DNA of 39,884 nt, taken from Acidobacteriaceae bacterium (GTDB lineage: Bacteria > Acidobacteriota > Terriglobia > Terriglobales > Acidobacteriaceae). Shown here piece by piece: positions 1 through 39,884 of the stretch. Within the stretch, counting starts at the first letter, position 1; every line of letters begins with the position of its first letter. A program made the translations under genes and the position numbers. The DNA is taken from contig PLSB01000035.1 of assembly GCA_003165005.1 (NCBI GenBank), positions 13,608 to 53,491 on the forward strand, in the 5' to 3' direction. Below the pieces are notes generated by a model, which ran no database searches, was not told the origin of the DNA, and was given only the letters and a program-made list of their open reading frames with translations.

Positions 1-552
1 GCCAAGACCAAGCCCTTCGGCTTTCAGGCCTTTTATCCCGGCCCCGGTTTGGGCGGGCACTGCATTCCCATCGATCCGTTTTATCTTTCGTGGAAGGCGC
101 GCGAGTTCGACTTCCGCACCCGCTTCATCGAACTGGCCGGCGAGGTGAACACGGCCATGCCGTACTTCGTGCTCGACCAACTGGCCGCGGCTTTGAACGA
201 GCGGGGCAAAAACTTCAAGGGATCGAAGGTGCTGGTTCTGGGCGTAGCCTACAAGCGCGACATCGACGATCTGCGCGAGTCGCCCGCGTTGACCATCATC
301 GAGCTGCTGCGCAAGAAGGGCGCGGAGGTTGCCTACAACGATCCTTACTTCCCCACCGTGGGCCGCGGCCGCAAGTACGACCTGAACATGACCTCGGCGC
401 CGCTCGACCATCTCGAAGAGTACGACGCGGTCCTCATCGTCACCGACCACTCCAGCTACGACTACGCCCAAATCGTCCGCGAGGCGCAGCTCGTGATCGA
501 TACCCGCAACGCCACCCGCGGCATCGACTCGCCCAAGATCGTGCGCTGCTGA
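1..552 (+). CDS. UDP-N-acetylhexosamine (or UDP-hexose) 6-dehydrogenase, C-terminal part
   Basis: The gene is cut by the left edge; frame 1 is open from base 1 to the TGA at 550-552. The 183 visible codons hold the catalytic-cysteine motif GGHCIPIDPFYLSWK (Cys about residue 21 of the fragment), then the central helix region and the C-terminal UDP-binding domain with GVAYKRDIDDLRESPA and YNDPYFP. These motifs are typical of the WbpA/TviB/WecC branch of UDP-sugar dehydrogenases, which oxidise the C6 hydroxyl of a UDP-sugar to a uronic acid in two NAD+-dependent steps. The product would be an acidic sugar donor for the neighbouring EPS locus. The family is clear; the exact substrate (UDP-GlcNAc, UDP-ManNAc or UDP-Glc) cannot be decided from this half. 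The next gene converges on it, 47 bp away. Confidence 0.93.
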   Translation, partial: AKTKPFGFQAFYPGPGLGGHCIPIDPFYLSWKAREFDFRTRFIELAGEVNTAMPYFVLDQLAAALNERGKNFKGSKVLVLGVAYKRDIDDLRESPALTIIELLRKKGAEVAYNDPYFPTVGRGRKYDLNMTSAPLDHLEEYDAVLIVTDHSSYDYAQIVREAQLVIDTRNATRGIDSPKIVRC

Positions 553-599
553 TTGCGCACGGCGCGAATCCCCTCCGCGCGGAATGCGGGTGCAGCCGC

Positions 600-1643
600 T
601 CACGCATGCGACGAAGATGAAAGTGGCTGCGTCAGAGCTTCAATCGCCAGATACATTTGCCACGCCGTCGCCCAATGGATCTCGATTCCTCTGCGCTCCG
701 CCTCCTCGGCCAACAGGCGATACAGGTCCGCAAGGCCGCAGTCGAGCAGCACATCGATGTTCCAGTCGTCGGCCCCATGCGTGTAGAGCTTCAAGAACAT
801 GTCGCTGCCGATCATCGGCGCCAGATCGAACCAGCGGCGCACGCGCTCGGGGCTAGGCAGGTCGTAGCTGGCAATCTCGCCTGTTTCCAGCCGCGGCATC
901 AACCGCTTGCCAAACCGGATCCCGAGCGGTCCGGTGATCATCAGCAGGTCGCCCTGCCGTCCGCCACCCACGGTAGCTTCGATCCCGCGGTCGAAGGAGC
1001 GCGGGCTTCCGTCGGCGTTGCTTGTGCACCAGTACACTTGGTTCACCACGCGCCCTTGCGTGGCAGACGGCAACGACGGCATGGTGAAATCTGCATAGCA
1101 GCCCAGGTCGCGCAGCATGGCGATTTCGCCGTTCAGGCCGCAGTGCTTGCCGTCGGGGCGCGAGTTATCGAGCGCCCAGTTGCCGTGGATGAATCCGAAG
1201 GCTGTGCGCCCGTTGCGCTGGCGCAGAAGGCCATGATCGCCGGCCAGGCGCCGGCAGAACTCAGTCACCTTTTGGATAAAAGTCTCGCGCCGCTCGTTGT
1301 CGTGATGCAAATGCACTTCCACGTCGGCGACGCCGAGACGCGCGATCCCTGTAACGCCCTCCAGCAGGTCGCTGCGGTACTCCTCCTGCGGATAGAAAAA
1401 ACTGTATTGCGGACGCCGTCCCGCCGCATCTCTGGGAGCGTCCTCGGCAATGCGCGGCCATTTGTCGCGCCACTCGGCCACCTTCTTGAGCGCCCGATCG
1501 AGCGACGGTCTCCGTCCCAGCGGCTCGTAGTGATCGGCTAGCGTGACCCAGATGCGCTTCGGCTTTACCGGGCTGACCGCTTTGCGCAAACGGTCCTTCA
1601 GATATGGCGCAAGCCAGAGCTCGGCATGCCGAGGGAGATTCAT
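600..1643 (-). CDS. Deacetylase/glycosidase-barrel-like protein of the EPS locus
   Basis: A 347-residue cytoplasmic-looking protein without signal peptide or membrane segment. It resembles an uncharacterised group often annotated as polysaccharide deacetylase-like (glycoside hydrolase/deacetylase beta/alpha-barrel). Candidate metal or catalytic residues lie in ADHYEP (36-41), HLHHDN (111-116), HGNW (153-156) and a C-terminal KLYTHGADDW. The canonical NodB motifs of CE4 deacetylases are not obvious, so the activity is open. It is the last gene of the minus-strand EPS operon and is convergent with the dehydrogenase to its left. Start: ATG at 1643 with no clear Shine-Dalgarno; 76 bp separate it from the pyruvyltransferase. 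Fold assignment is moderate, function is inferred from context. Confidence 0.75.
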   Translation of the reverse strand: MNLPRHAELWLAPYLKDRLRKAVSPVKPKRIWVTLADHYEPLGRRPSLDRALKKVAEWRDKWPRIAEDAPRDAAGRRPQYSFFYPQEEYRSDLLEGVTGIARLGVADVEVHLHHDNERRETFIQKVTEFCRRLAGDHGLLRQRNGRTAFGFIHGNWALDNSRPDGKHCGLNGEIAMLRDLGCYADFTMPSLPSATQGRVVNQVYWCTSNADGSPRSFDRGIEATVGGGRQGDLLMITGPLGIRFGKRLMPRLETGEIASYDLPSPERVRRWFDLAPMIGSDMFLKLYTHGADDWNIDVLLDCGLADLYRLLAEEAERRGIEIHWATAWQMYLAIEALTQPLSSSSHA

Positions 1644-1719
1644 GGAACCATTCTATCGGAGGGTCTAGACGTTGCGGCCGAGTCCCCTGGAGGCGCCGGG
1701 CAGACCCTATGTGCGTTAG

Positions 1720-2739
1720 TTACGCCCCAATGTCCTTGAGTAATGACTGAAGCCGGTGCAATCTCGCGTCGAACACCGATTCCTCGCTGAGGTTGGCGGG
1801 CCGCTGCGCGGCCTCCCGAAGAGCTTGCACTGCACGCTTCAAGTACCATTGGTCCATTTTTTTCCGTGCGCCATGGAAAGGTTTGAGATCGAGAATGCGC
1901 TGCGGAATGCGAACTGCCAGCACTCGCATCAAGCGGCTCCATCCAGGCCAAACCCTCCAGGCACGCAGGCGCTGGTCGATCTCAAACTTGCGGGTAACGC
2001 GATCGATATTGCGATTTGCGCTATAGTGGCTGATTCCGCGAAAGCGGTAGGAAAAATTGCCTATCGCCTCGAGCGCGCTCGAAGCGCCCAGATAGACGGG
2101 CTCGTAGGGCAGGCCAAGGCTTCGCGTCCAATCCAGCCACTTGAAGGTGTTGCTTTGTGGAGAAAGCGCCACGGGAATCCACGGCACGCGGAGAGCGTCG
2201 GCAACAATGGCGGCGTGCATGGCGTCGGCGATCACAAGCTTGGCGCGCCGGATGCGCTGCACCATCTTCTCGCTATCCTCGAAGGGGTCAAGGAAGGTGA
2301 CACCGGCCAATGCGCATACTCTCTCCCAGTTTCCATCGGCAAGAGTGCTGCAATGGGGCATAAATACAACCCCCGCCCGCTCCGATTCGGGTAGCGGCTT
2401 GCATTCGGGGAGCAGGCGCAGGAGAGCCGCTGCGTCTGTTACTGCCTTGTCGGCTGGCAGCCCCAGGACTTTGGCGGTAAGCGGCCCTCGAACCGCGAGG
2501 ATCTTCCAGGAAGGGCCGCCAACATCGTCGGGCAGAATGTCGTATCCGACGCCGCTCCCAAGCACGATGTAACGTCTATTCGGAGGCAGAAGCCCCTTGG
2601 AAATGACCGTCCCGACACCAGCAAAGTAGACCTCATCGTCGGCCTCTACAGTACTGCCGAGAAGTCGGCTCCAAAGCCAGCGGTTTAGATCGTCTCCGAA
2701 ATTGGTCTTGCCGTCGTCTGTATAGAGCGCGATCTGCAA
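1720..2739 (-). CDS. Polysaccharide pyruvyl transferase family protein
   Basis: A 339-residue protein of the CsaB/GumL/EpsO-type family (PF04230), whose members move pyruvate from phosphoenolpyruvate onto a sugar as a ketal and so add a negative charge to a polysaccharide. Visible family marks are NFGDDLNRWLW near the N-terminus, GSGVGYD, VRGPLTAKVLG in the middle and ADAMHAAIVADALRVPWI in the second domain. The C-terminal 100 residues are basic and more divergent. The start is a TTG at 2739 preceded by a good GGGGGTG Shine-Dalgarno about 6 bases away, which favours TTG over later codons. It follows a decayed stretch and precedes the deacetylase-like gene. Family is secure; the sugar acceptor is unknown. 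Confidence 0.85.
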   Translation of the reverse strand: MQIALYTDDGKTNFGDDLNRWLWSRLLGSTVEADDEVYFAGVGTVISKGLLPPNRRYIVLGSGVGYDILPDDVGGPSWKILAVRGPLTAKVLGLPADKAVTDAAALLRLLPECKPLPESERAGVVFMPHCSTLADGNWERVCALAGVTFLDPFEDSEKMVQRIRRAKLVIADAMHAAIVADALRVPWIPVALSPQSNTFKWLDWTRSLGLPYEPVYLGASSALEAIGNFSYRFRGISHYSANRNIDRVTRKFEIDQRLRAWRVWPGWSRLMRVLAVRIPQRILDLKPFHGARKKMDQWYLKRAVQALREAAQRPANLSEESVFDARLHRLQSLLKDIGA

Positions 2740-3298
2740 GATTTCACCCCCGTGAAGGTCGAACGTGTTTCAGGCCGCCTCTTCAGGAGCCGCGGGCTTT
2801 CCGCGCAACTCATCCCGGCTGAAATGCCCGGCTTCGTCGCCGCGTCAGCATCACGCCCGCTGCCGAACGGTGAGATACGTGGTGAACGAGAGAGAGATTT
2901 GCCAGGCCTCTTCGGGACGAATGGATTGCAGTCATTCATGCACTCGGCGGAGACGTACTCGCTCGCGCACGTCGTCTGCTTCGAGAATACGCAGAGCCGC
3001 CGCAGCTTCGATGAAAGTAAGGAGAAAAGCAGGTTAAGGCGCGATGAAGAGCCTTCGAGAACGTCTACTGGAGAACTTTGCGGTTCCAGTTAACGGAGGC
3101 GCTTGAAAGGGAGACCATCTCTGAGCAGGCGGACCATTCGCCGCCAATGCTGCTCAAAATACATATTGACCAAGTCCTCCGCGGACTAATCCGTTCTGAT
3201 CGATATCATCCCGAATTGTTGCGACAGCAACTAACACTGTTTCACTATGAATGACCACATCCGCGGCAATGCCATTCGAGGCGATTACCTGCATCGCG
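2740..3298. other. Gene-poor 559-bp gap inside the minus-strand EPS operon
   Basis: No intact gene is visible between the pyruvyltransferase start and the methyltransferase stop. On the minus strand, short stretches with coding-like amino-acid composition appear in different frames, described separately as a possible pseudogene. The small open frames on either strand here (for example 2752-3093 plus and 2685-2939 minus) are Ser/Arg-rich and lack ribosome sites, so I do not call them genes. Confidence 0.6.
2851..3294 (-). pseudogene. Possible decayed gene, unidentified
   Basis: Minus-strand reading from an ATG at 3294 gives plausible protein (MQVIASNGIAADVV..., then ...IDQNGLVR) up to about 3181. 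It then runs into a stop unless the frame shifts by one base at 3178-3180 (cgcggagga). After the shift it continues as EDLVNMYFEQHWRRMV... to a TAA at 3090-3092. Two further stretches in another frame, 2932-3033 (...AALRILEADDVRERVRL...) and 2851-2931 (LQSIRPEEAWQISLS...), also look like former coding sequence broken by stops. The pieces resemble charged, helical C-terminal protein sequence, but I do not recognise a family. It could be the eroded end of a glycosyltransferase or modifying enzyme; it could also be chance. Confidence 0.3.
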
Positions 3299-3991
3299 CT
3301 ATGGGTGAGCCACAAACACTGCCCGGCGAACGCTGCTCTTATATGAATCGGTTTCGCCCGCCTTGATCACCTCAGAGAATCCGCATGATCGAATAAACTC
3401 GGCGATCCAATCATGGGGATTGGCTCCCATGTCAGGTAAGAGCGGGGCCCATTCCATCGCAACCTCGTTTGACTGCCCCATGTCAAAGATCAAGGACTTG
3501 GCTGTCCTTTCTCTGATCCTTCTAAGGAAGTCTCTCGCGTAGTCAACGCCGTGTTCATACATAACATGGTGCAAAACCGAAAGAAAGATTACCGTGTCGA
3601 AGGTTGGCAGCTTACCAAGAAACTCCGGTGTGATGTGTGCATACATGAAGCCTGCCGGCTCATTCCTGTTCAATAGGTTCACATTCTGAGCAACGGTCAT
3701 CCTGCGGACGTCCGCATCAACTCCGAGTACAAAACACCCGAATTCTCGCGCCACACGCTGAACGTAATAGCCTTCGGCGCAGCCCAGATCAAGCACGGTT
3801 CCTGGGGTTTTGGAAACGACGTCGCTGATTACGGCCCATCGATCCGAGCAGCCACGCTCTCCGCTCGAAACGAGTTTGCCATCAATCGATATGGGATGGT
3901 ATGGCTCGTACTGTCTGATCAGCCTGCGAATCACCAACTTATGCAGGGAACGAAGAAAGCCGCCTAAATCGTCATCAATTTGCAACTTCAT
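3299..3991 (-). CDS. SAM-dependent methyltransferase
   Basis: A 230-residue class I methyltransferase. The SAM-binding motif I is VLDLGCAEGYY (residues 66-76), followed by the acidic end of strand 2 in VLGVDAD and a post-motif FLSVLHHVMY. The C-terminal part (PDMGANPHDWIAEFIRSCGF) resembles small-molecule or sugar methyltransferases such as those methylating EPS residues. Start chosen at ATG 3991 because GGGAG lies about 6 bases upstream and the protein begins MKLQIDDDLGG; a longer frame reaches 4093 but adds a low-complexity, unlikely N-terminus. More A/T-rich than the flanking GT genes, like its upstream neighbour. Substrate unknown; a role in decorating the EPS is inferred from position. 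Confidence 0.82.
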   Translation of the reverse strand: MKLQIDDDLGGFLRSLHKLVIRRLIRQYEPYHPISIDGKLVSSGERGCSDRWAVISDVVSKTPGTVLDLGCAEGYYVQRVAREFGCFVLGVDADVRRMTVAQNVNLLNRNEPAGFMYAHITPEFLGKLPTFDTVIFLSVLHHVMYEHGVDYARDFLRRIRERTAKSLIFDMGQSNEVAMEWAPLLPDMGANPHDWIAEFIRSCGFSEVIKAGETDSYKSSVRRAVFVAHP

Positions 3992-4267
3992 ATATGCTCC
4001 CTGTGGTGGAGATCCCCGCCATGAGGACTGAATTGCCCCTTCGCCTGATCCGGATAAGTGAGAGGCCTCGGGTTTGTTGACGGGCGCGGGCAAGCATTAA
4101 TAGCGCAGCCAGAAAGGAGCCGTGCTCGACGGTTCCCGCCTTTTGATTCGCCCCGATCGGGGAGCCGTTTGAAATGTGGGCAACCATATACGTGTACTAT
4201 TCTCTGAGCGTCGGCTAACATTCCGACTTAGCCAAGCTACAGGCTTGCCTGACCAATCCCATGACGA

Positions 4268-5497
4268 TCAATGCCGGCTCAGCCATCTCTCAATGACTGG
4301 TATCGTGTGCGCGATCATATTCTGTGTCCACGCGGCCCGTGGCACTCTTCCGCTGAAAACGTTCTGTCCGAGATAATCGAACCACAGCAAGAGCGTGAGG
4401 AATTTCATATCTTCATCTTCCACTCCGTACCTGGACTGAATTGCTCTCAACCGCGAACTCAACTCACTCTCTTCAACCGAATCGCTCCAGACCTGCCGAA
4501 GAAACTCACCTATAGGGGCATTGCGGAACTCGGAGTAAGACATGAGCAAGAGGTGTATTGAGTCAACGAGGCGCAGGCCGTCCGTGCGTGCCCATTCCCA
4601 ATCAAGAACCGCTGAAATCCGCTCTCCTTCGAATAGAACGTTGCCGAGCCACAGATCCCCATGCGTGACCTCGCCGGAGAACTTGCGGCCGGCGTGCCAT
4701 CGCAAAAGCTTTTCTCCGGTCTCGCGCAGGAACGGGGAATATGCCTGCAGGGACTTCGAGATTCGATCCAACTCCTCTCCAAGGTTGGCCCTTGCAGGTT
4801 CCTGCGTCGGACCTCCAGAGCTGCACCATACCTCCAAAATCGCATCCATGCGATCCCAACAGAACTTCGCAACCACCCCCACCTTCTTCTCTTCAACCGC
4901 CACTACGCCTCCGTGTTCGGGCGTGAGCAGCGCCAGGGAACGCGGAACCAGCGCACGCAGGCTCAGGTCGGAGGCGCCGATTTCAAGCCCTCGCGCCTTG
5001 CGGCGAATCTCCGCGATGGCCCGATCGCATCTGCCGAATTGGAAGACCGCAGGGGCGCCCTTCCAGTTCGCAAAGGCCAAGACACTGCAGTGGCTCGACA
5101 ACTGAAGGAGCGGCCTGGGGTCCACATCGCAGCCGCATGTTGCCACGATGTTGGCAATTGGCGTGTCGCCTGTGACGCTCAATACAGGTTGTCTATGCGC
5201 AATCCAGAGCAGCGATCGTCCCAGAATTTGCTCTGAAGAATACTCGATTCCACCGTTTTGATACTTGACCCCTTGCCCTGAAATTGCAGTGACATCGCCG
5301 CGTGCCTTCCAAAGCACATTGCCGAAACTCTTGCCTAGCCGAAGCAGACCGTCCAGGTAGGATCGCGGCCTCAACGGTTCTATCCACCTGGGGATAGGAA
5401 TCTCCTCTCCCGCAAGCAAGTAGCAGGCACTTGATAACCCGCAACTGGAATGGTCGACAGCCTGATCTTCCATTTCTCCGATCAATATCCGCTCCAT
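4268..5497 (-). CDS. APH/choline-kinase-family phosphotransferase
   Basis: A 409-residue protein whose C-terminal half carries the kinase signature of the aminoglycoside phosphotransferase/choline kinase fold: HGDLWLGNVLF (catalytic Asp and Asn) followed by VLDWEWA (metal-binding Asp). The N-terminal 180 residues are poorly conserved and may form the nucleotide-binding lobe, where the usual Lys is hard to place. In an EPS cluster such kinases may phosphorylate a sugar, choline or similar substituent before it is transferred; this is inference, and antibiotic resistance is not implied. Start: ATG 5497, or ATG 5473 (MEDQAVDH), which has GGAG very close upstream. Its end lies 276 bp before the methyltransferase start. 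Confidence 0.75.
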   Translation of the reverse strand: MERILIGEMEDQAVDHSSCGLSSACYLLAGEEIPIPRWIEPLRPRSYLDGLLRLGKSFGNVLWKARGDVTAISGQGVKYQNGGIEYSSEQILGRSLLWIAHRQPVLSVTGDTPIANIVATCGCDVDPRPLLQLSSHCSVLAFANWKGAPAVFQFGRCDRAIAEIRRKARGLEIGASDLSLRALVPRSLALLTPEHGGVVAVEEKKVGVVAKFCWDRMDAILEVWCSSGGPTQEPARANLGEELDRISKSLQAYSPFLRETGEKLLRWHAGRKFSGEVTHGDLWLGNVLFEGERISAVLDWEWARTDGLRLVDSIHLLLMSYSEFRNAPIGEFLRQVWSDSVEESELSSRLRAIQSRYGVEDEDMKFLTLLLWFDYLGQNVFSGRVPRAAWTQNMIAHTIPVIERWLSRH

Positions 5498-5599
5498 CTT
5501 CGATTTGGCCGATGCGCCTCATGGCAACTTGCCGGAAGCCACGCGTTTTGCGCTGCCGCCTTTGCATCTGTGGAACAAAACCCGGAAGCGGCGCTCTCG

Positions 5600-6841
5600 T
5601 CAACCCTCTCGCGGGATTCTTCGTATCATCGCTGCGCCTTTTGCAATGTCAAAAAGCGAAAGCCCGTGCAGCATTTCGCGCAGTATTTTGAGGCCTGTGG
5701 AGACTTTCAACGAGCGACTGCGCACTTGCGAGTATATTTTGAGCAGCGCATCCGCGGCGCAACTGGCGCGGAGGAGTCCTTCAGGATCGTTCATCCAGCG
5801 CGGGCGGGGCGCTGGAGGGCCTGTCGCCCGACGCTTCTCAATCAGCACATCGTAAACGCCTTCGAGTGGAGCTAAAGTCTTTCCCCATGAGTGCGCAATG
5901 GCGGTGGATCGTCCTTCGCGAACGATCGAGGCTCGATGCTGGGGAGACTGGTTGAGCGCGACAATGGCCGCAAGCAAGCCCTCTCTGTCGTCCACATCGG
6001 CGCTGTAACCATTCACGCCATCGACGATCCATTGCGGAACAGCCCCCACGCGCGTCGACACAACCGCGGTCTCGCACGCCATGGCCTCGAGAATGGTGCA
6101 GGGCCCACCTTCAACCCGCGACGTGAGCAAATAGACATCGAAGGCGGAATACAAAGCAGGAAGATCTGTCTTGCGAAGAAACCCTGTGGCGCTGACAGAA
6201 ACTCCCAGGGCTTGCAAATCCCGAACCTCTTTTTCCCACCCAGGTCCGCCCATCACGAGATGAAAATTGGGAATGACGGCCGCGGCTCTGCGCGCCACTT
6301 CAAGAAGCACGTCTGTGCCTTTTCTTCCGTAGTCGAAATCGCTCCCCTTATTCCCAACAAAGCCGGCCACAAAGCGGCCAGAGGGAATTCCGAAGCGCGC
6401 CGGCCTCACCTTTTGGCGATAAAAGAACTCCGCATCCACGCCGTGGGGAACCACAGTGATCGGAATGCGGGCTGCGTTGCGGCCATCGCAAAACTCTTTC
6501 CAGGCCGCTGTGCACACGGTGAGCGCTGCGCTCATTTCCATCGCAAGCTGCTGATTGGCTTGCCATTTCGTCACGTGATGGAACCAGGTGGCAATGGGAG
6601 GCAGCTTGTGCCGATCGAAATTGCGAAATAACTCGATTCCATCGTAGTCGCTCAGACAATGAATCACATCGGCAGAGGCAACGATGTCTCCGAGGAGATC
6701 GGGCCGCCTGGATAATATGCCGACCGGCAGAAAGTAGAAGTCGTATTTGCCGCCGAACCGGGCGGCAATCTGCTTCCCCATCTCGCCGATGACCCACCAC
6801 GCCTTATCGGGAATCAACGCGATACGCGGCTTTCCGCTCAT
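5600..6841 (-). CDS. Glycosyltransferase family 4 (GT-B) protein
   Basis: A 413-residue retaining glycosyltransferase of the GT-B fold. The C-terminal donor-binding domain shows FVGNKGSDFDYGRKGTDVLLE and the EX7E signature in SRVEGGPCTILEAMACE, followed by GAVPQWIVDGVNGY. The N-terminal acceptor domain begins MSGKPRIALIPDKAWWVIG and includes the linker VVPHGVDAEFF. Start chosen at ATG 6841: it overlaps the stop of the upstream GT2 gene as ATGA and has AGGAG 7 bases upstream, so the two are probably translationally coupled. A longer frame to 7039 is only the shadow of the GT2 gene. It probably adds a sugar to the lipid-linked EPS repeat; donor and acceptor are unknown. Confidence 0.9.
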   Translation of the reverse strand: MSGKPRIALIPDKAWWVIGEMGKQIAARFGGKYDFYFLPVGILSRRPDLLGDIVASADVIHCLSDYDGIELFRNFDRHKLPPIATWFHHVTKWQANQQLAMEMSAALTVCTAAWKEFCDGRNAARIPITVVPHGVDAEFFYRQKVRPARFGIPSGRFVAGFVGNKGSDFDYGRKGTDVLLEVARRAAAVIPNFHLVMGGPGWEKEVRDLQALGVSVSATGFLRKTDLPALYSAFDVYLLTSRVEGGPCTILEAMACETAVVSTRVGAVPQWIVDGVNGYSADVDDREGLLAAIVALNQSPQHRASIVREGRSTAIAHSWGKTLAPLEGVYDVLIEKRRATGPPAPRPRWMNDPEGLLRASCAADALLKIYSQVRSRSLKVSTGLKILREMLHGLSLFDIAKGAAMIRRIPREG

Positions 6842-7716
6842 GGCCGCTCCTGCCTGGAGAGCAACCGGTTCTTCAGGCTCACCGCGAGGACTTGAAAGCG
6901 ATGCGGTTGAAAGAAAGGAAAAGGCCACACAAGCAGCGAGCGGATGGCATAGCCGAGTTCGCCCTTGAGTTGGTTGTCTCTGGCAATCAACGCGGCGCTG
7001 CACAACTGCGCGGCCCAAATGCGCCGCCGCCAAATCCAACGCTCGATCCCCCGATAGCCGCTCAGCAGCGTCGGCTCCAAAATGACTCTGAGACCGTCAA
7101 GCATCTTTTCCGGCGACGCGCTGATGCTCTTGGGGTGAATGTAGTAATTGGTCAGGGGTTCGGGCACCGCGACGAACTCGCCGAAAGGCATGAGACGCAC
7201 CCACATTCCCCAATCCTCGCAAGTCCGAGCGCCTACGCGAAATCCGCCTGCGGCCAGAACCGCCTGGCGCCGCATGAGAACCGACGAGGGCAAGATGGGG
7301 TTGCAAAAGCGCAGGAGCTTTCTGGCGGCGAGGGGATCGACCGCCGCTTGCGCGCCGCGCGGGCCGTGATCGTCGAAGAGTGTGACGCCGGTGTAGACAA
7401 ACACGACGCCAGGCTGAATGAGAGCAACCTGGCGGGCAAGCTTCTCAGGCGCCCACGAATCGTCGGCATCCAGCAGAGCGATCCACTCGCCCGATGCCTG
7501 CCGGAGTCCGGTGTTCCGGGCCGCGCCGATACCGCCATTCGGCCGTTGGATTACCTTTGCCCCCAATTCTTCGGCAATCCGCGCTGTGCTGTCGGTCGAT
7601 CCATCGTCGACGACGATCACCTCATGCGGAGGCAGCGTTTGCGCAAAAACCGAGCCCAGGCTTCTCGGCAGGAAGTGCGCCGCGTTATAGGCCGGGATGA
7701 CGACGCTGATCTTCAT
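6838..7716 (-). CDS. Glycosyltransferase family 2 (GT-A) protein
   Basis: A 292-residue inverting glycosyltransferase. It opens with MKISVVIPAYNAAHFLPRSL, then the nucleotide-binding VVDDGSTDSTA and a metal-binding LDADDSW, with ED in ARTCEDWGMWVRL as the likely catalytic-base region. No membrane segments. The start at ATG 7716 fits the family N-terminus and leaves 73 bp to the upstream methyltransferase; the longer frame from 7833 would overlap that gene. It ends in a 4-bp ATGA overlap with the GT4 gene. Likely builds part of the EPS repeat unit on the cytoplasmic face; sugar specificity cannot be read from the sequence. Confidence 0.9.
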   Translation of the reverse strand: MKISVVIPAYNAAHFLPRSLGSVFAQTLPPHEVIVVDDGSTDSTARIAEELGAKVIQRPNGGIGAARNTGLRQASGEWIALLDADDSWAPEKLARQVALIQPGVVFVYTGVTLFDDHGPRGAQAAVDPLAARKLLRFCNPILPSSVLMRRQAVLAAGGFRVGARTCEDWGMWVRLMPFGEFVAVPEPLTNYYIHPKSISASPEKMLDGLRVILEPTLLSGYRGIERWIWRRRIWAAQLCSAALIARDNQLKGELGYAIRSLLVWPFPFFQPHRFQVLAVSLKNRLLSRQERP

Positions 7717-7789
7717 AGCCGCGCTTCTCGACACAGCATTCCCCAAATGCGCCGCTCCCTTCCGGATTCCGTGCCTCGGAATCGTGTCA

Positions 7790-8725
7790 TCACGATGCTT
7801 CGTTCCCGGTTCCCTTGCGGGCAAGAAAGTCAATGGTTGTCGTCACGAGATCTGCCTCAGAAAAACCGCGGAACTCCGGAGCGATCGTCATGGTCCGGAT
7901 TGCCTCATGCGTGCCGGGGCTGACGTGAGTTCGCCGTGCAATGATTTCCAGTCCTGCATCCTGCGCAGATTGAAGAAACTCCGAAGCGCGCAGTCGGTTC
8001 TGAAATTGCAGAGAGTTATTCCACAATCGCCATTTAGCTTCGCTGTATCTCAGGTAATTGACATAGGAGATAGACTTGTCGAAATGAGCGTAGTGGTCGT
8101 TGCATGCAACATTGTGCATTACGATTCCACCTGGCTTCAGGATTCGTAGACTCTCCCTCATTATATCTCCGAGCGCCTTTCTGTGAACGTGCTCCAGTAC
8201 GCTATTCGAATATATGATGTCAATCGAGTTTGGTTCCAGCTCTATGTTTCCGGCGTCCTCTGGTGCACGGTATTCGATGCCGCTGCTCCTCAATATTGCA
8301 GCGAGGTTAGGCTGATTGACGATGAGCTCCAGACGGTTGCTGATGATCGCAGGGGTCAGTCCTGTTATTTCGGCAATCGAGGGGATATGAGCCTCAAGAG
8401 TTCGGAGGAGCCGGTACATACCAGCTTCCGTAAGGTGCGGAACGATATCAACAGTGACAACCGACTCCGCGCCCGCCAAAACAAAGCAAATCGGCAGGAC
8501 TGGATACCATCCCGTACCAATTTCCAGGATTCTCGCCCCGCGAACTGAAATCCCTGCGGCCTCGAGGTACTTCATGCTTAAAATCCATTCGTCAACCTTG
8601 GCGGCCATCGCCTTGTCGAAGTTTCGTAGGCCGCCAAGCGCAGCTTGCATACGCGTATTGAGAACGATGCCGCCCGGCGCCGCGCTCAAGACCTTTTGCG
8701 TGAGCCCTTTGATTCTCCAATTCAT
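7790..8725 (-). CDS. SAM-dependent methyltransferase
   Basis: A 311-residue class I methyltransferase. SAM motif I is ILEIGTGWYPVLP (residues 66-78), with VVTVDIVPHL at the end of strand 2, and the sequence IDIIYSNSVLEHVHRKALGDIMRESLRILKPGGIVMHNV is the typical motif II/III region. The remainder (residues 230-311) may recognise the acceptor. The start is ATG 8725 (MNWRIKGLTQ), with GAGAAGG about 9 bases upstream; the frame extends to 9004 but that would overlap the flippase gene by some 200 bp. It lies between the flippase and GT2 genes, so methylation of an EPS sugar or its precursor is the simplest inference. Confidence 0.85.
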   Translation of the reverse strand: MNWRIKGLTQKVLSAAPGGIVLNTRMQAALGGLRNFDKAMAAKVDEWILSMKYLEAAGISVRGARILEIGTGWYPVLPICFVLAGAESVVTVDIVPHLTEAGMYRLLRTLEAHIPSIAEITGLTPAIISNRLELIVNQPNLAAILRSSGIEYRAPEDAGNIELEPNSIDIIYSNSVLEHVHRKALGDIMRESLRILKPGGIVMHNVACNDHYAHFDKSISYVNYLRYSEAKWRLWNNSLQFQNRLRASEFLQSAQDAGLEIIARRTHVSPGTHEAIRTMTIAPEFRGFSEADLVTTTIDFLARKGTGNEAS

Positions 8726-8793
8726 TGCAATACCTTCTCTCCCACACGAAACCAGATTTGGGCTTTCCTGGAACTCAATGTTCCGTGTCAGAT

Positions 8794-10350
8794 TCACCGC
8801 TTCGCCAACTCCCCCTGCATCGGTGCGCGCTTGGCACGAATAAGCAACGCGAGGAACCTCTCTGCGAACGTTGCCAGTGGCCGAGGTAACGCGCCAGTCA
8901 ATTGAGCAAATCGCGCCTGATCTTGTGGCTCGAGAATTCGCAACAGATAGGTAAGTATGACAAGTGCGGCCAGAGCCGTGCATCCACCCAACAGGATTCC
9001 CCACAGCGGAGGAAGAAATAAGGTCACAAAATGGGCCGCCAACGCCGCCGCAATACTAATCACGACGACCTTGGCCGTTAGCATCCACGGCAGCCTAATG
9101 CCGAATTTGCGGGCGCCAATTGCCCACATGATCCCGACGGCCGTAAACTGCGCCGCCCCGCTCCCAATGCAGGCGCCGACCGCACCGTGCGTGGCAACGA
9201 GCGTCCACGTTACGCCGACGTCCACGATGCCGGCAATCACCATCGTGACGATCACATAAACCTGGCGCTCGGTGCTTTGCAGAAGGCTCTGGATCGGGCC
9301 AACAAATGCCTTGGGCATGCAGAGCAGGGGGGCAATCGTTACCACCATCGCCGCGCCAGTGTACTTGGCGCCATAAAAAAAAACAAGGGCTGGAGCGGCC
9401 AATGCCGTCGCGACTGCATGTATAGGGAGGGCGGTGAGGGTAAGGTAGCGAAACGACGTAGACGCAAGTCGCGGCAATTTGGATTTATCGCGTCCAAATT
9501 GGGCAAACATGGTTGTGGAGGCGGCCCCGCCGAAGATAGTTGCGCTCAAAAGCAGCATGTTGCCCAGGCTGAAGGCAATCGAGTAATAGGCTATCTGGCG
9601 GATATCGGTGCAGCGGATCTTCAGTATCAGGACCTCAAACCGCTCCCACACCACCAGCGCCAAAATCATGGTGATCACGCTCTGCCAGGCAAAGGCGATC
9701 ATGCGGTTTCGCACTCCCTCAGGGAGAGCATGGCCGCGCTCCCACTTCAGGACGCGCCGAACAGTTGGGATCAGACGCACCAGAAAATCCACCAACCGCA
9801 TAAGCAGAAACGCCGCGCCTACCCCCGTAACCCCCCAATGAAAAACCACAGTTGCAAAGATTGCAAAAAGATATACAAAGGCGGAAGCTATCGAGCCAGG
9901 AATATTGGCGGCAAGGTTCTCGGTTGCGGTATTGGCTCCAGCGGGGATGGTATTGACCATGGCGGGCCAAATGCTCAAGGCGATCAGTAACGAGGCAAGA
10001 CGGTAATGTGTGTCGGTGTCGTGAAACACCCAAAGAATGATGGCCGCAGTGGCCAGCGAAGCCAGAACAATCTGCATCCAGAAAGTACGAACAAAGATAT
10101 ATCTTGCAGCGCCTTTGTCGCCGCTGCCGATGAACTCGGCCATATACTTGCGGGTGGCCGCGGAAATGCCGAATCCGCCGAGGGTGCTGACGATGCCTGC
10201 CACATACATGACAAAAATGATGTGCCCGGTTTGTAAAGGACCCAGTTTGCGCGCAACTGCGATTGATGCGATGACATTAACAAGCTGGGCGGTTATGGTA
10301 TCCAAGCCGTACCAGCCTGTGTTCTTGGCTATAGTTTTCGTATTTGACAT
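8794..10350 (-). CDS. Wzx-type polysaccharide flippase (MOP superfamily)
   Basis: A 518-residue integral membrane protein with about 12-14 hydrophobic segments along its whole length. It starts MSNTKTIAKNTGWYGLDTITAQLVNVIASIAVARKLG, the usual N-terminal helix pair of Wzx/RfbX-like transporters, which move undecaprenyl-linked repeat units across the inner membrane. The real start is ATG 10350; a TTG two codons upstream is also possible. No strong Shine-Dalgarno is seen. It pairs functionally with the ligase/polymerase at 28749 and the chain-length protein at 17675, giving a Wzx/Wzy-type pathway. Preceded on its strand by a strong hairpin after the TPR gene, so it may be expressed at a lower level than the exosortase genes. 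Confidence 0.9.
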   Translation of the reverse strand: MSNTKTIAKNTGWYGLDTITAQLVNVIASIAVARKLGPLQTGHIIFVMYVAGIVSTLGGFGISAATRKYMAEFIGSGDKGAARYIFVRTFWMQIVLASLATAAIILWVFHDTDTHYRLASLLIALSIWPAMVNTIPAGANTATENLAANIPGSIASAFVYLFAIFATVVFHWGVTGVGAAFLLMRLVDFLVRLIPTVRRVLKWERGHALPEGVRNRMIAFAWQSVITMILALVVWERFEVLILKIRCTDIRQIAYYSIAFSLGNMLLLSATIFGGAASTTMFAQFGRDKSKLPRLASTSFRYLTLTALPIHAVATALAAPALVFFYGAKYTGAAMVVTIAPLLCMPKAFVGPIQSLLQSTERQVYVIVTMVIAGIVDVGVTWTLVATHGAVGACIGSGAAQFTAVGIMWAIGARKFGIRLPWMLTAKVVVISIAAALAAHFVTLFLPPLWGILLGGCTALAALVILTYLLRILEPQDQARFAQLTGALPRPLATFAERFLALLIRAKRAPMQGELAKR

Positions 10351-10402
10351 ATTCAATTAGGGGGAGCTTTCTGCAACCAGGGCCGGTCAAAGTACATCCA
10401 GC

Positions 10403-10440
10403 GATTCCGCGCCGGCGGCGCCCGCCGCCGGCCTGGAATC
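10403..10440 (-). terminator. Strong G/C hairpin between the TPR and flippase genes
   Basis: Inverted repeat just beyond the TPR gene stop: outer arms GATTCC (10403-10408) and GGAATC (10435-10440), an imperfect 2-bp step, then perfect 10-bp arms GCCGGCGGCG (10411-10420) and its complement (10423-10432) around a 2-base loop. There is no U tract on either strand, so it is either a U-less terminator, a transcript-stabilising 3' hairpin or a partial attenuator inside the operon. Confidence 0.5.
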
Positions 10441-10448
10441 ACAATCAA

Positions 10449-12782
10449 CTAACCCAACGCGCCAAGCGCCGCTTGCGCATCCTTGGCGACCGGTGAACTG
10501 GGCTGAAGGGAAATGGCCTTCTTCAGATGCAGCGTCGCGTTGGTCCTATCTTTGAGTTTGCTATAAACCATGCCCAGGTGGTATTGCATGGTAGCGTCGC
10601 CGGGCTGGGCCTTCACCGCGTCCTCCAGCAGGTCGCGCGCAAAACCGTAGGTTCCCTTGTTGTAGTAGGCCCAGGCCAGCGTATCGGCGGTATTCGGCGA
10701 GTCCGGCATGGCCTGCCGGGCGATTTGCGCAAGCGACAGCGCGACATCGGCGTTTTCGCCGTTCTCCAGCATCAGGTAGGCAAGATTGTTTGCCGCCATG
10801 GGCAGGTGTGGCTGGATCCCGAGCGCCTTTTTGTAATCGGCCTCGGCCTGTCCTTTATTTCCCCTTGCTTCCTCAAGAGTTCCGAGGAGAGCAAACGCGG
10901 TGGCGTCGTTGGGGTGCGTGTTGATCCATTGCTGCCAGGACGCGATGGCGTTCGCGGTCTGCCCGCGCATCACCGCAATCTGCGTAACGAGCGTGATAGC
11001 CTCGGTGTCTGCAGAGTTGAGCTGCATGGCTTTCTGAGCCGAAGCCGCGGCCTGATCCAGGTTGTTGCTCACCGTCTGCAACAGCGCGAGGAGATCCCAA
11101 AAGCCGCTGTTTTGCGGCCGCTTGCCGATTTGCTCGTTGACGCGGGCCAGGGCCTTATCCGGCTGTTTCAGATTCATGTTGTAATTGACCAGAAGGCGGA
11201 GCGCCTCTACGGAATCCGGGTCATATTGCAGGGCCTGTTCCAGCAGCGCGACGCCCTCGGGAAAACGCTTTTCGGAAAAACGCAGCTTGCCAAGCTGAAG
11301 GTAGCCGAGGGCGCTATGGGGAGCAACGGCGATCGCAGTTTTCAAATCGGATTCCGCCTTGGCGGTATCGTTATGTTTGATTTCGACGATGGCGCGCCAA
11401 ATATACCCGCCCCCGAAGCGCGGGGCCGCGGCGATGGTCTTGTCCGCCACGTCGGCCAACAGGCTCATATCGCCGCGTTGCGATGCGATTGCCGCCAGCG
11501 CTTCCTCGGCGGCGAGCATGGAGGGATTCAGCTTCTCCACTTCAAGGAAGCTTCTCTCTGCCAGATCGGAATCGCCGCTAGCCAGGGCCGCCCGGCCCAG
11601 CCAGTACTGCAGGAACGGGTCTTTGGGGGAATCCTTGACGGCAACCTCCAGAGCATTGACCGCGTCATTGGCCTTGCCGGCATCGATTAACACAATTCCA
11701 TTCAGGGCGATCACCTCAGGATCCTTGGCATTCTTCTTCTGGAGCGAGGCGATCACAGTGCGGGCTGTGGCCAGGTCATTGACCTGAATAAGGGAACGGG
11801 CATATGCCTTCTGCAGGGGGACATTGGAAGAGTATTTTTGGGCCAGAGTGGCGAATTCGGTTTTGGCCTTGTCGTACTGCCCGCTGGAGGTGTAATAGTC
11901 GGCGAGCATGCGCACACCCTGGGGATTGTCGGCGAGATCGCGCGATGCCTGGCGGAGCACCTGCTCGGCCCTGGCTTGATCGCCCATCTTCAGGATCACC
12001 TGCGCCAGATCCTCCCGCACCGCCAGATTCTTGGGATCGGCGGCCACGGCAGTCCAGCCGATCTGCTCGGCTTCGGGCAAGCGGTTGGTCCTGATATAGA
12101 AGGCCATCAGCAGAATCCTTGGGTTTGCCGACTTTGCATCGAGCGAGACCGCTTTCTTCAACTCCTCCTCGGTCGACGCGGCGTTCGTGGGATCGGCGGA
12201 AAGCAAAAATGCGAGATTGTCGTGGAAAGCCGCCCGGCTGGGATCCAGTTCGATCGCGCGGCGCATCTCTGTTATCGATAAATCCTTGTTGCCACGCTTG
12301 AAGGCGATCGCGGAAAGCAGCCCGTGGAGATCGGGGTTGTTGGGCCGCGCAGCCAACACCATGTTGGCCTGTGCCTGGGCATCGTCGATCCTGCCACCGG
12401 CGAGGAGAAGATTGGCCAGCGAGATGCGGGCGTTGAAGTTCGCCGGATCCAGGTCCACGGTGTGTTGAATTTCGGCATAGGCCGGGCCGAACCGGCCCAT
12501 ATGCAGATACGTCTTCCCCAATTCGAAATGCACGTCCGGATCGTTCCTGTCGATCTTCAATGCGTTGGAGAACTGGATGGTGGCTTCGCGCCACTTCCCC
12601 TCGGCGGCATAGCGCTTACCACTCTCCAGGTATTTCTGTTTGGCGACAGTTGGATCTCGGTGGCATCCGGAGAGGACAGCAAGGGCAACGAAGAGAGTGG
12701 TGCATGCAAGGAACGCGCGCCGGCGCAGTTGCATCGAGGACCGGCTGCGGCTCCGTTCAAGTGCCTTGGGCGTGTTCTTCAT
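10449..12782 (-). CDS. TPR-repeat lipoprotein of the exosortase/EPS locus (PrsT-like)
   Basis: A 777-residue exported protein made almost wholly of tetratricopeptide repeats. It has a basic N-terminus, a hydrophobic stretch and a lipobox LSGC (Cys about residue 40), so it should be a lipoprotein. The start of the mature part, VAKQKYLESGKRYAAEGKWREATIQFSNALKID, closely resembles the TPR lipoproteins (PrsT) that accompany exosortase A systems. Roughly 18-20 repeats follow, ending ...LKKAISLQPSSPVAKDAQAALGAL. Start chosen at ATG 12782 (MKNTPKALERS), with GGAAG 4-8 bases upstream; the frame extends to 12839. It lies 92 bp after epsI. Likely a scaffold for secretion or assembly of polymer or sorted proteins; this is inferred from family and context. 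Confidence 0.85.
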   Translation of the reverse strand: MKNTPKALERSRSRSSMQLRRRAFLACTTLFVALAVLSGCHRDPTVAKQKYLESGKRYAAEGKWREATIQFSNALKIDRNDPDVHFELGKTYLHMGRFGPAYAEIQHTVDLDPANFNARISLANLLLAGGRIDDAQAQANMVLAARPNNPDLHGLLSAIAFKRGNKDLSITEMRRAIELDPSRAAFHDNLAFLLSADPTNAASTEEELKKAVSLDAKSANPRILLMAFYIRTNRLPEAEQIGWTAVAADPKNLAVREDLAQVILKMGDQARAEQVLRQASRDLADNPQGVRMLADYYTSSGQYDKAKTEFATLAQKYSSNVPLQKAYARSLIQVNDLATARTVIASLQKKNAKDPEVIALNGIVLIDAGKANDAVNALEVAVKDSPKDPFLQYWLGRAALASGDSDLAERSFLEVEKLNPSMLAAEEALAAIASQRGDMSLLADVADKTIAAAPRFGGGYIWRAIVEIKHNDTAKAESDLKTAIAVAPHSALGYLQLGKLRFSEKRFPEGVALLEQALQYDPDSVEALRLLVNYNMNLKQPDKALARVNEQIGKRPQNSGFWDLLALLQTVSNNLDQAAASAQKAMQLNSADTEAITLVTQIAVMRGQTANAIASWQQWINTHPNDATAFALLGTLEEARGNKGQAEADYKKALGIQPHLPMAANNLAYLMLENGENADVALSLAQIARQAMPDSPNTADTLAWAYYNKGTYGFARDLLEDAVKAQPGDATMQYHLGMVYSKLKDRTNATLHLKKAISLQPSSPVAKDAQAALGALG

Positions 12783-12874
12783 GATCTTCCATCCTTCTTG
12801 GCTGCCGCCCGGGGTAACGACAGCCCTGGTTTGGTGCATCCATCTCGTTTTCGGTCCCGCCTTCTACCATGGGA

Positions 12875-13516
12875 CTAACCGGGAATAAAACGCGTAAGCG
12901 TGGGCGCAAGTTGCCGGGCAAAGCCCTCGGCCCGGGCTTTCGCCTGTGCTTCGCCTTCGCTGGAACGGATCGGCGTGATGATGCGCACCAGTGCCCCGTC
13001 CGTGCGATTCATGCGCATGGCGTCGGCCACCAGGTAGACCTTGGCCAAATATTCGCTGGCTACGCTGCGCCCATGAGCTTCATACCAGTAGATGACGAAC
13101 TCTTTCGCCTGTCCGTTGCTGATGACGTACTCGCCCACGCGATGCGCCCGGCCGTCGGCGTCCTCCAGATCGATGGAGCGCGACGAATCGAACATCCACC
13201 CGGCGCCGGGCAAACAGTGCTTCGGCGAATGGATCGTGCTGCCCGCCCTCTGCGAGGGAAAATAGGCAATGAACAGGTCAATGGGGGCCGACCCTCCCTC
13301 CCGGATGTAGTTGCGCTCCAGGAAATCTCCGTCTCCAAGCACATCCCGGGTCTCCTGGTCGATGGTCACATCCCTGCCCCACCAACCGCTGATCGTGTCC
13401 GGAAACTGCGCCAATGGCTCGCGCGGAGGGATCAGATCGCGGCTGGGCCGGGCATACAAGATGACGACCGCGCCGGCCAGCAGTAAGGCGACGGTCCAGA
13501 AACGCAGCCGGTTCAT
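12875..13516 (-). CDS. epsI: Exosortase-associated protein EpsI
   Basis: A 213-residue protein with one N-terminal membrane segment (residues 7-22) and a periplasmic domain of the EpsI/DUF3485 family. The family signature is clear: SGWWGRD (43-49), LFIAYFPSQRAGSTIHSP and CLPGAGW with Cys101, and then VIYWYEAHGR. EpsI is encoded next to, or fused to, exosortases and is thought to assist the sorting or EPS process; its biochemical job is not established. Here it is a separate gene: its ATG at 13516 overlaps the exosortase TGA (ATGA) and has a strong AAAGGAGG Shine-Dalgarno. A 494-codon frame runs upstream to 14359, but that part is a shifted shadow of the exosortase gene, not a fusion. Confidence 0.93.
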   Translation of the reverse strand: MNRLRFWTVALLLAGAVVILYARPSRDLIPPREPLAQFPDTISGWWGRDVTIDQETRDVLGDGDFLERNYIREGGSAPIDLFIAYFPSQRAGSTIHSPKHCLPGAGWMFDSSRSIDLEDADGRAHRVGEYVISNGQAKEFVIYWYEAHGRSVASEYLAKVYLVADAMRMNRTDGALVRIITPIRSSEGEAQAKARAEGFARQLAPTLTRFIPG

Positions 13517-14412
13517 GCCTGCCTCCTTTTGCGTGGAAACACGCCCATCGCCTGATCGACCCCGACCAGGCAGGCGAGAGAGACCAGGAACATCACCCAG
13601 CCGGAAAACTCGTGGAAGAACCCCATCGCCTTCTCCGGATCCCAGTACTGAACGCTCAGGCCGGTGCCCAGCAGGCGCACGGCATTGGCCGCAATGGCAA
13701 TAGGCAAACTGGCAAAGGCCAGCGCCACGCGGCGCCACGTGGACCGTTCCAGGAAATAGCCGTAGAAGATTGCCAGGGTCAGCAGGCTCATCAGCGAGCG
13801 AATCCCGCTGCACGCCTCGGCGACCTCCAGGCTCATCGCAGGCAGCTGAATGACATTGCCCTCGCGCAACACCGGTACGCCAAAGAGCGGAAGCAAGTCG
13901 CTGGCCAGCTTGGAGGCCAGGATCTGCAGCGGAAAAGTGATCTGCGTGTAGAGAATCGCGGGAATCGGAATGGCCAGCAGCAGGACCAGCAGGGCGAACC
14001 GCATTTCGGCCAACTGCTTCCTGCCGCCAAAACCGAGCACCAGGCCGGCCAGCACCATAACCAGCGAGATACGGGAAAGAAACAACTCCGATCCATAGAC
14101 TCCCAGGAGAAGCACGAGCAGTCCAAAGAACACCAGCGCCACGCCGCTCCACGACGGGGCAATCCCGGTAGCAAGAAGACGGTCCCTCTTCCTCCACAAC
14201 ACGTACGCCGCAAAGGGCGGAACCAGGAAGCCGTGGGAGAAATCCGCAATCTGCCACCAGTCGGTTACGAGCTTTGCCAGGACCCGGCAATAGGCCGCCG
14301 CTACGAGCGCAGCGATCAGCAACGCGCCCCCGAGGAGTTTCCGGTCGCGCGGAAGCCATGGTTTCTGGGCACTTTGCCGTGCCTTTGCGTCTTGGGTTAC
14401 GGTCGTCAACAT
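13513..14412 (-). CDS. Exosortase
   Basis: A 299-residue inner-membrane protein with about eight transmembrane segments and the full exosortase catalytic set: Cys201 in EVAEACSGIRSL, Arg246 in NAVRLL, and His267 in FFHEFSGW. Exosortases are membrane cysteine proteases/transpeptidases that process C-terminal sorting signals such as PEP-CTERM. The combination with EpsI, a TPR lipoprotein and EPS export genes is that of exosortase A-type systems. Start chosen at ATG 14412 (MLTTVTQDAK) because the alternative at 14454 would sit on the predicted transcription start of the sigma-54 promoter at 14466-14482. First gene of the minus-strand operon. No PEP-CTERM substrate is encoded in this window. Confidence 0.92.
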   Translation of the reverse strand: MLTTVTQDAKARQSAQKPWLPRDRKLLGGALLIAALVAAAYCRVLAKLVTDWWQIADFSHGFLVPPFAAYVLWRKRDRLLATGIAPSWSGVALVFFGLLVLLLGVYGSELFLSRISLVMVLAGLVLGFGGRKQLAEMRFALLVLLLAIPIPAILYTQITFPLQILASKLASDLLPLFGVPVLREGNVIQLPAMSLEVAEACSGIRSLMSLLTLAIFYGYFLERSTWRRVALAFASLPIAIAANAVRLLGTGLSVQYWDPEKAMGFFHEFSGWVMFLVSLACLVGVDQAMGVFPRKRRQA

Positions 14413-14465
14413 AGGATCTAGGATCACAGACACACTACAACCAGCGCCTGACACTTAGCAAGAAT

Positions 14466-14482
14466 AGCAATCCGAGTGCCGA
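14466..14482 (-). promoter_or_regulatory. Sigma-54 (-24/-12) promoter for the exosortase operon
   Basis: Minus strand reads TCGGCACTCGGATTGCT. Compared with the RpoN consensus YTGGCACGNNNNTTGCW it keeps GGCAC at -24 and TTGCT at -12, with the required 10 bases between GG and GC. Transcription would start near 14455, giving a leader of about 43 bases before the exosortase ATG at 14412. Confidence 0.7.
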
Positions 14483-14551
14483 AGAGAAATCCCCTCGTTC
14501 TACAGGCATTTCCCTTGATTCGGCAAAGGATGGTAACATGTTTGACAGGGG

Positions 14552-14573
14552 AAGTGGAAAGCGATTTCCACTT
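14552..14573. promoter_or_regulatory. Palindrome 1, candidate enhancer site
   Basis: Perfect inverted repeat with 9-base arms AAGTGGAAA and TTTCCACTT around a 4-base spacer (GCGA). Core GGAAA-N4-TTTCC. The centre is about 175 bases upstream of the predicted plus start site and about 107 bases upstream of the predicted minus start site, suitable for an NtrC-type activator acting on both promoters. Confidence 0.55.
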
Positions 14574-14610
14574 TCATTGAGCCTGATGAGGAAAAATCAA
14601 TCGCCTTTAT

Positions 14611-14626
14611 GGGAAAATCTTTTCCC
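14611..14626. promoter_or_regulatory. Palindrome 2, candidate enhancer site
   Basis: Perfect inverted repeat with 7-base arms GGGAAAA and TTTTCCC around TC, again containing the core GGAAA-N4-TTTCC found in palindrome 1, 56 bases away centre to centre. Neither arm is followed by a gene end, so it is not a terminator. Likely binding site for a dimeric helix-turn-helix protein. Confidence 0.55.
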
Positions 14627-14709
14627 TCCTTGTGCGCATTCTCTGACTCGACGCACGGGAAATCACCGGATAAACACGGCAAACAATGACCCCGTAATGT
14701 GGCCACAGT

Positions 14710-14726
14710 TTGGAAACCGTATTGCT
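14710..14726 (+). promoter_or_regulatory. Sigma-54 (-24/-12) promoter for the EPS export operon
   Basis: Plus strand reads TTGGAAACCGTATTGCT: TTGG at -24, TTGCT at -12, and exactly 10 bases between GG and GC, as RpoN requires. The middle of the -24 box departs from consensus. Transcription would start near 14737, so translation of the next gene must begin at ATG 14756 rather than at ATG 14699. Confidence 0.65.
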
Positions 14727-14755
14727 ATGGCAGGGATGGAGCCTTGGGACTCTCT

Positions 14756-15673
14756 ATGGCAGATCATTCGACCATCCCCGGCCTGAAGCGGCACATGAAG
14801 CACTGTGCTCCGCTCTCGGGCCAACTGCAACTCGGAATCGCCCGCATAGCGGAGTCTGACTGCCCCGTTCTCATCGCTGGAGAACATGGCGTGAGCAAGC
14901 GGTCGATCGCCCGCCAGATCCATGCCATGTCGCGACGGTCCCGCAGCACGTATACCGAATTGGAGAGTGCCGAAGCCACTGAACAGGCTCTTCGCGACCT
15001 GCTCTCTACCAGGGGAACACTGTACCTGGCGGAGATTGCCGATTTGAGCCCCAGTCTGCAGGAATGGCTGGTCAACGCCTGCCAGCATCAGGATTGGTCG
15101 CAAAGCTGCCGCCTGGTGTGCGGAACAAGCCGGGAACTCCTCGACGAAGTCCGGGACCGGCACATGCGCGAGGATTTTTGTTACCTGGTTTCGGCCGTGA
15201 CGCTTCGCATCGCGCCGCTGCGTTATCGCAAAGCCGAGATCCTGTCCCTCGCCGATGACCTTCTGGAACACTATGCAAGGCAGTTTGACCGCGGCAAGCC
15301 GGTTCTGGGCGAGGAAATTGCCGGCTTCCTGATGGAGCACACGTGGCCTGATAATCTGGCTGAGTTGGAAACCGCCATGAAGACCGTGGCCGCCATTGAC
15401 GATCCCTCCATCTCCCTCGCCGCGCTCAAAGCGGCGGCCGCGGCCACGAAACTCAACGCCAACCGGCAAACCCGTCCTTTGAAACAGGCGGCGCGGGTGG
15501 CATCCACCCAGATCGAGCGCCGCATGATCTCGGAGGTCATGGCCGCGACAGGCGGCAATCGCAAGCGCGCGGCCGATGAGCTTGGCATCAGCTACAAGGC
15601 CCTGCTTTACAAACTCAAACAGGCGGAAATCGATTCTCCGACTGCAGCCACCCGTACCGGAGTTGGACGATGA
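14756..15673 (+). CDS. Degenerate NtrC/Fis-type regulator
   Basis: A 305-residue protein with the layout of the AAA+ domain and C-terminal Fis-type helix-turn-helix of sigma-54 activators, but with no receiver domain. The AAA+ part is damaged: Walker A reads GEHGVSKRS (Ser in place of the Gly before Lys, residues 42-50), Walker B reads GTLYLAEIADL with Ala92 in place of Asp, and about 25 residues including the GAFTGA loop are missing. The sensor region (REDFCYLVSAVTLRIAPLRYR) and the HTH (256-288, GGNRKRAADELGISYKALLYKLK) are well kept. It should bind DNA but probably cannot remodel sigma-54 holoenzyme. Start ATG 14756 fits the promoter at 14710-14726. Its stop overlaps the next start (ATGA), so it is co-expressed with export genes. 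Confidence 0.85.
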   Translation: MADHSTIPGLKRHMKHCAPLSGQLQLGIARIAESDCPVLIAGEHGVSKRSIARQIHAMSRRSRSTYTELESAEATEQALRDLLSTRGTLYLAEIADLSPSLQEWLVNACQHQDWSQSCRLVCGTSRELLDEVRDRHMREDFCYLVSAVTLRIAPLRYRKAEILSLADDLLEHYARQFDRGKPVLGEEIAGFLMEHTWPDNLAELETAMKTVAAIDDPSISLAALKAAAAATKLNANRQTRPLKQAARVASTQIERRMISEVMAATGGNRKRAADELGISYKALLYKLKQAEIDSPTAATRTGVGR

Positions 15674-16377
15674 AATCTGGAACTTTACTTATGATTGCAA
15701 TCCTCGCGCCGGGACTCTTGTGCCTGGCGCAGAGTCAGGAGCCTGCGGCAACGCCTCCGGCACCCGCGGCGTCTCCGGCAACCGCAGCACCTGCGGCCTC
15801 TCCGGCGCCTGCGGCGCCCGCCGCGTCTCCGGCACCCGCGGCACCCGTGACGTCTCCGGCGCCTGCGGCGCCCGCGCAGCCGGGCGCGGCGCCAAATGAC
15901 ACGTATGTGATCGGCGGCAACGACGTGCTTTCCATCACGGTGTGGAAGGAGCCGACGCTCTCCGGCACCATCCTGGTTCGTCCCGATGGCATGATCTCCA
16001 TTCCTCTGGTGGGCGATGTTCAAGCCACCGGCCTCACGCCCCTTCATCTGGCCGATCAGATCACAGCCAAGCTGAAGAAGTATGTTCAGGACCCCAATGT
16101 CTCCGTGGTCGTCACGCAAATCCACAGCAAGCTTGTCTACATGATCGGCGAAGTGGGGAGGACTGGCCCGGTGGAGATGACTCCCGACATGACTCTGCTC
16201 GAGGCCATCGCCAGCGCGGGCGGTCTGTCGGAATTCGCCAACAAGAAGAAGATCTACATTCTGCGCGACGAGGGCGGGAAGCGCCAGAGGATTCCGGTAC
16301 ATTACAAGGAGGCGCTGGCGGGAAACCGCGAGTTTGACCTCCCGCTGCAGCCCGGCGACACCGTTGTTGTTCCATAA
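15670..16377 (+). CDS. Wza-type polysaccharide export protein
   Basis: A 235-residue exported protein. A signal peptide (1-21, ending CLAQS) is followed by an Ala/Pro/Ser-rich linker (24-75) built from repeats of APAASP, then the polysaccharide export domain (76-150, YVIGGNDVLSITVWKEPTLSG...) and one SLBB domain (151-235, ending LQPGDTVVVP). It would form the periplasmic/outer-membrane channel for EPS. It is much shorter than E. coli Wza and lacks both the third domain and a proper lipobox (LLC has Leu before Cys), so it may work with the beta-barrel gene next to it. The ATG at 15670 overlaps the regulator stop; 9 bp follow before the next gene. Confidence 0.92.
   Translation: MKSGTLLMIAILAPGLLCLAQSQEPAATPPAPAASPATAAPAASPAPAAPAASPAPAAPVTSPAPAAPAQPGAAPNDTYVIGGNDVLSITVWKEPTLSGTILVRPDGMISIPLVGDVQATGLTPLHLADQITAKLKKYVQDPNVSVVVTQIHSKLVYMIGEVGRTGPVEMTPDMTLLEAIASAGGLSEFANKKKIYILRDEGGKRQRIPVHYKEALAGNREFDLPLQPGDTVVVP
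15741..15880 (+). repeat. Imperfect tandem repeat encoding an Ala/Pro-rich linker
   Basis: About 140 bp of degenerate repeats, with TCTCCGGC recurring every 15-30 bases (variants of ctccggcgcctgcggcgccc), coding for alternating APAASP units between the signal peptide and the export domain. Such tracts change length easily by slippage in multiples of the 15-bp unit without loss of frame. Confidence 0.75.
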
Positions 16378-16386
16378 GGCCTACGA

Positions 16387-17658
16387 ATGAAAGCTTTTAT
16401 CGCCATTATGACGATTCTCGGATTGGTCGCTGCCGCGAGGGCGCAGGTCGCGCCGGAAGCGACCAGCCCGACGAGGCTCGCCATCAGCGGAACCCTTTCC
16501 TATTCAGCGCGTTACGTGCAGGTGGCCGAATTTTACAACGGGGGCACGTCGCAGTTGGCGAACGTTTCCGGTAATTTCGGTTACTCGACGACCAGCGAGC
16601 GGCATCCCACCTCGGTCTCCCTCGGCGCCGGCGATAGCTGGTCACTCTCCGGCACAGGTTACAACGGCGGGCCTTACGAGAGCCTGTCGCTTTCGCAGGG
16701 TTTTGCCGGACAGCATGCGTCTCTGCAGTTGGGCGATTTCGTGGGCTATCACAAAGGCGTGCCCTTCGATGAAACCAATCCAACCTTGGGAACAGCCGAG
16801 CCGATTCTGACGCTGGACACGACCATGGTGAATAATGGCGTCACTGGCACGTATAGTTATAAGCTCGGCGCGTTTTCGACGCTGAGCGCCGGCGGCGCCT
16901 ATAGCCAGGTCTATTACCCCGATGGGGGTGGCGTGAACACAAACTCGCTCATGGCCAACGCAGGACTGAACCGCCGCCTCAATGCTCGGAACTCGATCTT
17001 CGGCGAGTACTCGTTTTCTCAGTACGGCTACTCCGGCAGCGATGTCAGCATCGATGCCAATACGGCTGTCGCCGGCTGGCAGCGCACGTGGACCCACAAG
17101 ATCACTACAAGCGTCTCCGCCGGGCCCCAATGGGTCACTTTCAATACCAGCACCCCGGCGCCCAGCACCCCGCCGCCCAGCACCTCGCTGCCGGGATTCA
17201 CGGGATATTCGGTCAATGCATCGGTTACCGATACCTCCGCAGTGGGCGCCGCGAACCTGGCTTACAGTCACGGGGTCAATAGCGGCGGCGGCTATCTCAA
17301 CGGCGCGGAAGTGGACGCTATCACGGTGAGCTTCGGCCGAAGCTTCGGGCGCCAGGTCCGAAGTCAATTCACGATTGAACTGGCTGGCGGCTACCGCCGT
17401 ACCGACGCTCTGAGCTCGCTGGCATCCGTAAACCTGCCAGGGGGCTCGCAGGGAGACTACGATGCGAAGTACGGTACGGCGCAGGTCTCCAGGGCTCTGG
17501 GGCGTCTTTTTTCCGCCTATGCTGGCTACACGGGGACGAGCCAGTCGTCGACTTCGTCGGCTTCCGGCGGCGCTCCTCTCGCTCCCCTCAACGGCTTATT
17601 CCAGACCATCAGTTTTGGTATTGGTTTTACACCCCCGCAGATTCATCTAAGACACTGA
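16387..17658 (+). CDS. Outer-membrane beta-barrel protein of the EPS operon
   Basis: A 423-residue protein with a cleavable signal peptide (MKAFIAIMTILGLVAAARAQ) and then alternating aromatic/polar strands typical of a transmembrane beta-barrel (LAISGTLSYSARYVQVAEFY..., SIFGEYSFSQYGYSG..., FSAYAGYTGTSQSS, ending with a strand LFQTISFGIGFTPPQI). A Thr/Pro/Ser-rich loop lies near residues 255-270. Exosortase-linked EPS loci commonly carry a large uncharacterised barrel at this place between wza and wzz, and this protein probably fills that role as an outer-membrane port for the polymer. Placement 9 bp after wza and 16 bp before wzz supports a shared function. No specific family could be named with certainty. 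Confidence 0.8.
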   Translation: MKAFIAIMTILGLVAAARAQVAPEATSPTRLAISGTLSYSARYVQVAEFYNGGTSQLANVSGNFGYSTTSERHPTSVSLGAGDSWSLSGTGYNGGPYESLSLSQGFAGQHASLQLGDFVGYHKGVPFDETNPTLGTAEPILTLDTTMVNNGVTGTYSYKLGAFSTLSAGGAYSQVYYPDGGGVNTNSLMANAGLNRRLNARNSIFGEYSFSQYGYSGSDVSIDANTAVAGWQRTWTHKITTSVSAGPQWVTFNTSTPAPSTPPPSTSLPGFTGYSVNASVTDTSAVGAANLAYSHGVNSGGGYLNGAEVDAITVSFGRSFGRQVRSQFTIELAGGYRRTDALSSLASVNLPGGSQGDYDAKYGTAQVSRALGRLFSAYAGYTGTSQSSTSSASGGAPLAPLNGLFQTISFGIGFTPPQIHLRH

Positions 17659-17674
17659 GTGCAAAAGGAGGCCT

Positions 17675-19219
17675 ATGCTCGGGCATCGCGAACTTACAAT
17701 TCAGGACTATATCGGTATTCTCAAGCGGCGGCTCTGGCTGGTCCTCCTCTCGACCCTCGTGTTTCTGGGCGCTGCGGTCGCACTTACATTCTGGATTCCG
17801 CCCCAATATATGTCGCAGACGCTGGTGTTGATTGAGCAGCAGAAAGTGCCGACGGACTATGTGACCCCGGTTCTCACCGAAGATTTGAACGAACGCCTGG
17901 CCTCGCTGCGGGAGCAGATTCTGAGCCGCTCGCGCCTGGAGCCTATCATTCAGCGTTTCAACCTGTTTGCTGGCAACGGGGCCACGATGGACGACCGCGT
18001 CGCAGCCACCCAGAAGGCGATTGAAGTCAAGCCGATTAACGATGGCCCCCGCGGCATGCCGGGCTTCTACATCACGTTTAAGGCCGCCGACGCGCGGACC
18101 GCGCAGCAAGTGTGCAGCGAGATCACCTCTCTGTTTGTCAGCGAGAACCTCAATGCCCGCGAGGAATCCGCCGAGGGCACTACGGAATTCCTTAAGCAGC
18201 AACTGGCCGATGCCAAGACAAACCTGGACGAGCAGGACGCCAAACTGGCGGCTTTTGAACAAAAGAATATCGGCAGACTTCCCGCGCAGACGGTCACACT
18301 CGGCGGTATGAGCCTCGCCATGGGAACTTCGAATGAAAGCACCCTTCAGGCGCTCACTACCCAGCTTAACGCCGCTACGCAGGCGCTGGATCGCATGCAG
18401 ACCAACGAGACCTTCCTTGAGGCTTTGATTGATCAGCAGGGACATGAGCTGCAGGGCTCCGAGACCGGCGGCCCCTCGGTGGATGAGCGAGAGAAAGAAC
18501 TCAAGGGTCTCATCGCGCAAAAGCAGCAACTGGAGACGCAATATACGCCGGACTATCCCGATGTAGTCGAAGTCACGCGCAAGATCGACGACCTCAAGGC
18601 AGAGATCGCGCAGGCCGCGGCTGCTCCGGCGCCCGCCGCGGAGACGCACCCCGCTACCCGCCCGGAGTCGCCTCAGCTTCAACAACTCAAATTCCAACTC
18701 TCCTCGCAAAAACAGGCCATTGTCAGGACAAAGCAGGAACAGGCTCAGTTAGAACAGCAGATTCGAACCTACGAAGCTCGGATTGAGGCAAGCCCGCTGG
18801 TCGAGGAGGAGTACAAGCAGGTCACGCGCGATCATGACATTGCGCTGCAGTTTTATGACAGCCTGCTGAAGAAAATGGATGAATCGTCCATGGCGACGGC
18901 TCTCGAGCATCGTCAGGAAGGCGAGCAGTTCCGCGTGATGGATCCGCCGAATCTGCCCGACGCGCCCTACTATCCCAATCGCACGAAATTTGCAGGCGCA
19001 GGCCTGGCGGGCGGCCTGTTTTTGGGCCTCTTGCTGGCCGCATTGCTGGAATACCGCGATACCGCACTGCGCACCGAGCTGGATGTTTGGGCCTTCACCA
19101 AGTTGCCGACGCTCGCCGTCCTCTCTCATGTCGATGGTCTTCCCAAAAATGCCAACGATCCGGACGGCGGCAAGAGCTTTGACCGCACGGGGATTCCGGC
19201 GGAGAGTATGGGCGGGTAG
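17675..19219 (+). CDS. Wzz-type polysaccharide chain-length determinant
   Basis: A 514-residue inner-membrane protein with the Wzz domain layout: cytoplasmic start LTIQDYIGILKRRLWLVLLSTLVFLGAAVAL (membrane segment 1, about 22-42), a long periplasmic part with coiled coils (about 165-215 and 255-390, Gln/Glu/Lys-rich), and a C-terminal segment FAGAGLAGGLFLGLLLAALLEY (about 440-461). The motif PPNLPDAPYYPNR before the second segment is the usual Pro-rich signature. It lacks the kinase domain, which is encoded two genes later as in proteobacterial exosortase loci. A good AAAGGAGG Shine-Dalgarno lies 4 bases before the ATG. It sets EPS chain length and links polymerase to exporter. Confidence 0.93.
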   Translation: MLGHRELTIQDYIGILKRRLWLVLLSTLVFLGAAVALTFWIPPQYMSQTLVLIEQQKVPTDYVTPVLTEDLNERLASLREQILSRSRLEPIIQRFNLFAGNGATMDDRVAATQKAIEVKPINDGPRGMPGFYITFKAADARTAQQVCSEITSLFVSENLNAREESAEGTTEFLKQQLADAKTNLDEQDAKLAAFEQKNIGRLPAQTVTLGGMSLAMGTSNESTLQALTTQLNAATQALDRMQTNETFLEALIDQQGHELQGSETGGPSVDEREKELKGLIAQKQQLETQYTPDYPDVVEVTRKIDDLKAEIAQAAAAPAPAAETHPATRPESPQLQQLKFQLSSQKQAIVRTKQEQAQLEQQIRTYEARIEASPLVEEEYKQVTRDHDIALQFYDSLLKKMDESSMATALEHRQEGEQFRVMDPPNLPDAPYYPNRTKFAGAGLAGGLFLGLLLAALLEYRDTALRTELDVWAFTKLPTLAVLSHVDGLPKNANDPDGGKSFDRTGIPAESMGG

Positions 19220-19221
19220 TC

Positions 19222-20154
19222 ATGTACGAAAAGCACTTCGGTCTTCGCGCCTCGCCCTTCGGGACCAGCCCGGATCCGCGCTTCCTGTGCATGCTCCCGC
19301 GGATTCGCGAGACGCTGGCAGCGCTGCAATACGGCATTGCGTCGCGCAGAGGCTTTGTCGTGTTGACCGGCGAAGTGGGCACGGGCAAGACCACCCTGCT
19401 CAAAGCGGTCCTCGGTACCTTCGTCAAGGTCCGCGTTTCCTCGGCATTTGTCTTCAATCCACGCCTCGAGGTGCACGATTTTCTCGACTTCGTGCTTACC
19501 GAGTTCGACATCCCGGTGAAGCGGCGCACCAAGGCCGGCATGCTGCTGGAGTTGAATAGTTGGATGATCGAGCGCTATCGCGAGGGCGGCCTCTGCGTCA
19601 TTGCCGTCGACGAGGCGCAAAACCTTTCCTGGGATCTCATGGAAGAGATTCGCCTGCTGACCAACCTGGAAACCTCTTCCGACAAGCTCTTGCAGATCGT
19701 GCTCTCCGGCCAGCCGGAACTGGAGAGGAAATTGAACGACCCTCGCGTCCGCCAGTTGCGGCAGCGCATTGCGGTTTGGTGCAAGACGCATCCGCTCACC
19801 AGCGAACAGACGCCCATCTACATCTCCGAGCGGCTGCGCATCGCGGGCGCCACACAGCCTTTGTTCACCCCCGCGGCCATGGAGACGGTGCATGCCATCG
19901 CGAAAGGCATTCCACGCCTGATCAACCTCATCTGCGAGCACGCCATGATTTGTGCGTATGCGGAGCAGGCGCTGCCTATCTCGCCGAGGGTGATCGAAGC
20001 GGTGAGCGCGGAACTCAATCTCGGGGATACACCCTATGTGCTTGATCCCGGAACTGCGGACAAGCTCCGGGTGAATAGCCTCAGCAACGACATATCGCAA
20101 TTCATGGCCCCTTTTCGAGGGCCGCTTGATGAATCAGAGGACACTGCGCAATGA
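19222..20154 (+). CDS. ExeA-like AAA ATPase of the exosortase/EPS locus
   Basis: A 310-residue AAA+ ATPase beginning MYEKHFGLRASPFGTSPDPRFL, the hallmark of the ExeA/GspA-type family, and the variant that accompanies exosortase A EPS loci. Walker A is GEVGTGKTT (50-58), Walker B VIAVDEAQ (126-133), and a sensor region follows at IVLSGQPELERKLNDPRVRQLRQRI. It ends with a lid domain (RLINLICEHAMICAYAEQ). No membrane segment. The role in EPS export is not established; energising assembly or remodelling the envelope is plausible. It starts 2 bp after wzz and overlaps the BY-kinase gene by ATGA. Confidence 0.9.
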   Translation: MYEKHFGLRASPFGTSPDPRFLCMLPRIRETLAALQYGIASRRGFVVLTGEVGTGKTTLLKAVLGTFVKVRVSSAFVFNPRLEVHDFLDFVLTEFDIPVKRRTKAGMLLELNSWMIERYREGGLCVIAVDEAQNLSWDLMEEIRLLTNLETSSDKLLQIVLSGQPELERKLNDPRVRQLRQRIAVWCKTHPLTSEQTPIYISERLRIAGATQPLFTPAAMETVHAIAKGIPRLINLICEHAMICAYAEQALPISPRVIEAVSAELNLGDTPYVLDPGTADKLRVNSLSNDISQFMAPFRGPLDESEDTAQ

Positions 20155-21074
20155 GCTACATTTACCAAGCCCTTTTGAGAGCCGAACGTGAGCGGCAAAG
20201 CCAACCGTCCGCGCCCGGCGATCGCGAAGCCGCGCCGCCGCCCAACCCGGGAACCTTGCCTGGCCCGCCCGAGGAGTTCGACGCCGACTCCGCGCCCATC
20301 GCGCAGCACGAGTGGAGACTGTTTATTCCTTCATTCCCCACTCTGGCAAAGCACGGCCGCGGACTCGAGCAGTTTCGCAGTCTCCGCTCGCATATCTATC
20401 AGGCCCGTAACGAGACCCCGCTCAAGACCATCCTTGTCTCCAGCGGCATGCCATCGGAAGGCAAGAGTTTCGTCACCGCGAATCTGGCCATGAGCCTGGC
20501 CAGAAACAGCAACAATCGCATCTTGCTCATCGATGGCGATCTGCGGCGCCCATCTCTCCACCATTTGCTGGGCGCGCCAAACGATATCGGCCTCTCGGAC
20601 TACCTGGCGGGAAATGCGGAACTGCACGCCATCATGCAGCGCTGCTCCGACAGCCAGGCCCTGGGCGGCAACGGAATCCCCGACGTGGCCAAACTCACCT
20701 TCGTCCCCACCGGCAGTCTTCATGACAACGCCTCCGAACTCATCACCAACCAGCGCACCAAAGAGTTGATCGCCGCGGTCTCGGCATCGTTCGACTGGAT
20801 TCTCATCGACTCGCCGCCAGCCCTGGTTTTCGCGGATGCGGTCGATCTTGCCCGCGCCGCCGATGCGGTCCTTTTGGTGGTTCGCGGGTCGCAAACCACT
20901 TACGAAGTCGCGCAGCGGGCCAAATCGAGTTTTTCGAACTCGAACATCCTGGGCGTGGTGCTCAACGACATCAAGAATCCGCCGCGCCGCGAGTCGTACT
21001 ACGACTACTATTACTACGGAAAGAAAGCCCCGAAGGAAACCGCGGCGCCGGAGTCCGAACAGGAAACGCAATGA
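20151..21074 (+). CDS. Bacterial tyrosine autokinase (CpsD/CapB-type)
   Basis: A 307-residue cytoplasmic BY-kinase. It begins MSYIYQALLRAERER, followed by a Pro-rich linker (28-40). The P-loop is SSGMPSEGKSF (97-107), Walker A' is LLIDGDLRRPS (125-135) and Walker B ILIDSPPAL (217-225). The tail carries a tyrosine cluster SYYDYYYYGKK (282-292), the autophosphorylation sites. BY-kinases cycle phosphorylation with the Wzz partner to regulate polymer length and export; here the partner gene lies two positions upstream. Both ends are ATGA overlaps with neighbours, implying tightly coupled translation. Confidence 0.94.
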   Translation: MSYIYQALLRAERERQSQPSAPGDREAAPPPNPGTLPGPPEEFDADSAPIAQHEWRLFIPSFPTLAKHGRGLEQFRSLRSHIYQARNETPLKTILVSSGMPSEGKSFVTANLAMSLARNSNNRILLIDGDLRRPSLHHLLGAPNDIGLSDYLAGNAELHAIMQRCSDSQALGGNGIPDVAKLTFVPTGSLHDNASELITNQRTKELIAAVSASFDWILIDSPPALVFADAVDLARAADAVLLVVRGSQTTYEVAQRAKSSFSNSNILGVVLNDIKNPPRRESYYDYYYYGKKAPKETAAPESEQETQ

Positions 21075-22447
21075 TTCGGCTCTTTAACGTTTACTATTCG
21101 ACGCGCACGGTGATACGCGTGCTCGGCGAGGTTCCCTTGGTCGCCGGCTCATTTTTGATTGCCGCTTTTTGGTTGTCCGGGCCCGACCCATCGATTCCCC
21201 TGCTCTACGAAGATGGCCTGCTGAAGATTGCCGCCCTCACGGTCTTCACGCTCCTGTTGACCTATTATTTCGATCTCTATGAACCGCGGCACATCTCCGG
21301 CGGCTGGGAGATCTATTTCCGCATCCTTTTGGTTTTGAGCGCGCTCTCCTTTGTTTTAGCCGCGCTTCTCTTTTGGGACCCCGATTTTGCCTTTGGGCAC
21401 AATGTTTTCGTGGTCGGCGTGGCGATTCTTGCGGTAACGTTGTTGATCTGGCGATCGGTCTACGAATGGTTGTGCAATCTTCCGGCTTTTCGGGAAAGGG
21501 TGTATGTCCTGGGCCGCGGCGCACGCGCGGACAGCCTGATCGAGATGCTGCGCGAGCGGCGCGACGCAGGCATGGAGGTGATGGCGCGAGAGAGCTTCGC
21601 CACTTTTCCAGAGGGATCTCGTGGGGGCTACGCCGCGGAACTCGATGCCCTGAGCGCACTCCACACACGCGTCGATCGCGTGATCGTGGCCATTGAAGAG
21701 CGGCGCGGGTCCATGCCTCTGCATGAGCTTCTTGACTTGCGGTACAAGGGCTTCTCGATCGATGACGCGAACGCGCTTGTCGAACGGCTCGAAGGCAAGC
21801 TGCCGCTCGAGGGACTGATTCCGAGCAGCCTCATTTTTACCGACGGCTTCAAGATTGGCTCCGGCAAGCTGCTGATCCGGCGGCTGGTATCCTTTGGCGT
21901 GTCGTTGACCGGGCTGCTGCTCTGCCTGCCTTTTATCCCGTTCATTATGCTGGCGGTGCGGCTTTCGTCCCCGGGGCCCATCTTTTTCCGGCAAACCCGT
22001 GTCGGACGCCATGGCCGTCCCTTCTCGCTGATCAAATTCCGGACCATGAGGGACGACGCCGAGGCCGATGGCGCCATCTGGGCCACCGCCAACGACTCCC
22101 GGGTTACTCCGCTCGGTCGATTTCTGCGCAAGTCCCGGCTCGATGAGATTCCTCAGCTGTGGAACGTGCTGAAAGGGGAGATGAGTTTTGTCGGCCCGCG
22201 GCCGGAGCGCCCCGAGTTCGTGGGGTGGTTAGCCAAGGAGATTCCCTTCTATGAGCTTCGCCACATGGTTCGTCCGGGAATCACGGGCTGGGCTCAGGTG
22301 CGGTATCATTACGGCGCGAGCCTGGAAGAGGCAAAGCGCAAGCTCGAGTACGACTTGTACTACGTGAAGCACCTGTCGCTCGGCCTTGACCTGCTGATCA
22401 TGTTCGAGACGATCAAAATCATCATGCTGGGAAGAGGCGCACGATGA
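21071..22447 (+). CDS. Undecaprenyl-phosphate sugar-1-phosphate transferase (initiating enzyme)
   Basis: A 458-residue polyprenyl-phosphate glycosylphosphotransferase of the type found in exosortase loci. Four membrane segments lie in residues 15-135, followed by a CoA-binding-like domain (VYVLGRGARADSLIE), one more membrane segment (about 272-295) and the catalytic bacterial sugar transferase domain. The catalytic part shows SSPGPIFFRQTRVGR, KFRTM, the essential Asp-Glu in SRLDEIPQLWNVLKGEMSFVGPRPERPEF, and RPGITGWAQV. It transfers the first sugar phosphate to undecaprenyl phosphate and so starts each EPS repeat unit. The sugar is unknown. ATGA overlaps on both sides. Confidence 0.94.
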   Translation: MIRLFNVYYSTRTVIRVLGEVPLVAGSFLIAAFWLSGPDPSIPLLYEDGLLKIAALTVFTLLLTYYFDLYEPRHISGGWEIYFRILLVLSALSFVLAALLFWDPDFAFGHNVFVVGVAILAVTLLIWRSVYEWLCNLPAFRERVYVLGRGARADSLIEMLRERRDAGMEVMARESFATFPEGSRGGYAAELDALSALHTRVDRVIVAIEERRGSMPLHELLDLRYKGFSIDDANALVERLEGKLPLEGLIPSSLIFTDGFKIGSGKLLIRRLVSFGVSLTGLLLCLPFIPFIMLAVRLSSPGPIFFRQTRVGRHGRPFSLIKFRTMRDDAEADGAIWATANDSRVTPLGRFLRKSRLDEIPQLWNVLKGEMSFVGPRPERPEFVGWLAKEIPFYELRHMVRPGITGWAQVRYHYGASLEEAKRKLEYDLYYVKHLSLGLDLLIMFETIKIIMLGRGAR

Positions 22448-23655
22448 GAGCCGCGCTGTGGATATCCCTGGGCATCGTGTTTTATGCCTATATCGGGTAT
22501 CCCCTGGTCATGTGGGCATTTGCGCGATGGCTGAAGCGGCGGTCCGACGTCGCCGAGATCAGCCCCAGCGTGAGCATTGTGCTCGCGGTGCGCAACGGGA
22601 TGGCGTTTCTCCCGTCGAAAATGACCCACCTGTTCAACCTGGATTATCCCAACATCCAGGAGATCATCGTGGTTTCAGACGGCTCCACCGATGGCAGCGC
22701 GGAATTCCTTGCCGGTCTCTCCGATCCGCGGCTGAAGTCGGTTCCCCTCAAGGACCATTGCGGCAAGGCCGTCGCGCTCAATGCCGGCATGAAGGAAGCC
22801 ACCGCGGAAGTGCTCCTGTTTGTCGATATCCGGCCCAGGATTGCGCCGGGGGCAATTCAGAGCCTGGTGAGCCGCTTCGCGGATCCCAAGGTCGGCTGCG
22901 TTGCCGGCGAACTGGTTCTGGTTCAGGACCGGCAGAATCCTGTCGCGGGCGCGGTTGGAGGGCTCTATTGGCGCTACGAGCAATGGATTCGGAAATGTGA
23001 AGCCAGCTACGACTCGCCGGTCGGTGTTTATGGCGGATTCTACGCCATTCGCCGCGCCCTCGCCGTCCCGCAACCGGAGGGAATCATTCTGGACGATATG
23101 TTTCAACCCCTCTCGATCATTCGCCAGGGCTACCGCTCGGTTCTGGAGCCCCGGGCTTATGTCTACGACGAATGGCCGCAGAAGACAGGCGCCGAGTTTC
23201 ATCGCAAGGTGCGCACGCTGGCAGGCAACTTCCAGCTCATGCAGCTTGCGCCATGGGTGCTCTCCCCGCAGAATCGCGTCTTCTTCCAGCTGGTTTCGCA
23301 CAAGATTCTGCGTCTCTTCGTTCCCTATCTATTCATCTCCGCGCTTCTCGCCTCCCTGCTGCTTGCCGGAGGTTCGCATTTCTATGCAGTCCTCGCGGGT
23401 ATTCAGTTGCTTGTGCTTTCGCTCGCGCTCGTCAGCCTGCGCTTCAGAATTCCCGTAATCGGTCGCATTGGAGCGCCCATTGGCGCGCTGCTGATGCTGA
23501 ATACGGCCGCGGTCGTCGGGCTCTATAAGTTTCTTGTCACCCGGGGCCCGCTTTGGCGGATCTGGGATGCGCATCGTTCCCAGGATAATGACAAGACCTC
23601 CGATACGCTTCAGCCGGATTCTTCCGGCCCCCTTCCCGGTACACGAGGACACTGA
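22444..23655 (+). CDS. Membrane glycosyltransferase family 2 protein
   Basis: A 403-residue GT-A enzyme. One N-terminal membrane segment (5-25) precedes the catalytic domain with SIVLAVRNGMAF, VVSDGSTDGSAEF, FVDIRPRI in place of the usual DxD, GVYGGFYAIRR and the base motif GIILDDMF. Two or three membrane segments follow (about 295-370). The QxxRW motif of processive synthases appears only as RKVRTLAGN, as in many non-synthase GT2 enzymes of EPS clusters. It probably adds the second or a later sugar to the lipid-linked primer made by the preceding gene, with which it overlaps by ATGA. The C-terminal 30 residues are Ser/Gly/Pro-rich and probably disordered. Confidence 0.9.
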   Translation: MRAALWISLGIVFYAYIGYPLVMWAFARWLKRRSDVAEISPSVSIVLAVRNGMAFLPSKMTHLFNLDYPNIQEIIVVSDGSTDGSAEFLAGLSDPRLKSVPLKDHCGKAVALNAGMKEATAEVLLFVDIRPRIAPGAIQSLVSRFADPKVGCVAGELVLVQDRQNPVAGAVGGLYWRYEQWIRKCEASYDSPVGVYGGFYAIRRALAVPQPEGIILDDMFQPLSIIRQGYRSVLEPRAYVYDEWPQKTGAEFHRKVRTLAGNFQLMQLAPWVLSPQNRVFFQLVSHKILRLFVPYLFISALLASLLLAGGSHFYAVLAGIQLLVLSLALVSLRFRIPVIGRIGAPIGALLMLNTAAVVGLYKFLVTRGPLWRIWDAHRSQDNDKTSDTLQPDSSGPLPGTRGH

Positions 23656-23703
23656 AGGGGCTCCCGGAGTATTCTGATTCCATCTGAGCAGGAGGATAAT
23701 CCA

Positions 23704-24732
23704 TTGGCCACGAGAAACCGGAAGAGAATTCTCTATATTGCAATTCTTGGAATCCTTGCGTCGTTTGCCGTCCTTACCGTGCAGCGCTGCATCGTCCGGG
23801 CCGCAAGAGTGCAACACGCGTCCGCACCTGCGCCCTACTTCCCTGCAGGTTCCGACTGGACCCAGGACATCAGCCATGCCCCTCTCGATCCTCAATCATC
23901 GGCGATCATCAATTGGCTTGCCAACGCAGGCGGATGGGGCAACCGCAACAGGATGCACATTGATTTCGCAATGCGGGTTCTGACGGCGGATGCCTCTACC
24001 CCGAAAGTGCGGTTTCACAAGGGCTCAACCTGGTACTCTCCCGACTCCGACGAAGTATCCTCCATTCCCCTTCCCAAGGGTGGGGGTCTTGAAGGTCAGG
24101 ACGGGTATCGGTGCAATGGAGGCGATTGTCACCTGATTGTGGTGGATCGCGCCGAAGGCAAGCTTTACGAAGCGTTTGCCGCAGACTACGCCGATGGGGC
24201 CATGAGCGCGGCTTTCCTTGCTGTTTGGGACCTCAACCGCGTTTATCCGCCTTCCGGGCGCGGCAACCAGTGCACCAGCGCCGATGCTGCCGGACTGCCG
24301 ATTGCCCCACTGCTTTTCAATGCCGACGAATTGGCGGCCGGCAGCATCAACCACGCGATTCGCTTTGTTCTTCCCAATGACAGGATACGTGCGCAAGTCT
24401 TTGTGCACCCTGCAACCCATGCCGGCGCCCCCAAAGGGCCCGATCTGGCCCCGCCAATGGGCGTCCTTTTCCGCTTGAAGGCATCTTACGACATGTCTCA
24501 GCTCACGCCGGCCGCCCGGGTCGTAGCTCGCGCGATGCAGAGATACGGTATGTATCTGTCCGACGGCGGGCAAATCGCGCTCACAGCGCAGAACGATCTG
24601 GATACAAACACCAAGTACGCCGATCTTGGCTTTAATTCTCACTCCATGTATCCGCTGCAAGTGTCGGACTTTGAGGTTGTGCAAGTGCCTACTCCGATTT
24701 CGTTGACTTACGATTGCGTGCGGAACAAATGA
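23704..24732 (+). CDS. Secreted protein of an uncharacterised family
   Basis: A 342-residue protein with an N-terminal membrane anchor or signal (RILYIAILGILASFAVLTV). It starts at TTG 23704 behind a strong AGGAGG 8 bases upstream, which makes this unusual start credible. The rest is a soluble exported domain with recognisable motifs: HIDFAMRVL, a two-Cys loop YRCNGGDCHLIVVD, LPIAPLLFNADELAAGSINHAIRF, PPMGVLFRLKAS and VVARAMQRYGMYLSDGG. I recall similar motifs in hypothetical secreted proteins of actinobacteria and other soil bacteria, but no activity is known to me. It follows the GT2 gene by 48 bp and probably ends the plus-strand EPS operon. A polymer-active or surface role is only inferred. 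Confidence 0.78.
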   Translation: MATRNRKRILYIAILGILASFAVLTVQRCIVRAARVQHASAPAPYFPAGSDWTQDISHAPLDPQSSAIINWLANAGGWGNRNRMHIDFAMRVLTADASTPKVRFHKGSTWYSPDSDEVSSIPLPKGGGLEGQDGYRCNGGDCHLIVVDRAEGKLYEAFAADYADGAMSAAFLAVWDLNRVYPPSGRGNQCTSADAAGLPIAPLLFNADELAAGSINHAIRFVLPNDRIRAQVFVHPATHAGAPKGPDLAPPMGVLFRLKASYDMSQLTPAARVVARAMQRYGMYLSDGGQIALTAQNDLDTNTKYADLGFNSHSMYPLQVSDFEVVQVPTPISLTYDCVRNK

Positions 24733-25181
24733 AAGACCCGGCATAGCCGTTCCCTTAGCGGGAATTGCGCCCTGAGTGTGAGTTTCGATTATTATGAGTG
24801 AGCATCACGGGCTGGAAACTTCTGTTAGCTTTGCGAGAAACTTAGCGAAAACAACAGGCCGCAGCGCGCTATCTGGATTGGCGATCGCCTTGCCAGTGCT
24901 CTGCAATCAGTAACTCGCAGGAAAGTTAATCACGGGCTCTCGATGGCGCAAATCCTCGTTATTGGTCTCAGCAAAGGCCGTGTCGCGCGTGACCGGGCTT
25001 CTGGCCCTGGAACGAATGCACAAAAATCGCAAGTGGAGGCAATGGGTATGTATTGACGCTGTCAGTGAAGTAAAATGATGGTTTCGGGCTGCCCGGGCCC
25101 TTATGAGACGGCTTCCATTCGATCAACTGAAAGGATAACCCAGATCAACTACTGAGATCGCTTTAATGTAAAACGGAGACT
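24733..25181. other. 449-bp gene-free stretch after the EPS operon
   Basis: No open frame with coding character. It is relatively A/T-rich. A sigma-54-like match TTGGCGATCGCCTTGCC lies at 24878-24894, listed separately, and a short hairpin TTCCC-N5-GGGAA lies near 24750 without a U tract. I see no RNA gene. Confidence 0.6.
24878..24894 (+). promoter_or_regulatory. Possible sigma-54 promoter
   Basis: TTGGCGATCGCCTTGCC has TTGGC and TTGC boxes with the required 10 bases between GG and GC. The match is fair, but the next start codon is about 290 bases downstream and no GGAAA-N4-TTTCC palindrome accompanies it, so it may be fortuitous. Confidence 0.35.
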
Positions 25182-26342
25182 ATGACCAGCAATCGAGATG
25201 CAAGCCATCAGCCCGACCTACCATGCACAAACTCGCGCTACTCACGCTTCACTGTGGATGTGTCCCTGGCTAATTCTAATATATGGATGCATAGTTATTT
25301 TCTTACTGGATTAGTGCAACTGGCAAAAGAGGGGATGATCACGCTTCGAACGATGAGCGGGCGCGATCTGAGCCGCTGTTTGTCTATGCAGCGTGGTGGA
25401 TATTCACTTTTGACGCTCAAGTGTACTGAAGCGACGCGTAACAACTCGCGGTTCATCTGTTTCGACACTGAGGATCATTCAGACGTTTGGCAGACGAAAG
25501 CTCTCGAAGAGTGCGACGTCTATTTTAAACGAAGCACATATCTGCCAGACATAGAACGGCTCGCCAAGTCACAGCAATTCAAAATCCGCCCAATCAATCC
25601 GATGTTTGCTACTTGGAGTTCAGGCGCGGGGGGCTGGAACCTGCGATTGCCTGGCGCTTTTTTCATGGAGGGAGTACGCAGAATCGCTGCGCATCAGTCA
25701 CCAAAGGAAGCAGTCAGTTACGTGAAGGGGAGTTTACGCGTTTTTGCTTTTCTTTCAACTTTAGATAACTACGAAGATGCGCCCGCCAGCGCAAAGGAGA
25801 GACGGGTATTGTTTCAAACGCGCATATGGGACCCATCCCAGGAAGAAGGCGATTGGGTTGAAGAGTGTAATCGTCATCGCGTGGAAATGGTAAGAATTCT
25901 GAGGCGCAGATTAGGAGATCGTTGTGTTGGGGGTCTGGTCCGCTCGCCCTATACCGAAAAAAAATATCCGGATCTCTTGTCCAACCTGACACCCACAGCA
26001 AAGTCGAAGCGCTCGGAGTTTATCCACCTTTGCCGGCAGTTTCTGGTGCGAGTTAACATCAAGGCTCTTTTTGAGGCGACCCCATACAGCTTGGGCGAAA
26101 CGCTTGCCGCTAATAACTGCCTGGTTAGCGAGTATATCCGGAATAGCTTTGCGACGCCACTCGTAGAGGGCAAACACTACGTTGGGTTCACTACTCCCGA
26201 GGATTGTGCAGACAGGTGCCAGGAACTACTTGATTCGGACGACAAGGCAATTCATTTGAGAGAAGAAGCGCACGCCTATTACCGCAAGGCAGTTCGCCCT
26301 AAGGAAGCGATATGGAGCTTTCTGGAACAAGCAATGTCATGA
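25182..26342 (+). CDS. Unrecognised protein, probable glycosyltransferase
   Basis: A 386-residue protein with no signal peptide or membrane segment. I do not recognise it firmly. The C-terminal third (TPYSLGETLAANNCLVSEYIRNSFATPLVEGKHYVGFTTPEDCADRCQELL) resembles the donor-binding end of GT-B or exostosin-like glycosyltransferases, where a Glu-x-Leu-Ala pattern is followed by small residues, 'vs' and a later 'Y..f..peD'. The N-terminal half begins SRYSRFTVDVSLANSNIWMHSYFLTGLVQLAKEG. A GGAG ribosome site lies 4 bases before ATG 25182. Base use is visibly more A/T-rich than in the EPS core genes, suggesting acquisition. It precedes the STELLO-like gene by 64 bp, and the two may work on the same glycan. 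Confidence 0.6.
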   Translation: MTSNRDASHQPDLPCTNSRYSRFTVDVSLANSNIWMHSYFLTGLVQLAKEGMITLRTMSGRDLSRCLSMQRGGYSLLTLKCTEATRNNSRFICFDTEDHSDVWQTKALEECDVYFKRSTYLPDIERLAKSQQFKIRPINPMFATWSSGAGGWNLRLPGAFFMEGVRRIAAHQSPKEAVSYVKGSLRVFAFLSTLDNYEDAPASAKERRVLFQTRIWDPSQEEGDWVEECNRHRVEMVRILRRRLGDRCVGGLVRSPYTEKKYPDLLSNLTPTAKSKRSEFIHLCRQFLVRVNIKALFEATPYSLGETLAANNCLVSEYIRNSFATPLVEGKHYVGFTTPEDCADRCQELLDSDDKAIHLREEAHAYYRKAVRPKEAIWSFLEQAMS

Positions 26343-26406
26343 ATCGCAAGGGAGAAGTTTTGAAGAAAATGAAAACTTCGCGCCGGGCAATGAGGATCTA
26401 AAACCT

Positions 26407-27417
26407 GTGTCCATATCGTTAACTGCTATTATCACGACCATTCAGGAGCCGACGCCCAGCGTCCTTGGCCTCATTGAAGTACTTAACAGGAGTGATGGCG
26501 TACTTCTGGTCATCGGCGACAAGAAAGGGCCAGCGAAATTCAGCGTTCCCCGAGCTGAGTTTTTCTCGCTGCAAGATCAACAGCGGCTGCCATTTACACT
26601 AGCGCCGCGCCTTCCCGTCGGCCATTACGCCCGAAAGAACCTCGGCTATCTCATCGCCTTTTCGCGCCGCGCCTCATTTCTTTACGAAACTGACGATGAC
26701 AATGCGCCAAATGGCGCATGGAAGATCCGCACGCTCCAGACCAGCGCACAAAAACTCACGCCGCGCCCATGGGCTAACGTTTACCGGTTCTTCCGAGATG
26801 ACCTTATTTGGCCGCGCGGTTTTCCCCTCGATCACGTAAATGATCCGGCTACGTTTGCCCATGACGCGAAAGCGCCATTGGAATCATTCGAGTGTCCCAT
26901 TCAACAGGGACTTGCTGACCAGTCTCCTGATGTGGATGCCGTTTGGCGATTGTTGTTAAACCGGGAATTCAATTTTCCATCAGGCCAGAGTGTCTGGCTT
27001 CCACCTGGCACATGGTGTCCATTCAACAGCCAGACCACATGGTGGTGGCCTATCGCCTATCCCTTGTTGTACCTTCCGTCGCATTGCTCGTTCCGTATGA
27101 CCGACATTTGGCGAAGCTTCATCGCTCAACGCTGCCTATGGGAACTCGGGCACGGTTTGGTCTTCCATCCGCCCGAAGTAATCCAGGAGCGTAATCTCCA
27201 TGACTTCATGCGAGACTTCGAGCAGGAAGTCCCCGGCTACCTGCACAACCAACAAATTGTGCAAATGCTTGCCGATCTGTCGCTTGTATCCGGCGCAGGC
27301 TCCGTGGCGGACAACCTGATCTCTTGTTACGAGGCAATGGTCGCCAAGAGTTTCATTCCGCCCGAGGAACTTCCGCTAGTGAAAGCGTGGGTGTCCGACA
27401 TGGATTCCTTGAGGTAA
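26407..27417 (+). CDS. STELLO/DUF288-like glycosyltransferase
   Basis: A 336-residue protein. The N-terminal region SLTAIITTIQEPTPSVLGLIEV, VIGDKKGPAKF, LPVGHYARKNLGYLIAFSRRASFLYETDDDNAP matches the pattern of the STELLO (DUF288) family, in which a GDKKTP-like motif, Y-ARKN-GYL and ETDDDN are diagnostic and the Asp cluster probably binds metal and nucleotide sugar. Known members are best studied in plants (Golgi proteins affecting cellulose synthesis) and in nematodes; bacterial members are usually unannotated. It starts at GTG 26407, with GAGG about 15 bases upstream, a weak site. No membrane segment, unlike the plant proteins. Likely a cytoplasmic sugar transferase for a surface polymer; substrate unknown. 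Confidence 0.7.
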   Translation: MSISLTAIITTIQEPTPSVLGLIEVLNRSDGVLLVIGDKKGPAKFSVPRAEFFSLQDQQRLPFTLAPRLPVGHYARKNLGYLIAFSRRASFLYETDDDNAPNGAWKIRTLQTSAQKLTPRPWANVYRFFRDDLIWPRGFPLDHVNDPATFAHDAKAPLESFECPIQQGLADQSPDVDAVWRLLLNREFNFPSGQSVWLPPGTWCPFNSQTTWWWPIAYPLLYLPSHCSFRMTDIWRSFIAQRCLWELGHGLVFHPPEVIQERNLHDFMRDFEQEVPGYLHNQQIVQMLADLSLVSGAGSVADNLISCYEAMVAKSFIPPEELPLVKAWVSDMDSLR

Positions 27418-27575
27418 ATGGTCGCTCATATTCCGTCACTTCTGGTCGTAAACGTCCAAACTGATCCGATCTTTACCAGTCTTTGTGACGAAGAAAGGCT
27501 CGCATGAATGCCGGCGCCGGAAATGGAAGAAATTGAATTTCTTGAGAAAGAGATCCCGCGCAGGACCAAGCCGAA

Positions 27576-28661
27576 CTATTGGGCTGGAACACTTCGAGCT
27601 TTGCAGTAGAGATCCATATAGGCATCCGCCATGATTCGAAAACTGAAGTGCTTTCGAAACGCGGTTTCTGCGTTTTCCGAAAATCGCCTCCAGTCCTCGT
27701 CGTCTCTAGCGACTTCGAGAATCGCAGCGGCCATGTCGCCAGGATCGGTAGTCGACACGATAAGACCGCCGTTCGCCAAGCGGACAGCCTCCGCCATTCC
27801 GCCAACGTCTGTCACAATCGCGGGCACGCCAAGGGAGAATCCCTGCAGGAGCGAAACCGGCAGCCCTTCCGAAAGTGATGACATAACAAATGCATCGGCC
27901 GAGGAAAAGAACGGCGTGACATCAAGCTGCTGTCCCCAGAACGTCACCTGTGCAGCGATGCCCAATTCCGCGGTCAGGCTCTCGAGCTTCTTGCGCTCGC
28001 TGCCATCGCCAACCATCCATAACCGCAAATTCGGCAAAGACGAAAGTGCAATGCGAAAGGCATGCAAAAGCAGACTGTGGTTCTTAATGGGCTCGAGCCG
28101 TCCTACGTAGACCAGAGTGAATCCAGTCTTGGGTGGGCACTGATCTTTCGGAACTCGTTTAAGGGGAAAAGCGCCGTTATAAATGCGGATGATCTTTCGC
28201 GGCCGGATGTTGTGCATATTTCGAAGATTCGCCGCCGTTGCGTCGCAAACGCCGACAATCCAGTCGCAGAATAAAGCGGCAATGGCGTATTTGAGCTCCT
28301 GGGACTGTTTATGCGGCGGGGCAACGAGGCTATGCCTGGTGGAAACGACGCTCATAGCTCCCGCCAATTTCGCCGACAGCGCGGCATAGATCGTCGGCGT
28401 GGGATCATGCAGGTGGACAACATCGGGACGCAGTTCCTTGAAGATGCGGTAGAAATTCCGCGCGGCATCAAGGAAATGGGAACCCACGTTCGCCTGCACG
28501 GAAAATCCTTCATTTCTCATGCGTGCACCGATCTCCCCGAGGGCGGCAACCGCCAGCACGCACGGCGCATGCCCCAGTTCGCGCTGCCTTTGGCACATCT
28601 GCGCAACCAGAGTTTCCGCGCCGCCCACCTCCATGCTGTCAACCACGTGAGCAATCTTCAT
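27576..28661 (-). CDS. Glycosyltransferase family 4 protein
   Basis: A 361-residue GT-B enzyme beginning MKIAHVVDSMEVGGAETLVAQM, with the acceptor-domain signature DVVHLHDPTP and the donor domain LVYVGRLEPIKNHSLLLHAF, LWMVGDGSERKKLE, FVMSSLSEGLPVSLLQGFSLGVPAIVTDVGG. The EX7E pair reads E-GLPVSLL-Q, so the second Glu is Gln (codon CAG), a point of interest. Start set at ATG 28661 from the family N-terminus; ATG 28703, with GAGAG just upstream, is an alternative that adds 14 residues. It faces the STELLO-like gene (convergent, 158 bp apart) and follows the ligase by 87 bp on the same strand. Confidence 0.88.
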   Translation of the reverse strand: MKIAHVVDSMEVGGAETLVAQMCQRQRELGHAPCVLAVAALGEIGARMRNEGFSVQANVGSHFLDAARNFYRIFKELRPDVVHLHDPTPTIYAALSAKLAGAMSVVSTRHSLVAPPHKQSQELKYAIAALFCDWIVGVCDATAANLRNMHNIRPRKIIRIYNGAFPLKRVPKDQCPPKTGFTLVYVGRLEPIKNHSLLLHAFRIALSSLPNLRLWMVGDGSERKKLESLTAELGIAAQVTFWGQQLDVTPFFSSADAFVMSSLSEGLPVSLLQGFSLGVPAIVTDVGGMAEAVRLANGGLIVSTTDPGDMAAAILEVARDDEDWRRFSENAETAFRKHFSFRIMADAYMDLYCKARSVPAQ

Positions 28662-28748
28662 CGTCGTGTGCGCGAACCTCAAAGAAGTTGGAATATAAAC
28701 CATTGACTCTCAATGACGCGGCCCCTAACTTCTGTTTGCTCATTCTGG

Positions 28749-30146
28749 TCAACGCGCCATGTTCAGAATCCGCACCATGACATAAACCAGCGTCAACGAG
28801 GCGAACATCAGTCCAACGGAGTAAAGAAGAACGCGCCCAAGGGGAAGGCGAGGGGCAGTCATTCCGCGGAGCTGCGCCATCTCATACACCGCCTCGGCCA
28901 TGCCGCCGAGGAGAAAGAATGTCATCGCAAAAGCGCGCGACAGGAACCATCCGGCAGCGAGAAATCCCGTGAGCGACAGAAGCAGGCAATAGCCCAAACG
29001 ATTGATCTCTGTCTTGTTAAGAGCAGCACCCTTCCAGGCTCTGAAAAAGAGGGGATCTTCCCCGGCCTCCGCATTCTCCGCCTCTTCTACTCTCTTAGGC
29101 GAAGCAATCAAGAGCGTGTCGCGCACAGTCGGCATGAGAAAGAGCGACCAGAAGAACAGGCCGAAAAGTCCAAGTTCGGCGGCGCAAACGAGAATCGAGT
29201 TGTGCGCGGTGTGGCCCATGTAATCGGCCAGGTTACCCGACCCGATTCCAAAGACTGGATGGGATTTCAAAAGCTGCAGACTTTCGCCCCAAAGTTCCGT
29301 GCGATCGGCTCCGGAACCGGCCGAGATCGCCCGGCCGCCGGTAAAATGCAACGCCATGGCTGCGGCAAACAACCCAACAGCAATGACGGCAGCGGGGATG
29401 GTCCCGATACGGCGCCGTGCCGCGACCAGCACGACCACCACCAAAGCCAGCAGCGCGCCGCGCGAATGCGTCAGATATATGCCCACGAGGAGCACGCAAG
29501 CCGGCACTATCACGAAGACAAAATTGCGAATCCGCTTCTTCGGCCGCCAGAGAATAAAGAGAAGAGGAATCTCGCAAACGAGGAGCTGACCGAAATCGTT
29601 CGGGTCATGGATTTCCCCCAGCCCTCTGATCCGGTAGAACCACTCCCCCGCGTCGTCTTTCATTGGGAAAAGATAGGGATGCTGAAATTCCCAAAGGCCA
29701 AGGCTAAAGCTCCCGGAAGATCCCGCGCCGGAAGGGCCGCTACCGGGCGTGACATGCCGCAGATCCATCGCCCCGTTGGCTATCACGAACAGGCAAACGA
29801 AAAGCAGCATGATAACAAGAAGTTGCAGCTTCTTCCGGGAGTTGCAGTGCAAACAAACCAGGAAATAAGCATAGATGCTGGGAATAAATCCGAGGAATGC
29901 CCTCAGTGCCCCCACCGGCCAGCGCTCTGCAATGAGCACCGAGAGGAATACCGCCACGGACAGGCCTGCCAAGCCGAGGGCCTGCGGCGTCCTGAACGCG
30001 AACGATCTCGTCATCTTCGGTATCGAGACCAGCAGGACGAGAGCGGCCAGTATCAACTCGATGCGATACTGTGCAAGCGGCCCAAAGAGCAAGGGCGGCG
30101 TGAGAAAGTTAGTAACGAGATAGAGAACGGTCAGGAAGAAACCCAT
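28749..30146 (-). CDS. O-antigen ligase/polymerase (WaaL/Wzy-type)
   Basis: A 465-residue membrane protein with about 11-12 hydrophobic segments and one large periplasmic loop (about residues 125-195, Gly/Ser-rich, with HPYLFPMKDD and GLGEIHDPNDFGQLL). The Wzy_C signatures are present: LTHSRGALLALVVVVL, GIGSGNLADY and HNSILVCAAELGLFGLFFW. These proteins either polymerise undecaprenyl-linked repeats or ligate the polymer to an acceptor. As no other polymerase is seen in the window, this is the best candidate for the Wzy of the EPS pathway, although it lies outside the two core operons. Start ATG 30146; a TTG six codons upstream is an alternative. A 535-codon frame on the other strand is its antisense shadow. 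Confidence 0.88.
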   Translation of the reverse strand: MGFFLTVLYLVTNFLTPPLLFGPLAQYRIELILAALVLLVSIPKMTRSFAFRTPQALGLAGLSVAVFLSVLIAERWPVGALRAFLGFIPSIYAYFLVCLHCNSRKKLQLLVIMLLFVCLFVIANGAMDLRHVTPGSGPSGAGSSGSFSLGLWEFQHPYLFPMKDDAGEWFYRIRGLGEIHDPNDFGQLLVCEIPLLFILWRPKKRIRNFVFVIVPACVLLVGIYLTHSRGALLALVVVVLVAARRRIGTIPAAVIAVGLFAAAMALHFTGGRAISAGSGADRTELWGESLQLLKSHPVFGIGSGNLADYMGHTAHNSILVCAAELGLFGLFFWSLFLMPTVRDTLLIASPKRVEEAENAEAGEDPLFFRAWKGAALNKTEINRLGYCLLLSLTGFLAAGWFLSRAFAMTFFLLGGMAEAVYEMAQLRGMTAPRLPLGRVLLYSVGLMFASLTLVYVMVRILNMAR

Positions 30147-30497
30147 CTTAACTTTGCCCGGCAAGAAAAGGGCATCTTGTACAGATTAACCCAGGAACCG
30201 GCCAGCGAGAGCAGTCGCACGCAACCTCGGAGCGAACCAAGAACAGGCGCGATCCTTTCGACGCCGGAGAGATTCAAACTGTCCGGGGCCGCCGCTCGTG
30301 AACGATGGCTCCAAATGTGAGTTTGGCCAAGCGAAGTTGAGAGCCTGCCGGCTCAGGCTCTCTGCCGGCAACAACGGCTTGCTAGGTCTCTGACCGCTAG
30401 ATTTCGTACCGATTCCGTGCTCCATCCTTTCGCCTTTTTCCCGGCGAAAGGGTGGGATACCACGAAAGCCATAGGACGAATTCATACGGTCAGAGAC
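30147..30497. other. 351-bp stretch with hairpins between the ligase and GH115 genes
   Basis: No gene. Two structured elements lie here: a 9-bp hairpin with arms GAGAGCCTG (30339-30347) and CAGGCTCTC (30354-30362) around six bases, and the inverted-repeat element 30381-30502, both on the 3' side of the GH115 gene. Confidence 0.6.
30339..30362 (-). terminator. Hairpin, possible terminator
   Basis: Nine perfect base pairs (GAGAGCCTG / CAGGCTCTC) with a 6-base loop CCGGCT, 136 bases beyond the GH115 stop. No U tract follows on either strand, so termination is only possible, not shown. Confidence 0.35.
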
Positions 30498-30502
30498 CTA
30501 GC
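30381..30502. repeat. Inverted-repeat element with nested hairpin
   Basis: Perfect 16-bp terminal inverted repeats GCTAGGTCTCTGACCG (30381-30396) and its complement (30487-30502) enclose 90 bp. In the middle, CCTTTCGCC and GGCGAAAGG form a second perfect 9-bp stem that can extend to 13 bp with one G-U pair (about 30422-30456). The right arm overlaps the GH115 stop codon (30498-30500). No flanking target duplication is obvious. It could be a MITE-like or REP-like element or a structured 3' UTR. Confidence 0.6.
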
Positions 30503-33398
30503 CGGGAAAATGCAAGCTCTCCGGCGGTCCCAGATAGCTCGGCCGCAACGCACCGTGACTGACAACTACGCGTTCGAACACGACACCCGGATCGACCGCC
30601 CAAATCCTCAGCGTGTGATATCCCGGCTCCGCAATGGTCAGAGGAACCGTGACGCGGCGTACTCCATCGCTCACCGCCTGCTCCCAGTCCTTCTGCGCGT
30701 TGTGTTCGAGCTCGTCGACGATAGTGCGCGGTCCGCCGTCCACTGAGACGGCAAACCGCAGCCCGCGCCCCGGAACGAAATTCAGCGTCGGCGCCAGCGT
30801 CGCCTGCATCTCGAATTCTCCCGTGTCGTACAGATACATGGTGTAGGCAAGTGCCGCCTTCGACTCCGCATTGCTGTCGGCCGTTACCGGAAATACCGTC
30901 ATCGCCGAGTGCGTTCGGCCGTAGCCGGGCAGTTCCTCCCAATGCGTCGCGCCATCCGCCGCGCGCTCCGAGGTATCCGCCGCTTCCATCGCCACGTACC
31001 CGTCGCTCTCGACAAATCCATGCGCGCCGTCGCGCGCCATCGGCAGCCGCAGCGCGCGCAGGCCGTAGTTCATCGCGCTTGCTTCACCCGAGCTCACTGT
31101 CACCGTTCCTTCTGCACTGTCCTGGCCCGCGGGCACCTTGCTCCAATCCACGCGAAGCACTACCTTCCTCTCCGCCGGGCCCACCGTTCCCGCACTCTCC
31201 GACGCGACGATCCACGGCGCGTTCGCCTGCACCGTGAACTTTACCGGCGTCCTGCCGCGATCGAACAGCGTCAGCGTCCGCGTTCGATCGGAAACAGAAT
31301 CAATCGTCCCCAACGAGAAACTGGGCCGTCCTGCTGTCCGCTCCAGGGTCGCGTCTTCGGCATCCACGCCCAGCGATCCCGCCTCCGGAACCTGGATCCA
31401 GCTCACCGCCGGCATGGCATTCGCCGGCGGCTCGTTCCAGAAGGTGTAGCCGATGTGCGTCTGGTCCATCATGTGGTCCCACTTGCCGTTTTCGATCGTA
31501 TGGTTGTACTCCGCGCTCAGCGCCGCGTCCCGCGCAAACATGGCGCGCACTTGGTCAGCCTCCGCGTTCGCCCGCGGATTCCCCATGCGCGCATCCGCCG
31601 CATTGCGCGCCGCCGTAATATAGATCTCGGTCAGATTCGCGCACGCATCCACCGGGTACTGAATCAGTTCGAAGTATGAAGCGCGCTCGTCTTCGGGTAG
31701 TTTCGTGGCCAGCTTGTCCACGCGCGCTTCGAGCGCCCGCCATTCCGTCTCCACGCGGTCCGCTTCGCGATCGTTCGTCAGGCTGAATGTCGAGGTGTCG
31801 ATGAGCTCCGGTTTCCTGAGTCCGTTGTACCGGGTGTACTCCTCCATCGCCGCCGCAATCTCGCTTGCATGCTCCGGCCCGAACTCACGCACCGCCCATA
31901 GCCTCGTGAATTCATCCAGATGGTCCTTGTCCCAGCGCTCGGGGGTCCGCGCGTAGTCCAGAAAAAACTCCATCGGGAACTCCATCGGCTTTCCATCGCC
32001 GACGTTGACCACCCACAGCCGGTCCGCGCCGTATTCAAGCGCCAGGTGCATCTGCTCCTGGATCTTTGGAATTGGATTCGTGTTCAGCCACTTGTACGAT
32101 CGCGGTCCGCCCACATAATCGAAGTGGTAGTAAATCCCCGCGCCACCCGGCCGCTTTCTTTCTTCCGCCGAGGGCAGCCGCCGCAAATCGCCCCAGTTGT
32201 CATCGGACCACAACAGCGTCACATCGTCCGGCACGCGCATGCCGTTTTCGTAGTAGCTCTGCACCTCCTTGTAGAGCGCCCACACCTGGGGAATTCTTTC
32301 TAGGTCGGGATTCACGGTCTGCTCAAGAATCTCTCGCTGGTCGGCGACGATCCGCTCCAGCAGTTGTGTATTCGCGGTGGCCGACATCGGCGAGTCATCC
32401 ACGCCGCGCATCCCCAGCGTCACCACCTCCTCGTAGTTCTTGTCTCTCTCCATCCCCTCGCGCCAAAACTGGTCGATTTCTTTTTGGTTGGTTGCGTAGT
32501 CCCAGGCGCCGTGGTGCCCCCACACCCATTCCTTTTCCGCGCGCATCATCGGCTCTTCATGCGAGGTCCCCATCACAATTCCGTACTCGTCGGCCAGCTT
32601 GGGATTCAGCGGATCGTCCGCGGCAAAGGCGTTGTTCCACATCGCCGGCCACAGGAAGTTAGCCTTCAGCCGCAACAGCAGCTCGAACACCTTGGTATAG
32701 AACTCGTGGTTCATCCCGCCGAACTTCTCTTGCGTCCATCCCGAAAGCGCCGGCCTTTCGTCGTTGAAGAAGATGCCGCGGTATTTCACGGCCGGCACCG
32801 GCTGCACATGGCGTCCCGGCTTCACATAGAGCGAGTCGGCGTGAGGCACTCTCACATCGGCCCACCAGTACCATGGAGAAACCCCGAACTGCTCCGATAG
32901 GTCGTAAATCCCGTAGATGGTGCCGCGCTTGTCCGCGCCGGCAATCACCAGCGCCCGCCGCACTCCCGGCATCGGCTGCTCGACCACAGTCGTCAATGCC
33001 GACTCCCACTGGCCCGCGATCCCCGAGACATCGATCTTGTGGTTGCGCACCAGCACATCGATCAGCGGACTCCTCCCGATGGTTCCGATCAGTACGACAT
33101 CGACCCCGACCGGAGGCTTGTCCCCTGCCGGAGGCATGTTTTTGATCAGCGGCGCATCATGTCCCGTGACCCGCCCCAGATCCCGGCTCAGATCGCCGGC
33201 CGCCCGCACCACTCCCGGCCAATCTTCGTCGCTGACCACCAGCGGCGCCGCGTTGCCGTTTTGAGCCAGCACGAAGGCCCCCGGTGACGCCGATGTGCTG
33301 ACGTACTTGGGCGCTCCCAGGGCGTTGGCCGTTAGCGGCGCCATCGCGAAGAGGACAAAAAGAGCCGCCCGGACGGTCCTGAAACGCGATCTGCGCAT
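30498..33398 (-). CDS. Secreted glycoside hydrolase family 115 (alpha-glucuronidase)
   Basis: A 966-residue exported enzyme. Signal peptide: MRRSRFRTVRAALFVLFAMAPLTANA. The GH115 core contains RALVIAGADKRGTIYGIYDLSE (a substrate-binding alpha/beta domain), VKYRGIFFNDERPALSGW, LKANFLWPAMWNNAF (about 243-257), MGTSHEEPMMRAEKEW (about 275-290), LLWSDDNWGD and IGYTFWNEPPANAMP (about 650), followed by the C-terminal beta-sandwich ending in LRIWAVDPGVVFERVVVSHG. GH115 enzymes remove (4-O-methyl-)glucuronic acid from xylan side chains. Start at ATG 33398 gives a clean signal peptide; ATG 33467 has a better ribosome site (GGGGGA) and adds 23 residues. The frame to 33950 is not credible. It may feed on plant xylan or trim a uronic-acid EPS. 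Confidence 0.93.
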   Translation of the reverse strand: MRRSRFRTVRAALFVLFAMAPLTANALGAPKYVSTSASPGAFVLAQNGNAAPLVVSDEDWPGVVRAAGDLSRDLGRVTGHDAPLIKNMPPAGDKPPVGVDVVLIGTIGRSPLIDVLVRNHKIDVSGIAGQWESALTTVVEQPMPGVRRALVIAGADKRGTIYGIYDLSEQFGVSPWYWWADVRVPHADSLYVKPGRHVQPVPAVKYRGIFFNDERPALSGWTQEKFGGMNHEFYTKVFELLLRLKANFLWPAMWNNAFAADDPLNPKLADEYGIVMGTSHEEPMMRAEKEWVWGHHGAWDYATNQKEIDQFWREGMERDKNYEEVVTLGMRGVDDSPMSATANTQLLERIVADQREILEQTVNPDLERIPQVWALYKEVQSYYENGMRVPDDVTLLWSDDNWGDLRRLPSAEERKRPGGAGIYYHFDYVGGPRSYKWLNTNPIPKIQEQMHLALEYGADRLWVVNVGDGKPMEFPMEFFLDYARTPERWDKDHLDEFTRLWAVREFGPEHASEIAAAMEEYTRYNGLRKPELIDTSTFSLTNDREADRVETEWRALEARVDKLATKLPEDERASYFELIQYPVDACANLTEIYITAARNAADARMGNPRANAEADQVRAMFARDAALSAEYNHTIENGKWDHMMDQTHIGYTFWNEPPANAMPAVSWIQVPEAGSLGVDAEDATLERTAGRPSFSLGTIDSVSDRTRTLTLFDRGRTPVKFTVQANAPWIVASESAGTVGPAERKVVLRVDWSKVPAGQDSAEGTVTVSSGEASAMNYGLRALRLPMARDGAHGFVESDGYVAMEAADTSERAADGATHWEELPGYGRTHSAMTVFPVTADSNAESKAALAYTMYLYDTGEFEMQATLAPTLNFVPGRGLRFAVSVDGGPRTIVDELEHNAQKDWEQAVSDGVRRVTVPLTIAEPGYHTLRIWAVDPGVVFERVVVSHGALRPSYLGPPESLHFPG

Positions 33399-33888
33399 GA
33401 AGCAGGTACGGCTTTGAGCCCGCGCGGGTTTCACGAATAAAAAGCAGGCGAATCGGCCTGTGCGCATCGTTCCCCCAGAAAACCAGACTACTCTCTGCAC
33501 CCGGACCCACAATGGAACCGCAGCCAAGCAGGCCCCGGCCATTGCATCCGGCGCGTGCCATTGGACCCGTCCGCACTCAGCGGGTTCACCACGCCGCCGT
33601 CGAAAACTCCGGAAAACCCCTCGCGACTGCATCGTTTTCGTACGCTGCCGGTCATCGATTCGAACCTCTTGCCGATAAAGCCTACTGAGGCGCGGGCGGC
33701 CTGCAAGAGTGTTTTGAAGAGGGCAGAATCCGGTCAAAGCCGAAAGATTGCCCAGGATCGTGAAGCAGTGCGGCTGATGGCGCGACCGAAATTGCCGGCA
33801 TCGGTGGATACGCCTTCCCAGGAAAAGGGAAGAGAGAGCGGCGGTAGCACCGGGTTCGATCCCCTCTGCGGCGCCGGACAGGACTGGG
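33399..33888. other. 490-bp divergent intergenic region
   Basis: Lies between the GH115 gene (minus) and the GGDEF-EAL gene (plus) and must hold both promoters. The open frames here (such as 33555-34076 plus) have Ser/Arg/Pro-rich, non-coding-like translations. I could not pick out a convincing -35/-10 or sigma-54 motif by eye. Confidence 0.5.
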
Positions 33889-36800
33889 ATGAAGCGCAAC
33901 GAAGACCGATTCTTGTTGTGGTCGGCAGGCGTCGCGGGAGTTGTGCTCATAGCCGTTCTCCTCGCCGTCGCGTTTGCCTATTTCACCTCCCTGCGGCCGC
34001 GCACGCCGATCGGCAGTTTACGGGATTTGCCGCCCTCGTCGCTGGTGCACCTCATCGGCGTGGTTACCTATGCTGACGATCCCGGCAATCGCTTCTGGCT
34101 GGAGGATGAAACCGGCGTTGCCGTGATTCCCGTCAGCCCTGGGAGCGCGGGCGTTCACGCCGGCCAGACGGTCGCCGTCGATGCCCGCAAAATGGGCCGC
34201 TACGATCTTGCCGAGGGTCCGGCCAGCTTGAGCCTCCAGAATGTGCGCATCCACTCCAGTGCGGCGCACATCAAGCTTCCTCCGCCCTTCCCGGCAGCCT
34301 TCTCCAACTTTCCCCAACCCGAAAAGGACGGCGCCCGGGTGTGGGTCGACGGCGTGCTCGAGGGGCAGCGTACAGACCCATCGGGACGCGTCTTGCTCTC
34401 GCTCACCGACGGGGGGAAAAAGGTGGAGGTGACCGTCGCCCACCCCTCCGGCAATGAATCAAGCCTTCTCGACGCCAGAGTGCGCATCGCCGGCGTTGCC
34501 GAGCAGGCACTCGATGAGAATGGCATCCCGTCGCCGCGCATCTGGGTTCCCTCAGGCAGCGGAGTGCAGTTGCTCGAGCCGCCGCCCACCACCAGCCCGC
34601 TCGATTCCATCCGCGACCTCTACCGCCAAGACGTTTCCACCTTCGGCCACAGCGTCCGCGTGCGTGGCCGGGTAGCCGCCGTTTATCCAAGCGCCATTCT
34701 GCTCGAAGACCAATGGGGCGCTATCGATGTCAGCCTTGCCGGTCCGCCGCCTCGCGCGGGCGCCGCCGTCGAGGTCACCGGCTTCCCGTCTATCGACGGC
34801 CTGCGCGTCGATCTACTTTTCAGCCAGGCCAGGGAGATTCCCGCCGCGCAATTGGAATCGCCTCCCGCTCCCGCTGCCCTCACCACTGTCGCTCAGGTCA
34901 GAAAACTATCCGCGCAGCAGGCGGCGCTGGCCTTGCCGGTTCAGATTACCGGAGTCATCACGTACTGCCACCTGCTCTGGAACCAGCTTATTCTCCAGGA
35001 CAGCACCGGTGGGATCTTCGTCAAATATGCAGGACCGCACCCTGAGTTCCGGGCCGGCTTGCGCGTCCGCCTCACCGGCCTCTCCAACCCCGGCAACTAC
35101 GCCCCCGTCGTTGTGGCGCCCAAGTTCGCCGTTGAGGGCCCGGGCCCGCTGCCCGTTCCTATCGAGGCCACCCCCGAACTGGCGGCCGCGGGCCTGCTCG
35201 ATTCCCAGTTCGTCAGCATCGAGGGTATTGTCCATCTCTTCACGTCCGCCGGGCAGTCCGGCCATCCCGAATTTACCTTTGACCTCTACACATCGCTCGG
35301 CCAGGTTCGCGTCGTCAGCGCGCAGGGTTCTCTGGACCCGCGAATATCCCGGTCGATCGAGGACGCGCGCGTCCGCATTCACGCCGTCTTCGGCACCATC
35401 TTTAATTCACGCCGGCAATTAGTGGGCTATCAGATGCAGCTCGCCGGTCCTGAAAACATCCAGGTCCTCGAACCCGCCGTTGGCGATCCGTTCGCCATGG
35501 CGGCCACGCCGATCGGCTCGCTGCTGCGCTTCTCTCCCGGCTCGCACTTCGGCCATCGTGTCAAGATAGCTGGCGCCGTCACCCTGGCGGAAACCAACTT
35601 CGTCTACGTGCAGGACCAGAGCGGCGGAGTGGAAGTCCACGGCGACGCCCGCTCCATCCGTCTCGGCCAGCGCATCGAGGCCATCGGCTATCCCACGCTG
35701 ATGGGCCGCTATTCGCCGGTTCTTACCGACGCCGTCTTTCGCTCCTTGCCCGGCTCCAGCTCCATTCGGCCCCAGGCCACCGGCGCGGATGCCATCCTTC
35801 AAGGCAACTACGATTCGCAGCTGGTCACGGTCGAGGGCCGTCTGCTTACCGCCGTCCCCGGTCCGGGCAGCATCGATCTCCTCCTGCAATCCGGTATTCA
35901 AACGTTTACGGCCGAGCTCGATACCTCCAGTCAGGGCAACGACCTGCCCGACTTGCGCGTAGGCAGCATTCTGCGCCTTATCGGCGTGGCCTCGGCCCAG
36001 CTCGATCCCGGCAAAACCCGCGAGCTCCTCCGCGTTAACGACCCAGTCGGATTCAAGCTGCTGCTGCGTGTACCGCAGGATATTACGGTGATTCAGGCTG
36101 CGCCGTTCTGGACCTCGGGAAAAACTCTGGCCTTGCTGGCGCTGCTCTCGCTGCTGATCGTGGCCATTCTGGTTTGGGTCGAAGTGCTGCGCCGCCGGGT
36201 TGCCCACCAGAGAGTTGACCTCGAGAGAGCCTCACAGACGGCGCAGGCCATTCGCGATCTTTCCGTGGCCATGGAGGAAGTTTCGGCGGAACAGAAGTTC
36301 GACACCCAGGTTTCGGCACGCGGCAGCGGCCAAATCGCCGGCCTGGTGGTGGGATTCAACGCCATGCTCTCTCAGCTCCTCGAAAAGGACAACGCGCGGC
36401 GCGATGCCGAGGCGCGCCTCAAGCACCAGGCCACGATCGACGACCTCACCGGCCTGCCCAATCGCCGCCTGCTTGCCGATCGCCTGGTTCAGAGCATGGC
36501 GCACGCGCGCCGCGAGAATACCACGATCGGTTTTCTCTACATCGACCTCGACGGATTCAAGATGGTCAACGACAGCTTTGGCCACGTTGCCGGCGACCAT
36601 TTGCTCATCGAGGCCGGCCAACGTCTCCGCTCCCGCGTGCGCCGGGCCGATACGCTGGCGCGCATCGGAGGCGACGAATTCACCGTGATTCTCAACCGCA
36701 TCGACTCCCGCGACGATGCGCAGCAGGTCGCCGAATCCCTGCTCCAGTCGCTCGTCAATCCCTTCTACGTCGAGGGCCACGAGATCACCATTGGGGCCAG

Positions 36801-37746
36801 CATCGGCATCAGCATCTACCCCGACGCTGAAAGCGAGAACGACGACCTGCTGCAGCAGGCCGACAGCGCCATGTACGCGGCCAAGCGCAACGGCAAAAAC
36901 CGCATCGTGCACTTCAGCAACGATATCGGGGTCTCCGTCCGTGAGCGCCTTACCCTGGAAAACGAGCTGCGCCGCGCCATCTCCAACGGGGAAATCAAGG
37001 TCCACTATCAGCCGGAGTTCGATCTGGCCACCAATGCCATCGTGCGTTTTGAGGCCCTGGCGCGCTGGACGCATCCCAATCTCGGCGTCATTCCGCCCCT
37101 CAGTTTCATTCCCGTCGCCGAGGACTGCGGGCTGATTGTCCCGCTGGGGGCATACGTGATGGAGTGCGCATGCCGCGACGCCTTGCGCTGGCAGCAGGAA
37201 GCAGACGCTCCGGTCCAGGTGGCCGTCAACGTCTCCAGCGTGCAATTTGCGCGCGACACCTTTGTCGAAGAGGTAGTCGAAGTCCTGGTTCGCACCGGCC
37301 TGCCCGGCAACCTGCTGCAGATCGAGCTCACCGAGTCGGCAACCCTCATCGGTATCGAGCGCGCCGCCTCCACCATGCGCTGTCTCAAGGACCTGGGCGT
37401 GAGCGTGGTCATGGACGACTTCGGCAGCGGCTATTCCTGCCTCAGCTACTTACCCAAGCTTCCCTTCGATGCCCTCAAGATCGATCGCTCCTTTGTCAGC
37501 GAACTGCCCGCCAGCAGCGCGACGCGGGCGCTCGTGCAGTCGATCCTCACCCTCGGCCACAACCTGGGCATGAAGGTCATCGTCGAGGGCATCGAAACCC
37601 TTGCCCAGTTGCAGCTCATGCGCCAACTCGGCTGCGACGAAGCCCAGGGCTACCTCCTCGGCCGTCCCACCCCGGATCCGATTGCGGTCCTGCGCAACCA
37701 GGCACAGCGCGTCGAAGCCGCGGAAAGCACGTTGCCCATCGCATAG
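33889..37746 (+). CDS. GGDEF-EAL cyclic-di-GMP protein with tandem OB-like sensor repeats
   Basis: A 1285-residue membrane signalling protein. Membrane segment 1 at 10-31 and segment 2 at about 748-768 enclose a periplasmic part of some 715 residues. That part holds about seven repeats of an OB-fold-like unit with the pattern V.(V/I).G.(V/L)....(hydrophobic).L.D..G.(I/V).V, near residues 50, 148, 252, 348, 440, 554 and 643. A HAMP-like linker follows (about 775-840), then GGDEF with intact GGDEF (927-931) and EAL with FEALARW (EAL 1055-1057), MDDFGSGYS, LKIDRSFV and VEGIE all present. Both cyclase and phosphodiesterase sites look intact, so net activity is unclear. No I-site RxxD is obvious. 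It is a plausible controller of EPS or biofilm; the ligand is unknown. Confidence 0.92.
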   Translation: MKRNEDRFLLWSAGVAGVVLIAVLLAVAFAYFTSLRPRTPIGSLRDLPPSSLVHLIGVVTYADDPGNRFWLEDETGVAVIPVSPGSAGVHAGQTVAVDARKMGRYDLAEGPASLSLQNVRIHSSAAHIKLPPPFPAAFSNFPQPEKDGARVWVDGVLEGQRTDPSGRVLLSLTDGGKKVEVTVAHPSGNESSLLDARVRIAGVAEQALDENGIPSPRIWVPSGSGVQLLEPPPTTSPLDSIRDLYRQDVSTFGHSVRVRGRVAAVYPSAILLEDQWGAIDVSLAGPPPRAGAAVEVTGFPSIDGLRVDLLFSQAREIPAAQLESPPAPAALTTVAQVRKLSAQQAALALPVQITGVITYCHLLWNQLILQDSTGGIFVKYAGPHPEFRAGLRVRLTGLSNPGNYAPVVVAPKFAVEGPGPLPVPIEATPELAAAGLLDSQFVSIEGIVHLFTSAGQSGHPEFTFDLYTSLGQVRVVSAQGSLDPRISRSIEDARVRIHAVFGTIFNSRRQLVGYQMQLAGPENIQVLEPAVGDPFAMAATPIGSLLRFSPGSHFGHRVKIAGAVTLAETNFVYVQDQSGGVEVHGDARSIRLGQRIEAIGYPTLMGRYSPVLTDAVFRSLPGSSSIRPQATGADAILQGNYDSQLVTVEGRLLTAVPGPGSIDLLLQSGIQTFTAELDTSSQGNDLPDLRVGSILRLIGVASAQLDPGKTRELLRVNDPVGFKLLLRVPQDITVIQAAPFWTSGKTLALLALLSLLIVAILVWVEVLRRRVAHQRVDLERASQTAQAIRDLSVAMEEVSAEQKFDTQVSARGSGQIAGLVVGFNAMLSQLLEKDNARRDAEARLKHQATIDDLTGLPNRRLLADRLVQSMAHARRENTTIGFLYIDLDGFKMVNDSFGHVAGDHLLIEAGQRLRSRVRRADTLARIGGDEFTVILNRIDSRDDAQQVAESLLQSLVNPFYVEGHEITIGASIGISIYPDAESENDDLLQQADSAMYAAKRNGKNRIVHFSNDIGVSVRERLTLENELRRAISNGEIKVHYQPEFDLATNAIVRFEALARWTHPNLGVIPPLSFIPVAEDCGLIVPLGAYVMECACRDALRWQQEADAPVQVAVNVSSVQFARDTFVEEVVEVLVRTGLPGNLLQIELTESATLIGIERAASTMRCLKDLGVSVVMDDFGSGYSCLSYLPKLPFDALKIDRSFVSELPASSATRALVQSILTLGHNLGMKVIVEGIETLAQLQLMRQLGCDEAQGYLLGRPTPDPIAVLRNQAQRVEAAESTLPIA

Positions 37747-37936
37747 CCCAGAGGATCCAGACCATCGACGCCTGACGCACCCCCTTCAACCGTTGGGAGC
37801 ACGCTTGAAAACTGACGTATGGAATCTGGCGAGGCGCTCGGACGAGAGCGGTAGATTCGCGCACACTAAAGAGCTCTGCAAGTCTTCACTCGTCCGATTC
37901 CCATCTTCGTTCCTTCACTGTCTTTCAGTCCCTGGT

Positions 37937-37975
37937 CCCCATTCCCTATTCCCTAATCCCTGCTCCCTGTTCTAT
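37937..37975 (+). repeat. Short TCCCT-type simple repeat
   Basis: Degenerate tandem of (A/T)TCCCTA/TGC units, such as ATTCCCTATTCCCTAATCCC, 13 bases or more upstream of the acyltransferase start. Low complexity; it could affect spacing or expression of the next gene. Confidence 0.4.
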
Positions 37976-37987
37976 CGTCAAAAGCGT

Positions 37988-38716
37988 ATGGCTAGCACTG
38001 CTGCGATCCCCGCCCCCCGCCCCGCGCCTGAAGCCGAAGAGATCTACCGCCGCTGGATTCAGTTCCTCGACGACGAATTCGTCCGCCACAGTTCCCCGGA
38101 GCGCCGCGGCGAGATTGTACGCGACCAGCTGTATCAGATCTACCTGGGCCGTCCGCACGGCGGAAAGCTCAATCTCACGCTCACCTCCGAGCTGCCGGGC
38201 AACGTAGTGAATCTCTCGCTCGACCCGCAAAACGTCACCATGGAAGCCGAGCACTATGCCGAGCTCGATCGCGAGCGCTTTCAGCCGCTGAAGCCCCTGC
38301 TATGGTTCTGGCAGATGTTCGATCGCTCGCCCATCGGCCTCAACCACTGGCTGGGATTGCGCTTCCGCTGCATGTTAGGCCGGCACATCTTCGAACATCT
38401 TGGAGCCGGAGTGAAGATTTACCACGGCGTCGACCTCACTTACGGCTACAACCTCTCCATAGGCGACGGCGTCACCATTCGCCAGCGCGCCCTCATCAAC
38501 GATCGTGGTGGCATCGCCATCGGCGACAATGCGGTCATCGGCTCCTACGCGCGGGTCTACTCCTTCTGGCACGATCCGCGAGACTACAGCAAAGTCCGTC
38601 TCCAACCCACGGTCATCGGCGCCGGCGCGCACATCGCCAGCCATGCCATCGTTCTCGCCGGCGAAAACGTCGCGCCCGGCGAGTCCGTCGGCGTCTTCCC
38701 CGACGATCGCGCGTGA
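37988..38716 (+). CDS. Hexapeptide-repeat acyltransferase (LbH family)
   Basis: A 242-residue protein whose C-terminal half (about 135-242) is a left-handed beta-helix of imperfect hexapeptide repeats: VKIYHGVDLTYGYNLSIGDGVTIRQRALINDRGGIAIGDNAVIGSYARVYSF, ending VIGAGAHIASHAIVLAGENVAPGESVGVFP. His in FWHDPRDY is the probable catalytic residue, as in maltose/galactoside-type O-acetyltransferases using acetyl-CoA. The N-terminal 100 residues are an unusual helical extension (EEIYRRWIQFLDDEFVRHSSPERRGEIVRDQLY...). Start ATG 37988 (MASTAAIPAP) is poorly supported by a ribosome site; the frame itself is open to 37601 but that part overlaps the GGDEF-EAL gene out of frame. Substrate unknown; EPS acetylation is possible. 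Confidence 0.83.
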   Translation: MASTAAIPAPRPAPEAEEIYRRWIQFLDDEFVRHSSPERRGEIVRDQLYQIYLGRPHGGKLNLTLTSELPGNVVNLSLDPQNVTMEAEHYAELDRERFQPLKPLLWFWQMFDRSPIGLNHWLGLRFRCMLGRHIFEHLGAGVKIYHGVDLTYGYNLSIGDGVTIRQRALINDRGGIAIGDNAVIGSYARVYSFWHDPRDYSKVRLQPTVIGAGAHIASHAIVLAGENVAPGESVGVFPDDRA

Positions 38717-38720
38717 CGCA

Positions 38721-38820
38721 CAGGTGTCAGGTGTCAGCGACCAGCCCTGAGTGGTCGGTCATCAATGAACTTCCAGTCGCCTGGCGAGGGCGGTCTCTGG
38801 CCCTCGACCTCTGACACCTG
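38721..38820. repeat. Inverted repeat around CAGGTGTCAG
   Basis: CAGGTGTCAG at 38721-38730 (partly duplicated as GGTGTCAG to 38737) is mirrored by CTGACACCTG at 38811-38820, enclosing about 80 bp, between the acyltransferase and comM. It could be a small intergenic repeat or a hairpin acting as terminator; copies elsewhere in the genome would decide. Confidence 0.45.
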
Positions 38821-38866
38821 AAACCTGATCCCCGTTTCTGCTACACTCGCTCCACAGCCCTCCACT

Positions 38867-39884
38867 ATGCTCTTCAAGGCCATCAGCGCGGCAGTTTACG
38901 GCATCGACGCCAACCTCATCGATGTCGAAGTCGACTATAGCGGCGTGGTTTCCGATCAGGACCACTTTCACACCGTGGGGCTGCCCGACGCCGCCGTGCG
39001 CGAAAGCCGCGACCGCGTCCGCGCCGCCATCAAGAACTCCGGCTACCTCATCCCGCCTACGTTCATCACCATCAACCTCGCCCCCGCCGACCTCAAAAAA
39101 GAGGGCTCGGGTTTCGATCTGCCTATCGCCATCGGAATTCTGGGCGCGTATGGCGCTCTGCGCACCAACGACCTCAGCCGTTTTCTCCTGGTCGGCGAGC
39201 TCGGCCTCGACGGCAGTGTCAGGCCCGTTCCCGGCATGTTGCCCATGGCCGTTCTGGCGCGCGAGAAAGGCATCCCGAACTTGATCCTGCCTGCCGCCAA
39301 CGCCGCTGAAGCCGCCGTGGTCGAAGGCGTCAGCGTCTATCCCGTCTCCTCGCTTCTCGACGTGCTCGAACTCCTCAACACCTCCGTCGTCGGTGTCATC
39401 CAGCGCGAGCCTTTCCGCGTGGTCGCTGAGGATCTGCTAGGCAAACTCGAACAATTCACCGTGGACTTCAGCGATGTGCGCGGCCAGCAGACCGCCAAGC
39501 GCGCTCTGGAAGTGGCCGCGGCCGGCAGCCACAACATCCTGATGATCGGCCCGCCCGGCTCCGGCAAGACCATGCTCGCCAAGCGCCTGCCCTCGATCCT
39601 GGCCCCGCTCACCTTCGAGGAAGCTCTCGAAACCACCAAGATCCACTCCGTCGCCGGTGTTCTCGACTCCGGCGCGGGCCTGGTCACGCAGCGCCCCTTC
39701 CGCGCCCCGCACCACACCATCTCCGACGCCGGCCTGATCGGCGGCGGCATCGTCCCCCGCCCCGGCGAGGTCTCGCTCGCGCACAACGGCCTGCTCTTCC
39801 TCGACGAACTGCCCGAGTTTCCCCGCAACGTGCTTGAAGTCCTGCGCCAGCCGCTCGAGGACCACACCGTCACCATCGCGCGCG
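38867..39884 (+). CDS. comM: YifB/ComM-family Mg-chelatase-like ATPase, N-terminal part
   Basis: Open from ATG 38867 to the right edge: 339 codons of a protein usually about 500 residues long, so the C-terminus is missing. It begins [23 protein letters not shown], followed by the S5-like domain with [21 protein letters not shown] and [25 protein letters not shown]. The AAA+ domain has Walker [19 protein letters not shown] and Walker [12 protein letters not shown], with the family signature [19 protein letters not shown]. ComM is a hexameric helicase promoting branch migration during natural transformation; YifB homologues are widespread in bacteria. It has no functional tie to the EPS genes and starts after the repeat at 38721-38820. 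Confidence 0.95.

Follow-up and report, generated by a model that had tools for sequence, protein, structure and literature searches.

An exosortase operon and an exopolysaccharide (EPS) operon lie divergently in this acidobacterial genome, and the 343 bp between them (14413..14755) raise the question of which sigma factor and which activator might act there, and at which sites. A preliminary description had placed in this control region two divergent -24/-12 boxes with exact GG-N10-GC spacing and, between them, two palindromes with the common core GGAAA-N4-TTTCC. Both pairs were confirmed and are listed here with the flanking genes; positions are those of the window, i.e. the whole 39.9-kb stretch of DNA that was analysed.

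10449..12839, minus strand: PrsT-like TPR protein (TIGR02917, 289 bits, below the cut-off of 312)
12875-13516, minus strand: epsI, exosortase-associated protein (TIGR02914 over cut-off, searched as 12875-13519)
13513-14412, minus strand: exosortase, 299 aa (exosortase/EpsH, PF09721, E = 2.7e-78)
14466-14482, minus strand: predicted sigma-54 -24/-12 box of the exosortase operon, TCGGCACTCGGATTGCT
14552..14573, no strand: candidate operator O1, extended palindrome AAGTGGAAAGCGATTTCCACTT (AAGTGGAAA-N4-TTTCCACTT)
14611..14626, no strand: candidate operator O2, extended palindrome GGGAAAATCTTTTCCC
14710-14726, plus strand: predicted sigma-54 -24/-12 box of the EPS operon, TTGGAAACCGTATTGCT
14756..15673, plus strand: P0001, first gene of the EPS operon, a GAFTGA-less relative of sigma-54 activators (AAA remnant and Fis-type HTH)
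15670..16377, plus strand: polysaccharide export protein (PF02563; TIGR03027 below cut-off)
16387..17658, plus strand: possible outer-membrane protein of the PEP-CTERM system (weak TIGR03016 match)
17675..19219, plus strand: polysaccharide chain-length determinant (TIGR03007 below cut-off)
19222..20154, plus strand: XrtA/PEP-CTERM-associated ATPase (TIGR03015 below cut-off)
20151..21074, plus strand: tyrosine autokinase (TIGR01007 over cut-off)
21071..22447, plus strand: EpsB_2 glycosyltransferase of the XrtA/PEP-CTERM system (TIGR03013 over cut-off)

The exosortase passed only the general models TIGR02602 and TIGR04178, the NCBIfam subtypes XrtD, XrtW and XrtA remaining below their cut-offs. 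Its gene and epsI share 4 bp but are read in different frames; a 494-aa mechanical ORF at 12875-14359, half of it out of frame, was discarded as an artefact. A large glycoside hydrolase of the GH115 family (30498-33950; PF15979) is encoded downstream of the EPS cluster, and a second, distant exosortase-family gene is present elsewhere in the genome (C157:3335-4111; PF09721, E = 1.4e-36).

Layout of the control region

The GG-N10-GC of both boxes stands in the consensus surroundings of sigma-54 promoters. The core of O1 spans 14556-14569 (centre 14562.5) and that of O2 14612-14625 (centre 14618.5), a spacing of 56 bp. With 12 nt counted from the C of the -12 element, transcription is predicted to start at about 14455 for the exosortase and about 14737 for EPS, with predicted leaders of about 43 nt before the exosortase gene and about 19 nt before P0001. 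Under a simple -24/-12 weighting devised for this analysis, the minus-strand box ranks first among the 12 boxes in the window that score at least 18, and the plus-strand box scores 18.0, which is unremarkable by itself. The exact palindrome core occurs twice in the window, both times in the control region, and five times if one mismatch is allowed (1.36 expected).

Divergent sigma-54 promoters that share NtrC-type enhancers are a known layout. The present region has the same layout with different target genes and a different motif, and our literature search found no earlier description of such an acidobacterial exosortase/EPS control region. We consider it likely that this is a bidirectional sigma-54 control island with an NtrC-type activator at shared operators, EBP-A (described below) being the likeliest candidate and P0001 a non-activating binder. 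RpoN-RNA polymerase would wait at the two divergent promoters, an activator bound to the GTGGAAA-N4-TTTCCAC operators (O1 on the side of the exosortase promoter, O2 on that of the EPS promoter) would open both, and the exosortase, epsI and prsT would be expressed together with EPS synthesis and export.

The preliminary description had one enhancer drive both operons. The region has two operators, however: O1 lies 83 bp from the GG of the exosortase-side box, and the distance of O2 from the EPS-side GG is 94 bp. Such positions would also suit two independent enhancers, O1 serving only the exosortase operon and O2 only the EPS operon, with the activator shared and the enhancer not; this refinement of the favoured explanation, with which it is compatible, seems to us quite possible, though we lean somewhat against it.

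Conservation in related genomes

Orthologues of P0001 (55-79% identity) were found in 12 of 70 same-genus genomes. With the own genome counted, the palindrome is present with at most one mismatch in all 13 same-genus loci, and a second one (again with at most one mismatch) lies exactly 56 bp away in six of them. The exosortase-side box scored at least 17 in 11 of the 13 loci (all but L008 and L013), and in 11 the EPS-side box was at the aligned place (all but L010 and L013). In G022 the exosortase-side box is present, but the divergent neighbour is not an exosortase. Three loci (L005, L009 and L012) have a single palindrome with at most one mismatch yet both boxes, which argues against a separate enhancer for each operon.

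For a wider set we took the best 80 of 520 related loci, found with the peptide patterns ISYKALLY and TGGNRKRAA; nine of the 80 are same-genus loci. Among named relatives, acidobacterial MAGs are the nearest; the titles of the loci, from which the class of the host is deduced, are Acidobacteria, Acidobacteriaceae, Terriglobia, Sulfotelmatobacter, Acidiferrum and similar, apart from one Bacillota and one Verrucomicrobia that are probably mislabelled drafts. HTH conservation among these best 80 is biased by the peptide-pattern selection and was not counted, and two loci with short upstream DNA were dropped, leaving 78 for the palindrome and EPS-box counts. The palindrome with at most one mismatch occurred in 69 of the 78 (2.3 in dinucleotide shuffles; 60 of 1973 flanking windows; reversed pattern 1 of 78), the exact palindrome in 24 (0.05 in shuffles) and an EPS-side box scoring at least 17 in 73 (9.2 in shuffles; 231 of 1973 flanking windows; 8 on the other strand), where relatedness of the loci is uncorrected and the shuffle figures are not probabilities. 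An exosortase-side box was found in 32 of 60 loci from the same best 80 of 520 (9.4 in mononucleotide shuffles) and was below threshold in the other 28; other-strand boxes of the same stretch occurred in 13 of the 60. These counts support the proposal of the preliminary description that putative divergent sigma-54 promoters flank the palindromes between the two operons. An EPS export gene follows downstream in 73 of 74 of these loci, and a divergent exosortase lies upstream in 56 of 73 loci with enough flank.

The palindrome-to-EPS-box distances in the 78 wider loci (n = 90) form two groups, with 63 at 90-159 bp and 20 at 250-299 bp, as two enhancers might be expected to produce. Outside the selected core the palindrome flanks are also biased (A-rich from -9.5 to -11.5, G at -7.5 and A at -1.5), their symmetry being imposed because both orientations were counted.

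The region is widely conserved among Acidobacteria. Single boxes of such a score are not rare, as the 12 in the window illustrate, and the boxes and palindromes could in principle be due to chance, to an unrelated repressor site or to an RNA hairpin. However, because palindrome and boxes are conserved relative to shuffles, flanking windows and the reversed pattern, chance no longer accounts for them; the spacing is conserved as well. We regard this group of readings as highly improbable, and a repressor site would still be compatible with the sequence taken alone.

P0001 and the exosortase (E ≤ 1e-60) occur together in 12 of 71 same-genus genomes, with P0001 only in one, the exosortase only in five and neither in 53 (Fisher p = 6e-9). 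The sites also persist where P0001 is not their neighbour. G062, which has no P0001 between exosortase and EPS export, retains an exact palindrome and both boxes, and in G008 an exact palindrome and the exosortase box remain although the 7 kb taken contain no P0001, so that the sites would serve something besides P0001. Eight exosortase stretches have upstream DNA but lack a P0001 match; of these, the palindrome was found in four (L317, L318, L320 and L323; L317 ends with its contig, and P0001 is not excluded there) and not in L316, L319, L324 and L325. L316 (G026) has exosortase and EPS export with neither palindrome nor boxes.

Across the own draft genome (3.9 Mb in 327 contigs, 75% complete) the exact palindrome has five copies, compared with three for a reversed control pattern. 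Two of the five are O1 and O2, the third lies between two activator genes on contig C36, the fourth on C172, some 250 bp ahead of a PEP-CTERM gene, and the fifth within a 908-aa reading frame on C55; four of the five are therefore at functionally related places. In 12 relatives, 53 of 64 exact palindromes are outside the exosortase/EPS locus and eight of these 53 are outside ORFs of at least 150 aa, the corresponding figures for the reversed pattern being 38 and 11. In these relatives the exact palindrome outside the locus is chance-like and is no genome-wide regulon marker, and the 14-bp core was rejected as a regulon finder for this reason. Inspection of translations by eye at the seven least-coding sites (L091, L100, L101, L102, L118, L120 and L123) recognised no PEP-CTERM or activator neighbour. 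One of these, L102 (G023 C260, about position 2500), is a long palindrome, AGTGGGAAA-N4-TTTCCCACT, at which a -24/-12-like box is only 20 bp distant and no target gene was recognised. At L078, L088 and L108 the exact palindrome adjoins the same conserved gene in three genomes (SecY-like C-terminus by eye) and is probably a conserved coding stretch.

Candidate activators and the loop-less relative P0001

An RpoN domain was found in all 40 same-genus genomes searched and was not detected in the own draft (75% complete). Among 28 genomes of other families it was undetected in six, some of which carry the control region. Two of the six are G097 and G073 (97% complete), in which no RpoN DNA-binding domain was detected, though P0001 relatives are present; G097 (L014) has the palindromes and both boxes. 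Either these genes were missed or there is a hole in the sigma-54 reading, and our confidence in the sigma-54 explanation is slightly lowered because of these missing domains.

PrsR, which the preliminary description had named as a sigma-54 activator often linked to exosortase A loci, had to be given up as a candidate: none of 29 matches in the 75%-complete genome passed TIGR02915, the best reaching 387 bits against a cut-off of 502.6. PrsR and PrsK accompany the PEP-CTERM box of Proteobacteria, which the available text of Haft et al. 2006 (PMC1569441) reports only from that phylum; the motif is 17 nt long with the 3' end TTTACA, lies on average 62.8 nt before a sigma-54 box and precedes PEP-CTERM genes. 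As far as that text describes it, the system resembles ours in having a sigma-54 box preceded by an activator motif, a PEP-CTERM, exosortase and EPS setting and a PrsT-type TPR protein; it differs in that here a different palindrome lies between divergent exosortase and EPS operons, in Acidobacteria and with no PrsR over cut-off. A search for the hexamer of that 17-nt motif, and for the hexamer only, found neither TTTACA nor TGTAAA in 14401-14755.

The two activator genes on C36 are divergent:

C36:507-1946 (L057), minus strand: EBP-A, with receiver, AAA and HTH_8 domains and GAFTGA present
2473-3606 (L057), plus strand: EBP-B, a full sigma-54 activator with no receiver

Eighteen stretches were inspected for such pairs, with none in six of them (L176, L177 and L181-L184). 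Of 12 same-genus EBP-A/EBP-B pairs, nine have the palindrome with at most one mismatch between the two genes, and in the own genome alone it is exact; 0.58 would be expected over all 19 pairs examined. Among seven pairs of the wider set, two have the GGAAA palindrome and five a TGTGCAA-type palindrome. A pair lies about 4.5-10 kb upstream in 7 of the 80 wider loci (best 80 of 520). Orthologues of EBP-A and P0001 were both present in eight of 41 genomes, only one or the other in two each and neither in 29 (Fisher p = 1.9e-5, with cut-offs picked after the scores were seen). The two share a contig in four of the eight (G004, G010, G022 and G036) and are on different short contigs in the rest (G000, G023, G024 and G030). 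They are 12 kb apart in G044, and in G008 EBP-A lies 6 kb from the exosortase. G017 and G035 have P0001 and no EBP-A orthologue, and G016 the reverse (drafts 78-88% complete). Because EBP-A is linked to the locus in several genomes and the same operator recurs between EBP-A and EBP-B, we infer that EBP-A most likely drives the island, with or without its divergent partner, and that the pair is a likelier activator than PrsR or P0001.

The nature of the first EPS-operon gene had escaped the preliminary description. P0001 passed the cut-offs of PF14532, PF00158, PF25601 and PF02954 (AAA/sigma-54-interaction and Fis-type HTH), with no model over cut-off among the 25 NCBIfam models listed and no receiver match in the profile search. 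GAF[TS]G is absent from the matched part of all 80 homologues (best 80 of 520; L189-L268), in which a median of five residues is left of the 19-residue GAFTGA segment of EBP-A, and the family profile aligned with ZraR up to chain residue 73 and resumed at 96, with about 22 residues missing. The loss of the loop is concluded from these alignments and not from the structure model, which is poor (mean pLDDT 61, pTM 0.44); its best match in the PDB, again ZraR (E = 1.4e-10), was left unused at a TM of 0.34. At Walker A the own P0001 reads GEHGVSKR and does not fit GxxxxGK, and the other 12 same-genus orthologues keep GK; among the 80 wider homologues (best 80 of 520), 41 have an intact GxxxxGK, 26 retain the Walker B aspartate and 70 the glutamate.

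The HTH recognition helix is invariant in all 13 genus orthologues of P0001. It reads ISYKALLYKLK in P0001 and ISYKALLYKIK in EBP-A, a likeness that is weak evidence because ISYKALLYK helices are common in these genomes. Selection on P0001 seems to act on DNA binding and not on sigma-54 remodelling, and P0001 may bind O1 and O2 like its activator kin. With a Fis-type HTH of near-identical recognition helix and no loop for sigma-54 contact, it would occupy the operators but not activate, serving either as an autogenous brake or as a partner that does not itself activate, and it probably modulates the island in this way. More specifically, P0001 could be a fossil activator that retains the DNA-binding domain of its own activator, has lost the sigma-54 loop and in many cases the ATPase motifs, and competes with the active hexamer on the shared operators or poisons it, in parallel with a TGTGCAA-type sigma-54 regulon for the substrates (see below); we offer this version only tentatively, and if true, it would give exosortase and EPS a built-in negative feedback.

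Activator-family proteins without the sigma-54 loop are known from Caulobacter and Rhodobacter capsulatus (NtrC) and from Vibrio (VspR); in the available text of that source, R. capsulatus NtrC is reported to activate at sigma-70 promoters, and Caulobacter NtrC binds near polysaccharide genes, its loss raising envelope polysaccharide (PMC10274813). P0001 is like these in lacking the loop and, as they are described there, unlike them in having no receiver match, in lying inside a sigma-54-type operon that it may control and in belonging to a family often without Walker motifs. P0001 might even own the palindromes alone, repressing its own operon and the exosortase, or activating them at sigma-70 promoters, with the sigma-54 activator elsewhere. 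Its position as the first gene beside the sites, its invariant helix and the GAFTGA-less NtrC proteins acting at sigma-70 promoters (PMC10274813) would fit such a role; nevertheless, the palindrome and boxes of G062 and the palindrome and exosortase box of G008 persist without a neighbouring P0001, and the palindrome also lies between most EBP-A/B pairs of the genus, so we consider it unlikely. As an observation apart from its function, a conserved family of GAFTGA-less sigma-54-activator relatives heads acidobacterial EPS operons, about half of them also without Walker A.

PEP-CTERM genes and a second palindrome

Our set of PEP-CTERM upstream regions came from the own genome (14) and seven relatives (30 of 37 matches), 44 in all, or 43 after L279, which has no upstream DNA, was dropped; starts are doubtful for L041, L271 and L291, and some members are tandem paralogues. 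A sense-strand sigma-54 box scoring at least 17 was present in 29 of the 43 (8.2 in shuffles, 3 on the other strand), a finding that carries the sigma-54 link described by Haft et al. outside the Proteobacteria. A proteobacterial example is pepA of Aquincola tertiaricarbonis, a PEP-CTERM gene whose -24/-12 promoter has been mapped and whose RpoN1 dependence is experimental in the text available (PMC9850573); pepA is a substrate gene, whereas the promoters predicted in our control region are those of exosortase and EPS.

The preliminary description had raised the possibility that the palindromes also precede PEP-CTERM genes. In the own genome the exact form was found before one of the 14 genes detected and the form with at most one mismatch before three. 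The PEP-CTERM gene on C172 has two GGAAA palindromes and a -24/-12 box, and over the whole set the palindrome with at most one mismatch occurs in 6 of 43 regions against 1.0 in shuffles, as would be expected if one enhancer and one PrsR-type regulon also drove the PEP-CTERM genes. However, 23 of the 43 carry instead TGCAA-N4-TTGCA with at most one mismatch (0.45 in mononucleotide shuffles), and no PrsR passed its cut-off; we disfavour such a common regulon as very unlikely, and an enhancer shared with the substrates is not what these counts point to. The sorting and EPS machinery and many of the substrates seem to share sigma-54 and not the activator site.

The second palindrome reads in full TGTGCAA-N4-TTGCACA (TGTGCAA-N4-TTGCACATT) and was discovered in the same 43 sequences that were used for counting. 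The distance from the TGCAA palindrome centre to the GG of the box is 58-60 bp in 13 of the 23 regions and 129-131 bp in four. The TGTGCAA palindrome is exact upstream of the PEP-CTERM starts in L037, L270, L275, L276, L277, L278, L281, L289, L290, L296 and L298. Together with the -24/-12 box it would define a second, separate sigma-54-type regulon, still putative, at PEP-CTERM genes. Haft et al. 2006 (PMC1569441), in the text available, expected further PEP-CTERM regulators and DNA motifs to be found, also outside Proteobacteria. For a major soil phylum, the present analysis adds two motifs that can be tested, a pair of candidate activators and a conserved activator relative without the loop, and it makes testable the idea that sigma-54 might co-ordinate sorting machinery, exopolysaccharide and substrates via separate activator sites.

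As a side observation, G030 (92% complete) has P0001, the exosortase and the palindromes, and PF07589 detects no PEP-CTERM protein in it. In five genomes with 48 PEP-CTERM genes, 11 of 26 exact TGCAA-N4-TTGCA sites lie at most 1.3 kb upstream of the C-terminal signal, and two genomes without PEP-CTERM matches have one and four exact sites. Outside the genus, in the flanks of the wider set, TGCAA-N4-TTGCA is present at three of ten PEP-CTERM genes.
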